From Gracilaria domingensis (lineage: Eukaryota; Rhodophyta; Florideophyceae; Gracilariales; Gracilariaceae): a stretch of 59,657 nucleotides of DNA. The notes beneath the pieces are model-generated. The model ran no database searches. It saw only the letters and a list, made by a program, of their open reading frames with translations, and was not told the origin of the DNA. Position numbers and translations under genes: made by a program. Of this stretch, positions 1-59,657 are shown piece by piece. The stretch spans positions 125,819 through 185,475 of the forward strand of contig VCMS01000157.1 in assembly GCA_022539475.1 (NCBI GenBank), in the 5' to 3' direction. The stretch's first letter is position 1. The number at the start of each line of letters is the position of its first letter.

Positions 1-528
1 GAAGAGGGCGTTGTTAGATGCTCGGCTTGGTGAAATATGTGGGGCGTGGGGCTACATGACTACAAGCAACCGAATGAGAGAATGTTTGCACCGAAGACCG
101 GAGGGAAAATCTTAGGTACCGGAGTGGCTTGCCAGCGACAGCAACTACATACCGACTTCAAGACCTTGACAAACGAAGGCAAGCTGTAAGGGAAGAACCC
201 GGGGTACTTTGTGATGGTCTTCGGAACTGTGTCGTTCCCGCCTTGGATATATGAAGGATCCCACAGTCACTTTGCTGTAACCGCAAAGGAATTTGAAGGG
301 TTGGCACGAGGAATGGCTGTGAGAAAGTTCTTTGTCTTACCTTTTTCTGTGTTTATTGGGAGGGGAGATGTATTTCATGCCGGTGCGGGCAGTAAAGATG
401 GAAGATTTCGGGAAAACCCACTGTTTCGCTACCATATGTATATGGTACCAGAGAGTACAGTTTGCTGGATGCAGTTCATCTGAATCACCATTTTCGACTG
501 ACTTTTGTAGCCCAGGTAAAACTGAATA
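1..528 (+). pseudogene. Degraded 2OG/Fe(II)-oxygenase-like gene, 5' end outside window
   Basis: This is a decayed paralogue of the oxygenase-like gene at 52961-55141. Shared stretches in the same order are RALLD near position 8, PKTGG near 94, LHTDF at 145-159, NPGYFVM near 200, GRGDVFHAG near 360 and FRYHMYMVPE near 425. The metal-binding H-x-D (codons 148-156), the distal His and the Arg that would bind 2-oxoglutarate are all still encoded. The frame is broken at least three times: a frameshift around 60-90, a TAA at 187-189 after GKL, and a second frameshift near 450, after which similarity resumes (LLDAVHL, RLTFV) to the stop near 528. The active-site region survives but the gene cannot make one protein. 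The N-terminal part lies to the left of the window. Family assignment rests on the motif layout. Confidence 0.75.
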
Positions 529-3500
529 AATAAATTTCAATTAATTGTTCGTCTAACATTTCAACTGATTCTCAATTGATTCGAATCCTGTTTGCACGAT
601 TGACACTCCGGGGGATAACTCATTTCTAAATAGATCTTCAGTATGGTGTGCAAACAGTGTTCATTAGTCTCTCGATGTGAACTCAGATAACTAGCGACAA
701 TTTACGAAATGAAGAAAAGATAATGGCATCCATATTACTCACGCTTTTTTGTAGCGAACAAAGAAGGAACAGAGAACGAGATTCAATCTCAGTCTATCTC
801 ATTTATGCTGAGTACATATCTTCTATTTCACTATAACAGCTAGAACGTTGTACATGCTAAGTATTGCCTTCATACCAGCGTTGTTTGTGTTGGCCTTAAT
901 CAGCAGCTAAGCGGCGTGTGCGGCTTTCTTGTCTGACGTTTCCATCACCCTGTAGACTATCAAAGTGATAATACCAATCAACCTTCAAAATTCCAACCTA
1001 TCACCGTCGACAGAGTCACACAGTGAAGCAGTGATAAACCAACCCATGAACCATATGGAGCCAAGAGCAACGCTGAGACTATCCTATGGCATACCAGACT
1101 GCCGTAAACAACCACAAAAGACATCAAGGCAAAAGAGATACAAGTTCAAAGGCAAAGAACAGACTCAGGGATACATGAACAGTGAAAACCATTGGCAGGT
1201 AACCAGCTTCTCGCCAACATCATGATCATCATCGACCAGCATGAACGATGATAAGCGTGTGAACAACTCATAATACGTGGTTTGACGCTCTCGTATGCCA
1301 TACCAGCTCCTTAATGCCCCATTTTGACGCGACCTGGTGGCTCCAATGGGTCAGATGAACATTCCAAGAAATAAAAACAGCGATTGAGCACCTTCGTTTC
1401 GTAAGAAGCAGGGCAGGAACGCATGAAATCGAAACCCGAAGAGGAGACGGGCACGAGTAACAGTTGCGAATTGAGATGCTGAACGTGGCCTCAGGGTGAC
1501 CCTCTACAGGGAAGCAGAGTTTGGTCCAGCTCGAAGCTGATGCCGTAGGAGATGCACGGTGTCCATTTCGCAGATAATAATCAATGCGAGTTCTCTCAGG
1601 ACCTAATCTGACGGCAGTTTCGCTTTCAATGCATGCAATCTTCACCATCTCTTGTTCTCGGCATGTCCGCGATGATGAAAAATGAGAAGAACACGAGACC
1701 AAAGTGAAAAGTCTCATTAAATAGTGAGCCGAAGATAGAATGAAGAAAGAAATTGACTGAAGGACGTTTTCCAGAGTTGAAAAGGAATGGCATTGGCGTG
1801 ATATCGAAAGCAGAACACTTAGATCGATGAAAGAAAGTTGTATGATTGGAAAAGAACATTCGTCGGTATCGAAAGGAAGCACTAAAGTGCGAGGTGCCAA
1901 CATGGGAGCCGGGACGCTTTCTGTGCACACGATCGGCAGCCGAATCAAGTGTTCAGCAAAGAAGTGCCAAACACGGAAAGGCAACGACCAAAAAGAGCGA
2001 AGAAGACATTCGAAATGTGCGAGTGGCGTTGAAATCCTAACTTCGAAGGTAAATGAGATGTACGGGAAAGACTGTGAACTTGTGATGCCCGTACGCAATG
2101 CGGAATTTGAGCATCAACAGAGCAGATGAGATGACACCAGAGAATATGTACGAAAGCGGTGAGAATGCGGAAATGAATCTAGGACGATGCATTCGTGAAA
2201 AAGAAAAGGATAAACGATCTCGTTGACCATTGAAGCGACAGGAAAGGTGCAGCGACGAAGAGAATGTGACAATGAGACGAAGAACATGAAAAGAGAGAGC
2301 CTGAGTACCATTTTGACCATTTTGAGATATTCATAGAGAAGTACGCGCCATCGGTAGATAGATCTCAACACAAAAAGAAAGAACGTATTCCGTGTGGAAT
2401 TGATTGAGAGAACGAAACGGTGCTGAGAAGTTCTGAGTGAGACGAAACCTAACATGTACCTTGTTCATAACAATGGTCACATTAGGTATCCCAGCCTGTT
2501 GAAGAGGGCCAGGTAACGCCAGCAGCATCGGAAGGAAAGAGACAGGAACGAGGCCGAAAATGAGTACAGAATTCAGGGAAGAAGAGACATGAAGTTATTG
2601 CAGAGGCAGCCCAGACCGGACAGTCTCGGCAAACAGAGTAGACGCGAAGAAACAAATCTCATGATTCGGCTTTGATGTGTGCGTTATGGCGCATTCAGAA
2701 ACGCGGGATGATGCGACAGAAGATCCACGGTTGCAGAAGAAAGCAGTTGGAATACGCAATGTTTGATCAGTATGAAGACAACAGGGTAGACCTACTTGTA
2801 GAAATGGACCGAACATTACCGGTGCTGAACCCCGAGAGAAAGAACACGAAAACCATGGTCATATCGCGAGAAAACGGTACGCGCAGGGCAATGTGAAACA
2901 CTTTTGGACTCTACGACGTCAGTAACCCGGCAGTACAAGTATCGAAGTGTTCATGAACAACGAAGTAGTTACAATACTGAGACTGATTGAGAGACTCGGA
3001 ACTTCATTGACCTTTCATATGAGGGTAACTGCCGCAGATAGAAGCAGATAGAGTGTGTGAGACGAACATGTTAAAGTACTTGGTACAGGCGGAAGTATAG
3101 GAAGTGAAAGTGAAATAGAGAGTGCACCTGAGCAACATGCGAAAAAAAGAAGAAATAAAACCATTTGTGGCGCATCTAGTCCACCGCTTTGCAATGATCG
3201 AGAGCAATAATAACGTTAGGCAGTACCAAAGTTAGTAGTGTACACCGCAGCCAAGAGAAATGACATCACTTGCGTTTTACCACGGATCGATTCCAATATT
3301 TGAAGAAACACTCCTGCCTTAAGAGAGAACAGAAGGTGCTTAGAGATGTTTTGAAGGCAGCAATCGCAGAGCAGAAGAAATACCGAAGAAACAAACATGG
3401 TGTCTCAATGCATGTAACATTCACAAGGATTGAAGTTGCTTTTCGAGCATGTCATGCTCAACATAAACGACTTGAAGTCAGAGAAGCGCTCTGAAACCGA

Positions 3501-4281
3501 TCGATTAGTGGCAATCGGGTTATCCAGAACTGAATATGCAGATGAACCTGTTTCAACGGCATAGTAGGCACAACACATCTAACGGTAACGTCCTTATGCA
3601 TTACAGCTCTCCCGTACTCCCTAAGTACATGCGAACAGTTCGACGAAGTCAGAGAGGAATTGGATTGAAATTCAATACGGTCGTGTGCGATCACTTGTGG
3701 TGAGAGATAGCTACGATTATGCGCGAAATGTTAACGCATACGGCGGAGCCACGTTTCTCGAGTATGAATGATTAGTACGACCGCGGAACAGTTGAAGCAG
3801 CGGAAATGCATCGAAAATGGTACTATTCGGAACATTACATCGTTCAGAGTTGCCGAAAAGAAGCGTAAAATCACTTGTTACGGTGCGGGACAGAGATGAA
3901 CGACATGGAAAGAAACCATTATCTGCCTCCAGAAACATCTGGTGCAAATGAATGAAGTCGGTGAGGGACGAAGATGACGCTCGTGTCTCCAGTCGTGCAC
4001 TCCTCCAGCTCTGACATTGAAGCCTAATTTCAAGTCTCTTTGCAAGCGAAGCAAAAAGCTGTAAAAAATGACCATAAATTACAATCAAATAATTCTTTGA
4101 AACCGAGCCTCACTCACCACCGTAAATCTACCATGCTTTTCACCAATTGTGAGCTGTACCTTCGTCCTCATCACCATTGGAAGTCACTACGACAAAACGG
4201 GAAACCCTCTTCGTCGGAGATGTTTGTGGCAGTGTAGCGAGAAGTTGAGAACTGCGCAGTAGGCTTGGACTCCTCATTTAG
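529..4281. other. No supportable gene
   Basis: I see no ORF in this stretch with a recognisable domain or a composition unlike its shadow frames. The plus strand is markedly purine-rich between about 1,650 and 3,450, which produces many short Arg/Lys/Glu-rich plus frames and Ser/Phe/Leu-rich minus frames. A minus-strand open frame of 276 codons (1268-2098) has this shadow character. It may be an old, eroded gene or element body. The last 200 bases are the 3' flank of the transposase gene. Confidence 0.5.
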
Positions 4282-7200
4282 CTACGAAAGGCTCTGGAGA
4301 CGATAGATGTCACCCCCCTCAGCATGATTTCCCCCTTTTCTTGACCAGTTATACGTACCTTGCAATGGATCGACAACATTCGTTCTCTTCGCTGCTCTTC
4401 TTCCGATTCCTATACTTTGTTCAATCACTGAAATCTGGTTTGATAAGGCTGATATATTTTCTACCGAGAGTTCTCGAAATACCTTACCCTCACTCTGAAA
4501 CCCTTTCCCAAAAAGTTGTCCTTGTTCACCTCTTTTCAAATCTTTTGATGCCCAACGGATGAGGCAAAGCAGACTCCGATTACCTGAGACAGTGTGCTCA
4601 AAGAACAACAAGATCTTCCCGTAGTACACATGAAGTTCATGCTGATCGGATCCCTTAAAAAGTGCGGCTGTGAAGCAAGAAGACCTGGTTCTCTCAGAAA
4701 ACGTTTTCATCATGCTGCAATGGTACATCGTTACATATTCGTCTTCAGCTTTTTCATCGAGAAGGCGTGACCATCCTGTGACTCCATTTTGATATTGTAC
4801 ATCTGGTCCAAGAAGTGGAGTTGGAGACAAGTCGGTTGCCTTCTTGTTTCGTGTGTAGTAATTCTGCAGCAATTTCTTTACATCGCATCCTATCTTCTCC
4901 GAAAGATCCCGAAAGCTGAAGAACTTGCGGGGATGACAAAATGTATATCCATCCTGCTCCGGCTGTGAACTCCGACGCACAAGACCATTTCTCTCAGGAG
5001 CAGACTCTTCATCGAGGAGAGGAATGCTAATGTCTTTAGCTAAGCAATAGAGCTTGACAGCTTCAGTGACTTTCACACTCTCAATGATAGACTCGGAAAA
5101 CCGATACGTCGAGTTGCATTTCCTGTTTAGAAATCCTACGTAGTTCTCAATGCTCCATTGAGAGACCAGAGGAAGTGGACCGCAACTCCGAATAGAATCC
5201 TCAAGGTGCAGTAGTAGATGGTACACATACTTGCAAAGATATTGGTTCTCGTGTTGGTATTTGAAATAGGTTCTTGAGAAGTGGATGAAGAACCTGCGAG
5301 AAAGAGATCCGACCCGTTTCACGTCGTCATCAGAAAGGCTCCAGCGACACACAGTCTCACACAGATCTACGAAAAGTTTCCAACCGGCTAATAGATGCGC
5401 TGGGATCAGTCCATGAAGAACAACCAGACTGAGATGTATTACAAACGCTTTCCATTCCGTTGCTTTCCATCGCTTGCGCTCATCGAGGCCTCTGGGACAT
5501 CTGATGCGATCGTTGTACCACTTCCCTGCTCCTATTAGTCTTTGATTCAATTCGTCTTGCTTCATTTTTGGTTGTAGTACCGATAGAGTAGGCACACATC
5601 CTTTCTCCCCAAGCCATATGGAAACGATGTCTGGGGCGATATTCTCGAACAAGAGATGCATGGTGTCTATTGGAAAACTTTGAAACGGGGTTATCAGCCG
5701 TAAGTTTTCAATCAACGGACTGAGCGAGGTAGATTGTATCCCAAAGTCTTTGCATCTTTGACTTAGTTCTTGTTTCGTCAGCTTATTCGAGTTTTCTCGA
5801 AGCTCGTGCACTGCACCCAAGAATGTGTCGGCAGTTCGCATTGGCAACTGTTTTGGACTCCATAGTTTCACCCTTTTGGTCTTACCTTTAACGGTCTTCG
5901 TTGTCTGTGACGGATAGTGTACATGATTCCTGCTGCTGTCAAAGGTTCCTCGAATGGTACAAAATCGACATGGTACGATGGCATTATAGCCCCGAAGATT
6001 TGTCAGCTTGTTTAATGCCGCAAGATCTCCTTGAACGTATAGCAAGTGCACACGCACATGGCGCTCAGTTCCATCCCATAGTGTTACTTTCTTCCCTGCT
6101 GATAAGTGTGTGAGCTCGTATATTAAAGGTTGCAGAAAGGACGTGAGATTTTGAGGAGCTTTAGGGCCCGGAATCACTGATACTGGCAGCATGTTGCTGA
6201 GTTTGAACCGCTGTGAAGGGTGCAGGTTTAGCACAAGGAGCACCACAGGCCAGTAAGTGTAGTCAGTTTTTTTGAAAGCCGAAACTCCATCTGTAGACAG
6301 AGACAGAAATATATCGTGCTTCACGGCCTCAATGCCGCCCAAATCTTTCACCGCCTTGTGGAACAAGCTTCCTGAAACAAAGTCTTCATAGTTCTCGGTT
6401 TGTGGTGATCCGTTGAACCTGTGTCTTTTCATCGCTGCTTGGAAATGCTTGTATAGCAAAGGCCCTTTGTCCTTTTTCTTCAAATGCGCCTCAAGGCGAG
6501 CCCAGATGCCAATGTAGCAGTACTGCGAAAGAGGCGCTGGGTCCTGCCGGCAATTGGGATGTTGGCAAGATATAGAACCATCTCCATTTCGCGTATCTAT
6601 AGCTTCATGCCCTTTGGAGCAGAAAGGAAGCATTTCGAGAGATAGAAAGGATTCTCGGATCAATGCCTTCCGCAGGCCATTCCAAAAAGTGAAGTACCCA
6701 TCTCGATCTCGAAGCATGTCATTCATCATAGATACTGTGGCACGGCCATGCTTTAGAGCAAAACCGACAACAAATGAGTGGTTCTTCATAAATTGCAGCA
6801 GTCGGTAGTCGGCTGCATTCGAAGCAATCACTTCCCCTTGGACGTCATGGGCCGGGACATTCTCTTCACTTTCAGAAAGTGAGGTGTCATATTCGTTCGA
6901 TGTCTTGGCGTCCATTAAGCACTTACTTCCAAAGCTTCCCACCTGTGAAAAGCTGGATGACAAATGTTGTTTTTCATGTGCCCGAGTACTGCGGTGTGAC
7001 GTATCGTCGATATATGAATCATGAGTAATCTCTATGCTCGACTTGCGTCCAGAGAGGTCACCATCACTCGCAGCTCGTGGTGATTCTCGAACTTCTGCGC
7101 TTGACACATTCTCGACGCGTTCTCTATCGGTTTCTTGAAGCGGTAAAAAATTAGATGCATCAGGGATATGTAAGTTCCCAATCTCTGACTGACATTCTGC

Positions 7201-7539
7201 GCTGCTGTGGCTTTCTTCACTAGAATGGTCCTCAAGTTGTTCATTTGCACTGGAAGAAGCCGTGTGAGGGGCGAATATAGGTTGCGCTCCTTGCGGGAGA
7301 CTGTTCGAATAAGTGGTATTCGAATCATAACTTATAGGCACGGATGATGACGATGAAGATGAAGATAAAGCAGTAACGGGACGGGGAGGAGGAATTGTTC
7401 GTGGTGCTCTTCGGTTTAGTTTCGACTCGAGTTGAAGAGTATTGCGGTAGTGTCGGAAAGCTGTGGCTCTGCTTATGATCCTTCCCACAGTGCAGGAGCA
7501 GTGACTTAATGCTGAACAGCGATAACCCGCAAGAGACAT
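4282..7539 (-). CDS. tnp2-class (CACTA-type) transposase
   Basis: This is a protein of about 1,085 residues that would cut and move a DNA transposon in the nucleus. The N-terminus carries a C-x-C...H zinc-finger-like segment (about residues 15-35), followed by about 200 Ser-rich low-complexity residues. A cysteine pair group (LPFCSKGH, QHPNC) lies near 305-335. The tnp2 domain follows: an STDG motif near 420, a YTYWPVVLLVLNL block, a PGPKAP block, QGDLAAL near 515, and CRFC. The IDTMHLLFEN block near 640 is typical of CACTA/Plavaka transposases. The acidic residues in STDG and QGDLAA are candidates for the DDE site. The open frame begins at a GTG at 7548; the first ATG is 7539. It diverges from the gene at 7876 with about 340 bases between them. 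It is uninterrupted, so it may be recently active. Confidence 0.85.
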   Translation of the reverse strand: MSLAGYRCSALSHCSCTVGRIISRATAFRHYRNTLQLESKLNRRAPRTIPPPRPVTALSSSSSSSSVPISYDSNTTYSNSLPQGAQPIFAPHTASSSANEQLEDHSSEESHSSAECQSEIGNLHIPDASNFLPLQETDRERVENVSSAEVRESPRAASDGDLSGRKSSIEITHDSYIDDTSHRSTRAHEKQHLSSSFSQVGSFGSKCLMDAKTSNEYDTSLSESEENVPAHDVQGEVIASNAADYRLLQFMKNHSFVVGFALKHGRATVSMMNDMLRDRDGYFTFWNGLRKALIRESFLSLEMLPFCSKGHEAIDTRNGDGSISCQHPNCRQDPAPLSQYCYIGIWARLEAHLKKKDKGPLLYKHFQAAMKRHRFNGSPQTENYEDFVSGSLFHKAVKDLGGIEAVKHDIFLSLSTDGVSAFKKTDYTYWPVVLLVLNLHPSQRFKLSNMLPVSVIPGPKAPQNLTSFLQPLIYELTHLSAGKKVTLWDGTERHVRVHLLYVQGDLAALNKLTNLRGYNAIVPCRFCTIRGTFDSSRNHVHYPSQTTKTVKGKTKRVKLWSPKQLPMRTADTFLGAVHELRENSNKLTKQELSQRCKDFGIQSTSLSPLIENLRLITPFQSFPIDTMHLLFENIAPDIVSIWLGEKGCVPTLSVLQPKMKQDELNQRLIGAGKWYNDRIRCPRGLDERKRWKATEWKAFVIHLSLVVLHGLIPAHLLAGWKLFVDLCETVCRWSLSDDDVKRVGSLSRRFFIHFSRTYFKYQHENQYLCKYVYHLLLHLEDSIRSCGPLPLVSQWSIENYVGFLNRKCNSTYRFSESIIESVKVTEAVKLYCLAKDISIPLLDEESAPERNGLVRRSSQPEQDGYTFCHPRKFFSFRDLSEKIGCDVKKLLQNYYTRNKKATDLSPTPLLGPDVQYQNGVTGWSRLLDEKAEDEYVTMYHCSMMKTFSERTRSSCFTAALFKGSDQHELHVYYGKILLFFEHTVSGNRSLLCLIRWASKDLKRGEQGQLFGKGFQSEGKVFRELSVENISALSNQISVIEQSIGIGRRAAKRTNVVDPLQGTYNWSRKGGNHAEGGDIYRLQSLS

Positions 7540-7875
7540 GTCTTTCACTACTTCATATGAAGTGCTAGTTGACGCTTAATATAAGATGGTAGCCGGTGTT
7601 GAGACAGTTATTCACGAAGACGGGTACGCAGAAGAGGGTGCAAAAGTGGAGAAAGTTTCACACATTTCGTTTCGTTCCGTCCGACATTACAGGCGCAATG
7701 AATAGAAATGCGCTATACTCTTCGGTCTTCTCCAGTATCAAGCTGTTGTTTTTCACTTCTATCGGCTGATTTTGGCCTGAGTCAAGCAACAGTCGTTCTT
7801 CCGTTCCTCTTCACGGCTTCGCCTTCTCGATTTCACCTCTTGGTCTCGTTCCTTATTCAATTTTTCGGCGTATAC
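7540..7875. promoter_or_regulatory. Divergent promoter region between transposase and partner gene
   Basis: These 336 bases separate two start codons pointing away from each other, so both promoters must lie here or overlap into the 5' leaders. An open frame runs upstream of the second gene's chosen start (from an ATG at 7708), but it encodes a hydrophobic, Ser/Phe-rich stretch unlike the charged protein that follows. I treat it as leader. No convincing TATA element was identified. Confidence 0.4.
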
Positions 7876-9108
7876 ATGAACCGAGAGGTTCTGAACCATC
7901 CCCACGAGAATGGAACTCGAGGAAAGGTGTATGTGGGAGAGGCGTTAGAGAATGGTATTCAACAATACAACGCCGGTGTTACGTCCGACTCGGAGCGCAT
8001 TCCTCCGCTTCCATGCTCGGGAAGAGCCTACTCTTATCGCGTTCTGAAAGCCGTTGGCGTCGAGCTGGAGGCCTCCGATCTCCTTCACCATTACTACGGA
8101 AAGTATGCATTTCAAGAGATCGAGCAATTGTTGTCAAAGAGGAAGCATGAGTTGCAAACAGAGTTGAGACGAGTGATGCGGGAATTGTCCAATCGGTTTG
8201 AGCATTTGCTTGCCACCAAGTGCCTCTGGGGAGCACATGAGGCTGTAAAGACCAAGCTCGTGAATCAAAAGGCTAGTGTGAGGAGGGAGAAGAGAAAACG
8301 CCGGCAGGAGAAAAGGGCAAAAGAAGGACTAGAACCCGAAGAAAACTCTCGCGCGTTGGAGCGTAATGAGAGGAACAGAGCCAGAGTGGATCGCATGGTT
8401 CTTGCACGAAAAGAGAAAGCCAAGCTTCGTAAACGTAGTTCAACAAATCGAAGGGAGCATAGAAGGAGTCCTGACTACGGCACATCTGATTCTAATGAGC
8501 GTGAATGTAATAATCGCGCAAAGCCGGAAGTAGAAACGCAGAAGAGAAAGAAGTCCGGAGTTAAGCGTCCCCGCGAAGAAGAAATCTGTAATGAAAAACT
8601 GAGAAGGACGGAAGAGAGAAAGCGAATGAAGACATTTGAAGATTCTGAGAATGATATCCGTGATCATCATGTGAGTTCCACCCCCCGTACGTCTGGTTCT
8701 ATATCTGAACCAAGTCGTGAGCTGCGGAAAGCGTCAATGCACAATGATAGCCCATCGTGGAGCACGTCGCGTGAGTGCAGTCATGGCACTTTTGTCGACG
8801 ATGAGGAGCAGAAAATTGAGGGTATCGCAGCATCAGAGAAACCGGTCATGCCAAGAACGCTTAAGAAAGTTGTGCGCCGTGGGGAAGGTGGTAGTAGCTC
8901 CAGCAGTGACGATCATTCTCTTGAAACAGACATGAATAAGAATACTCTGGTTACGAAGAAGAGGAAACTTGCAATGAAGAAGCCCAAGATGCGCTTCAAA
9001 GCATTCAACCACGCTTCAAGCCATTCTCCAAGAGTCATGGGCGAGGAACATTCTAGGCCGAAGAAGATCAGAAAGACAAAAGCCTCTCAAAGTTCTACTG
9101 TGAGATAG
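7876..9108 (+). CDS. Basic, coiled-coil-prone nuclear protein, likely transposon partner gene
   Basis: A protein of about 410 residues from the Met in MNREVLNHPHENG; I recognise no named family. The N-terminal 110 residues look like a small folded domain (GKVYVGEAL, then SYRVLKAVGVEL, then LLHHYYGKYAFQEIEQLLSK). The rest is very rich in Arg, Lys and Glu with several nuclear-localisation-like clusters (REKRKRRQEKR, QKRKKSGVKRP, KKRKLAMKKPKMR, RPKKIRKTK) and a Ser/Asp acidic patch near residue 340. The composition fits a nuclear DNA-binding or chromatin-associated protein. It is transcribed away from the tnp2 transposase, a layout in which CACTA-type elements often keep a second DNA-binding protein. 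The GKVxVGEAL segment recurs near the start of the ParB-like protein at 55473-56872. The function is inferred only from context. Confidence 0.6.
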   Translation: MNREVLNHPHENGTRGKVYVGEALENGIQQYNAGVTSDSERIPPLPCSGRAYSYRVLKAVGVELEASDLLHHYYGKYAFQEIEQLLSKRKHELQTELRRVMRELSNRFEHLLATKCLWGAHEAVKTKLVNQKASVRREKRKRRQEKRAKEGLEPEENSRALERNERNRARVDRMVLARKEKAKLRKRSSTNRREHRRSPDYGTSDSNERECNNRAKPEVETQKRKKSGVKRPREEEICNEKLRRTEERKRMKTFEDSENDIRDHHVSSTPRTSGSISEPSRELRKASMHNDSPSWSTSRECSHGTFVDDEEQKIEGIAASEKPVMPRTLKKVVRRGEGGSSSSSDDHSLETDMNKNTLVTKKRKLAMKKPKMRFKAFNHASSHSPRVMGEEHSRPKKIRKTKASQSSTVR

Positions 9109-9945
9109 TTGAAGCACAATTCCGATCTTCTTGAATGTCGTAAGAAGCAAAAGTGATAACACAAATGCGAATGAAGCACTTCGTGGAGAACCTATTTTCC
9201 GAGGTCCGCATTATGTTGTTGTTCGTATTGTAGTGTCTGTTGATTTCCCGTACTGAACAATCTTATGATAGTCTCCTGCACGTTTTCGACTGATTAAGAT
9301 TCGGATAGAGCTTTTTAGCAGGTTTTTGCTCGTCCATTGCCTCTGATAAATGTCCTTGAGCATCATTACACAAATTGAAAAGATGCGAAAAAGCTGCACA
9401 GATAAGTATTGTTTTACATTGAGTCGATTCATTGCAAATTGCTTTCGTCCCAAATCATCGAGCTCAGATTAAAGACGAGTTAATTGACCATTTCGTAATG
9501 AGCGACAGTGAAGAAGAAACCGCACCCCGCTGCATATGTGGTGATCAAGACAGGACACCGACGGTACCTTTGTACTTTCTCGGGGATTCCTGACTGGCGC
9601 TGAATTCGAACATCAATATCAGATAGCAGAATATGCCGGCAGCGTCTTAGCGAGCGGTCTTTCCATCACATCTCTGTATAACGCTGCATGGAATTACCAC
9701 TCATTGCAGAATCATGTCCACTACCAATCACGTTTCTTAGAAGGGGACACCAAACAGTTCTTTCTGAAGTTATGATTGGTTGCTAAGTGGGGACACGAAT
9801 GTTTTATATTGACAGTGGAAGAGCTCTCCTGAATACGTATTATGGCATCCCTGGTTACCTTTGGTACTTCCGGGATGTCTCATGTTGTGTTCTTGAATAG
9901 CGACGCAGTTCGTCCATAACGAATCGGCTTCAGTCTTTGTCAAGG
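9109..9945. other. Intergenic, with a 31-codon cysteine-containing ORF at 9498-9593
   Basis: Mostly unexplained sequence. The short plus ORF at 9498-9593 starts MSDSEEETAPRCICGDQDR, an acidic leader followed by a C-x-C-G that looks like the first ligands of a zinc finger. It could be an upstream exon or a frameshifted N-terminus of the cysteine-rich protein that begins at 9946, but I cannot define splice sites with confidence. Confidence 0.35.
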
Positions 9946-10833
9946 ATGGGAGAAGATTTTGTTTGTGTGGAGCATGCTGTCTCCAAATGCAGAGTGGAAG
10001 ACGGAGTAATAGGAAAGCAGTATGGTCACTCATGCGCTTCCTGTAAAAAACCTATCCACGCCATTTGCGGTATGTCACTGTGCTCGAATGGTGGGGAGGA
10101 AGACGAAGGATATGGCTCTTTCCGTCTGTGTAATACGTGCTTTGAGAAGAGAAACTCTGCACCTTCACAGCAAATCACATCCGGTTCTGATGCTCAACAC
10201 AGCAGTACTTCGTCGCATAGTTCGTCGCACGGCTCGAATGACTCTGATGCAGAAGAGGGGATCAGGGCATCTGGCTACGTTTGCATACCACACGATTTAG
10301 TCCCGCATGGCATAAATTCCTTTACCTTGAATGTGCAAAGGGCTCCGCAGTGCGACACGCTCACAAAACTTACAGTTCACAACACGTCAATGCCTCATTC
10401 ACGGATGATAGAAGCTACGCATAAGAATAAGCAGCACAAGCGGCAGCCCTCTTTCCTTTCTACTTCCAAATCTGCCGTGAAGAAGAGAAGATACAGAGGT
10501 AGCAGCGCTAACCGAGCAAAAGAGAATGAGACGCGCAGAGCACGGTACAATAAGAAGAAGGGTAAGGTTCAGAAGAGGTACTGCAAAATGTTTGTAGACA
10601 GGAACAAGAACGACGGCATTTTGATGCCATATGTCGAAGACTTTCCGTCTCGAAGTAATAATCAGTTTGTCAGTGAAGGGCATATACAAACTGTGCAGAT
10701 ACGACATACCTTCGAGATCGAAGCCTGGTACCATTCATGGATTCCCCGAAAAGACGGAGCTGCAACCTCTGCGGGAGACCAGTACCGTATTATCCATTCC
10801 ATTTCTGGCGTTAAAACTGTGGCTAGACATTAA
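9946..10833 (+). CDS. Cysteine-rich zinc-finger protein with basic C-terminal half
   Basis: A protein of about 295 residues. The first ATG is 9946; the open frame extends nine bases further to a TTG. The first 70 residues hold a treble-clef or PHD-like ligand array: CVEH, SKC, HSCASCKKPIHAICG, SLC, then RLCNTC. C-x2-C followed by P-(V/I)-H-x2-C-G is common in small zinc modules of transposon-encoded proteins in algae and oomycetes. The middle is Ser/His-rich and the C-terminal part is basic (KKRRYRG, RRARYNKKKGK). I infer DNA or chromatin binding in the nucleus. It lies on the same strand as, and downstream of, the transposase partner gene, so it may be a third gene of the same element. No specific family is named. 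Confidence 0.55.
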   Translation: MGEDFVCVEHAVSKCRVEDGVIGKQYGHSCASCKKPIHAICGMSLCSNGGEEDEGYGSFRLCNTCFEKRNSAPSQQITSGSDAQHSSTSSHSSSHGSNDSDAEEGIRASGYVCIPHDLVPHGINSFTLNVQRAPQCDTLTKLTVHNTSMPHSRMIEATHKNKQHKRQPSFLSTSKSAVKKRRYRGSSANRAKENETRRARYNKKKGKVQKRYCKMFVDRNKNDGILMPYVEDFPSRSNNQFVSEGHIQTVQIRHTFEIEAWYHSWIPRKDGAATSAGDQYRIIHSISGVKTVARH

Positions 10834-12399
10834 AAGACGCAGTTCCGTTTCTGGGTAATGGTTGCTTCTTGTGGAGTTGTATTAGATTATCTATCCTAGG
10901 TAATGAACATAGAATACCTAAGTCTCGGTAATAATCGAAAAGACCAACAGTTGCTCCGTATTGGAGTATATAGTTCTCCATATGTCTGGGAGACATCCAT
11001 TGATAAAAATATACTGATACGTATTGCTTGTCTAGAGATGAAGAAACACAACTTGTTCAAGCACAGCGGATGATGTTTTGGTGTCCATCACATCCGGATA
11101 ATAGCGTGGTAGATTTGGTCGAAATCGCTCAGTACAGATATTTTGCACTACGCGGTTTTCCGACAAAACATCTGAATTGCAACATAATGGTAGAACATAG
11201 GCTTTTCTACCGACAGAAACCTAGACGCATATATCTGCGCCAATTGCGCGAAGCATAATTGATGAGGTCTGCTACTCAAGCTGACTCGAAACAGGTGAAA
11301 TCAGTACACCACGGTGATCATGCACCACAGCTTCGTGTTTTTCCAACAGCACTAAAGCACCATCTAAGACATTGAAGCTGATGAGATTAGCGACAGACTT
11401 CAGGTCGTGGCGGCGAATCGAGGAGCAGTTGTTTTCTCTATCTTAAACCCATCCAGCTAAAGAATCTCCACCGGTAGGATGCATCGGCAGCATTGTTCAA
11501 CAGAAGGTTCTCGACCCATTATGTGCGCATGTTGGCACCGGCGAGATGTTGCGCATCTCCATCTTTCGCCTCTTGATATGTTTGTATTTTGAGCACCAAA
11601 GCGCAGGGGCAATGCGCATATGATCACGTTGATAACTTGCGCTTGCACGATATCGCGTCTCTTGGGTAGCGGTTTCGTTGCAGCTCGAACAAAAGCTGGC
11701 AAAGAAGCGCTGACAAAGGCGCCGCCCAACTCCAATCAGCGAATTGGTCTGCAATGGCACGGCTTGCTATTCGCGTTTGTTGACGACCAGTTACTGCAGC
11801 GAGTACAGCATCCTTCTCGCAGCAGCATGACGCCGGGACCCATTACACGCACCACCATTCTGCCGGGCAGCTATACGTGCCGCATGCTCCGTTCGCCTCT
11901 GGTCAGTGTTGACGATTCCACCACCATCTCAACGACCATCGCTGATACGCCTGTCGCCGCGGTGAGGGCACCCGTGGCGGACACGGCCGGTGAAGAGATA
12001 GAGGCTGTGCCGGTTCCTTCGCCACAGCCGGATCTGCGTCGTCGTACTTGCCTCCAAGTTCCATCCGTTTTTGCTGAACTTGTCGTTCGACAGCAGCGTA
12101 ACTTTACATTGTAAAGTGTACAACGTCCAGTTTCAATGTGCGCGACATGCATTGAACCCATTAATTACAGTTGCTGTCAACGAGAGTGCTCTAGTATCAC
12201 TCACCGTCATCATGATGGTCATGACCAGCACACGGCTCTTATAATCATCGGGGACTCCTCCCTCACGCCTAAGCTCTCGGTACCGATATCCGCGACCCCC
12301 AGACCCTCCGCTTTATCGAAATCGCTGCGCCGCTGCGGCATGTGAAGCTGCTGTGATTCCATGCGATCATAGGCGCCCGAGCGTATTCGTCTCGTTTCT
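10834..12399. other. No recognised gene
   Basis: Several short open frames are present, the longest 164 codons on the plus strand (11620-12114). They lack domains I can name and overlap similarly sized antisense frames. The stretch 11880-12060 is rich in Ala, Thr, Val and Pro codons and may be a remnant of a low-complexity protein. No terminal repeats of the upstream transposon were found here by eye. Confidence 0.4.
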
Positions 12400-13586
12400 A
12401 TGAAGCGGCACGACGATTTCCTGCGCTTCATGGCGGAGAAGCAACTTCTGTTCATTGAGCGACGCGAAGCTCGCATGGCACGAGACACACAGTCGAGCAG
12501 GGCCGATGAACAGGTCCATGGGCTGGACTTGCACGAGCAGGAGCTGGAGTGTCAAGCACATAACGAGCAGACGGATGAAAACGCACGCGATTTGGTGGAT
12601 ATATCACGGTGGGGATGAAACTCTTTCAGCTTCGAAACCTCAGAACGATGAAGATGAACTCGCAGCGAGTTCGAAACTAATGTACACCCAATGACCTGTT
12701 AGCGATCTGTTGGAGCAGCCTGCTGCTCAGACGCAAGCTACCAACAAAACGCTTCGTGCGATTCCGCTGCGAGACACCGACGGCGATGCAGACTCGTTTC
12801 ATACTGCAGAAGAAACGAGGAGCAACAGCAGCGCGAATGCAAAGGTACTCCGCAAACCCAGTCTCAGGGCTCGAAGCTTTCCGATCTCATTCAGAGCGTC
12901 GACTTTCAGCAACTCAATGTTAGTGCTGTCACCTCTGATCCGTACAAATCCCCCCAATCCATTAACTCTAACATTATTGCCAAGGGCCCCTCAGAAGGGC
13001 GAAGCAGCGATAGTCCCTATATCAATACCCCTTCGACTTGAAACAACTTCACTCACAACTCAAGAGTCCACCACGTACGAAACGGGCCCAAATCACAAAC
13101 ACTTATCCAATCTTCAGAGCGATAATCTGGAACATACTGTTTCAGCATGAAGACAAACTCGCGCCCATATTGACGAAATCGTTCTTGGAAAGGTATGACT
13201 TACCTCCTGATTTAATGTCCTTGCGTTCTGATATATCTCTTCCCTCTTCCCCGATCTTGTGCTCCGATTGCGAAAGATGGAGAGCAAGGGTGCAGGAACT
13301 TGAACTCAAGGTCGAGGCGCTCACCTCTGCCTTGACTGCTCGCGAGATGGAAACCTCCGCTATGAGAGCGAGAGTTGCAGCTGCTCGCAATCAAAGACTT
13401 CCAAAGACGGCGGCCCAGTTATCTGAGGAGTGTGAAAATCTTCGCGTTACAACCGAGTGTTTGGTACGCTTTTCATGTGCTTCAGTTGGCCACGGAGTTT
13501 TTTCGCCGTGGTTGCGCGCTATTTTGCATAAGCTGACTTTTCTTTTCTTCTTTTTCCTTCTGTTCCTTTTTTATCTCTTGCTTTAG
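12400..13586 (+). pseudogene. Broken coiled-coil ORF of unknown family
   Basis: Polar, coding-like sequence runs through this interval on the plus strand but changes frame at least three times. A Glu/Arg-rich segment (12400-12618) gives way to an acidic Ser-rich one. Next comes a frame with QGSKLSDLIQSVDFQQLN (about 12860-13040), then a frame ending in a heptad-like stretch (ERWRARVQELELKVEALTSA) at about 13270-13470. The alternation of compatible polar segments suggests one gene with indels, or unrecognised introns. No domain is identified. The final Phe/Leu-rich tail of the last frame comes from a pyrimidine tract and is probably not translated. Confidence 0.45.
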
Positions 13587-14852
13587 TTTGCGCCACGTAG
13601 TAGTTTCACAAACTTGAAAGGTATGAAGGAGCGGAGGCAGACAAGAAATGACCATGAGCGATAGGTTCTCGTTGGGGAAACCCAGTACGCAATTAAATCA
13701 TGAAAAGAATGACTTTCGCTGTGATGGCCGGAATGATGTGCAAGAAACCCAGGTGTAGTCAATCTGGGGCAGCAATTCGGGCAGTTCCTTAGACAGATTG
13801 TACCCATCCGTAGCAGTCGATCCCAACGCTTTGGTACTCATGAACACATGACGGAGCGGATAGTCTGTGATTCAACCAATACGAAACAGTCACGGGTTTT
13901 CTTCGAGGAGTGTTGGGCTCAGCGCCTTCCACTTTGATGTAAGAGCTCCATGCTGTTTTGCTGATTGTTCGGGCCTGCGCTCTCAAGCAATCCGTTGCCA
14001 AAGGGGAAAGGGCGCACGCTTCGTATGTCATCATATCTCGTAGCGGGCAGATCATTATACTGCAGGAGTGGACATTTGACGTAGACTTTGTCACGGCACA
14101 TACCGTTTTCAAGGCATCACTCATGCGATCGTCCCCACGACGACGTAATGCCGCTCGTTGCTTCGGACTAGAAGGAGACGAATGGCACTTCACCGTGGAG
14201 CGCTTCCAACTCCTGTGTGTTTGGTGATTCAGAGGTGCTTCGATATCGGAGGCGACTAAGACGTGTATGGAGTGCACGCGAAGCACGGCAAGATCAGGAT
14301 CAAGGCTGCTGAGCGAGACATTGGCGGACCAAAGTGTGGGAACGGTAATTCTGACACACACACATCAGCATATCCCCAACGCCACGATATAACCTGCACA
14401 GCGCTGATACTGAATTGCGACTCTCGTATACAGCTTCATGTGGCGATTCCGAGCCGTTCGGCAATGGACGCGGAATTAGACAGCGAATTGGAGCTCAGAG
14501 ACAACGTGGAAGGCTTTGGCGAACGCGAAGAAGGTAGTGTGAGGGAGGGCGTAGGCTGTTGCGTGACTTCACTGCAATCGGGAGTAAGACGAGACCTCTT
14601 GGTGGGTCGCGGGTTCTCGTGTCTGGATTGGGCGGTAGAGCATGGCGGCGGGGGCGCGCGGCTTGTTAGGGGTTTGGAAGTTAATAGGGAGGCAGGTTGT
14701 GGATGCGGAGGGGGGGTGTCATTCTTGGAAAAGATGTAGTTGTGAATTTCCCAAAGGTTATCCAGATTACCCTCGAAGAGCTGGGCATTTGCTACGCCGA
14801 CGTTTTCGACGAGATTGGCGTGGGCTGCTGTGGAGCCGTGATGTTTGTGTCA
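13587..14852. other. No recognised gene
   Basis: Overlapping open frames of 90-190 codons occur on both strands (for example 13958-14227 and 14263-14739 plus, 13789-14361 minus). None shows a motif I recognise and each is matched by antisense frames. The stretch at 14640-14720 is a G-rich run on the plus strand. Confidence 0.4.
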
Positions 14853-17023
14853 TCAGAGGACGGCGAGCAGGCGCGCAAAGGTATGACGGGCATGGATTGC
14901 GTATTGGAGTAGGAGCCGCTTTCTGCTGGCGTCATCGTTCAGATTGCCAGGTACGCACTCCTCGAACCGTTTTGTCGTGAACTTGTTCCACACAAGACGT
15001 GTCCCTGCGTCTATCACATTCGTGAGCCTCTTCGGGTGTTCAAGAACGTCCTGTAACCTCATAAGAGCATGGTGAAGCATCTTCGAATAATTGTGGTGGT
15101 TTGTCAACAGCACACCAGTCTCATTCGTGATCAGTTCCCGTTAGCCCCCCACATTCGTCGACAGAACAAGCATCCCAAAAGCCACTGCTTCGTAGAAAAC
15201 CAACGCAATTCCCTCTTTAACAGACGGTAGCAGGAAGATGTCCGACATCGCATAACACTTCCTCATCTTCCCAAGCCCATACGCTAGAGGTTTCACAGTC
15301 ACAAAAGGATTTCCATCCGCTCCAAGCTCAGGAAGCGATTCTAGCCTCGCCAACTCTGGTCCGCTTCCCACAAACAAAAATGTCAACCTCGTCCCAGCTC
15401 CGCATCATTCGCAGCGATTCTCGCAATATCTGCCACTATATCGATACCTTTCTCAACGATGAATCCCTCCGCATGCATAACAACCGTTGAGTCTTTCGAT
15501 ACAAGCTCCGCTCGCATTCTCGAACGAACACTCGTCCGTTCTTCCCCGCTGTAAAGTAGGTCAGGGTCCGTACCGATACAACATGTGCGCACTTTCGTCG
15601 GTTATTCGGTAGCAGCTCAGGTGACATCCACTTTCGCATCGAATTCTCCATGTCGTGGGAAGCCATGAAATGGATGTCAAAGCTCCGCCTCTGATTCGCC
15701 CCAGATCGAGACATCCCACCCCCCTCCCAGCTCATGTGTATCATGTGGTTGTAGTCGGCAACCACTGCATTCGGAACCACTGCATCGATCATCGACGCAT
15801 GCGAGTACACCAACCGTGAATTTGCCATCATCAAAAAGTTCAGTGGAAGACATGCCAGCAGGTGACGAAGTAGCCGTGACGAGTGTTGATGTGGAGCTAG
15901 CTGTAACAGATCAAAATGGTTCCGGGGTCAGTTGTAGGGCGCGATACAGCCACTGGTGTTGCAGTGACATCTCTCCAAGAGAATTCTCCGCCCAGAAAGG
16001 CATCGTCAGCACAAATGTGATTTTCCAGTCTAGTAAGAGCGTTTTCTGAGCAATGCCCAGTATACAATTCTCGCTTCCTCCCATTTGCATCCCTGGAAGA
16101 AGGAACATGATGTGATGTTCCTTGCGATTCTCAATCGTCCAGAATGGGATCAGCGATAAATCAAGAGTTGCGAACGAGTTGGACATGTCAAACACATCAT
16201 ATCGGTACATTTTCGACTTCTCGTTCCGCGCTGATCATTTGTAGAACGCCAATTCGGAGTGTAGATGAGCCGGTAGCAAATTCGTTGACTTGGGGAAACG
16301 ATCCAATGATAGTGCTGTGTGTCTGTAAGTACGGGTGAAAAGAGCTTCGCGTAGCAATGACGAATGGGAAAGAATTGATACAAGAGGTACCCATTTTGAG
16401 AGTGAGGAGTGTATATGATACGACTGCGTTACAGCTCGTTGATATGGCGAGATGCTGTATAGCAGAGGAAAGGGAACAATGGCGTGTGATTCCGAAGTAA
16501 TATTTCCGGGAAGTACACGGCGCACGAGTAGGGGATCTTCCGGTTGATATGATTTCAAGAGTGAGTGATACTTATATGAAATCATTAGAATGACAGAGGT
16601 CTCGCAGCGATGCAGTAAAGAGAGATATGCCTTTTACATAGCAGTGGGTTCAAAGATGACATCTTCATCGAGCAGCGCTCCAAACCCATCTTCTCGCTGA
16701 CCAGCCCTCGCAACATATGATAGAACACAGCTGGCATAGTTACGCGTCGGCCAAGAATGCGTAGTAAGTTCCGGTCGTAAAGCACAACTTGTGGATACTT
16801 CTGTTTCATCCGCTATTGCTCTTCGCACGTCGTGGAGCAAAGTAGACTGAGCAGACGATGCACATTCATGGACGATGGTTAATACAGAGGGGACAAAGGT
16901 TTGTCGAACGAGCGCGCGCAATGAAGAATTGAGCAATTTAGCACAGCACGGGGTCCGACAGACGAAAACAGCATGAAGCGATGGACGATTGTCAGAAAGC
17001 ATCTGATGACGAACAGCTGCCAA
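14853..17023 (-). pseudogene. Glycosyltransferase pseudogene, GT2-like part followed by GT4 part
   Basis: A sugar-nucleotide-dependent glycosyltransferase gene, now broken. The 5' part (about 17023-16634) resembles a GT2 fold, with NSSLRALVRQTF and ALLDEDVIFEPTAM, which matches the acidic DxD-like region before E-P-T-A. The later part is GT4: FLLPGMQMGGSEN near 16100, VADYNHMIHMSWEGG near 15750, CCIGTDPDLLY near 15580, VGSGPELARL near 15360, then FLLPSVKEGIALVFYEA and LSTNVGG near 15170. A C-terminal helix region (LLTNHHNYSKM) lies at 15113. Breaks are a stop after TPEPF near 15911 with a frame change, frameshifts near 15600 and near 15385, and a TAA immediately after NVGG (about 15140). Order and spacing fit one fused ancestral protein. 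It probably acted at the cell surface or in polysaccharide synthesis; the exact substrate cannot be told. Confidence 0.75.
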
Positions 17024-18138
17024 GGAATGATTCCAAAGTCGCGGATGTTCACCTGGCAGCCATGTGGTATGATGCCATCTGACGAAACGTTGTGGAGTTG
17101 AAGACTCATGTAAAGAGTGAAGATTTTCTGCAGAAGGAAGTGTGTGAGGAGAACATGACAGCAGTACACCAGACGGCGCAAGAAATATTAGAGGAGTTAG
17201 CGTAAGTAAAGCAGCAAGTACAGGGGCTGTAGTGACTGCAAGACGAGCGGGTCATGTCTTCGATACGCACGTATGCTCTTGAATTCGACTTATATGATCG
17301 TAAGGCACTGCTACGAACGATCGCTTTGACAACTGCGGAGATTCCACTGCTTGGACTTGTGCGGCCTTCTGGTCACCGCGTTGAAGGCAAGAACTGTGGA
17401 GGACCACCAGATATGGCCACGCAGAGGGCCCAAAGTTCAAGGTGCACAGCACGAGCAGTACCAAATGGCGGGTGGCATTCTTCAACATTTTTCATTAATT
17501 AATCATTAGTACAGCATTGAGTTTTGAACGATAAGGTACATGTTCATTACCAACTCATTTCAATTCCGCGTGATAGTTATTAAATGAGAATTCACAGCGG
17601 CTTTTCCAATCCGGAGGCACAGCGCATTGAGAAGACAACGAAAACCGCAATAAAAGCTGGCACATATTTACAATTAATTGATTTTTTAACGAATTAAAGT
17701 TTTGCCTGGGTAGATGAAGACGAACTCATGGGAATGAAGGACAACACAGGTGGTCCTGCGGTGGACATAAAATTGGTGGAGGATGGGGAGGACAAGAACG
17801 AAGTGGATGAGTTGATGGTCGAGGAAGGGGACAGCGACGAAGAAGACGAAAATTATGAAGCGCAGGGGATGGAGGAAGGAACAAAGGATCGGGAGGAGAA
17901 CTGAACGAGACAAAAATTTAAGATTTTATGAGTTTGTAGTTGACGAGTGGATATCTAGAGATGTCGTCACCCAATTTCGTTGTTGTTGAGGATATTGGTT
18001 GTTATTTGGCGTAAAAACCCATGTCACAAGTGCTTTATATTTGTCCACATGTTTCCACAAAGGGACTTTATGAAGAAGGAGCTAAATGTTTCTTCTTTGC
18101 CTATGTACTACTAGTAACTATCGTAGTTAGTGTCTAAA
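17024..18138. other. Mostly no gene; one short acidic ORF noted separately
   Basis: Frames here are short. The interval 17024-17250 may contain more of the 5' end of the glycosyltransferase gene. Bases 17500-17700 and 17905-18138 are AT-rich with no ORF. Confidence 0.4.
17728..17904 (+). CDS. Short acidic ORF, hypothetical
   Basis: A 58-codon frame beginning MGMKDNTGG and ending KDREEN, dominated by Asp and Glu (EEGDSDEEDEN in the middle). The composition is far from random in this AT-rich neighbourhood. It resembles an acidic tail or a terminal exon of a nuclear protein. Whether it is translated alone is unknown. The open frame extends upstream to about 17697 without another ATG. Confidence 0.3.
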   Translation: MGMKDNTGGPAVDIKLVEDGEDKNEVDELMVEEGDSDEEDENYEAQGMEEGTKDREEN

Positions 18139-19336
18139 TTATTTTTCCAAGAAGTGCCGAGTCTGGGGTCTAGGATGCTCTCCGAGTGCCCACAAGTACC
18201 TCTTGAGGTTCACCCGTGGTTCGGGCTCGACGATACCCGCACATACAAGAAGGGCAACGAATAGGGTGTTTGTAAGAAGAGCGGGGATGCCTCTGTACAT
18301 ACGAAAGGCTGATGGTTTTAGCGAATCAGAAAGCGTGTGGGCGAAGAATCCTAGGACCACTCTGTTCAAAAACATTCTGATGGAGAGCAGTACATCATGG
18401 AAAAGGATAGCCTCTCTGAAGGAGTGTAGGACACAACGGATGTAGAGAAAGAGCCTTTCCCATCGCGTTTCAAAGCGGTGCGAGAGCGATACAATGTTGT
18501 TAAAGGTATTGCCTATAGAGTAGAAGATAGAGTGTGCGTTCACGACGATAGTGAATAGACCGAATACAAATCCACCTGGAAAAAACGCTATAGAGGCTGT
18601 TCTGACAGAATCTATAAGATTGGGGGAGAATGGACGGAGTTGATAGGTGACGAAGATGGAGAGATTGAGAGCGAAAAGGCCAGCGACCGCTATTCCCAAG
18701 TATTTATTGCTCAATATGGAGGAGGTGCTCGTCATGTGCGGAGGAATCATCGGTCTGAGAGCTAGGGTACCGTATCTTGCGGCATTAAGGGAAAAAGCCA
18801 GGTCGAGAAGAATAATGTGTAACATGGTGTCCAGAATGCTATGTAGAATGGTGAAAACTAGCTGAGCATGGCGAATGGAGCGCTTAAATAGAAGCGCTTG
18901 GGCCAAGATGGGCCATGATACCGTAAAGTGTGCCTATGTATACCGTAAGAAATGAGGCAAATAACACCATTGAAGGTGACGAAAGCATGCTGAGAGGATT
19001 CTGAGAGTAGAATCTTGACTGATATATATAATTCGAAAGCTCTGGGAGAGTTCGAATAGCGTGAGTAAAGGTTAGGTGCTCCAGAATACTTTTGTGACGG
19101 GGTGTGTCATGTAGTATTTCATAGAGCTCATTGGGCTCATTCTGCAGAGCCGGAGTGATGAGAGTTTGCAACCCAGAAATATGAGCTTCTTCAGCATCGA
19201 GGTAGTACTGTAACTGAAGGCAGCTGTTGGAAGTGATGTACGTTGCATTTTGAAAAGCATCCAGCTGGATACGTACACAACGCAGTCGATTGTTTAGCTG
19301 GATTTCCCGTACTTGGTGCGTATTGCGGAAGACCAT
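18139..19336 (-). pseudogene. Multi-pass membrane protein with a frameshift, unknown family
   Basis: Two overlapping minus frames form what looks like one gene. The first starts at the ATG at 19336 (MVFRNTHQVREIQL) and ends at 18884. The second picks up at about 18906 in another frame and ends at 18139. Together they give about 400 residues with roughly five hydrophobic helices: SMVLFASFLTVYIGTLYG in the first frame, then a long one near 18850, then KYLGIAVAGLFALNLSIF, FFPGGFVFGLFTIVV and ALLTNTLFVALLVCAGIV. The 5' part is soluble and helical. The hydrophobic segments lie in the minus frames only, so I regard it as genuine. An intron instead of a frameshift is possible. Function unknown. Confidence 0.5.
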
Positions 19337-19958
19337 TGCGGAATTGCGGAACAGTTTCGTTTTCGAATTCGTACCAAAGGAGAGTAAAGGGGGCTTTGGA
19401 TGGTTGTAGAGATGCGATACATTTATTCATTAGAACTTGGACTTTTTGTGAGTTACAATACATAAGAAAACAGCTCTATTATTACACTTCTTTAAAAGTG
19501 GAGGCTACTGACATGTAGAGAACATGGTTTTCACAAACGACTGATTACACTGGTTGCTTCTATACTACAATATGAGACGAGACAGTGTTATAGGTAAAAA
19601 ATAAGGTACATGGATGATGATGAATTGCTAATATGAGGAGGGGGAGACGTTTGAAAACTGTGGAATTGAGCTAGAATTTATGAATTTATTTTTGAGAAAC
19701 AATGCTTCACACGGATAAGAACGGGTGCTTGGCAGTGGTGGTAAAAGCCCGTACATGTAGTACAGAGTTTTCGCGCCGTGGTAAGTTCACGAAGCGCCTA
19801 CGCACGAATAGAGTTTCGTCTTCTATCGTTTCGGATCCCTTCCGTTTCGGATCCCTTCCGTTTCCGTTCCCTTCCGTTCCTTTTCCCTTCGGTTTCCTCC
19901 CTTTCCGTTTCTTTTCCCTTCTTCCTACCGATACGTTCCCGCTCATTGAAATCTGAGC
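19337..19958. promoter_or_regulatory. Intergenic; pyrimidine-rich leader of the next ORF
   Basis: The last 130 bases (about 19825-19925) are repeated TTCC/CCCTTCCGTTTC motifs on the plus strand, immediately upstream of the ORF at 19959. Such CT-rich leaders are common near eukaryotic transcription starts. The remainder shows nothing recognisable. Confidence 0.4.
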
Positions 19959-20648
19959 ATGAGCGGCAAGTCTTATTCGAACGTGAAGTGGCCGTGGGGT
20001 CCCAGCGATGGGAAGAGATCGCATAAGAAGATTAAAAGGATTTTTGCGGAGGAAGATGACGGAGAGGACAAGGATGAGCTAGATTGGTGGTCGATAGCGA
20101 TGTTGGAGTGCGCAGGGGCGATGAGGACCGGCATTGGTGAGGACGTGCGTCGACTGACGAAAAAGGTCACAGGATTTGTTGATAGGAAGCTGAGGAGATT
20201 GAAAGATGGTAGAAAGAAGTTGATGGGTCGAGAGTAGGAGCTGGAGGGGAAGCTGAAGGAACTCAGTGAGAAGCGGGAGGATGTATGTGAAGTCCGAGGT
20301 ACTCCGGTGACTCCTGCGCTCAGGATTGTGACAGGCGTCGCGTTCGGGGTTGGGGTCGATGGGGCTAGTGTGGATGCAGATGAAGACGCGAGGGACTTTG
20401 CGCCGGCTACGGAGAGTTGGGGTGAGGATGAAATTGTTGCGGGTAATGAAGGAAAGAAGAGCGGCCGAAAGAGGAATTACGGGGAGAAGAGGCCAATCTC
20501 GGCGAGGAAGCTAGAGATGGAGGAGGATGAAGTGAGGCCGAAGGTTGGAAAGGAGAAGACGGAGAAGATGAAGAAGAAGAAGAAGACTATTATTGGGTTC
20601 AGGTGTGTTCCGAAGCCAGCGTGGAAGGGAAGCACCGTTGTGAGATAG
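19959..20648 (+). pseudogene. Basic/acidic coiled-coil ORF interrupted by one TAG
   Basis: One reading frame runs from MSGKSYSNVKWPWG (19959) to KGSTVVR (20648) and is interrupted only by a TAG at about 20235. The protein would be about 229 residues, very rich in Lys, Glu and Asp, with a predicted helix around LKDGRKKLMGRE and ELEGKLKELSEKRE. Parts recall the coiled-coil ORFs in the duplicated units (32676-33586 and 47051-47980): a helix, then a (T)PVTP motif, then a Lys/Arg cluster, then (I/T)GFR near the C-terminus. I therefore suspect a distant relative, but the similarity is short. Function unknown. Confidence 0.45.
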
Positions 20649-21189
20649 CAAGAGGAGTGGAGCTGGGAGGATGTGGAGGAAGGGGAAATGGAGGAGGAAG
20701 GGGCCGATGATGTGGCGAAAAAGTTTGGGCAGTTGCCTTTCGTAGATGCGAAGATAGTGGAGGGCGGTGGCTGTGGACTGTTGTAAGTAGAATGCAACTT
20801 GAAGTGGTGTGGGGGTAGCGAGATGCATGCGCGCAGTTCCATAAGGTGAATGTTGTAGTAGGTAGTCGTAGTAATGATGACTATTCTAGAGTATCTGCAG
20901 AAAATTAGCGATCCTAAATATGGGGGCACAGATGTACATCACATGATGTCCTCACACGACGACAAATAGTACGTCTGATACTTTCATTTGTGAACACATA
21001 CTAGCAATCGTGGCGTACGTCAACTGTACTGCATTGAATGCCGAAAAAGCCCTAGCACATGAAAGCGTAGTATACAAAAAATTGAAACTAATTGCTTGCA
21101 CATAGCCCTCTACGCAATTTTTGCAGATTTTTTGACTAATTTTGTCAGATACTCGTGTTCTAGTGCACTCAACTAGCAACACGAGAACA
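20649..21189. other. No recognised gene
   Basis: This interval follows the ORF at 19959 and precedes the retrotransposon-related pseudogene. It contains only short frames in both directions, and nothing that I can annotate. Confidence 0.45.
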
Positions 21190-22625
21190 CAGACGAACCC
21201 CCGCGGGTGCTCTCCCGGAATATTTTGCTCCTCTTGACGTCGACCAGCAGCCTCAGCGACACCAATTATCTCCCAGATCTATGGGTCAAAATATACAAAG
21301 CCGCCAGCGTTGACGTTCCGTCGCGGAGAACGATCCGACTGCCGACGAACTCCGTCGCGTATCTGGCTAGCAGGCACCTCGTTCCAGTCAATCTAGTCAA
21401 TGACGTCCACCAACACGCTGGTTTCGCGCGAATTGCGGACCGGGCCGAGTACCTCGGAGGGATCCAATGCCCGGGTGGCTTGCCTGATGAGTTCCGGAAT
21501 GAACCACGACCGGTAGGAATCGTATACATCTATGAGGAAGAAAGCCGCAACGCGGACGATCCATTCTGTAGCCAGGATGCTCCATAGACTGCGAGGCGGA
21601 TCGTTCATGAAATATGATCCTACATAAGTTAGGCAGGGCGGGAGCTCACCACGGCACCCTCGCGGGACTTCGACCGCAAGCCAGAACGATGGCAGCAGCA
21701 GATAGCGCCGACTATGGGAATTTCTAGCGATTCGTTCAACCTCCGTGCGTTAGTAGGGCACCAGTACCCCAAAGCGGGAGCGCAATTTCCTCTCGGGCCT
21801 GAGGCATTCATGGAACTGACACCGTGCAGGACGGCGAAGATATCGGAACTCGGCAAGAAAGATGGGCTGAGCTCACAGGATCAACTTCTGCTGAGGCTGA
21901 ACGAGTTCCGAATATCCGTCGATCTCGTCCAGCGCGTTGGCTAGATGGTCGCCGTAGCTGATCTCGCCGAAAGTTTGGGAACGTGCCACGTCATACTGGT
22001 ACTGTGGCGGCACCGGATGCTCATTTAGAGCTCAGAAATGTCGCGCGTACCCAATACGAGCCATCTAATAGCGAGCGAACTGTCTCGTTTCATTTCGACC
22101 TACGGACAGGCAACTCGGAGTGACCGCGACGATGACAATCCAGTCCCACGAACGGATAACGTCAGCAAGAAGCCCACCAGGGAGTTGAGCGTCGACAGCG
22201 TACGAGTTGACGAGCTTCGTATCCCGAACGGCTTGGGCATCAAGCCAGGGAGCTTGGGCGAAAAGAAAACTGTGCCGGTGCGGATCCCGGATGTGCAGCG
22301 CGCCTGCAGTGGGCCGTCCAACACGCGCAACCGGCATTTCAGCATTGAACCAATCCCACACGAGCGCGGGACCAGCCTGATCGGGATGGTGATCTTGTGC
22401 GGAGGAACCCGGCTGAGAGGCAGCCGCCGAGTGCGGGAGAGGCACAGACCGGAACGGCGGGTTGGGGACTTGCATGCGTGCCGTCCAAGACGCGTGAGTG
22501 TTGGGGTTGTTGGACACCGTAGGAGAGCTCGATATCGTGAGGTTCGCTATTGTCACTGGAGGTGTTGATGGCTTCGAACAGTTCTCTGCAGACTCGTCTT
22601 GGAGAGCACCCTTATATACCTCCAT
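21190..22625 (-). pseudogene. Degraded relative of the chromovirus accessory ORF
   Basis: Minus-strand segments match the ORF at 26592-28449 in order. HIRDPHRHSFLFAQAPW (near 22310) corresponds to AVRDPLRDGFAFSRAPW. PVPPQYQYDVARSQTFGE with YGDHLAN (near 21980) corresponds to LVPLSYSFDMPFYRTFGE with YGDNLAT. A segment ending FLIDVYDSYRSWFIPELIR (near 21520) corresponds to VFFREAYDNYRVSYIPPML. The start is MEVYKGALQ at 22625. Stops and frameshifts break the frame between these blocks (around 21950-22060 and 21610-21860). It shows that the accessory ORF is an old, repeatedly copied family and not a random open frame. No pol sequence was recognised beside it. Confidence 0.7.
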
Positions 22626-24819
22626 CGCGAGGTGCTTCGAAGCGACGAAGTGGGTGTCTCAGCCTGAGAAGGAGGAGATGTAGAGCAAAACGCCCTGGAG
22701 AGGGATGCAATGAGGTGCTTTTCATACTTCGTTGATTCGTTGCCGGCTTCGACACCTCATGTTACGAGTGGTTACTGTGGTAGTGGCCCCATTTTGGGGT
22801 ATGCCTAGGAAGGGTAGTCTTTCTGCACACGTGTGCCGAGTTGGCTCGATTTAGGGTGCACCGTTGCAACCTGCCACGGTTTCGCACGCGTAGAGCGTTG
22901 ACCGGCAGCGCTGGATAGCCAGATATTTTAGTTGATATTTTCAAGTGTTCTATATAAATGGCGGCACCTGTCACGGCTGTACGCGAAGTAAACCTCAAGG
23001 AAGCTTCTGGCTCCGACTTTCTTGCCACTTACGAACGGTCTTCGTCCCTAACCGGGCAAACTGCCGCAAACCCGAGCAAGTCATCCGACCTCTACCACTG
23101 AGGAGTCCTAGACCGTCTTTACGGCATCTTTTCTATTTTCTTACTGTTATTATTTCTGCCATACGCCTCTTTGTCACTGTGCCCTGTTATACAGGCTTGT
23201 CTCACATTGTTTGGGAATATTTCCCGTTCTCGAGAATCAGTGCACCGCTGAGCAGCTTGTTCGTTGTCCCTTTGCCGAAAACCGTTGGCCTGGATATACA
23301 CAGTCGCTGTGGCACGCCGGAACATCCGAAAACATACGCCGATTCTTTCCCTTTACCTCCGACTGCACGCCAAGATCGGGGCCATTCGGACTTACATTTG
23401 GCATCGCGCTGGCCCTATCGGAGGGTTCTACCACTGCCCCTACCCCTATAGAAAGCAGGGCTTGAACGCCCTCTCGGTGCTCTTCCCGCGACGCGGCTGT
23501 TATTCTCCCACACGCGGTTTTTCACCACAAGAAGTCTGCGGAAGAGCACCATTTGCGTTGAATAGTGTCATGATTTTGTCAAAGACTTCCAAGGTGGAAG
23601 TGTGCGAACTTTTAGTAATCCACACTTTCTCTCTCTTTCTTTCTTCAGCAAGAGCTACAAGTTAAAGCTTGGTATTAGTTAGATTCTCTTCACTCAAGTT
23701 CGCATTGTTGAGTAGAGTGACGGCAAGCACTTCTCTGAACTGAAAAAAGATTCAAAATTCAACATGCATCAAGTGATCTGCTGCAAGTTCAGGAAAGCAT
23801 AAAACGAAAGTGCGCAAGTCCTTATTACGACAACATATGCATTGAGTCATATCCGTGAAAAGGCTCATTAAGCGAAGGACCGCAAGAATCGTTGGATCTA
23901 CAGCAATGAAAATCATAATTTGACCAATGTTTTTAGTTTTGTCGTTTGGCCAAAGATCAATAAAATATGTGACATAAGCATTGTCTTAAACTTAGAGCTG
24001 CTTCCGGAGCGTTTCTAGAACATAGAATGGAATGGGTATAGTAGCAAGTATAGTGTTGAAGAGTTTCTCTGTCTCTTTCTCGGCTGTCTTTTAAATGGTG
24101 TTATCTCAACAACATACATCTCTCCAGTACTTCTAACCATCGACGTCTAGATTAAACATGAGAAAATTAGTGGAAAAAGTTTTTTTTGAGGATTTTGGGG
24201 CTGTTTTCATAACTTGGGGGATTATTAGTATAGAGAGTGCAGAGCTACAGAATGGCATGTACACTCGAGGCTTTGAGCAGGGGCCAAAGAATGAGGTAGG
24301 GGATAAAGAAAACTAAAACTGTCGTCTCTTCTGCCTTGCTTTTTTTCCTCCCAGCGCTCGCGTTTGGTCCATCTCTTACGTATTGTCGTTGTGCGCGCTG
24401 GCAAAGCTGCGAAAGCTCGCGAGCTCGCATTAAAGCGCAGCACGGGTTTTCCAAGTCAGCAAAGCTGACGTAAGGACCTTTGTAGTAAACAGCAAGGCAC
24501 GGCTGCAGCCACAAGAGCAACGAACGGGTTGCAGTGAATTTGCTATTAGGGAGCTTACGCAAAGCTCGTGAAACAAGGCGTGAGCGAAATATCGCTCAAA
24601 AAAATTACAGCCTCACAGTATTGTTGAAGTCTTGGCAAACTCGAACTACAAAGAGCTGAAAAGTGACCTTTTGCTGAAGAACATTTCACAAACAATTCAT
24701 GCTTCGGGTACTGCACTTCGCGCCAAAACATAGGAAAATCAGCTCACCTTGATGCGGCTTTTCCGCTCCAACTCACTGTCTGTACCCTCAATATCTTACC
24801 ACACCCATCGCCTAGCGCT
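22626..24819. other. No recognised gene; possible TATA box at 22951
   Basis: A TATATAAAT sequence at 22951-22959 could be a TATA box for rightward transcription. The sequence downstream contains a GC-richer interval (22960-23560) with open frames in two registers, none recognised. From 23650 to 24230 the DNA is AT-rich with no ORF. From 24240 to 24600 there are short antisense frames only. Part may be promoter and leader DNA of the Myb-like pseudogene at 24820. Confidence 0.35.
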
Positions 24820-25540
24820 ATGGATGCCAATAATCAATGCGAGTCACAGTCTCGTGAAGAAAATCAACCGCTTCAGGAAACCAAAACATCTGTGGTAATT
24901 CCTCACAACAGCCTCCAGTTATTCACGCTTTACCGTCTTCACGCAAAAATCCCTTTTCTACTACTGTTGAACGTAATGCATCCTCACCGACGCCTCTAAT
25001 TGCTAAAAAGCGAGGCAAATATTTACCACACGAGGACCTTATCATGGTTCGTGAAGTAGCCTTCATGTAAGGCACACATCGCCAAGTATGGCGAAACCAA
25101 AAAGCAGTTTATGATAGCTTGCCTTATGGTTAATCAAAACCCAAATATGCGACAGAAGGTTTCGTTGAATGCACTACAAGATCGCTACAAGAGGTTACAG
25201 GATGACTTTGATTCAGAAGGTACTAACAATCAGGGTCTCTCCGGAGTCGCACGGGGTGAAATGGGAGAGATGCATCAACTGCTTTCGCAGCTTCGGGAAG
25301 AACGAGAGTCGTTCGTAAATGACAAAAATGCAAACAAGAATCTACGTCAAAAGCGTGATGAAAAGAAAGATTGTATGGGAAGAGAAGTTGTAGAAATGAC
25401 ATTACGACGGAAAAGAGAGCGAAGCACACCAAATACTAGTGGTTTCGTCTGTGCTGTTGAGTCACAAACTGCACAGGGACAGAAAAATGCAGCGCAGCCA
25501 AATGGCGCAGTGTCTGGGCGCTCTACACTAGCAATCAAAC
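24820..25540 (+). pseudogene. Myb/SANT-like DNA-binding protein, frameshifted and truncated by an LTR
   Basis: The frame opens with MDANNQCESQSREENQ at 24820. It shifts near 24925 to a frame carrying PLIAKKRGKYLPHEDLIMV, reaches a TAA near 25070, and resumes in a third frame: HIAKYGETKKQFMIACL, then LQDRYKRLQDDF, then a charged helix EMHQLLSQLREERESF. The arrangement (acidic-aromatic first helix, K/R-Y-G turn, then R-Y-K-x-L in the recognition helix) is that of the Myb/SANT-like proteins found in many algal and oomycete transposons. It would bind DNA in the nucleus. The last sense codons run into TGTGAGG, the first bases of the LTR, which supplies the stop. The retrotransposon therefore landed inside or just at the end of this gene. 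Confidence 0.65.
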
Positions 25541-26490
25541 TGTGAGGCAAACTCGGAAGAGTGAAAGCCCACCAGACTGTCCGAAGGTCCGCTCTCTTGC
25601 GAGATGGTAGACCAGTGACAGAGCCCTCTGTACCACCGTAACTCGGGTGTAAGGCCGAAGTCGCAACTGGCTATACCCACAGAGGTGCCAGGTACAATCG
25701 TGGGGAAACGATGGGAAACTTCAGAGATGGGCTGGTATCGGCAACGATGCGACGCGACAAATGACCGGTGTAATCTCGAGAGGGAACGCAAAACACAACA
25801 ACAGCAACCAACACCCACACGCGACGGGTAGAGCCTCCTCGCCACTGTGCCCGGAGGGGGACGAGATCCTCCAACAGGGATGCACGCGGTTCCGTAACCA
25901 CGGCTTGGCTCTATACAGAGTGGAATCACTTCGTAATCTAGTCCGATACCTCCTCGGTATGACTCGCAAGTTCTGAAATCAACGACAGATGTTCCTCAAG
26001 GGTACCGAGAGGGTAAAGCCACCGTAACCAGACTCAGTTATACTTGTGAGAGTGGTAACCCACGTAGGCGGCTGGCGCTAGAGCCTCACTCGTGCTGAGT
26101 CCAGTCGAAAGAGCGCTACTCGACAGAGAGTTCACTTAGAAGTGCTTGGGTTGATTTTACAAAGGTGCTCGCCACGGCGAGGTCGAGCTCACCTAAGTAG
26201 GTCTAAACTAATTATGTATACGTGGTGCACACCGGCAGGGGTCCGTACACGTGGCTAATCCAGTGTCAGGCACCTCAGGTGCACTACCTATTATCCCGTA
26301 ATATGCACACACGATCGTGTCATACACGCGTCCACCTAGCGGTAAAACCCAGCAATGGCGACCCTGATTACAGGTAAAAATCTGGGAAAGCCATCCAAAA
26401 GTAACCTCCAAAATTGGGTCCCACTCATACATTGGGAGTGCATCCTCCTGTACTCACCCCTGCTTATATGACAGCATCTTCACGATTATC
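25541..26490 (-). repeat. Downstream LTR of the chromovirus (right edge approximate)
   Basis: The first 360 bases match 45563-45925 almost base for base (both start TGTGRGGCAAA and share TCGGAAGAGTG). This establishes a direct repeat at the two ends of the element. The right edge is inferred from a TATCA end followed by a pyrimidine tract at 26505-26525, which on the minus strand would be the polypurine tract. The outer flank is CAAAC. Confidence 0.7.
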
Positions 26491-26591
26491 ACGCGTTTAT
26501 GCGTTGCTCTACCTCTCCCCCTCCCAAAAACCGAGAACGACTTCGACGCAGAAGTTTTGAGCGAATGCGAATACGTAAATACGTGACCACG

Positions 26592-28449
26592 ATGAGCGGT
26601 ACCGACTCCACGGTTTCTATACCTCGCAAGCGCGATACATACTCAGGCGAGCAGAGTTTCCTGGAATCAAGACTGGATCACAGTACCGCATGCGATACGA
26701 ATTCGATAAACCTGAACCAGTTTTCTCATTACCCACCGGGTCAGGCGAGCGCACCGAATCACCTTCAGCCGGGTTCTGCGACGGCGCCCTTGCCTCAGGA
26801 TCAATCGATGGTTCCGGTGAACGTCCCATTATGAAATTCTGAGCAAGCGATGCCGCTGATGGCAAACCAAGATGCTTGGATAACAAAGGAATCTCTCGCA
26901 GTACGCGATCCACTCCGCGATGGGTTTGCGTTCAGTCGTGCACCGTGGTTCCATCCGGTAGCAGTTAACGATGATAATCTTCCAGAGTCATACGCCGAGA
27001 ACGGCTTCTTAGCAGGAGGTCTTCGGTCGGTGATGGTGGCTCAGTCCGAAGAATGGAAAGCTCGCATAGCGATTGATCCGATGCTCCCTGAGATACGATC
27101 CCCGCGAGGGTGAGAATCTCAACACCGCAAGTGCGGCGCACGCAAAGTTGGCGTACAAGCGACTCGGTCGGGTGCGTCTGGAACATCTGGTTCCACTGTC
27201 GTACAGTTTTGACATGCCGTTCTACCGTACCTTCGGTGAGGTCCGATATGGAGACAACTTAGCGACGTTCAACCACGCGAGGTATACCGGTGCAGGTCCG
27301 AACACATTCCGAGTGATGTTGTGTTGGATTCGACCAATATTCCGCGCGAAGTTCCCATACCTGCGAAAGAACTCGTCCCGAGGTGGGTTTGTGAACCGTA
27401 TTCGGCTTGAACGGAAAGCGCGCTCCCGACATGGGTATCTCATTCTGTATCCGAACGTGGAAACCGAAAGTTACAGATCGCAAGCCTTCGTGGGCATGTT
27501 CCGAGCTCTACAAGATTGGTGGCGTGATGTGGAGGTACCCAAAGGGTGTTTCGCAGAACTGCCGGCGTGCTTAAGTGACATCCGTTCCCGATTGATCAAC
27601 AATTCGCACTCAGGATGGTGGGGTCTCGTAGCCGGCGAGTGTGCAGCATGCGTAGCAGGGGTTTTCTTCCGGGAGGCTTACGACAACTACCGTGTTTCTT
27701 ATATTCCGCCGATGCTTCGCAGCATTATCCGCTCGCTGGATTTACACATCTCCTTGGGATCCGAAGAGAACGTGGATGAGATCCATTATATCCTGGATGC
27801 TATCGCTGGCGTCGATTGGGAAACGGTGCCCCGTTTGCAGCGCAGAGAGGGTCCGCGTCGTCAGTACGACCGATCTTTTGGTAGGAGGCATCTCACCGCG
27901 GGAGATTTCGTGTTCTATGACCCGTGGGAGGGTACGATAACGACCAACGCGTGTGCCGAGTGGGCGGCGAACCAGCCGAGGTCAATTCCCGATAGTCACC
28001 CCATGGGGTTCATGTTCAGCGACAACTGGGTTGACTCAGTGGACTTGGATGATCCGAATATGGATACAAGCGGAGAAGCCGCGGGGGCAGTTTCCGAGAT
28101 AGACCAGGAGTTGGTGAACGACCTACCGTCGGCAAACCAGGTGTTGGCTCACAGTGGTGGTGTACCGCAGGCTCCTATGGGTTGGAATGTCCCAACTCAG
28201 GTGAGTGCTCCGGCGTGCGGTCCGGCTCCTGTAGCGGCTACCGTTCTATCGGTCCTACCGGCTCCAACAGCTCCGGTCGCTCCGGGAGATTCTCCGGCAA
28301 ACATTGCGATGTTGCGCGCCAGTCTCCAGAACGCTGGCATTATCGTGCACGATCATCTCACTACGATGGCCGAGATACTGGCTGACGCCGTTTTGCACCC
28401 TACGCAGGGTCCTTCCGGTAGCGGCGGTGCCGGTCCCTCCGGGGTGTGA
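26592..28449 (+). pseudogene. Antisense accessory ORF of the chromovirus, frame broken twice
   Basis: This lies between the LTR and the chromodomain, on the opposite strand to gag-pol, so it needs its own promoter. A TTATAT at about 26464 beside the LTR edge could serve. Three segments are collinear: MSGTDSTVSIPRKRD to about 26834; a segment with AVRDPLRDGFAFSRAPW up to about 27110; and an uninterrupted segment of about 445 residues that ends in a Pro/Ala/Gly-rich tail (GSGGAGPSGV). Joins need a frame change at 26834-26850 and another near 27075-27115. The family is supported by the paralogue at 21190-22625. The globular middle (about 27150-27900) contains several Trp/Tyr-rich motifs (GWWGLVAGECAAC, FFREAYDNYRV). 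I do not recognise the fold. A capsid-like or accessory role is speculation. Confidence 0.6.
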
Positions 28450-28821
28450 GATGACCAGCGTGGTTGGAGTGCTAGGCCCTTAGTTAAAGATAGAAACAGT
28501 AAAACCATCTAGTGGTAACTTTCCCTTTGCCCTTTTGGCTGCTCTTCACGAACTTGATCGATCTTCGATTACTTCTTCTTCATTCACACTCTATTCACGC
28601 GTACTTCACTTCCCTGGTGCTTCTTCTACTTCAACTGTTATAAATCGATACAAGCGGCGATTCGGTATGCTCTTCTCTCTTTCTTCTCACTTCATCTGAT
28701 CCAGTCTTCACCACTTCGTTGGTTTTCTTTCTTCATTCATCCCAACGTAGAAGGGGCCAGCTCTTCATCTTGAGTCTTCCACATCGAGGTATAGTCACTA
28801 CCTCCCTGACCGGGAACGGTC
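28450..28821. other. Convergent gap between accessory ORF and chromodomain
   Basis: About 370 bases, pyrimidine-rich on the plus strand (many TTCTTC and CTTCAC runs). It contains the 3' ends of two convergent reading directions, so it is a likely site for both transcripts' polyadenylation signals. No ORF was recognised. Confidence 0.4.
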
Positions 28822-29653
28822 TTATCCCAACTGGGCATGATCCAGGTAGGATGGCAACGCTGACCGAGTTCGACGGTGGTATAAAACGATCTTTGACCTA
28901 GGTGGGTGCTCGACCGGCTCCATGGTGTCTTCCTCGGCGGAGTAGCCATACCAACGCACTTGATACAGTACCATCCCATCGGGGTCTACGACATGACGTA
29001 CGATACGTTCGACCACGTATTTCTGTGGATACACCTCGGTGCTCGACTGCTCTCCTTCACCCATTGTGGTTCCGCACCTTTCGGGGTCGTGAGTTGGTAG
29101 CCGGCTAGCCCCTAGAGAGGTCTCTCTTGGACTGAACCAGTCAGCACTCACTGCGAGTTCCTCGCTGCGCGACAATCACAATTTAGGCAGGGAGCGTCCA
29201 ATCTTCGACCTGAAAAGTTCTTCTTGAAGTACTCTCCTTGCTGTGTCGGATGAGTTTCGGCTCTTTATTGTTGAGCTTCCGACCGACCAACGGTATCATC
29301 GGGATCCCGAGCTCGCTCTCACTATCCAGAAGGATCGTCCGTGCGACAGAGAACGGGCAAGGTTTCGCTCGTGCCTCACGGAGGCGCATTGACCGATCAC
29401 GGTGCATGTCGCGGCCTTCTGGTTGGCTGAGCGATGGCACGTGCGCGCCACTAGTTACCCTAACAGGTGTCCGTTCACCAACGGTTGGCGACCGTACGGC
29501 ATGCATCGTGCACGTGTGTTGCCTGCGCCGGCCACTTGCTGTCAGCAGTTCTCGTCGTCGGCGGTGCTTTCCATACGTCGCTACGTCACACAACGTGTTT
29601 CTCTGCACTTGAATGTGTCGTGAGTCTTCTGCCACGCGACGTGGATGCACCAT
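28822..29653 (-). pseudogene. Chromodomain and integrase C-terminal linker of pol
   Basis: The segment at 29175-28822 encodes a chromodomain: YVVERIVRHVVD, YQVRWYGYSAEEDTMEP, then a helix starting near IVLYHRR. Chromodomains on integrase direct insertion to marked chromatin in chromoviruses. The usual Trp of D-T-W-E-P is Met here, so one wall of the methyl-lysine cage may be altered. Upstream (29653-29183) lies a low-complexity linker, open but in a different register, and a stop near 29180 separates the two. The region belongs to the 3' end of the pol gene that continues in 29952-32208. Confidence 0.75.
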
Positions 29654-29951
29654 GAACGGTTTCTACACTTGTACTTCATACTCCAGCTTTCTAAGGCTGT
29701 TCTCCTAAATAATACGTGGGTAAGTACGACTTCTCGTTTCCTCGTACCACGGCCTGGTTAACACCGGTCGGTAACATTGAGCTGGTCTACCGCTTGCGGT
29801 TCTGCCTCCTCCTAAGGGCCCGGGTCTACAGATACTGTCTTTTCCGCTCCGCGGGTGATGACCTCACTCGGTTGGGGTGTTCTAGACGGGGTTGCGTTAT
29901 ACACAGCGGTTTGTACTCTCTGAGCGGGTCTTGCTGCTTCAAGAGCGTTGC

Positions 29952-32208
29952 TCAGCGAACTCGACGGAGTGTTCCACGAGGTACAGCGCCTCGGCGCGTC
30001 ACGACGTTATCGGTAGAGACTACGAGATCGGTTGCGGTACCTTGCGACACAGTGTGACCGTGCGACGCCGGTGTAATGGTTTCCGTACTTCCCTCCCCCT
30101 CCTTAGGCGGTAGCACGCGAGCCACAAGGTGAAGTGGAGGGTCAACTCTAGTCGAGTGTTCCTCTTCAATTCCCGCAACGGGTTGCGTTACCCGCGGGGG
30201 TGATTTCGACTTTGGCTGGCCGGATAAACCGCGATCAGAGCGGAGAGTCGCAGGGCGCGAAGGTACGACGTGTTCGTCTTCTGTAGCCTCACCCGGTTGG
30301 GTGCTAACGTGAATGTATGGCGGTGGGGCCAACGTGACACGGTCTAACGATATCCGTTCGTGGAGATTATTGCTATCCAATACGACGTTATCGTCCGTAA
30401 CAGAAACAACCTTGTGAGGTCCTTCCGCGATTGGCGAGAGCTGGTGGCGGCGTTCCTTCGCCCGATTATAGTATTTCTTTCGGAGAAATACCATATCGTT
30501 TGGTGTGACCTTCGGTAATGGGGTCTTAACCTTAGCATCAAAGTAACGCTAATTAGCGGCCTGCGCCTTATCCATCGCTGTACGAGCGACCGGTACCATC
30601 TCGGTTAACCAATCCTTCCAAGCATTCTTGTATAACCGAACGGGTGGGTGTGTAAAAAGCGTTTCTTGAGCCTATATTGCAAACGGTGGCGGTACTCTTG
30701 ACAATAGCAACTCAAAAGGTGCTAACTTCGTTACCCGGTGGACTTGGGTGATGTACGCGTACGTGATTGCGTTCTTATACAAATCCCAGTCCTTAGCATG
30801 GTCAGCTTCATAAGATCTTAATGCATTTAGCATTGTACAGTTAAATCGTTCTACCTGACCATTTGTTGGGGGTGGTAGGTGGTCGTAAATAGATTCTTGA
30901 CACTCAAGATCTGACAAACGTCCTGGAAAAACTTCGACGTGAACTGTGAACCGTTATCTGATAATAGATGAAACGGTGGACCGTACACAAAGACCCAGTG
31001 GGTGACAAGGACTTTTCCAACCACGGTGGCCGTAATTCATTTCAACGGGACTGTCCGTACCAACTTAGAGAACCTATCAGTAATCACCAAGAGGCATCGG
31101 TTACCTCTAGCGGCCCGGATCAATTCGCCTAAGATATAGATGGCGATAAACTCCAAAGGAGACCGTGCTTTGCACAGCGTTAACTTCTTTGAGCACGTAC
31201 GGAGTTTAACGTTATTCTTAGCACACTGGGTGCAAGATCGTCGTACTACATAGCAGTCCAATGCCATAGATGGCCAGTAGAAGTCCCTACGTAGGGTCAA
31301 GTACAGATTTCGGCCCCCTGGGTGAGCTCCTACTTTCACGTAGTGTAACATGACCAATACACGGTGTTGCAGCGAGTATGGGACCACTATTTGGGTGTAC
31401 GCTTCGACCAACCTAACCAAGAACCCCTGATTGTTAACCTTGAAAGGTATACGATCTACTCCGTTGAGACAAGCACGAATCCGTGTACGGAGCTCATCCG
31501 CTTGCTGTCCTCGGATCATCTCCTCCGGAGTGATGGTTACAAAAGATCCAGCTAAGGGATCTGAAATTCTTAGAAGTGAGCAGAATGTCGTCACAGACAT
31601 CATTCAACAGGGATCCGACCCAGCCTGTCTGGTTCTTCACCATAAGACACGGTATATCCAAGTCGTCTACTGGTGCTGCTTCTGCGTTTGTTCCCAGACA
31701 GGATAGCGAATCTACCTGCAGATTCAACGTTCCTTTTTGTACGTAACTGTGAAATCGAATTCCGATAACCTCAAACGCCAACGCATTAAGCGTCCGGATG
31801 GCTCAGCAATTTTCATAAGCCAACGGAGGGACGAGTGATCCGTATGCACCGTAAAATGGTTACCAAAAATGTATGGCCTTAAATTTGTTAAAGCCCAAAC
31901 AACGGCTAAGCACTCTTTCCCCGAGACCGAGTAGTTACGTTCGTGTGCGTTTAAGGATCGCGACCAGTATCCAATTGGATGTCGAACACCGTCTTCCGTG
32001 ACCTGAAACAGAACGCAACCAACCTGGTGTGCACTGGCATCAGTATCAACTTCGAATGGAAGTCCTAACTTCGGTAAGTCCAAGATTGGCGGTGATGTTA
32101 CTGCGTCGACTACTGCCGAAAAGCCGGATGCTTCCGCGTCTCCAAATGATTCCAGTTGAACTGGTTGACCTTTCCTCAAAAGATGGATAAGAGGGGTCGC
32201 AATATGTC
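29952..32208 (-). pseudogene. Pol 3' half: RNase H and integrase
   Basis: From right to left, RNase H (32179-31724) shows VDTDAS, GKECLAV and HTDHSSL, which are the catalytic acidic positions. Next is the integrase zinc module with HPGGRNLYLTLRRDFYW and CTQC (near 31300), and the integrase core with FIAIYILGEL and LLVITDRFSKL (31037-31160). SDNGSQFTSKFF (near 30930) holds the second acid and PPTNGQVERFN (near 30860) the third. The GPY-type C-terminal domain gives FLRKKYYNRAKERR and DSNNLHERISLDRVTL (30494-30340). The first integrase acid is Tyr (IAIYILG where ID is expected). Frames change near 31600, 31030, 30960 and 30550. The upstream end at 32208 is where the unrelated insertion joins. 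Confidence 0.85.
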
Positions 32209-32225
32209 GTCTGTGTTCTGCAAAG
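32209..32225 (+). repeat. Left terminal inverted repeat of unit 1
   Basis: GTCTGTGTTCTGCAAAG, identical at the left end of unit 2 (46584). In both places the sequence to the left belongs to a Gypsy pol gene in a different codon context and the sequence to the right is common. This fixes the boundary to within a base or two. Confidence 0.65.
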
Positions 32226-32675
32226 TGGAATATAGTCTGTTCGCTTTGGAAACAAAGCTAGTTTTGGGGCTATTTCGGGCGCGCGAGGGGGTAGCAGAGG
32301 CTGGCTCTCAAAAAATTAAGAAATTTTGGAATATTAAATTCCATTTCGCGCAGTTTAGTTCTTGGGTCCCCTAGTTTTTGTAGAGGTTCTACTTCGCCGC
32401 ACCACCCCATTCACTCTTTTCCGCGACCCTCTCTCAAAACTGCACTCGTGCTAGTTTGCGTTTCCATTTTCTCCCATGTTGCAATGCCAATCGCAACTCA
32501 TCCCACCTCAATCATCCCATCACTTCTTCCCAGTCCACACCACCCCCGCTATTTACCCATTTCTCGCCCATCACGCGTTCGCATCCTCTCTCTCCGTCTC
32601 CGCAAACGTCATTTTGTAGAAGTCAGGTGGACAACCCTCCCCCTTCTCGTATACCCGCCTCGCCCCAAAACGGAT
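32226..32675. other. Unit 1 left subterminal DNA
   Basis: Non-coding DNA shared with unit 2 (46601-47050). It includes an AT-rich piece (TTAAGAAATTTTGGAATATTA near 32318) and CT-rich runs. It is the 3' flank of the minus-strand coiled-coil ORF. No ORF other than antisense shadows. Confidence 0.5.
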
Positions 32676-33586
32676 TCAAATCCCTCCCATCCTTCTCTCC
32701 TCCTGTCCCATCAGAATCCCCTTCGCAGTCCGCGCTACCTCCGCCGCACTCCTAAACCCAGTCACCACCGGAGCTCCCACTCCCTCCCGCGGCACCTCCT
32801 CCACCAACTTCTTCATCTCCTTACGCCTCTTCTTCAGACGGCTCTTCCCATCCCCAACCCCACCACCCTTTGTCTTCGGTGTCACAGGGGACTTTTTCTG
32901 CACCGCCACCCTTCCCACACTTCCCTTCTCCGTCTTTCCCTTCACACCTCCTTTCACCGTCTCCTCTTCCACCAATCTTTGCCTCTTGACCAGCTCCTTC
33001 ACCTCCTTCTCCAGCACGTCCAACCTCTCGTTCAGAACCCTATTCTCCTCCCGCAATTCTACAACCTCCCTTCCCGCACACTCTACTATCCCATACACAT
33101 GATTTCTCATCTCCACTCCCAATACCGACAACGAATTCCGCAAGCTCGAAATCGCCTCAACCGAAACACCACTACCACCCCCACTCAGCGCCACACCGCA
33201 CATTTCCGTTACAATCTCCACAATTCCATCGTACAGTTTCTCCTTCATCACCAACCCCAACATCCCCACCCTCGCCTTCAACTGCCACACAAACCGCATC
33301 TCCCTGTCACCCTCGCCACCCCCACTCTCTATCTGGTCTGGTCCCCGACCTCTAACTGACTCAGTTGCACCGCACCCCTTCTCTCCATTGCGACCCCCTC
33401 CACCTCTTCACCATCCCCTCTCCTCGCCTCACACTTCTTTCCTTCATCGGCCACTTCCTTCTTCTGCGACATCCGACCAGCCGCCGTAATCACGTCCTCT
33501 TCCCGCTTTGGTGACGGCGTCGGCGGTACCTCCTTCCCCTCCAACAGCGCTAACAGCTCCTCATCCTTCACGTAGGCGTTCGACAT
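32676..33586 (-). pseudogene. Coiled-coil ORF, unit 1 copy with frameshift
   Basis: This is the same gene as 47051-47980 in unit 2, starting MSNAYVKDEELLALLEGKEV (33586) and ending RRMGGI (32676). A small insertion in the QLEVGDQ region (about 33340) puts the two halves in different frames. A short in-frame tract rich in Glu/Val present in unit 2 is missing near 33400. The coiled coil itself (ELREENRVLNERLDVLEKEV) is intact. Because unit 2 keeps the frame open, this copy is read as the damaged one. Role unknown; see the unit 2 entry. Confidence 0.65.
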
Positions 33587-33682
33587 CTTCAGAAGAAGAA
33601 GTAGTAGTTGGATCGAAGTTTCCGCTGCGATACAGTGCAATCGAGCTAAACTGTGCTGTCCACCCCCACTGTCCAACCACAC

Positions 33683-34225
33683 GGGCTATATCCAGCACCA
33701 TGATTGTCCCTGTTTCCCTCATCCCATTTCACGCCAAAACATCTACTGTACACCTTCGCGCCTTCCACTATTTAAGCGCCACCTCTCTGTCTCCTCTTCG
33801 CGCTCACATAATCCCCACCCACCTCGCCTCGACCGGCGATATTTTTCTCTTCCACCATAACCACACTCGATGGTTATAGCAAAACAGGAAGGTATCGCCA
33901 GTGGAGGCAAGCTAGGGACTAGTGATTGTACTTAGAGTTGCTCACCCTCTGTCTCGACTGGGGGCATGTTCTTCTTCCGTCACATCCTGTGTGGGTTGTG
34001 ACAAAAAAAGAATATGTCACCACTCGACACCGGATGGGTAACAATGATAGCACGTAGAGTAGTTCATCCTCCCTCTCAGCGTCCACTGGGGATATATTGA
34101 TGGTCTCTCATATCCTTTCCCGGTTGTGATACAAGAGAAATACATCTCCAATGGACACGGAGAATATAGTCGTGATAACACGTAAAGGTAACAATGTAAT
34201 AAACAATAAATTTATGCTACTATCT
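33683..34225. other. Intergenic between coiled-coil and epimerase fragment
   Basis: Shared with unit 2 (48077-48613). It holds two related blocks of about 125 bases (about 33885 and 34010), each with a CATCCT...GGTTGTGA core followed by AGAGAAATA/AAAGAATA. They look like a diverged internal tandem repeat. No ORF. Confidence 0.4.
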
Positions 34226-34531
34226 CTAACCAACCTTTCGAAAACCAGCTATGACATGAGCTGGGTTACTCGAGCCAAAGATGGCAGATCCTGCAACTGA
34301 AATGTTGGCACCGGCCTTCACTACTTCTTTCACAGTACTCAGTCTAATACCCCCATCCACCTGTATCCCTATTCTTGGGTACAACTCCCTTGCATGTCGC
34401 ACCTTATCAAGAACACCCTCTATAAACGCCTGTCCTCCAAACCCTGGCTCCACCGTCATCAACAATAACATGTCTACAACTCCTTCCTTCATAAGTGCTT
34501 CGACGACCTTTATAGACGTATTCGGGCGCAA
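34226..34531 (-). pseudogene. rpe: C-terminal half of ribulose-phosphate 3-epimerase (captured fragment)
   Basis: About 100 residues of the TIM-barrel enzyme that interconverts ribulose-5-phosphate and xylulose-5-phosphate in the pentose phosphate and Calvin pathways. The frame covers LRPNTSIKVVEALMKEG, then LMTVEPGFGGQAF (phosphate-binding and loop region), QVDGGI with the catalytic Asp, and AGSAIFGSS (phosphate grip), and ends FRKVG. Family length is about 225 residues, so the N-terminal half with the other active-site Asp and the metal-binding His residues is absent. There is no start codon: a TAA precedes the segment in frame and the first codon listed is TTG. It looks like a piece of a host gene captured by the mobile unit. 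Confidence 0.85.
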
Positions 34532-34941
34532 CCAAACTCCATCCTTTTAATTATGGCAATCCGAGTGAAGCTATAAACCGTTCATGTCATTTATGAAGCC
34601 AAAATGGTTCCTTTCATTCTGTATTCAAGCTCCCCGTAACTCGTACTTTACAACTACTTTACAACTCAGGTTCGAAATCAGTTTCATTCATTGCACACTT
34701 TCTACTCTTCCACCTACCTTTCATAAAACATCATCACACTTTGTGGCTTGTCGTCTCATACAAGCCCTATCATTCATTCAGTACAATCACATATCATACA
34801 TTTCGCTCACTTTCACAAAGTGAACCATGTTCCCGTTCTGCGCTTCCCAACCGTTTTTACTTAAGTATCACTCTTTACCCCAGCAGTTCTCCGCCCCATC
34901 TTCCATTTCTATCGTCACACAAAAACATTCGAACACTTGCA

Positions 34942-35844
34942 ATGAACTCCCAGTCCGACATGCCTCCCACTCCGCCTCCGAGTCCCAGATACTCTGACGT
35001 CCCTCAGGCCTCATCTCCCGCCCGAAGGACTCGAGCCGTTATTGTTGGAAGGGGGCGTATAGGTACCATGCTGGCGAACGAAGAAGATACGGTCATTTCC
35101 GCACACGATTTCTGCAGCACGGCTACTACCTCTCATCTTTCTGATGTACCGTCACTAGTTTGTGGAAGAACGAACACCCTGGAGACCGTAATTCAGGCTT
35201 GCCCTTATTCGCTCAGAGAGAATCTCGTTTTCTTCCAGAATGAAGACATCATACCATTGCTTTCGAAGCTCGGTGTAGACAAATGTTCAAAAGTTGTCTT
35301 ATACGTTCGTGTCCCCTCAAGAAACGCAGCTCCGCAGGATGGTGTCACTCCTCAAAGTCCGGATGGTCTCACTGTTGCAACAGGAAAGTGGGCCTCCAAC
35401 GTTGCAGACAGGTTTAGGTCTATGGGTCTCACTTGCGGGGTTGTCGACGAAGACACATTTCTCGTAAGCTATTATGAGAAGCTCGTGTGGCTATCATCGT
35501 TCAACATCGTCGGGGCCCCAAGAGGTTTCATTCCTATGGACGTAGTCGCTACGCAGTGCAGTACGGTTGTGCTCACAATAATGAAAGAGCTGTTGAAGAT
35601 AGTTTCGCTTAAGACAGGTACTACTTTCAACCTGGAAGAGACCGTTGGGCAACTTCTTGCATATGGGAAAACTCTCGTTGGCTTCCCTACTTCTTTCTCC
35701 GACTTTCAGTTTAGGAACGCGTACTTCTACGACTTTTCCCGCCAAGAAAGGAACATTGTACGCCGTGACCCCGCTCCTTTTCATACAAACTACGTCAACG
35801 TTGTTAAGGAAAAGTTATCCCCGTCCCCATTCCCCCAGATTTGA
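34942..35844 (+). CDS. Rossmann-fold protein resembling ketopantoate-reductase-type enzymes, unit 1 copy
   Basis: A 300-residue protein from MNSQSDMPPTPPPSP. After a Pro-rich leader, RAVIVGRGRIGTML (near residue 38) has the G-x-G-x-x-G of an NAD(P)-binding fold. SLRENLVFFQNEDIIP, VDEDTFLVSYYEKLVWLSSF and a C-terminal helical domain follow. The R-E-N-L-V-F-F-Q-N block and the E-K-L-(V/I)-W block resemble the ApbA/PanE-like reductase family in algae and plants. The substrate is not predictable. Differences from unit 2 are substitutions such as RIG versus RLG. Near-identity of both copies with an intact frame suggests recent duplication or constraint. A short AT-rich intergenic region follows. 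Confidence 0.6.
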   Translation: MNSQSDMPPTPPPSPRYSDVPQASSPARRTRAVIVGRGRIGTMLANEEDTVISAHDFCSTATTSHLSDVPSLVCGRTNTLETVIQACPYSLRENLVFFQNEDIIPLLSKLGVDKCSKVVLYVRVPSRNAAPQDGVTPQSPDGLTVATGKWASNVADRFRSMGLTCGVVDEDTFLVSYYEKLVWLSSFNIVGAPRGFIPMDVVATQCSTVVLTIMKELLKIVSLKTGTTFNLEETVGQLLAYGKTLVGFPTSFSDFQFRNAYFYDFSRQERNIVRRDPAPFHTNYVNVVKEKLSPSPFPQI

Positions 35845-36471
35845 GGTTAGAACACATGACTTTTCGGTGTTGTAAACCTTTTAGAGATAGTTAAACATAA
35901 AAGTTACTTTATCGAAATGACCTGTTCCTATTACATTACTTATATTGTTCGTCCTTCTGTGGTTCAAATATGCCCCTTTAAATCCTACATCCGTTATCAC
36001 TAATACTTCGCTAAGATTTTGCTAGATAGAAAATGGTCATTCCATATCATTAAAGTGCACGATACTAGTAACGAAACAAGTACAAAAATTGTGATATTTC
36101 TGAAGAACTAAGCGTTTGCATTACTTGAGGCACCCGTATAAAGTAAGGTAAACCTTTTATGGGTTTCAACCCATAATGGAGGTTGTTTTACTGATCTTGA
36201 TTTCTAAGCTCATGTTGAAGATATTCATAGTTTTCTTTACCCACTTGAACCCGTACATATAATTTATGACTAAATCATCCTTTCTTTACTTCAAATCGAT
36301 GCAAAAACTTCTCCTCCTAGTAACGTTTTAAAACAGTACTACAATACCCGTATATGGTCGTTCTTAGACTCTTTTTATACTACGAAACACCTTGTGAACA
36401 TCAATCACATCCTTCTCATTCGTATACCCACACCCATTTGCAAAACGAACCCTTTCGAAAGCTTTCAAAAC
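35845..36471. other. AT-rich intergenic region (unit 1)
   Basis: Matches unit 2 at 50233-50859 almost base for base. No ORF. It must hold the 3' end of the reductase-like gene and the promoter and leader of the HAD-like gene. Confidence 0.5.
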
Positions 36472-36951
36472 ATGTATAACTCAGAAGTTAGAGCCCAAGA
36501 AGTAACTCCTCAGCAGCTGGCTAACGAAATATTCGAAAATGGCTACGCCGTGATTAGTGATGTTGACGGTACTCTGAAAAGAGCTGGGGAGAACATTCCT
36601 GCCGAAACAGTCAAATGCATGAAGTACATCAACGCACGCGTTGGTTTCGGAATTGCTACTGGGCGAGATATAGAGGATGCCGAGAGTTTCATGGAGCACC
36701 TGGGTGGCTACACTTTTGGCATCTCTGGAAACCAAGGCGCACGGGTGAGATTATGCAATGGTACCGAAATTGATCAGGACCTTGACAGGGAAGGCTACGA
36801 AAGATGTGCAGCCGAACTTGAGAGACTTGCACTCTCCTTAAATGAATCGCACGGACTTCACGAAGAGCGTCAACTTCATGTACATTGGACTGTCGAAGTG
36901 GAAAACAGAAGTTATCCACAATTTCGCAACTTTTATCGCCGGGATAGATAA
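36472..36951 (+). pseudogene. HAD-family phosphatase-like gene A, unit 1 copy: truncated and chimeric
   Basis: The N-terminal half is identical to unit 2 HAD-A except for one substitution (LCNGTE versus LCNDTE). It includes VISDVDGTL (nucleophile motif) and GIATGRD (motif II). Near 36873 it lacks 41 bases present in unit 2, resumes for about 40 bases in a shifted frame, and at 36915 switches to antisense DNA of the HAD-B gene. The reading frame ends at 36951 in that foreign DNA. Motifs III and IV are lost, so a phosphatase activity is not expected. The joint carries short shared bases (TCCACAA), as in a microhomology-mediated deletion. Confidence 0.8.
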
Positions 36952-37040
36952 CAAACGCATCCATCTTCTGCAACAGGTCCCCAATAGCAGAAGCCACTTC
37001 TTCTCTCCACTGCCACAGTTTGTTGTACACGAAATTGGAA
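36915..37040 (-). pseudogene. Fragment of HAD-family gene B
   Basis: About 125 bases match 52062-52185 (minus-strand HAD-B coding sequence covering FVYNKLWQWKEEV and KMDAFFIYPGDKSCEIVD). The left neighbour is HAD-A sense DNA and the right neighbour is ParB-like-gene DNA. The fragment therefore sits between two deletion joints and proves that unit 1 once had the unit 2 gene order. Confidence 0.8.
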
Positions 37041-37979
37041 TTGAGGTTCACCTTTGGTACCTTCTGACGAATTCGTCTGTACGTCTTGCTCCGAGTAGAT
37101 GTCCCTTGTGTTCCAGACCGCTCGCCAGAAACACTTGAACGTGCCATTCTTGCGGACAGAAGCACAACGTCATCTTCCTGCTGCTCCGCAGTTTCTGGTG
37201 CAGTTTGGGGTACAGATGGACCAGCTCCTTGTGCGGATTGCGCATCCGCGTCTGGAAGGGGACCTTTTATGATCTCATCTTCCTCCTCTTGCACAGCCGT
37301 CCCCTGCTGAACCGTCTGTTTCGACGCAGAAGATCCCCTTGTGTCGACGGTTTGATTCATCGCAGGAGAAGCCCTTTTCGACGCAGTGGGCTTCGTAACG
37401 GAGGTAGACTTTGTTTGACCTGTCCGCTTCGTAGCTGGGGATGCTCTCGTCTTCATACACCGCTTCGTAACAGACGACGGACCTGCCCGTGGAGGTGCTA
37501 CTGATGCGCTACCTCTCGGTGTTGATGAACTTCGAATTGGCTCCGTGCGGCTTGTCGGCGTCATCACCTCACTCATAGCGCTCACCGTTCCTCGCTTGGA
37601 CGCCGGAATGCTGGCTGCTACCGGTTCCATCATTTTCTCATCCCAAGGAGAGGCCGTCCGGAGATCCTGAATATATTGTGGAAGATCCAGGCCCTCCGCC
37701 CGTAAGGAAGAACGTCTGACCGCTTCGACTGATGAGAATATTATGAACCATCACAAGACCTGGTCCAGCTTCCCCAGCAACTAGAAAAATCAGAAAAGAA
37801 ATATATTAGTGGAAGATCCAGGCCCCTGAACTGCCTCGACTGTGTCCATCACAAGGCTGTCCATATCAACTCCTTCACTCTTCCATCTGCAGAAACCCGC
37901 ATTCCATCTGCATAATCGAGTGCTCCGCCGAGTGCGAGAGTCACGCTTGCGTACGCTCTCGAACACGAGTTGCCTTCAT
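37041..37979 (-). pseudogene. ParB-like gene, 5' part only, unit 1 copy
   Basis: This matches unit 2 from 55951 to 56879 and covers only the N-terminal, Ser/Thr/Lys-rich half (KRTGQTKSTS, KRASPAMNQTV, QTVQQGTAVQEEEDE). The ParB/sulfiredoxin-fold domain that follows in unit 2 is deleted. The start region at 37979 (MKATRVRERTQ) is frame-broken by a one-base loss and runs into a TGA within about 13 codons. A short insertion (about 37785-37860) replaces bases found in unit 2. It cannot make the ParB-like protein. Confidence 0.75.
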
Positions 37980-38402
37980 GTTGAACAGCTATTGCAGTGA
38001 AAGTGTATATCAACAATACGTTCGCTCTGGACGATACAAGAACGGATGCGAGCCTTTTAAATGGCGACTTACGCTGGGCACCCCCGCTTTCGGCAGCTCC
38101 TCCCAGCGCACTGCCAGTCTCGTCCGTGTCCTGTCCGTGGCCGCTCGCACACTGATTGTACGCTTTAGAGTCGTGGAGTTCGCGCAATGATGACTCACGC
38201 GAGCAATGGTCGCGCTCTCTAATCATGCTCTTCAAATGCTTTGCATAGTAGTCAAGAGTACACTCATTCACTTCCATGTACAGCCTACTCCCGCAAATAC
38301 ACGTGGACAGCGGCGCCAACGTACCGGCGGCCGGGTGTAGCGAAATCACTGCGCGGCGGCGTGTTTTGGGAGGTCCCGGGAAGGCGCCGAAATGTGGCCA
38401 GA
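37980..38402. promoter_or_regulatory. Promoter region of ParB-like gene, unit 1
   Basis: Matches unit 2 56880-57300. A TTTAAA core (about 38056) sits in a block of about 95 bases, the same block found in inverted orientation upstream of the gene at 58287. Downstream toward the array the sequence reads GTGTAGCGAAATCACTG, the outer end of the inverted-repeat structure that closes at about 39006. Confidence 0.5.
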
Positions 38403-39006
38403 ACGTGCCCGCGAGGGGGGGGGTCGGTCGTGTTAGGGTAGGTACCCTAACACGACCGGACCACCCCGCCCGCGGGCATAAATCGCACATTTTCAAAAAA
38501 TCGTCCAAAACGTGCCCGCGGGCGGGGGGGTCCGGTCGTGTTAGGGTAGCTACCCTAACACGACCGACCCCCCGCGCCCGCGGGCATAAAATCGCAGATT
38601 TTTCAAAAAATCGTCCAAAACGTGCCCGCGGGCGGGGGGGTCCGGTCGTGTTAGGGTAGCTACCCTAACACGACCGACCCCCCGCGCCCGCGGGCATAAA
38701 ATCGCACATTTTTCAAAAAATCGTCCAAGACGTGCCCGCGGGCTCGGGGGTCCGGTCGTGTTAGGGTAGCTACCTTAACACGACCGACCCCCCCCCCTTT
38801 CCCGCCCGCGGGCATAATATCGCACATTTTTCAAAAAATTGCCCAAAACGTGCCCGCGGGCGGGGGGGTCCGGTCGTGTTAGGGTAGCTACCCTAACACG
38901 ACCGACCCCCTCCGCCCGCGGGCACGTTCTGGCCACATTTTGGCACCCTCCGGAGACCTTCCAAAGCACTCCTCCCGGCTCTTCTGGCAGTGATTTCGCT
39001 GCACAC
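38335..39006. repeat. Foldback structure enclosing the hairpin array, unit 1
   Basis: The left arm begins AGCGAAATCACTG and includes TTTTGGGAGGTC...GGCC..GAACGTGCCCGCG. The right arm ends CAGTGATTTCGCT and carries the complement, with GGAGACC, CCTCCCGG and GGCCACATTTTGG. The arms are about 75 bases each and imperfect, and they flank the five-unit hairpin array. It could be a MITE-like insertion or the shaped end of a DNA transposon. Confidence 0.6.
38403..38935. repeat. Array of five long GC-rich palindromes, about 112 bases apart
   Basis: Each unit has CGTGCCCGCGGGCGGGGGG, then a palindrome whose arms are CGGTCGTGTTAGGGTA and its complement around a 2-base centre, then CCCCCCGC(C)CGCGGGC, then an AT-rich spacer with TTTTTCAAAAAATCG. 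Palindrome centres fall near 38441, 38549, 38658, 38770 and 38887. The outer G-run and C-run also pair, so each unit can form a hairpin of about 75 bases. The units differ by one to a few bases. Similar units occur in unit 2 (57290-57480 and 57765-57945). Confidence 0.85.
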
Positions 39007-40167
39007 GCCGTGCACACATATCAAACTAGAGAAAACTAGCGCTTCACACCCACTTGATCCGCGACTTTTAGCACAATACGCGACCTTTGCAATAGCTCCG
39101 AATTGCGACGTGGCCGACATCAGAGCGAATACCTGGGCAACCCAAGTCTCTGAATCTTCTGCGCTTACCAATACAGTGGAAAACTTTGGCTTTCTACTGG
39201 GACCAAATGCTGGAGAAGCGAAGACACGTTGGATGATGGGGTATTTGGGTCGTCCAAGCTTAAGTGCCTTAGAAGACGAATCGAATTGTTCAAGAGTCGG
39301 AACGAAACCGCCTCTCACGAGGGCCGAATTCACCAGAGTTATCCTTGTCTTTTCTGGGAAGTATGTAATAGAGTGCTCATCCAGTGTTTCTTTCACGAGA
39401 CTGAGGAAAGGAGGAAGGGCCTGTTCACCAATTTGATCAAGAATCGACCTGGTGTCCGTACTTGAAAACACATCTCTAACAGCAGTCCATATTTTTGAAC
39501 TGGACATACTTGAAACACAATGTTGAAGAGCTCGTAAAGTGAAAGAACGCCCTCTCATTGCAAACCGAGGAAGCTGTGTGGAAGTGCCTGGTAAACCTGG
39601 ATTACGCTGGTAAGGAGTATTGCCATTCCATTGCTTTCTGACATGTCCGTGCTCAATGGAGCGAATAGTCTCCTCCACAGCCGTTGCTGTTCTTCTGGAC
39701 GTCTTTTTGTAGTGTCTCTTAAATAGCAGGTGTGCATGTTCGTATATGCCTGCGTCGTAGTACTTGATACTTCCCAGACGGCGAATATCGTCCACGAGAT
39801 GATCGAGAAGATGAAACTTCAGAGTTCCCAGTCTGGAGGGATGACAATCCGCCAGAGTCTTTGTTGCGGAACGCTTGAAGGCTTCAATCTCCGAACTAAG
39901 ACACAGGAGAGAGCTTTCAGTCCAATACGGGTCACGATTGTATCTGAATAAGGTCGAAAGCAAGTCCGAGTACTGAGAGAAAACGGTTGTGATTGCATGG
40001 GCATTCTTGGTGTCCTTGCTTGTGAGTTCTCGCTTCGACACCTTTCGCACTTTACGATGATGGTGGGCTGGTAATCTAACCGATCCCTTTCCTGCTTCTT
40101 CTTCCGTTTGCGAGTTACTAGGTCCCTCGACTTTTCTAGCGCAACGTTTCTGTTTTGCTCTTATCAA
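38940..40167 (-). pseudogene. Transposase-like protein C-terminal part
   Basis: An open frame of about 410 codons without an ATG; the first codon is TTG and a TAG lies upstream. LSTLFRYNRDPYWTESS, LGTLKFHLLDHLVDDIRRLGS, YYDAGIYEHAHLLFKRHYKKTSRRTATAVEETI form the His/Asp/Tyr-rich block seen near the C-terminus of fungal and oomycete CACTA/Plavaka-like transposases (K-x-H-x-L-x-H, D-D-I-R, Y-E-H, F-K-x-x-Y). The catalytic N-terminal domain is absent. The C-terminus (CEALVFSSLICVHGVCSEITA) runs directly into the foldback arm, where the frame continues into repeat DNA. A remnant of the same C-terminus is at 57960-58134 in unit 2. Confidence 0.55.
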
Positions 40168-40621
40168 TGGTACGTTCTATCGCATTTCAACTGTATCCAA
40201 CGGAGCATTGACTAACTTATGGATACTTTCTGCTTGCGTATACAGGTACACGACCAATTTCATTTCGTCTCTCAAGATCGATCTCTGGCTGTTCGGGATA
40301 GGCGATTCTGGTACTTGGTTGGGACATAGGCTGCTCTCTCGTTTATCCCATCTTGCGGTATGTTTTCTGCATGGGCATTCTTGGTGTCCTTGCTTGTGAG
40401 TTCTCGCTTCGACATTTTTCGCGCTTTACGATGATGGTGGGCTGGTAATCTAACCGATCCCTTTCCTGCTTCTTCTTCCGTTTGCGAGTTACTAGGTCCC
40501 TCGACTTTTCTAGCGCAACGTTTCTGTTTTGCTTTATCAATGGTACGTTCCATCGCATTTCAAATGTATCCAACGGATCATTGACTAACTTATGGATACT
40601 TTCTGCTTGCGTATACAGGTA
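39994..40621. repeat. Direct repeat of about 254 bases, 374 bases apart
   Basis: 39994-40247 and 40368-40621 are nearly identical (both from TGCATGGGCATTCTTGG to GCGTATACAGGT). The block covers the N-terminal segment of the transposase-like ORF on the minus strand (KRCARKVEGPSNSQTEEE). The distal copy keeps an ATG (MERTIDKAKQKR) where the proximal copy has ATA. The intervening 120 bases contain a fragment with KYQNRLSRTARDRS. This looks like a partial tandem duplication that displaced the gene's 5' end. Confidence 0.75.
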
Positions 40622-40664
40622 AATGACTTTTGATGCGAACGTAGCTCACGAGTTGCAGGTGCAG

Positions 40665-40750
40665 GTTCCTCAAGTAGGGAACCATGCATCTGGGCATGGT
40701 TCCCTACATGAGGAACGGAGAGGATGAGGCGCTTCGCGCCTCATCCTCTC
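40665..40750. repeat. Two adjacent hairpins
   Basis: Hairpin 1 (40665-40716) has arms GTTCCTCA(A)GTAGGGAACCATGC and its near-perfect complement with a five-base loop. Hairpin 2 (40718-40750) has perfect 15-base arms GAGAGGATGAGGCGC with a TTC loop. Only one base lies between them. They are not ORF-related. They sit 500 bases inside the right end of unit 1. Confidence 0.85.
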
Positions 40751-41114
40751 GGAGTGCGTATTTGTTCTACCGATACAGCCGATGGTGGACGTGCAGTATG
40801 CGGCATCTGCCGCAGATTGCGCCTACACCCGCTCCATCATGGGGATATGGTACATGTAATATAGCGAAGTAGTGGTTAGCAAAAGCGGTCGATAGAAGAA
40901 TAGATACGAATAAAGCGGTATGATTTCATAATGGGCATCATCTGTACTAGCACTAGTATTCCATGCGTTGCAGGGTATCATTCCGCAGAAGGTATCGTGT
41001 AATGTGCACCTTAATGGAAACTGAACCTAGACTTCGCGAAATACAGTTCAGGTATCCCTCGACTAAAGAACTAGCACGAGTGGAAAACCCACCAGTATTT
41101 ACTGCACAGCGATT

Positions 41115-41246
41115 CTGGACGACCCAAGCAATTATCTGCAAATTTTGAAATAATTGATCTCGATATTTTTTCAAAAAATTTACTGGACGACCCTTGCCAA
41201 TTTCTGGACGACCCTCGCCAAAAACTAGCATCTGCAAGAGACAGAC
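41115..41246. repeat. Subterminal repeats and right terminal repeat of unit 1
   Basis: CTGGACGACCC occurs three times on the plus strand (41115-41125, 41183-41193, 41204-41214), each followed by an AAGC/TTGC/TCGC variant. Short repeated motifs near transposon ends are the usual binding sites of CACTA-type transposases. The element then ends ATCTGCAAGAGACAGAC at 41246, after which Gypsy RT coding sequence resumes. Confidence 0.6.
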
Positions 41247-43050
41247 GCTGCGAAATTCGGAACGAAACGCCGATATACATTACAAAGACCCAGAAAACTG
41301 CGAAGTTCCGTTTGTGTCGTGGGTGTTTCGCTTCTTTCAGCGACTTCACGCGAATTGCGTCAACCGAGAGCTGTCCAGGTCGGATGATATGCCCTAGGTA
41401 TTTGACAGAATCTGTAAAGAACTCGCACTTCTTGAGTTTTAATATGATACCCGCGTCCTTGAGGACTCTCATAACGTCTCGGACGTGTGTCTAGTGGTCA
41501 TCCAGGTTATCAAAGAATACGATAATATCGTCAAGATACACCAAGCAGGTTTTCCACATGAATCAAGCCAAGAGGATATCGATAGCACTCTGAAACGTAG
41601 CTGGTGCGTTGGTTAATCCCAACGGCATTCGTTTAAACCTGTACAAGCCATGGTGACACACAGAAGCCGTTTTGTCTTTATCCTTCTCACGGATCGGAAC
41701 TTGCCAGTATCCCCAATTGGCGTATAAGGCAGTAAATACTGTAGCACTCCTTATTGAGTCAATGTATTCGTCCATTCTGCGTATAGGGTACACGTCTTTG
41801 ACGGTGACCGAATTAAGACTACGGTAGTCGATGCAGAATCGCCATGTACCATCTACTTTCGGAACTAGCACCACTGGTGAGGCCCAGGCAGATTGAGCTG
41901 CCTCAATGACGCCAGCGCGTAACATTTTCTCGACCTGAGATCGTTCTTCTTCCCTTGCTGTGGGACCAGCCTGGTACGGCTGTTGCGAAATGGGGCCAGT
42001 ACCTGGAAGTAGGTCAATACGATGTTCCGTGATTCCAATTGTCCCGAAGGATCCGTCCCACATGGGTGTGAATTCCCTTAGCATTTCTCCTAACTTATCT
42101 CTATGAGATTCAGGTACATGATCAAAATTCAACCGTTCCAGTTCCTTGACAGGGTCTGTGTCTGCTGTCCCTGGTTGTAATGCGTTACCCTCGGTGGGTG
42201 GCAGTGACTCAGTAATTGGGTTCACTGGTTTAATCGATGCGGTAGAAGCGTTCACCGCTGTTCCCTCCTCCTGCTCAGCATCGGTTATACTGAGAACATC
42301 CGCAACAGGTATCTTCGTCGGCACGATGGCAACAGGGTGTTGGAGAGTGGTGCCAAGAATTTGGTTTTTGGCTAACCACTGTTGGGTCGTGCCAAAGTTA
42401 GCGACCAAAACTCTGAATGGTTTGTCAGGCTCCACCGAAATTACACCGTTCGCTAAAGCAAGTTGCTTCTGATCATACAATGGTGGCAACGGTTGTACCA
42501 CGCGTAGACCAGACTGCTTGGTAGTTATGGTGACCCAAACTTGAGATTCCGCAGGGATTGCGAGGGACTTTGCTACACGGAGTTTCGACGATACCGGACT
42601 GACGGTTGGGACTTTCTGTGCAGCAGGGAGCAGAACGCGCTTGCATGTAGCTCTCTTCAGCGGCTTCCTTACAATCAGTATTTCGTGACCATTGTTCATG
42701 GTAACAACTCGAGCTCGAGGGCGAATCGCTTTAACAAAACGATCACAAAAGTCAGAAACGAGTATTACTGGTGCGGCAATGCTTTTGCAAACCTTGAAAT
42801 CCACTTTAACCATACAGGTTCCTAATCGTACCATGAGAGTTATGTTCCCAAGAGTACGCAACGGGTTGTTATTGGCATCCGCGATGTCTAAGCCTGGACC
42901 AAGGCGAATTTCGTCCCGTAACGCGGGTGGTACCAACTCGAGGTGAGTCAGGTTCGGTGCAGCTGCTGTATCCAACACAGACAACTGTCGAACCATGAAC
43001 TGGTTAGACAAGCCAAGATCGGCATAAACTTTGTAGTTTCTCTGGGCCAT
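41247..43050 (-). pseudogene. Pol 5' half: protease and reverse transcriptase
   Basis: The frame opens at the ATG at 43050 (MAQRNYKVYADLGLSN). The protease region has LSVLDTAAAPNLTHLE (DTAA where D-T/S-G-A is usual), with a VLVSDFCDRFVK block near 42730. RT follows: AGVIEAAQSAWASPVVLVPK, CIDYRSLNSVTVKDVYP, FTALYANWGYWQVP, KRMPLGLTNAPATFQ. After a stop near 41563 comes CLVYLDDIIVFF (catalytic D-D), then KKCEFFTDSVKYLGH and LKEAKHP before the boundary at 41246. The first catalytic Asp of RT motif A is Tyr (TALYANWGY). A TAG interrupts near 41490 (DDH*THV). It is therefore enzymatically dead. Confidence 0.85.
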
Positions 43051-43290
43051 AAAAAGAACTCTTCCGGAACACGGAGATTACGGGACCGTATCCACGGACG
43101 ACGTAGAACCGAAAGGTGTTCTGAGTTCACGTCAGTTTTAGCCGCTTTTCTTGAAAGGATCCTAACAGCTGGGGAGCAAAGCTGTGACGCCTCGGGCGCC
43201 TTCATCTTCGGCTCGGAAGGCGACCCTCTCGTCGGGGAAACTCCCGAAGTCCGTTGTTTGGAACGGGGTTCACCGGTTCGGTGTATGAAC

Positions 43291-45318
43291 TCAATTCTGG
43301 GGGTCTAACTGAACCCCATGCGCGGATACGTTACCTTGGACCTGGTTCAAAGGTATCTGCGCCGTAACGGCGGGTTGGGCGTAGACCGGAACCGGTAATC
43401 CCAACTCTGCTCTGTCCCGATCATATTCCTTTCGCGGAGCATATTCCTTCTCCTCGGGCGTGAGAGCATCACAATGCGCAATAATTTTCGGCCTGTGCGA
43501 CGGCGGAAATACGCACTGCGTCGATACGTGACCTGGAAGGTAGCACTGGTAACATACGACCGAGGCCGGTTTGTCGCGGGGACGAGTGTCTACCCGACGT
43601 TGTGGCGTAGTGTCTTTCCATCCTGGACGGTTCATACGCGACGAATTGTTAGCGTAGAGCAGCCGGGCTGCAGGCACCTGGGCGCCTTGTGCATACAATA
43701 CACGGTCTTCTTCCGTACTCGGAATCGAAGTTAACGGCAAATCCGTAGACCCGTAAGAATTGGGACTACTTCTAATGAAGTGAACGTTATCAACGTCGCC
43801 AGCACCGGTCCCGCTTTTCAAAACTGATACGGACGGTGACGAACTCTCTGCGAGTAGCGCTCTCGAATGGCGCTGCATCTTGTGCCGTGCCCGATACGTC
43901 TCTCCTTCCGCCTGGCCGTAATTGACCAACTCTAGGTACGTCATTCGGCGTTTCTCCTCGCGCTGGCGAGCGAACAACGATCTAATGGCGGGGTCCAAAC
44001 CATCAACAAACATGGGACACCGCTCCTGTGCGGAATACACATTACCACATCTGTGAAACGCTTTGTTGAAACGCGTTGAATATACCGTTTCGGTTTCTCC
44101 ACTCTTCTGTCTCGTATCGCGTACAGCAAGGGTTGCACTGTGAATCGCGTTAGAAGTCGCGTATGACCTGAGAAGGTAGTTCACGGCTTCGAGCCAATAC
44201 GTGACTCCTCCCTCCGAGGCCCTCGAGGTTCCTCGAACAGAATTGTACTGATTTTCCGCGGATCCTGACAGAAAATACGGCAGTGCTACGTATGCCTGTG
44301 CTTCATTCATACCGAGTATATCGGCCTCCTGCACGAACCTAGCAAGAAAATCCAGAATAAGGATAGGATCGTCCCCTGAGAACTTCCTCGTTTCGAGCGT
44401 GACATTCATCCTGCGAGTGTAATCGTTGACCTTACCGGTTCCTCGCGAGGAGCGATTCGAAGTGACATTCTCCAACCGATAGTAACGGTACGACAACAGC
44501 TTTGTGTAAAGTGGGTCCGTGGGCTTTAACTCCTTGAGTCCCAAGTGGCGCCGTCCTTTCGCGCGTGAACGCATCACTGCATGAGTAGACTGCGTCGCTT
44601 TCGATCTTGTCGAACGCGACCCGTGACGGTTGTCATCGCTATCAGATGAGCTTGAAGAACTGTCTTCAGTCACATTACTGGAGCTAGAGCTCGACGAATC
44701 CGAATTATAGTGAACTCGTTTTGGGTGTCGACGCCTATGTTTTACCGAGCGGCGGTCTTCATCTGCGGATCGAATCTCTCGAGGAGCCAATGCCTCCACG
44801 GCTGCATCCATGCGGATTGTTTCCTCAAGCGTATCCAAACATGAACCAATTCGACCGATATCGGTACGTATTTCGTCGACAAATGCTCGGTACTCCTGAA
44901 CAAAGCTGTCTGAAGTGCCCAGATTTTCCATAATGGAATTCACGTCCTTTCTCAGAAGACGTAACTCATCTGAGCCATCCCTCACTTGGGCATCATGGGC
45001 ACGCGTCCTCAGCGTAGTAACGTCCTGTAGGAGTTCCACGTGAGCAGCGTGATTAATATCCAAGCGGGATTCTAACCTAGCCAACTCGGCTACTGTAGCA
45101 ACTCTAGGAGTAAACGTGGATGGCGTCTCAACGACAGGTTGAAGTGAACCCACGCTTCCTTTGGGTGCGTCCGTAACTAAACGCGCTCTCCGGGGACCGG
45201 GTACGACCTTACGAGGTGGCGCCACATCTGGGTTAGACCGGGGTGCCGGTGCAGTAGGTGGTACCGCAGCCGACGACCGTGCAGAACCGGTTCGAGATCC
45301 ACGAGTCGGTGGCGGCAT
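43291..45318 (-). CDS. gag: Gag polyprotein of the chromovirus
   Basis: A protein of about 675 residues that would form the particle and bind genomic RNA. I start it at the first ATG (45318, MPPPTRGSRTGSARS); the open frame extends upstream only to a TTG. A Ser/Asp-rich run with arginines (SSSSSSNVTEDSSSSSSDS) lies near residues 225-250. A capsid-like helical region follows (ILDFLARFVQEADILGM, ALPYFLSGSAENQYN, and ERCPMFVDGLDPAIRS). A CCHC zinc knuckle C-x2-C-x4-H-x4-C (CYQCYLPGHVSTQC) sits near 585. The stop at 43291 leaves about 240 bases to the protease frame; the frames differ, so expression of pol needed a shift or separate start. The gag frame itself is intact. Confidence 0.85.
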   Translation of the reverse strand: MPPPTRGSRTGSARSSAAVPPTAPAPRSNPDVAPPRKVVPGPRRARLVTDAPKGSVGSLQPVVETPSTFTPRVATVAELARLESRLDINHAAHVELLQDVTTLRTRAHDAQVRDGSDELRLLRKDVNSIMENLGTSDSFVQEYRAFVDEIRTDIGRIGSCLDTLEETIRMDAAVEALAPREIRSADEDRRSVKHRRRHPKRVHYNSDSSSSSSSNVTEDSSSSSSDSDDNRHGSRSTRSKATQSTHAVMRSRAKGRRHLGLKELKPTDPLYTKLLSYRYYRLENVTSNRSSRGTGKVNDYTRRMNVTLETRKFSGDDPILILDFLARFVQEADILGMNEAQAYVALPYFLSGSAENQYNSVRGTSRASEGGVTYWLEAVNYLLRSYATSNAIHSATLAVRDTRQKSGETETVYSTRFNKAFHRCGNVYSAQERCPMFVDGLDPAIRSLFARQREEKRRMTYLELVNYGQAEGETYRARHKMQRHSRALLAESSSPSVSVLKSGTGAGDVDNVHFIRSSPNSYGSTDLPLTSIPSTEEDRVLYAQGAQVPAARLLYANNSSRMNRPGWKDTTPQRRVDTRPRDKPASVVCYQCYLPGHVSTQCVFPPSHRPKIIAHCDALTPEEKEYAPRKEYDRDRAELGLPVPVYAQPAVTAQIPLNQVQGNVSAHGVQLDPQN

Positions 45319-45562
45319 ACTGGAAACTAGTAACCAGCCCAATCCAGCTGGTACAGTTAAACTCGTACACGAGTCTCCCAAGAACTATAAAACCTCAACA
45401 ACCTTCTCGGTAAACCGCCAAGTCGACGATTCACGTTCAAACGTTGCCAACCTCCAAAACTCCAAAGAGTTTGCTGATCGTTGTCAGAAAATGGTAATCC
45501 TTCAGCAATCAAACCTAATCCACGACCTGTACCTTGCTCGGTTCTAGGTCGGGAGACCCCTT
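45319..45562 (-). other. Leader between LTR and gag
   Basis: About 240 bases of untranslated leader. The bases immediately after the LTR end read AAGGGGTCTCCCGACC on the minus strand. No tRNA-complement beginning TGG is evident. Confidence 0.5.
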
Positions 45563-45925
45563 TGTGGGGCAAAATCGGAAGAGTGAAAACCCACCAGACT
45601 GTCCGAAGGTCCGCTCTCTTTCGAGATGGTAGACCAGTGACAGAGCCCTCTGTACCACCGTAACTCGGGTGTAAGGCCGAAGTCGCAACTGGCTATACCC
45701 ACAGAGGTGCCAGGTACAATCGTGGGGAAACGATGAGAAACTTCAGAGATGGGGTGGTATCGGCAACGATGCGACGCGACCTATGACCGGTGTAGTCCCG
45801 AGAGCGAAAGCAGCACACAATAACAGCAACCAATACCCACACGCGACTGGTAGAGCCTCCTCGGCACTGTGCCCGGAGCGGGGCGAGATCCTCGAACAAG
45901 AATGCAAGGCGTTCCGTAACTGTAG
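45563..45925 (-). repeat. Upstream LTR of the chromovirus, truncated
   Basis: Matches the first 360 bases of the LTR at 25541 with few differences. It ends abruptly at about 45925 (GTTCCGTAAC), where sequence of a different Gypsy RT starts. The outer part of this LTR has been lost or replaced. Confidence 0.8.
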
Positions 45926-46583
45926 AGCAACGAGCGGAATAAACCGTCGATAGACGTTGCAAAGCCCTAGAAAGGAGAGTAGCTCAGTCTGAGTTGTAGG
46001 GTGTTTAGCCCCCTTGAGTGACTTCACACGAGCTTCCTCGATCAGCAGCCGTCCGGAGCGGATAACGTGTCCCAGATACTTGACTGAGTCAGTGAAAAAC
46101 TCACATTTCCTCAACTTGAGTGGTATTCCAGCATCACGTGGCGTGGCCATGATCTTCCGAACATGTTCGAGATGGTCATCCAAGTCATTGGAGAAGACTA
46201 TGATATCGTCCAGGTAGACGAGGCAACTTTGCCACTTAAAGCGAGAAAGTAGGATTTCCAGAGCACGCTGATGGTAGCGGGGGTATTAGTCAACCTGAAT
46301 GGCATACGATTGAAGCGGTATAACCCTGAATGACAGGTGAAGGCTGTCTTATCACGGTCTTCTGGACGAACGGGTACTTGCCAGTATCACCAGTTCGCAT
46401 CCAATGTGGAGAACACGGTGGCGTCGCCCACCGAATCGATATACTCATCCATGCGTGGAATAGGGTACACGTCTTTGACGGTGACATCGTTAAGGCGACG
46501 ATAATCTATGCAAAAATGCCAAGACCCATCGGGTTTCGGAGCCAGTACAACTAGAGATGCTCACGGTGACTGAGCGGGCTCAC
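45926..46583 (-). pseudogene. RT fragment of a second Ty3/Gypsy element
   Basis: Minus-strand RT motifs from right to left are EPAQSP (46583), VVLAPKPDGSWHFCIDYRRL, PRMDEYIDSVGDATVF, STLDANW, TCHSGLYRFKRMPFRL, CLVYLDDIIVFSNDLDDH, KKCEFFTDSVKYLGHVI-like, and SFLGLCNVYRRFI. Catalytic Asp residues are present here (LDANW, YLDD) but stops interrupt the frame (after EPAQSP and after DANW). It is related to, but clearly diverged from, the RT at 41247-43050, so it is another element and not a duplicate. Its right edge at 46583 is the insertion point of unit 2. Confidence 0.8.
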
Positions 46584-47050
46584 GTCTGTGTTCTGCAAAG
46601 TGGAATATAGTCTGTTCGCTTTGGAAACAAAGCTAGTTTTGGGGCTATATGGGGCGCGCGAGGGGGTAGCAGAGGCTGGCTCTCAAAAAATTAAGAAATT
46701 TTGGAATATTAAATTCCATTTCGCGCAGTTTAGTTCTTGGGTCCCCTAGTTTTTGTAGAGGTTCTACTTCGCCGCACCACCCCATTCACTCTTTTCCGCG
46801 ACCCTCTCTCAAAACTGCACTCGTGCTAGTTTGCGTTTCCATTTTCTCCCATGTTGCAATGCCAATCGCAACTCATCCCACCTCAATCATCCCATCACTT
46901 CTTCCCAGTCCACACCACCCCCGCTATTTACCCATTTCTCGCCCATCACGCGTTCCCATCCTCTCTCTCCGTCTCCGCAAACGTCATTTTGTAGAAGTCA
47001 GGTGGACAACCCTCCCCCTTCTCGTATACCCGCCTCGACCCAAAACGGAT

Positions 47051-47980
47051 TCAAATCCCTCCCATCCTTCTCTCCTCCTGTCCCCTCAGAATCCCCTTCG
47101 CAGTCCGCGCTACCTCCGCCGCACTCCTAAACCCAGTCACCACCGGAGCTCCCACTCCCTCCCGCGGCACCTCCTCCACCAACTTCTTCATCTCCTTACG
47201 CCTCTTCTTCAGACGGCTCTTCCCATCCCCAACCCCACCACCCTTTGTCTTCGGTGTCACAGGAGACCCCTTCTGCACCGCCACCCTTCCCACATTTCCC
47301 TTCTCCGTCTTTCCCTCCACACCTCCTTTCACCGTCTCCTCTTCCACCAATCTTTGCCTCTTGCACAGCTCTTTCACCTCCTTCTCCAGCACGTCCAACC
47401 TCTCGTTCAGAACCCTATTCTCCTCCCGCAACTCTCCAACCTCCCTTCCCGCACACTCCACTATCCCATACACATGATTTCTCATCTCCACTCCCAATAC
47501 CGACAACGAATTCCGCAGGCTCGAAATCGCCTCAACCGAAACACCACTACCACCCCCACTCAGCACCACACCGCCCATTTCCGTTACAATCTCCACAATT
47601 CCATCGTCCAGTTGCTCCTTCATCACCAACCCCAACATCCCCACCCTCGCCTTCATCTCCCCCACAAACCGCATCTCCCTGTCACCCTCTCCGCCCCCAC
47701 TCTCTATCTGGTCTCCAACCTCTAACTGACTCAGATGCACCGCACCCCTTCTCTCCATTGCGACCCCCTCCACCTCCAATTCTACCTCCTTCTCCACCTC
47801 ATCACCATCCCCTCTCCTCGCCTCACACTTCTTTCCTTCATCAGCCACTTCCTTGTTCTGCGACATGCGACCAGCCGCCGTAATCACGTTCTCTTCCCGC
47901 TTTGGTGACGGCGTCTGCGGTACCTCCTTCCCCTCCAACAGCGCCAACAGCTCCTCATCCTTCACGTATCCGTTCGACAT
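47051..47980 (-). CDS. Coiled-coil protein, unit 2 copy (intact)
   Basis: A 309-residue protein beginning MSNGYVKDEELLALLEGKEV. The open frame extends 32 codons upstream to a GTG but has no ATG there. The N-terminal third is acidic (EVEKEVELEVEG). A Gly-rich turn (LSGGGSGVSVEA) precedes a coiled coil (ELREENRVLNERLDVLEKEVKEL, about residues 175-200), then a basic segment (KSRLKKRRKEMKKL) that could bind nucleic acid or act as a nuclear signal, and a terminal VVTGFRSAAEVARTAKGILR. No family recognised. A coiled coil plus a basic patch fits an oligomeric DNA-binding accessory protein of the element. The strand opposite carries a long Pro/Leu/His-rich shadow frame. Confidence 0.65.
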   Translation of the reverse strand: MSNGYVKDEELLALLEGKEVPQTPSPKREENVITAAGRMSQNKEVADEGKKCEARRGDGDEVEKEVELEVEGVAMERRGAVHLSQLEVGDQIESGGGEGDREMRFVGEMKARVGMLGLVMKEQLDDGIVEIVTEMGGVVLSGGGSGVSVEAISSLRNSLSVLGVEMRNHVYGIVECAGREVGELREENRVLNERLDVLEKEVKELCKRQRLVEEETVKGGVEGKTEKGNVGRVAVQKGSPVTPKTKGGGVGDGKSRLKKRRKEMKKLVEEVPREGVGAPVVTGFRSAAEVARTAKGILRGQEERRMGGI

Positions 47981-48076
47981 CTTCAGAAGAAGAAGTAGTA
48001 GTTGGATCGAAGTTTCCGCTGCGATACAGTGCAATCGAGCTAAACTGTGCTGTCCACCCCCACTGTCCAACCACAC

Positions 48077-48613
48077 GGGCTATATCCAGCACCATGATTG
48101 TCCCTGTTTCCCTCATCCCATTTCCCGCCAAAACATCTACTGTACACCTCCGCACCTTCCACTATTTAAGCGCCATCTCTCTGTCCCCTCTTCACATAGT
48201 CCCCACCCACCTCGCCTCGACCGGCGATATTTTTCTCTTCCACCATAACCCCACTCGATGGTTATAGCAAAACAGGAAGATATCGCCAGTGGAGGCAAGC
48301 TAGGGACTAGTGATTGTACTTAGAGTTGCTCACCCTCTGTCTCGACTGGGGGCATGTTCTTCTTCCGTCACATCCTTTGTGGGTTGTGACAAAAAAAGAA
48401 TATGTCACCACTCGACACCGGATGGGTAACAATGGTAGCACGTAGAGTAGTTCATCCTCCCTCTCAGCGTCCACTGGGGATATATTGATGTTCTCTCACA
48501 TCCTTTCCCGGTTGTGATACAAGAGAAATACATCTCCAATGGACACGGAGAATATAGTCGTGATAACACGTAAAGGTAACAATGTAATAAACAATAAATT
48601 TATGCTACTATCT
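48077..48613. other. Intergenic (unit 2)
   Basis: Near-identical to 33683-34225 of unit 1. No gene seen. Confidence 0.45.
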
Positions 48614-48919
48614 CTAACCAACCTTTCGAAAACCAGCTATGACATGAGCTGGGTTACTCGAGCCAAAGATGGCAGATCCTGCAACTGAAATGTTTGCACC
48701 GGCCTTCACTACTGCTTTCACAGTACTCAGTCCAATACCTCTATCCACCTGTATCCCTATTCTTGGGTACAACTTCCTTGCATGTCGCACCTTATCAAGA
48801 ACACCCTCCATAAACGCCTGTCCTCCAAACCCTGGCTCCACCGTCATCAACAATAAAATGTCTACAACTCCTTCCTTCATAAGTGCTTCTACGACCTTTA
48901 CAGACGTATTCGGGCGCAA
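48614..48919 (-). pseudogene. rpe: Ribulose-phosphate 3-epimerase C-terminal fragment, unit 2 copy
   Basis: Same captured piece as at 34226-34531. VEPGFGGQAF is kept, but QVDGGI of the active site has become QVDRGIGL. That replaces the glycine next to the catalytic Asp and shows that this copy is not under selection for enzyme activity. It lacks the N-terminal half and a start codon in the same way. The two copies differ at several residues (for example ARE versus ARK), so the capture predates the duplication of the units. Confidence 0.85.
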
Positions 48920-49329
48920 TCCAACTCCATCCTTTTAATTATGGCAATCCGAGTGAAGCTATAAACCGTTCACGTCATTTATGAAGCCAAAATGGTTCCT
49001 TTCATTCTGTATTCAAGCTCCCCGTAACTCGTACTTTACAACTACTTTACAACTCAGGTTCGAAATCAGCTTCATTCATTGCACACTTTCTACTCTTCCA
49101 CCTACCTTTCATAAAACATCATCACACTTTGTGGCTTGTCGTCTCATACAAGCCCTATCATTCATTCAGTACAATCACATATCATACATTTCGCTCACTT
49201 TCACAAAGTGAACCATGTTCCCGTTCTGCGCTTCCCAACCGTTTTTACTTAAGTATCACTCTTTACCCCAGCAGTTCTCCGCCCCATCTTCCATTTCTAT
49301 CGTCACACAAAAACATTCGAACACTTGCA

Positions 49330-50232
49330 ATGAACTCCCAGTCCGACATGCCTCCCACTCCGCCTCCGAGTCCCAGATACTCTGACGTCCCTCAGGCCTC
49401 ATCTCCCGCCCGAAGGACTCGAGCCGTTATTGTTGGAAGGGGGCGTTTAGGTACCATGCTGGCGAACGAAGAAGATACGGTCATTTCCGCACACGATTTC
49501 TGCAGCATGGCTGCTACCTCTCATCTTTCTGATGTACCGATACTAGTTTGTGGAAGAACGAACACCCTGGAGACCGTAATTCAGGCTTGCCTTTATTCGC
49601 TCAGAGAGAATCTCGTTTTCTTCCAGAATGGAGACATCATACCATTGGTTTCGAAGCTCGGTGTGGACAAATGTTCAAAAGTTGTCCTATACGTTGGTGT
49701 CCCCTCAAGAAACGCAGCTCCGCAGGATGGTGTCACTCCTCAAAGTCCGGATGGTCTCACTGTCGCAACAGGAAAGTGGGCCTCCAACGTTGCAGACAGG
49801 TTTAGGTCTATGGGTCTCACTTGCGGGGTTGTCGACGAAGACACATTTCTCGTAAGCTATTATGAGAAGCTCGTGTGGCTATCATCGTTCAACATCGTCG
49901 GGGCCCCAAGAGGTTTCATTCCTATGGACGTAGTCGCTACGCAGTGCAGTACGGTTGTGCTCACAATAATGAAAGAGCTGTTGAAGATAGTTTCGCTTAA
50001 GACAGGTACTACTTTCAACCTGGAAGAGACCGTTGGGCAACTTCTTGCATATGGGAAAACTCTCGTTGGCTTCCCTACTTCTTTCTCCGACTTTCAGTTT
50101 AGGAACGCGTACTTCTACGACTTTTCCCGCCAAGAAAGGAACATTGTACGCCGTGACCCCGCTCCTTTTCATACAAACTACGTCAACGTTGTTAAGGAAA
50201 AGTTATCCCCGTCCCCATTCCCCCAGATTTGA
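49330..50232 (+). CDS. Rossmann-fold protein resembling ketopantoate-reductase-type enzymes, unit 2 copy
   Basis: A 300-residue protein that differs from the unit 1 copy by roughly nine residues (for example RLG for RIG, MAA for TAT, VGVPS for VRVPS). The G-x-G-x-x-G is intact (GRGRLGTML), as are the N-L-V-F-F-Q-N and E-K-L-V-W blocks. In family terms it could reduce a 2-keto acid with NAD(P)H, but the Pro-rich N-terminal leader and the unusual C-terminus make the specific substrate unknown. Both copies are open end to end while neighbouring captured fragments are not, so selection is possible. Upstream DNA is CT-rich. Confidence 0.6.
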   Translation: MNSQSDMPPTPPPSPRYSDVPQASSPARRTRAVIVGRGRLGTMLANEEDTVISAHDFCSMAATSHLSDVPILVCGRTNTLETVIQACLYSLRENLVFFQNGDIIPLVSKLGVDKCSKVVLYVGVPSRNAAPQDGVTPQSPDGLTVATGKWASNVADRFRSMGLTCGVVDEDTFLVSYYEKLVWLSSFNIVGAPRGFIPMDVVATQCSTVVLTIMKELLKIVSLKTGTTFNLEETVGQLLAYGKTLVGFPTSFSDFQFRNAYFYDFSRQERNIVRRDPAPFHTNYVNVVKEKLSPSPFPQI

Positions 50233-50859
50233 GGTTAGAACACATGACTTTTCGGTGTTGTAAACCTTTTAGAGATAGTTAAACATAAAAGTTACTTTAT
50301 CGAAATGACCTGTTCCTATTACATTACTTATATTGTTCGTCCTTCTGTGGTTCAAATATGCCCCTTTAAATCCTACATCCGTTATCACTAATACTTCGCT
50401 AAGATTTTGCTAGATAGAAAATGGTCATTCCATATCATTAAAGTGCACGATACTAGTAACGAAACAAGTACAAAAATTGTGATATTTCTGAAGAACTAAG
50501 CGTTTGCATTACTTGAGGCACCCGTATAAAGTAAGGTAAACCTTTTATGGGTTTCAACCCATAATGGAGGTTGTTTTACTGATCTTGATTTCTAAGCTCA
50601 TGTTGAAGATATTCATAGTTTTCTTTACCCACTTGAACCCGTACATATAGTTTATGACTAAATCATCCTTTCTTTACTTCAAATCGATGCAAAAACTTCT
50701 CCTCCTAGTAACGTTTTAAAACAGTACTACAATACCCGTATATGGTCGTTCTTAGACTCTTTTTATACTACGAAACACCTTGTGAACATCAATCACATCC
50801 TTCTCATTCGTATACCCACACCCATTTGCAAAACGAACCCTTTCGAAAGCTTTCAAAAC
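50233..50859. other. AT-rich intergenic region (unit 2)
   Basis: Differs from the unit 1 counterpart by very few bases. No ORF. It contains the 3' end of the reductase-like gene and the promoter of HAD-A. Confidence 0.5.
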
Positions 50860-51732
50860 ATGTATAACTCAGAAGTTAGAGCCCAAGAAGTAACTCCTCA
50901 GCAGCTGGCTAACGAAATATTCGAAAATGGCTACGCCGTGATTAGTGATGTTGACGGTACTCTGAAAAGAGCTGGGGAGAACATTCCTGCCGAAACAGTC
51001 AAATGCATGAAGTACATCAACGCACGCGTTGGTTTCGGAATTGCTACTGGGCGAGATATAGAGGATGCCGAGAGTTTCATGGAGCACCTGGGTGGCTACA
51101 CTTTTGGCATCTCTGGAAACCAAGGCGCACGGGTGAGATTATGCAATGATACCGAAATTGATCAGGACCTTGACAGGGAAGGCTACGAAAGATGTGCAGC
51201 CGAACTTGAGAGACTTGCACTCTCCTTAAATGAATCGCACGGACTTCACGAAGATCGTCAACAAGCAGTGGTGAGCACTAGAAAAGACAGTGGACTCCCT
51301 AACTTCACGTACAATGGACTGTCGAAGTGGAAAACAGAAGTTAACTCCGGTATTTCAAAAGTGTTGACATCCTTTCCGAACCTGGTTGCGTACCCTCAAG
51401 ATGAAAACTGTGACATAGGGGACATTCGTTTCACGAAAAATAGTGGGGCGCTAGCCTTGGTTGAAAACGACCCCCAGTTCGACACACATTTAATCGTTGC
51501 TTTCGGGAATGCTTCCAATGATGGCCCTCTATATGAAATGGCAACCCTGGCAGTTCATGTGAAGGGAGAAGACCATCCAGCAGCGGTAACATATCTTGTT
51601 GATGGGGTGGAGGACGTGCATGAGACCATCAGAAGGGTGGCAGAACTGTACGGGTACAGAAAATGCAAGTGTCAATGGTTTAGAAATGCTCTTGGAATTT
51701 GTTTCAAGTGCTACGATGCCTTTAATACTTAG
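50860..51732 (+). CDS. HAD-family phosphatase-like protein A
   Basis: A 290-residue protein from MYNSEVRAQEV; the upstream open frame starts at GTG. VISDVDGTLKR (residues about 30-40) is HAD motif I with both Asp. GIATGRDIEDAE is motif II. KWKTEV or KNSGALAL may hold the motif III Lys. VAFGNASNDGPLYEMA (near 235) is motif IV, with Gly-Asn in place of the common Gly-Asp and the later Asp kept. The layout resembles Cof-type or sugar-phosphate phosphatases with a C2 cap (about residues 85-190). A phosphatase acting on a small phosphorylated substrate is plausible. It converges on HAD-B 53 bases away. Unit 1 holds a truncated copy. Confidence 0.75.
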   Translation: MYNSEVRAQEVTPQQLANEIFENGYAVISDVDGTLKRAGENIPAETVKCMKYINARVGFGIATGRDIEDAESFMEHLGGYTFGISGNQGARVRLCNDTEIDQDLDREGYERCAAELERLALSLNESHGLHEDRQQAVVSTRKDSGLPNFTYNGLSKWKTEVNSGISKVLTSFPNLVAYPQDENCDIGDIRFTKNSGALALVENDPQFDTHLIVAFGNASNDGPLYEMATLAVHVKGEDHPAAVTYLVDGVEDVHETIRRVAELYGYRKCKCQWFRNALGICFKCYDAFNT

Positions 51733-51784
51733 CTATGATATGAGATCTCAGTAATAAAAGTGTCGTGTATATCTCAATACCCTT

Positions 51785-52645
51785 TTATGAATCATGGTGG
51801 TTTTTATCGTGCTGCTTTTCCTCGTAGCCGTACAACAGAGCCACCAACATAATTGTCGAATGTACATCCTCCACGCTTTCGAACAGGTTGTGTACTCCAC
51901 GCGGGATACAATCTTCTTTGACGTGAACGCCGTACACGCCTATCTCATGCAAAGGCCCGTCGCTCAAAGCACTTCCGAACGTCACGACGTCATCCGTATC
52001 AATAAATCTCGGTTCATTATCCACAAGATTTTCTCCTCCGCTTCCTTTTGTGTATCGCTTGTCCACAATTTCGCAACTTTTATCGCCGGGATAGATAAAA
52101 AACGCATCCATCTTCTGCAACAGGTCCCCAATAGCAGAATCCACTTCTTCTTTCCACTGCCACAGTTTGTTGTACACGAAATTGGGAAGGCCACTATCAC
52201 TTCTGGTCTCCACGAACCCCTTGTCATCATCATTCACAATACCATGCCTCCTATTCAAATCCCTTGCCAGGAACAGTAGTCCGTCAACAGTGTGGTCAAG
52301 GGTGTGATCATTGAATGCACCCTTAATTTCCCTCTCGTCAGAGAAACGCAGGAAAGCTCCATGATTCGCCGAGACACCAAACTTATAGTCTCCGAGTCCT
52401 TCCATTTTCCCCTCTACGTCGCCCAAATCACCCCCTGTGACAAGTCCGAAACCAACACGTTCGTCAATGAACTTCATACACTTCACAACTTCTTCTGGAA
52501 TTGACTCTCCTTCTCTTCTCAACGTTCCATCAACGGAACTTAATATACCGTAAACATTGGCATATATGAACTTAGACAAGGTATTGGGTGAAATTTCCGC
52601 CAAGTCTCTCTGTTCCTCTGCCATTTTTCCTGATACAGTCACCAT
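51785..52645 (-). CDS. HAD-family protein B, nucleophile lost
   Basis: A 286-residue paralogue of HAD-A; I start at the first ATG in frame (52645, MVTVSGKMAEEQ). Alignment by eye gives ILSSVDGTLRR against VISDVDGTLKR, so the nucleophilic first Asp is Ser. LVTGGDLGDVEG replaces ATGRD, and TFGSALSDGPLHEI replaces AFGNASNDGPLYEM. The overall cap region and C-terminal HVKEDCIP...VEDVHSTI still match. The fold should persist but phosphotransfer through an aspartyl intermediate should not. It may bind a phosphorylated ligand or regulate HAD-A. The uninterrupted frame argues against simple decay. A fragment lies in unit 1 at 36915-37040. Confidence 0.75.
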   Translation of the reverse strand: MVTVSGKMAEEQRDLAEISPNTLSKFIYANVYGILSSVDGTLRREGESIPEEVVKCMKFIDERVGFGLVTGGDLGDVEGKMEGLGDYKFGVSANHGAFLRFSDEREIKGAFNDHTLDHTVDGLLFLARDLNRRHGIVNDDDKGFVETRSDSGLPNFVYNKLWQWKEEVDSAIGDLLQKMDAFFIYPGDKSCEIVDKRYTKGSGGENLVDNEPRFIDTDDVVTFGSALSDGPLHEIGVYGVHVKEDCIPRGVHNLFESVEDVHSTIMLVALLYGYEEKQHDKNHHDS

Positions 52646-52960
52646 ACTGCCACAAGTACCGCATAGACAGGAACTGTATAGACTTCTCAGTTTCACACTT
52701 CTCTTAAAAGCAACCTTAAGTGCAGTTTCAGAAATGTTAGGACGCTACATGTTCAATTGCGAATTGACAGGTGCCACCAATGATGTTAACGATACCGAGC
52801 ATTTGGCATGTTGCAATTAGACGCAACTGGACCAAAGACGTTTGACATTTGTTCAATTACCAGCCTGCCGCACCTTTTCTATGTTCATATGTATAGCCTT
52901 GTAATAGTATACTACTCTTAATACTAGCAAGACACACATAATTTACTAATCATCTCATTC
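52646..52960. other. Intergenic between HAD-B and oxygenase-like gene
   Basis: AT-rich, 300 bases, containing the HAD-B 5' leader and the oxygenase-like gene's 3' flank. No ORF of note. Confidence 0.45.
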
Positions 52961-55141
52961 TCATCCACTTCGAGGCGCTCGCAGCCTCATTATTGGCAAA
53001 TCGTCATCACTACTACTCTCGAGCACTTCGGTTCTACCGGCGTCCGCTTCCACACTAATCTCCACGACCACTTGGTCTTCGTCCATGTCAACCGCCCCAC
53101 CCTCCTTATCGGACAACAGTTCATCCTCCGCCTCCTCCTCCTCGTCACCACTGACAAACGTGGGTCGGAAATCCCGCACCCGATGAACAGCGTCAGGTAG
53201 TGCGTAGCCCTCTGGTACCATGTACATGTGGTATCTAACCAGCAAATCCATAGACTCGGGCCTATCCACCTTGTCCTTCCCACTTGCTCCAGCATGTGTC
53301 ACATCACCACGGCCCACGAATACAGAGTACGGTGGGATGATTATCTTCTTCGCTGGATACACCTCTGACATCACTCGCAACTGTTGGTTGTTCATCCCCA
53401 CCAGTTGATGGCTTCCAGCGCTCACCCAGAGAGGAAAGCCCTCTTTCCCAGAGGCCATTACAAAGTATCCGGGGTTGCCAGTATTCATTGTTTCCTTCGT
53501 AACCAGACCACTGAAGTCGGTGTGCAGCGTCTGGCGCTTACACTTTCTCGTCGTCCCCAGAAATCGACCACCAGTTTTCGGAGTGTACATCTTCACAGCT
53601 TCCCTTTCATTGTCCCATAGTCCCAAAGCCGCAGCAAGTGTACCCATTCGAACATCAAGTAAAGCACGCGACCTTACAACCCACCTGAGCTCCTCATTAT
53701 CCTCCGGCTTCTCCACCGTACCCCAACGTGTCGACATCACTCTCCCCTCAAATGGTCCATCGCTACCGTCCTTCCATCCTTCATCATCGTTGATTATTTG
53801 AACAAACGACTTCTGTTCCTCTCCTTTCCGTATATCCGGCATCGCTCCATACTCATTCTCGAAGAAGTCCACCAACTTCCCCGACACATCTCCGAACTCC
53901 CGAACTTCTTCCAACTCCTCCCATTTAGGGACACCATTATCCGTCGCAAAGCCATCAAGCACGCAATATCCATTCTGCCTTAGCTCAGCTTGCATTCGGG
54001 CGAAGAACATTTGCCCAAATTCGTCATGCTCCTTCGCAGCAACCCACAGCACCTCTTCATCATCCATACCTGTCGGTCGAGTACGAGGATACTGCATACC
54101 AAATGTCTCCGCCCGTAGGCGATGTTCAGCCCTTGCAGCGTGCCAAAAGACAAGATGGTGTACATCTCTGAGATTCGAGACACTTAGCAGCTCCGACCTA
54201 TGTCCCTTCGGCAAGTGAATGACTCTGAGCCAGGGGTCCTTGTGCTCAATTACGTTCTTCCCTTGCCATTCCTGCGGTCTCAGCCTGGCATACCCGCACC
54301 ATGATGGGTTCAGTGGGCCATCATATGGGTCACCTCGGACAAGTCCGTTCTCCTCAGATTCCGGAAGAGCTGTAGGTAACTCGTCATCAAATGACCCCCC
54401 ACCTGTCTCTTGCTGATCGTCTGGAGCAGCATCTTTCTCGACGGTGACAACCCGTGGAACTGTCACAGAAAGAAGCTCATCGTCATCCACAAATGCAGAA
54501 CTGCCTGCATTCTCTGCATTCGCTCCCTCTCCCAATGCCACAAACTGAACCTTCATCGACCTTCCTCTCAGCACATGTTCATTTAGTTGAGACATCAGGT
54601 CATCCGGTGTCATGCTGTTCAGAGTAGATCTCATCTGTTGTGTGAAAGTCTTTCTCCGTTTCTTCCTCGGCGGAGCCCGCTGTTCTTCTTCAGAGCTATC
54701 CAGAACTTCTATGGCACCTCGATTTCGGCCGTGCTCAATTTCCCTATAACTCACCTGCGCCCGTTCTCGTGCACTTCTTCGCGGCTCCCCTTCTTCACTG
54801 GCAGATGTTGCAGTAGCAGCAGCGGGAGTCCTCCTCTTCGTCACGGACTGCTTCACTGGTGCGGGGGGCGGAATTACCTTGAGCATCGTCCGCAATCGAT
54901 TCTGAACGGAAGTCGTGGCAGTTCTAATTGAGTTCGTCCTGCTCCGAACACGCGGCAATGTGTTGAAGTTCACAACTTGTCCCAAAAGGAACTGATACAC
55001 AGCTGCGTTGTTGTCTGGGTCCTCAACGTTATCTTCATTCGATGGAGCAGAAAGACTGACTTCGCGTTTCAGGAACACTTCCATGGACTCTTCCTCGTTC
55101 AGTTCATTCCTCACTGCTCTAGCCGCGCGGAACAGAGACAC
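52961..55141 (-). CDS. 2OG/Fe(II)-dependent oxygenase-like protein
   Basis: A 726-codon open frame. It starts at GTG (55141); the first in-frame Met is residue 20 (55084), so the 5' end may lie upstream behind an intron. The N-terminal 250 residues are charged and low-complexity, with a nuclear signal PPRKKRRKTF (near 157). The C-terminal half is the catalytic part: LHTDF (H540, D542) gives the H-x-D; GYFVMASGKEGFPLW and VSAGSHQL are core strands; VFVGRGDVTHAGAS gives distal H616; and LVRYHMYMV gives R636 for 2-oxoglutarate. That H-x-D...H...R order is the double-stranded beta-helix dioxygenase signature. The tail is acidic. A nuclear signal and transposon context suggest a nucleic-acid or protein substrate in chromatin; TET/JBP-type activity is only a hypothesis. 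A decayed paralogue is at 1-528. Confidence 0.7.
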   Translation of the reverse strand: MSLFRAARAVRNELNEEESMEVFLKREVSLSAPSNEDNVEDPDNNAAVYQFLLGQVVNFNTLPRVRSRTNSIRTATTSVQNRLRTMLKVIPPPAPVKQSVTKRRTPAAATATSASEEGEPRRSARERAQVSYREIEHGRNRGAIEVLDSSEEEQRAPPRKKRRKTFTQQMRSTLNSMTPDDLMSQLNEHVLRGRSMKVQFVALGEGANAENAGSSAFVDDDELLSVTVPRVVTVEKDAAPDDQQETGGGSFDDELPTALPESEENGLVRGDPYDGPLNPSWCGYARLRPQEWQGKNVIEHKDPWLRVIHLPKGHRSELLSVSNLRDVHHLVFWHAARAEHRLRAETFGMQYPRTRPTGMDDEEVLWVAAKEHDEFGQMFFARMQAELRQNGYCVLDGFATDNGVPKWEELEEVREFGDVSGKLVDFFENEYGAMPDIRKGEEQKSFVQIINDDEGWKDGSDGPFEGRVMSTRWGTVEKPEDNEELRWVVRSRALLDVRMGTLAAALGLWDNEREAVKMYTPKTGGRFLGTTRKCKRQTLHTDFSGLVTKETMNTGNPGYFVMASGKEGFPLWVSAGSHQLVGMNNQQLRVMSEVYPAKKIIIPPYSVFVGRGDVTHAGASGKDKVDRPESMDLLVRYHMYMVPEGYALPDAVHRVRDFRPTFVSGDEEEEAEDELLSDKEGGAVDMDEDQVVVEISVEADAGRTEVLESSSDDDLPIMRLRAPRSG

Positions 55142-55472
55142 TGCTCTATCATAAAAGAAACCTCGAACTCCTCAAAGCTTTTCCATTGCTTTGTCTTCGT
55201 CGACTTGCCCTTCAATAGAAACATCTGAAGACAATCAAGAATGAACGAAAACTCCTCGGCATCCAAAACATATAGCGGAGTATGGGACAGATGGTGAACC
55301 TATGTCACTCACATCTCACATATATCCTCGAAATGGGCCAGCATTCCCTCACGAGACATGAGTTGCAGGGCGACATTGGCATATCTCAGATACTGACGCT
55401 CTTGCACAGTCCGAATCAGTTGGCTCTCCTTCAACACTTCTGTCACTTCTGCAGGATCCACGTCTGCCGGCG
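55142..55472. other. Intergenic between oxygenase-like and ParB-like genes
   Basis: About 330 bases between two genes on the same (minus) strand; it should contain the promoter or an upstream exon of the oxygenase-like gene. No recognisable TATA element. Confidence 0.4.
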
Positions 55473-56872
55473 TCACCCCCTCAACATCTTCATTAGAATG
55501 GCGACCACACTAACTATAGAGTGTATCTTGTCTGCAAACATCATCCTTCGCATGGTACTCGTCGACTCATTGAGGTACGAAGCAACACATAACAATTCCT
55601 TCATCCCAATGGGCCTCCCATCTCTTCGTATCAGCAGATTGCAACGCCAAAACTTGGCTAATCGCTTCCACTTCGGTGCACCAGTCGCTGCCAAATATTG
55701 TATAGCTTTCAGACGATGCAAACCATCTACAATGAAGCACTTCTTCGTTAGGCGTCCCTTGTCAGTATCCCTCTCTCCCGTAGTAGCATCTTGTAAGGCC
55801 ACCACTGGAGAACCCATCGACTGCAATATCCCCCGCTCCTCCATACTCTTCACAAGGGCTTCAACGTGGCGTTTACTTACTCCACGGAGTAAATTGGGCG
55901 GAGTGTCCACCAGAGTGATGTCAACAGTAACAACAACCATCCGGTACTGATTGAGGTTCACCTTTGGTACCTTCTGACGAATTCGTCTGTACGTCTTGCT
56001 CCGAGTAGGTGTCCCTTGTGTTCCAGACCGCTCGCCAGAAACACTTGAACGTGCCATTCTTGCGGACAGAAGCACAACGTCATCGTCCTGCTGCTCCGCA
56101 GTTTCTGGTGCAGTTTGGGGTACAGATGGACCAGCTCCTTGCGCGGATTGCGCATCCGCGTCTGGAAGGGGACCTTTCATGATCTCATCTTCCTCCTCTT
56201 GCACAGCCGTCCCCTGCTGAACCGTCTGTTTCGACGCAGAAGATCCCCTTGTGTCGACGGTCTGATTCATCGCAGGAGAAGCCCTTTTCGACGCAGTGGG
56301 CTTCGTAGCGGAGGTAGACTTTGTTTGACCTGTCCGCTTCGTAGCTGGGGATGCTCTCGTCTCCATAGACCGCTTCGTAACAGACGACGGACCTGCCCGC
56401 GGAGGTGCTACTGATGCGCTACCTCTCGGTGTTGATGAACTTCGAATTGGCTCCGTGCGGCTTGTCGGCGTCATCACCTCACTCATAGCGCTCACCGTTC
56501 CTCGCTTCGACGCCGGAATGCTGGCTGCCACCGGTTCCATCATTTTCTCATCCCAAGGAGCGGCCGTCCGGAGATCCTGGATATATTGTGGAAGATCCAG
56601 GCCCTCCGCCCGGTAAGGGTAGAACGTCTGACCGCTTCGACTGATGAGAATATTATGAACCACCACAAGACCTGGTCCAATTGCTTCCCGTGCAACTCGC
56701 GGCGTAGAACACTTCCAATTCCATGCAACAACGCTTCCCCGACTATCACCTTTCCTTCATCCTCAATATCCATCTGCAGAGAAACCCGCATTCCACCTTG
56801 CAATAATCGAGTGCTCCGCCGAGTGCGAGGAGTCACGCTTTGCGTACGCTTTCGAACACGAGTTGGCTTCAT
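55473..56872 (-). CDS. ParB/sulfiredoxin-fold protein with Ser/Thr/Lys-rich N-terminus; one frame change
   Basis: The gene starts at 56872 (MKPTRVRKRTQSVTPRTRR) and ends at 55473. The first 45 residues lie in one frame and the rest in another; coding character switches near 56690-56740 (from VIVGEALLHGIG to REAIGPGLVVVHNIL), so there is a frameshift or a small intron. The middle (about residues 100-235) is repetitive and basic (KRTGQTKST, KRASPAMN), then acidic. The C-terminal 160 residues match the ParB/sulfiredoxin fold: VDITLVDTPPNLLRGVS, HVEALVKSMEERGIL, and FIVDGLHRLKAIQYL, the G-x-H-R-x-x-A signature. In ParB relatives this fold binds CTP/ATP or cleaves nucleic acid. It is the only such protein in the window and was deleted from unit 1. 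Confidence 0.7.
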
Positions 56873-56930
56873 GTTGAACAGCTATTGCAGTGAAAGGTGT
56901 ATATCAACAATACGCTCGCTCTGGACGATA

Positions 56931-57024
56931 CAACAACGGAGGCGAGCCTTTAAATGGCGACTTACGCTGGGCACCCCCGCTTTCGGCAGCTCCTCCCAGC
57001 GCACTGCCAGTCTCGTCCGTGTCC
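56931..57024 (-). promoter_or_regulatory. Promoter block of ParB-like gene
   Basis: Contains TTTAAA (56949-56954) about 77 bases from the ATG at 56872. The same block sits upstream of the gene at 58287 and, in unit 1, at about 38030-38125, so it is conserved in three places. Confidence 0.5.
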
Positions 57025-57289
57025 TGTCCGTGGCCGCTCGCACACTGATTGTACGCTTTAGAGTCGTGGAGTTCGCGCAATGATGACTCACGCGAGCAAT
57101 GGTCGCGTTCTCTAATCATGCTCTTCAAATGCTTTGCATAGTAGTCAAGAGTACACTCATTCACTTCCATGTACAGCCTACTCCCGCAATACACGTGGAC
57201 AGCGGCGCCAACGTACCGGCGGCCGGGTGTAGCGAAATCACTGCGCGGCGGCGTGTTTTGGGAGGTCCCGGGAAGGCACCGGAATGTGG

Positions 57290-57480
57290 CCAGAACGTGC
57301 CCGCGGGCGGGGGGGGTCGGTCGTGTTAGGGTAGGTACCCTAACACGACCGGACCCCCCCGCCCGCGGGCATAAAATCGCACATTTTTCAAAAAATCGCC
57401 CAAAACGTGCCCGCGGGCGGGGGGGGGTCGGTCGTGTTAGGTACTACCCTAACACGACCGACCCCCCCCGCCCGCGGGCA
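57290..57480. repeat. Two GC-rich palindromes of the unit 1 array type
   Basis: Same arms (CGGTCGTGTTAGGGTA and complement) with CCCGCGGGC outer arms. The second unit has a slightly shortened centre (GTACTA in place of GTAGCTAC). Confidence 0.8.
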
Positions 57481-57497
57481 CGTTCTGGCCACATTCT

Positions 57498-57745
57498 GGC
57501 ACCCTCCGGAGACCTCCCAAAACACTCCTCCCGGCACTTCCTGTACCCACTGCGTCACCTTAGTGCACCATCCCGTCATCTTCACCCTCCAGACACTCCC
57601 TAATTTCCGGGATGGTGCACTGAGGTGACCATCCCGTCTTCTCCACCCTCCAGACACTCCCTAATTTCCGGGATGGTCACTGAGGTGACGCAGTGGGTAC
57701 AGAAGTGCGGGAGGTGTTTGGGAGGTCTCCGGAGGGTGCAAAAAA
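57498..57745. repeat. Foldback block at the palindrome centre
   Basis: The left arm CCGGAGACCTCCC...GTACCCACTGCGTCACC meets its inverted copy GGTGACGCAGTGGGTAC...GGGAGGTCTCCGG. The interior contains two near-identical direct copies of a 50-base piece (CCATCCCGTCTTC...CTAATTTCCGGGATGG), each with its own short inverted ends. It looks like a nested MITE-type or recombination-derived structure. Confidence 0.75.
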
Positions 57746-57764
57746 TCGTCCAAAACGTGCCCGC

Positions 57765-57945
57765 GGGCGGGGGGGTCGGTCGTGTTAGGGTAGTACCCTA
57801 ACACGACTGGACCCCCCCGCCCGCGGGCACATTTTGGACGATTTTTTGAAAAATGTGCGATTTATGCCCGCGGGCGGGGGGGTCCGGTCGTGTTAGGGTA
57901 CCTACCCTAACACGACCGGACCCCCCCGCCCGCGGGCACGTTCTG
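57765..57945. repeat. Two GC-rich palindromes, opposite orientation
   Basis: Same palindrome type as in unit 1, but the AT spacer now reads CGATTTTTTGAAAAATG, the complement of the left-hand spacer. This is the inverted half of the array. Confidence 0.8.
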
Positions 57946-57959
57946 GTCACATTCCGGCG

Positions 57960-58134
57960 CCTTCCGGAGACCTCCCAAAACACTCCTCCCGGCACTTCCG
58001 GCAGTGATTTCGCTGCACACGCCGTACACATATATCAAACTAGAGAAAACTAGCGCTTCACACCCACTTGATCCGCGACTTTTAGCACAATACGGGACCG
58101 TTGCAATAGCTCCGAATCGCGACGTGGCCGACAC
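57960..58134 (-). pseudogene. C-terminal remnant of the transposase-like ORF
   Basis: Matches the last 50 or so codons of the unit 1 transposase-like ORF (SATSRFGAIA, CEALVFSSLI, GVCSEITA). It breaks off at about 58134, where a 21-base tandem pair (GACACGCGACGCTATCGCTCC) and the promoter copy begin. Confidence 0.7.
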
Positions 58135-58170
58135 GCGACGCTATCGCTCCGACACGCGACGCTATCGCTC
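58129..58170. repeat. 21-base tandem duplication
   Basis: GACACGCGACGCTATCGCTCC occurs twice, back to back, at the seam between the transposase remnant and the promoter copy. It may mark the repair joint. Confidence 0.8.
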
Positions 58171-58180
58171 CGAGCGGACA

Positions 58181-58273
58181 CGGACACGGACGAGACTGGC
58201 AGTGCGCTGGGAGGAGCTGCCGAAAGCGGGGGTGCCCAGCGTAAGTCGCCATTTAAAGGCTCGCCTCCGTTGT
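58181..58273 (+). promoter_or_regulatory. Promoter block of the gene at 58287
   Basis: Inverted copy of 56931-57024. TTTAAA at 58252-58257 is 30 bases from the ATG at 58287. Sharing this block would drive the two divergent genes together. Confidence 0.55.
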
Positions 58274-58286
58274 TTGCGCTGAAGCG

Positions 58287-59537
58287 ATGGATTCCACCGA
58301 TGTTGGAGAGGAGATACATCCTATCGACATGAGTGCTCCGCCTCCGGCGTTCCATGCATATGTCAGACTTTTCTTGGTTCTTCGCGATGCTTTGGCAAAC
58401 AGCGATGGAGGCCCTGATCGGCCACGGGACGTGGGGTTTAGAGGGTTAATAGAGTTCTGCGCCGAGAACTATAAGGATATTCCGGAGGCAAGGAAGATGT
58501 TTGAGGAGGCCACTAACTCCAAGAACCTGCAGAACTTGACACTGCAACAGCTGCGAAAGAGTGTTGTGAATAACAAACCTGTGGAACAGCGATATCTTGT
58601 AACGAAGCTTCTTGACAAGAAGGACGGGGATGAGGACCAGAGACTGCGCGATTTTTTCCTTCTCTCTATGGATATGGGTATATACCTACCGGTGCGATGC
58701 CTGGTTGGTTATTTCATGACCAGGAGAAAGCAGGTTCTGAAGACGACAGTGTTCATCCCACCAACAGCTGTGAACCCATTTGAGGTCGTTATATACTTAT
58801 CATACCTCGGCCACATAATGGGAGAGAACGACAACATCCGAATGATGAAGAAGAAACAACCGAAAAAGAAACGAAAAGTGAACCATGCACCATCTGTGTA
58901 CATACCCACTTTTACGTCGTTCTCCAAAGACAACTGTGATCGACTGGGATTCGCTATCAGTGAGGTCGTATGGGCATGGAGTTGTTTTGCGGCTCATCTT
59001 GGATACACGAACGTTCAGCACATGGTGAAACCATACATTTACATGAATATGCAGACGTTGAAGTATACAGCGCTAGAGACACGGGAGTCTGGTTATGCCC
59101 CGCCGAGCCAGAGTACTCGATTCAACACAAAGGATGTGCCACAGAGCAGTACTAGTGGATCGGTGGAGACCTTGAGTGATGAATGCGATACAAACCTGCG
59201 AATACTGGCTAAGGAGTTTTTGACAGACCTCGAAACCATATGCACCCACGATAGCCTCTATAGCTTACGGGTTGATCAGATGAGGAACTGGATAGAGTTT
59301 TCGGAGATACGGATGGATACCGTATCTAGCTCTGACTCCGGTGAGTTGCCTGCTCGATTTCAGAAGTTTTCGGAGTTGCTATGGAAACCGATACAGGATA
59401 TGCGTCATGCGGCAGGGTTCCATGTCGGCATTCACGCGAAACCTGATATTGAACTGACGAAAACCCCTAAAACTTCCGGTAATGCCGAACCTTCTTCGAC
59501 CAAGTCTGCCCCACCCCACCTCGTCGAGAGTATATGA
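58287..59537 (+). CDS. Unknown nuclear protein with SV40-type NLS
   Basis: A 416-residue protein from MDSTDVGEEIHPIDM. The first 230 residues appear to form a folded domain with alternating helices (FHAYVRLFLVLRDALANS, LIEFCAENYKDIPEARKMF, YLVTKLLDKKDG, RDFFLLSMDMGIYLPV, FEVVIYLSYLGHIMG). The segment MMKKKQPKKKRKVNH contains the classical PKKKRKV nuclear signal near residue 195. Trp/Cys-rich helix VVWAWSCFAAHLGY follows, and the last 130 residues are polar. No family recognised. Its promoter is a copy of that of the ParB-like gene, so it is likely co-expressed. The stop TGA overlaps the ATG of another frame that runs off the window. Confidence 0.6.
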   Translation: MDSTDVGEEIHPIDMSAPPPAFHAYVRLFLVLRDALANSDGGPDRPRDVGFRGLIEFCAENYKDIPEARKMFEEATNSKNLQNLTLQQLRKSVVNNKPVEQRYLVTKLLDKKDGDEDQRLRDFFLLSMDMGIYLPVRCLVGYFMTRRKQVLKTTVFIPPTAVNPFEVVIYLSYLGHIMGENDNIRMMKKKQPKKKRKVNHAPSVYIPTFTSFSKDNCDRLGFAISEVVWAWSCFAAHLGYTNVQHMVKPYIYMNMQTLKYTALETRESGYAPPSQSTRFNTKDVPQSSTSGSVETLSDECDTNLRILAKEFLTDLETICTHDSLYSLRVDQMRNWIEFSEIRMDTVSSSDSGELPARFQKFSELLWKPIQDMRHAAGFHVGIHAKPDIELTKTPKTSGNAEPSSTKSAPPHLVESI

Positions 59538-59657
59538 ACCTCGTGAGCTCCGATAGCGACGAGTTCGAGAAGCCGGTGAATCTTGCGGAGCATGAATCTC
59601 GGGTTGCCGGTTACAACATCCAAAAGACTGGTATTGAGCCGCCCCATGAAGGGATAT
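59534..59657 (+). CDS. Partial ORF overlapping the previous stop by ATGA
   Basis: MNLVSSDSDEFEKPVNLAE begins at 59534 and stays open to the window end (41 codons). It overlaps the TGA of the upstream gene within ATGA. Charged and plausible as coding. It is either the continuation of the upstream gene after a frame change, or a separate frame. Confidence 0.4.
   Translation, partial: MNLVSSDSDEFEKPVNLAEHESRVAGYNIQKTGIEPPHEGI

Follow-up and report, generated by a model that had tools for sequence, protein, structure and literature searches.

A Plavaka-type transposon of the red alga Gracilaria domingensis carrying head-to-head genes for a DNA methyltransferase and a probable ParB-linked 2OG oxygenase

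The window, a stretch of 59,657 nucleotides from a contig of Gracilaria domingensis, ends inside a Plavaka-type element of about 22.8 kb, many copies of which, about 98% identical, are present in the 77.9-Mb genome. The part of this lineage-1 element that lies in the window ('unit 2') occupies positions 46582..59657, with the element running about 9.7 kb past the window end; within this large DNA transposon, the region makes up the half that holds the cargo. A further stretch, 'unit 1' (32208..41247), is a copy of this element with an internal deletion and both ends retained. The transposase ORF matches Plavaka (PF18759, 1.8e-19, 70.6 bits against a cut-off of 26.3), and a stop-free Plavaka frame of 1,100 aa occurs in 21 of the 123 matches listed. 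The first-pass annotation had drawn a link to KDZ-type transposons, on which, as on phage base modification, Iyer and co-workers have reportedly worked; a KDZ transposase is rejected, since Plavaka is the sole Pfam match of the transposase ORF at E up to 1. Plavaka is kept separate from KDZ by Kojima 2025 (PMC12730594).

At the left end of the lineage-1 element, three of four scored places begin at query positions 582-584, and at the right end matches stop at positions 9804-9813 of the reference locus L045 in 16 of the 18 other contigs listed, the exceptions being one match that ends earlier (C591) and one that extends further (C643). The terminal inverted repeats are imperfect (CGTCTGTGTTCTGCA / CGTCTGTCTCTTGCA), and both ends of the element read CGTCTGT.... 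Plavaka transposons make a target site duplication of 2-3 bp, and Kojima 2025 describes fungal Plavaka groups with termini TGT..ACA or CATCA..TGATG (PMC12730594). A duplicated TT fits in one Gracilaria copy (C187), with no fit in unit 1, unit 2, C91 or C238, and the ends of the Gracilaria element match neither fungal pair of termini. The element is thus a Plavaka relative by its transposase that falls outside both fungal terminus groups by its ends.

One cargo gene, ParB-2OG, lies on the minus strand at 52961..56872. Its two domains had been annotated in the first pass as separate ORFs for a ParB-fold protein and a dioxygenase-like protein; the two ORFs are halves of a single gene whose frame is broken between the halves in the window copy and which is a single open frame in other copies (an intact copy of 1,305 aa served as the tblastn query on the window). 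The N-terminal part (55473..56872, minus strand) has a ParB/sulfiredoxin-fold domain with the motif D-G-x-H-R. This fold is well supported. D-G-x-x-R is present in 9/9 aligned sequences, the half has a ParB-like match in PHROG (0.0026), and the DGQHR family TIGR03187 gives a weak match (0.057) in one of 10 proteins. The C-terminal part (52961..55141, minus strand) has a 2OG/Fe(II) oxygenase-like domain with the motifs QTLHTDF ... GSH ... GRGDVTHAG ... RYHMY. In the alignment of this half, HxD is kept in 10/10 sequences and the distal His and the putative 2OG-binding Arg in 9/9 each. The invariant HxD...H...R set, together with weak fold evidence, makes this half a probable 2OG oxygenase, in which these residues would bind iron and 2OG. 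Both domains are retained in relatives at 19-38% overall identity, and a tree of the 2OG part has none of its eight branches starred.

Assignment of the oxygenase half to a known family was pursued with profiles and with a predicted structure. No 2OG family is among the Pfam matches of the 10 aligned ParB-2OG proteins, and a search of PDB profiles that used the aligned family as query returned two matches only, both at chance level. The TET/JBP link proposed in the first pass is rejected at the profile level: PF12851 has no match genome-wide at E up to 10 and none in the 10 aligned proteins. AlkB (PF13532) matches at four places in the genome, none of which is a listed ParB-2OG element copy. 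With a low-confidence model of the 2OG part, the sole fold neighbours found by VIA-align are natural-product oxygenases, and no TET, JBP or AlkB chain is among the matches listed for that model; the fold comparison leans against the nucleic-acid reading.

Divergent from ParB-2OG, on the plus strand, lies a gene for a DNA methyltransferase, fused in relatives to a SET domain, which was absent from the earlier annotation. Its N-terminal part occupies 58287..59537 and extends past the window end; by tblastn, the window copy matches at 58257-59513 (96%) and 59510-59656 (88%). It bears the basic stretch PKKKRKV, which we take to be a classical nuclear signal, and basic, nuclear-signal-like stretches are found in the ParB-2OG protein as well. 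The catalytic part, read from other copies, matches PF01555 above the cut-off (1.9e-13), has the PDB relatives DpnA and CcrM, and finds PHROG matches that carry the names DNA methyltransferase or methyltransferase. The motif TDPP[FY]N is present in 7/7 aligned methyltransferases, two Gracilaria copies among them, with an F-x-GTFST motif further on. PF01555 and the order of motif IV before motif I class the protein as a bacterial-type beta-class N6/N4 DNA methyltransferase. DPPY is the signature for N6-adenine and SPPY that for N4-cytosine, according to the bdelloid rotifer study (PMC8885841), and the DPPF/Y motif therefore suggests that the target is probably N6-adenine. A C-terminal SET domain is above the cut-off in 5/5 methyltransferase relatives; in the Gracilaria copy C203 it is a remnant below the cut-off (0.19), and the alignment of the protein P0015 (residues 13-1010) spans the SET region of locus L037. 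Stop-free frames are present in 8 of the 150 methyltransferase matches listed (1,055 aa) and in 4 of the 62 listed for ParB-2OG.

The two genes stand head-to-head across a short intergenic region (56873..58286) with C-rich inverted repeats (D1, D2, D10 and D12; inverted I1 and I4), a region that may serve in their control. The arms of a 93-nt inverted repeat (I3) are 100% complementary and lie at 56932..57024, 59 nt before the ParB-2OG start, and at 58182..58274, 12 nt before the start of the methyltransferase ORF. The order of methyltransferase, ParB-2OG and transposase is fixed across copies. Of the 62 ParB-2OG copies, 17 have the methyltransferase upstream on the opposite strand, while the three alternative arrangements account for 0, 1 and 1. 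Of the 150 methyltransferase matches, 32 have Plavaka downstream on the opposite strand, and the alternatives account for 3, 3 and 1, among the matches listed; these counts take in all rows listed (150, 150 and 123), including 21 short methyltransferase matches and the epimerase fragments. The short methyltransferase and epimerase fragments account for one match each in a deviating arrangement.

The methyltransferase, ParB-2OG and the Plavaka transposase recur together in a second, strongly diverged lineage. In the lineage-2 copy C277, ParB-2OG is 27-50% identical and the methyltransferase 27%, with a Plavaka match 5.5 kb further; in C247 the methyltransferase is 37% identical. The window itself holds the tail of a lineage-2 element, with the 3' portion of another, diverged ParB-2OG gene (43..453, plus strand, 43.6% identical, one stop), and left of the window on the same contig are a methyltransferase match and a Plavaka match.

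Among the other lineage-1 cargo, HAD1 (50782..51732, plus strand) is a Cof-type HAD hydrolase (PF08282, 5.5e-13) with the nucleophile motif DVDGT present. Its paralogue HAD2 (51785..52696, minus strand; PF08282, 7.4e-05) reads SVDGT, the nucleophile Asp being replaced by Ser in both the window copy and the C203 copy. A Rossmann-like ORF with the motif GRGRLG (49129..50232, plus strand) is without a family match, its PDB matches having E values of 0.41 and worse. A 3' fragment of a ribulose-phosphate 3-epimerase gene (48617..48928, minus strand; PF00834, 1.1e-22) is 93% identical to the full-length gene of C203, the gene being full-length in other copies; its sequence is that of an ordinary ribulose-phosphate epimerase. 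Near the left end is a coiled-coil-like ORF (47051..48076, minus strand) with no family match above the cut-off. Lineage-1 repeat matches extend into HAD2 in 29/29 copies examined, and 15 of the 62 ParB-2OG copies have an epimerase match downstream at 2.7-4.8 kb and on the same strand, with counts of 1, 0 and 0 for the alternative arrangements, among the matches listed. Neither the diverged copy L108 nor window positions 1-32000 gave a match to queries with HAD1, the Rossmann ORF or the epimerase. The HADs, the Rossmann ORF and the epimerase are probably passengers of lineage 1 that stand outside the modification chemistry.

The gene content first reported for the region (oxygenase-like, ParB-fold and HAD proteins) is borne out, though it was a part of the cargo only, and the idea of a eukaryotic transposon with a probable nucleic-acid modification set is strengthened by the head-to-head methyltransferase. 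The HAD phosphatases are not supported as members of that set, HAD2 lacking its nucleophile and HAD1 having no match in L108 or in positions 1-32000. Within this genome the methyltransferase, ParB-2OG and Plavaka co-occur in both lineages. The element likely bears a nucleic-acid modification system whose chemistry we infer. Our preferred reading, to which we assign a probability of roughly 55%, is that the methyltransferase and the ParB-oxygenase write and alter DNA marks and so set the chromatin state of the element itself. The mark that the methyltransferase would place on DNA is most likely N6-methyladenine, and a histone mark may come from the SET part. By binding DNA or a nucleotide, the ParB-like domain would bring the oxygenase to the element or to marked DNA, where the oxygenase would oxidise the methyl group or the base so that the mark is removed or further modified. 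Together the two enzymes would set the chromatin state of the element, most likely for escaping silencing or for timing movement. A bolder and more tentative version, which we hold to be somewhat doubtful, is a eukaryotic transposon superfamily with a complete epigenetic toggle of its own under one divergent promoter region: a DNA-adenine methyltransferase fused to a histone-methylating SET domain would be the writer, and an oxygenase loaded through its ParB domain would erase or hypermodify the mark; if true, such a system would spread a 6mA-based mark in red algae independently of the host methylation machinery.

It is possible, though unlikely, that the oxygenase strips host 5-methylcytosine as an anti-silencing device and that the methyltransferase has another job. 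Such a role has precedent in the TET/JBP genes on fungal Plavaka and other transposons (PMC12730594), and the HxD...H...R set of the ParB-2OG family is consistent with it. The genome-wide absence of Tet_JBP matches at E up to 10 argues against it, as does the methyltransferase partner, whose aminomethyl type indicates a different mark. Furthermore, C-to-T changes are not raised at CpG relative to CHG and CHH (7.17, 7.03 and 6.66 per 1000), so the copies are without a 5mC footprint. Alternatively, the two enzymes could act on proteins or RNA, such as chromatin or translation factors. The SET fusion in relatives would suit such targets, as would the oxygenase fold neighbours, which are not nucleic-acid enzymes; we nevertheless give this reading little credence, given that the closest proteins of solved structure to the methyltransferase methylate DNA, that its PHROG matches bear the names DNA methyltransferase or methyltransferase, and that a ParB fold and the oxygenase share one protein.

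The location of the HADs, the Rossmann ORF and the epimerase within the lineage-1 repeat would fit a phage-like base hypermodification, the line taken in the first pass, with a HAD phosphatase, the Rossmann protein and the epimerase supplying or trimming a moiety added by the oxygenase and ParB-like domain. This is very improbable in view of the missing HAD2 nucleophile, the absence of HAD1, Rossmann and epimerase matches from L108 and from positions 1-32000, and an epimerase of ordinary sequence. We regard as equally improbable that the genes were captured and do nothing for the element, being retained merely because they sit between its ends. A codon-position test indicates near-neutral decay among copies within the genome, many copies are broken (stops in the oxygenase half in 26 of the 62 matches listed), and the epimerase resembles captured housekeeping metabolism. 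Part of this variation may be assembly error, because transversions occur about as often as transitions among copies and single-base frame breaks are common. Mere capture is at odds with the motifs and head-to-head order kept in the second lineage, where matched segments are 27-50% identical, and with the ParB-2OG architecture retained in relatives.

Fungi and oomycetes are known to have transposons that bring along one epigenetic enzyme, as described by Kojima 2025 (PMC12730594). The fungal TET+ DNA transposons (KDZ, EnSpm, Plavaka and others) treated there share with the Gracilaria element a 2OG-type oxygenase cargo and Plavaka among the carriers; the Gracilaria oxygenase, in contrast, matches no TET/JBP profile and shares its protein with a ParB domain, and its element, of about 22.8 kb and in a red alga, has the methyltransferase(-SET) gene head-to-head with it. 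The Phytophthora HarbingerS and MuDR transposons with SET genes, mentioned in that paper (PMC12730594), likewise carry a histone-methyltransferase-type domain, whereas here the fusion partner of SET, in relatives, is a DNA methyltransferase of bacterial type, and the element has a Plavaka transposase. The bdelloid rotifer N4CMT (PMC8885841) also combines a bacterial beta-class aminomethyl DNA methyltransferase with a chromatin domain in a eukaryote, but is a gene of rotifers with the motif SPPY and a chromodomain, compared with DPPF/Y, SET in relatives and a transposon-borne gene in Gracilaria. With the ParB, Noc, sulfiredoxin and DGQHR superfamily the Gracilaria domain shares the fold and the D-G-x-H-R motif, and it differs in its fusion to an oxygenase-like domain and in belonging to a eukaryotic transposon. 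Among the papers listed by literature searches that had most subscription journals outside their scope, there was no report of a ParB-oxygenase or methyltransferase-SET fusion. In Gracilaria, a DNA methyltransferase, SET-fused in relatives, and a ParB-oxygenase occur together in a high-copy element, and this pairing persists in a lineage that has strongly diverged. If the proposed chemistry is true, a eukaryote would have a mobile system of writer plus eraser in which a ParB domain is reused for aiming an oxygenase, and the disputed matter of 6mA in eukaryotes could be put to the test in a seaweed.

A scan for more distant ParB-2OG relatives, which covers only those retaining two short peptides, matched these patterns in 32 stretches of the viral_contigs set and 68 of the genome_contigs set, none of them a relative. 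The methyltransferase had no match in phages. In viral_contigs it matched at least 49 loci, 21-49% identical over mostly short segments, which are presumably ordinary methyltransferases.

The ORFs reported by the first-pass annotation are present at the positions it gave. Its description of the dioxygenase-like and ParB-fold products as separate proteins fits the two ORFs seen in the window, but together they line up, from end to end, with one protein of 1,305 amino acids encoded by the copy on contig C81 (L037). Of 62 copies of this ParB-2OG gene scored out of 837 candidates, a sample that yields lower bounds, the oxygenase half is free of stops in 36, and four have a stop-free frame of 1,294-1,308 amino acids. 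In the window (52961-56872, minus strand) the gene is thus broken; intact copies exist elsewhere in the genome. The oxygenase ORF has only three protein matches (87-93% identical), all from Gracilaria domingensis and all under automatically assigned names that mislead. The public records P0002 and P0003 are pieces of the ParB-2OG gene, misleadingly named 'mediator of RNA polymerase II transcription subunit 15-like' and 'SasA (LPXTG motif)'. A search with the intact protein's oxygenase half found nine relatives in public sources and two Gracilaria proteins, and the alignment retains both domains in every case where the ends are covered. The ParB-like domain has a ParB fold, and its D-G-x-x-R motif occurs in 9 of 9 aligned proteins. 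The HxD motif of the oxygenase-like domain is present in 10 of 10; the distal H and R are kept in all nine scored, spaced by 16-20 residues in eight and by 40 in P0012.

A divergent gene next to ParB-2OG, missed by the first-pass annotation, starts at 58287 and runs past the window end. Its product in other copies is a DNA methyltransferase (PF01555, 1.9e-13) whose nearest solved relatives are DpnA and CcrM. The gene contains a PKKKRKV stretch, presumably a classical nuclear signal. Both PF01555 and a C-terminal SET domain score over the cut-off in all five methyltransferase relatives; the copy on C203 has the start of a SET domain below the cut-off (0.19), and the alignment of protein P0015 runs through the SET region of L037. 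Motif IV reads DPP[FY] in 7/7 rows. Among bacterial enzymes DPPY is the signature of the N6-adenine type and SPPY that of the N4-cytosine type (PMC8885841). The two starts, of the methyltransferase gene and of ParB-2OG, each lie near an arm of one perfect 93-nt inverted repeat, an arrangement suggestive of a shared promoter. Repeat units about 110 nt long and rich in C carry the motif CTACCCTAACACG and include a telomere-like CCCTAA; they occur at 38300-38980 and 57224-57999, inverted around the intergenic region.

The order of the methyltransferase, ParB-2OG and Plavaka genes is fixed across copies. In 17 of 62 copies of ParB-2OG the methyltransferase is found up to 15 kb upstream, on the opposite strand (other three arrangements: 0, 1 and 1); 15 of the 62 have an epimerase match downstream on their own strand (others: 1, 0 and 0). 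Plavaka is found within 12 kb downstream of the methyltransferase on the opposite strand for 32 of 150 matches (others: 3, 3 and 1), at 5.3-5.9 kb in 27 of those 32. These counts, taken over the matches listed (62 ParB-2OG, 150 methyltransferase, 150 of at least 151 epimerase and 123 Plavaka), are lower bounds depressed by contig ends.

A 13.7 kb query taken from the window begins to match at the same few bases in three of four scored places (1899 candidates). Of the 18 other contigs listed, 16 have matches that stop at a common right end outside the window, at 9804-9813 of stretch L045. These common ends put the length of the element at about 22.8 kb; its terminal inverted repeats are short and imperfect, and the Plavaka transposase lies toward the right end (PF18759, 1.8e-19). 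Of the 123 Plavaka matches scored in the 77.9 Mb assembly of 680 contigs (672 candidates), 21 lie in a stop-free frame of 1,100 amino acids. Unit 1 (32208-41247) is a copy of the element that has lost an internal stretch. It appears to be inserted in one of several retrotransposon pieces, read as Ty3-type, at 31724-32179, 41071-43050, 43291-45381 and 45743-46183, all on the minus strand.

The gene pair recurs in a second, strongly diverged lineage. In the copy on C277, ParB-2OG segments are 27-50% identical to the lineage-1 gene and lie head-to-head with a methyltransferase part (27% identical); the central stretch seems to be deleted. A Plavaka match lies 5.5 kb beyond the methyltransferase, and blastn found no match between the DNA of this copy and the lineage-1 element. 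A methyltransferase on C247 is 37% identical. The first 453 bases of the window hold the end of another diverged ParB-2OG gene (43.6% identical, one stop) that keeps HxD and the distal H and R; to the left of the window start, the same contig has both a methyltransferase match and a Plavaka match. A large tnp2-type transposase ORF (4282-7548, minus strand; PF02992, 6.9e-14) marks an EnSpm-like element, which may be interrupting the lineage-2 element. Two hydrophobic, membrane-protein-like ORFs (18139-19336, minus strand) may be lineage-2 cargo, since related DNA and a related ORF are present in L108, the C277 copy (4855-5445, plus strand).

The lineage-1 copies are a recent burst in almost neutral decay. 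Variable sites among 30 copies, counted by codon position (1/2/3), number 100/100/117 for the oxygenase half, 50/55/65 for the ParB part and 50/39/53 for HAD2. Rates of C-to-T change are nearly equal at CpG, CHG and CHH (7.17, 7.03 and 6.66 per 1000), so the element copies give no sign of methyl-CpG deamination. This missing footprint disfavours a simple story of 5mC and TET, with the caveat that the copies are young. Transversions are about as common as transitions, so some differences between copies may be assembly errors. In the mechanism proposed here DNA would be the substrate, with adenine the putative target of the methyltransferase; the oxygenase may oxidise the mark, the ParB-like domain could direct targeting, and the element might benefit by regulating itself or by escaping silencing. 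Among known systems the nearest are fungal TET-bearing transposons, SET-bearing transposons and bdelloid N4CMT, and the accessible parts of those accounts describe the combination of methyltransferase and ParB-2OG in none of them. Neither protein architecture, ParB-2OG or methyltransferase-SET, has an earlier report in the portions of the literature searched.

The remaining lineage-1 genes seem to differ in distribution from the methyltransferase and ParB-2OG pair. Queries with HAD1, the Rossmann ORF and the epimerase had no match in L108 or in window positions 1-32000, and these genes are likely absent from lineage 2, judged over 9.9 kb of C277 and the left part of the window. The HADs and the epimerase look like passengers travelling with lineage 1. 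HAD1 keeps its nucleophile; that of HAD2 is replaced by Ser in both the window and C203. In C203 the epimerase is complete (255 amino acids; PF00834, 1.3e-65), and its closest PDB entries are ordinary ribulose-5-phosphate epimerases. A different epimerase gene in the genome, L046, shares 42% identity with it and has an N-terminal extension. The genome holds at least 151 ribulose-phosphate 3-epimerase matches (444 candidates), and 41 of the 150 listed cover profile positions 2 to at least 196. For a housekeeping enzyme, such dispersal by a transposon is unusual.
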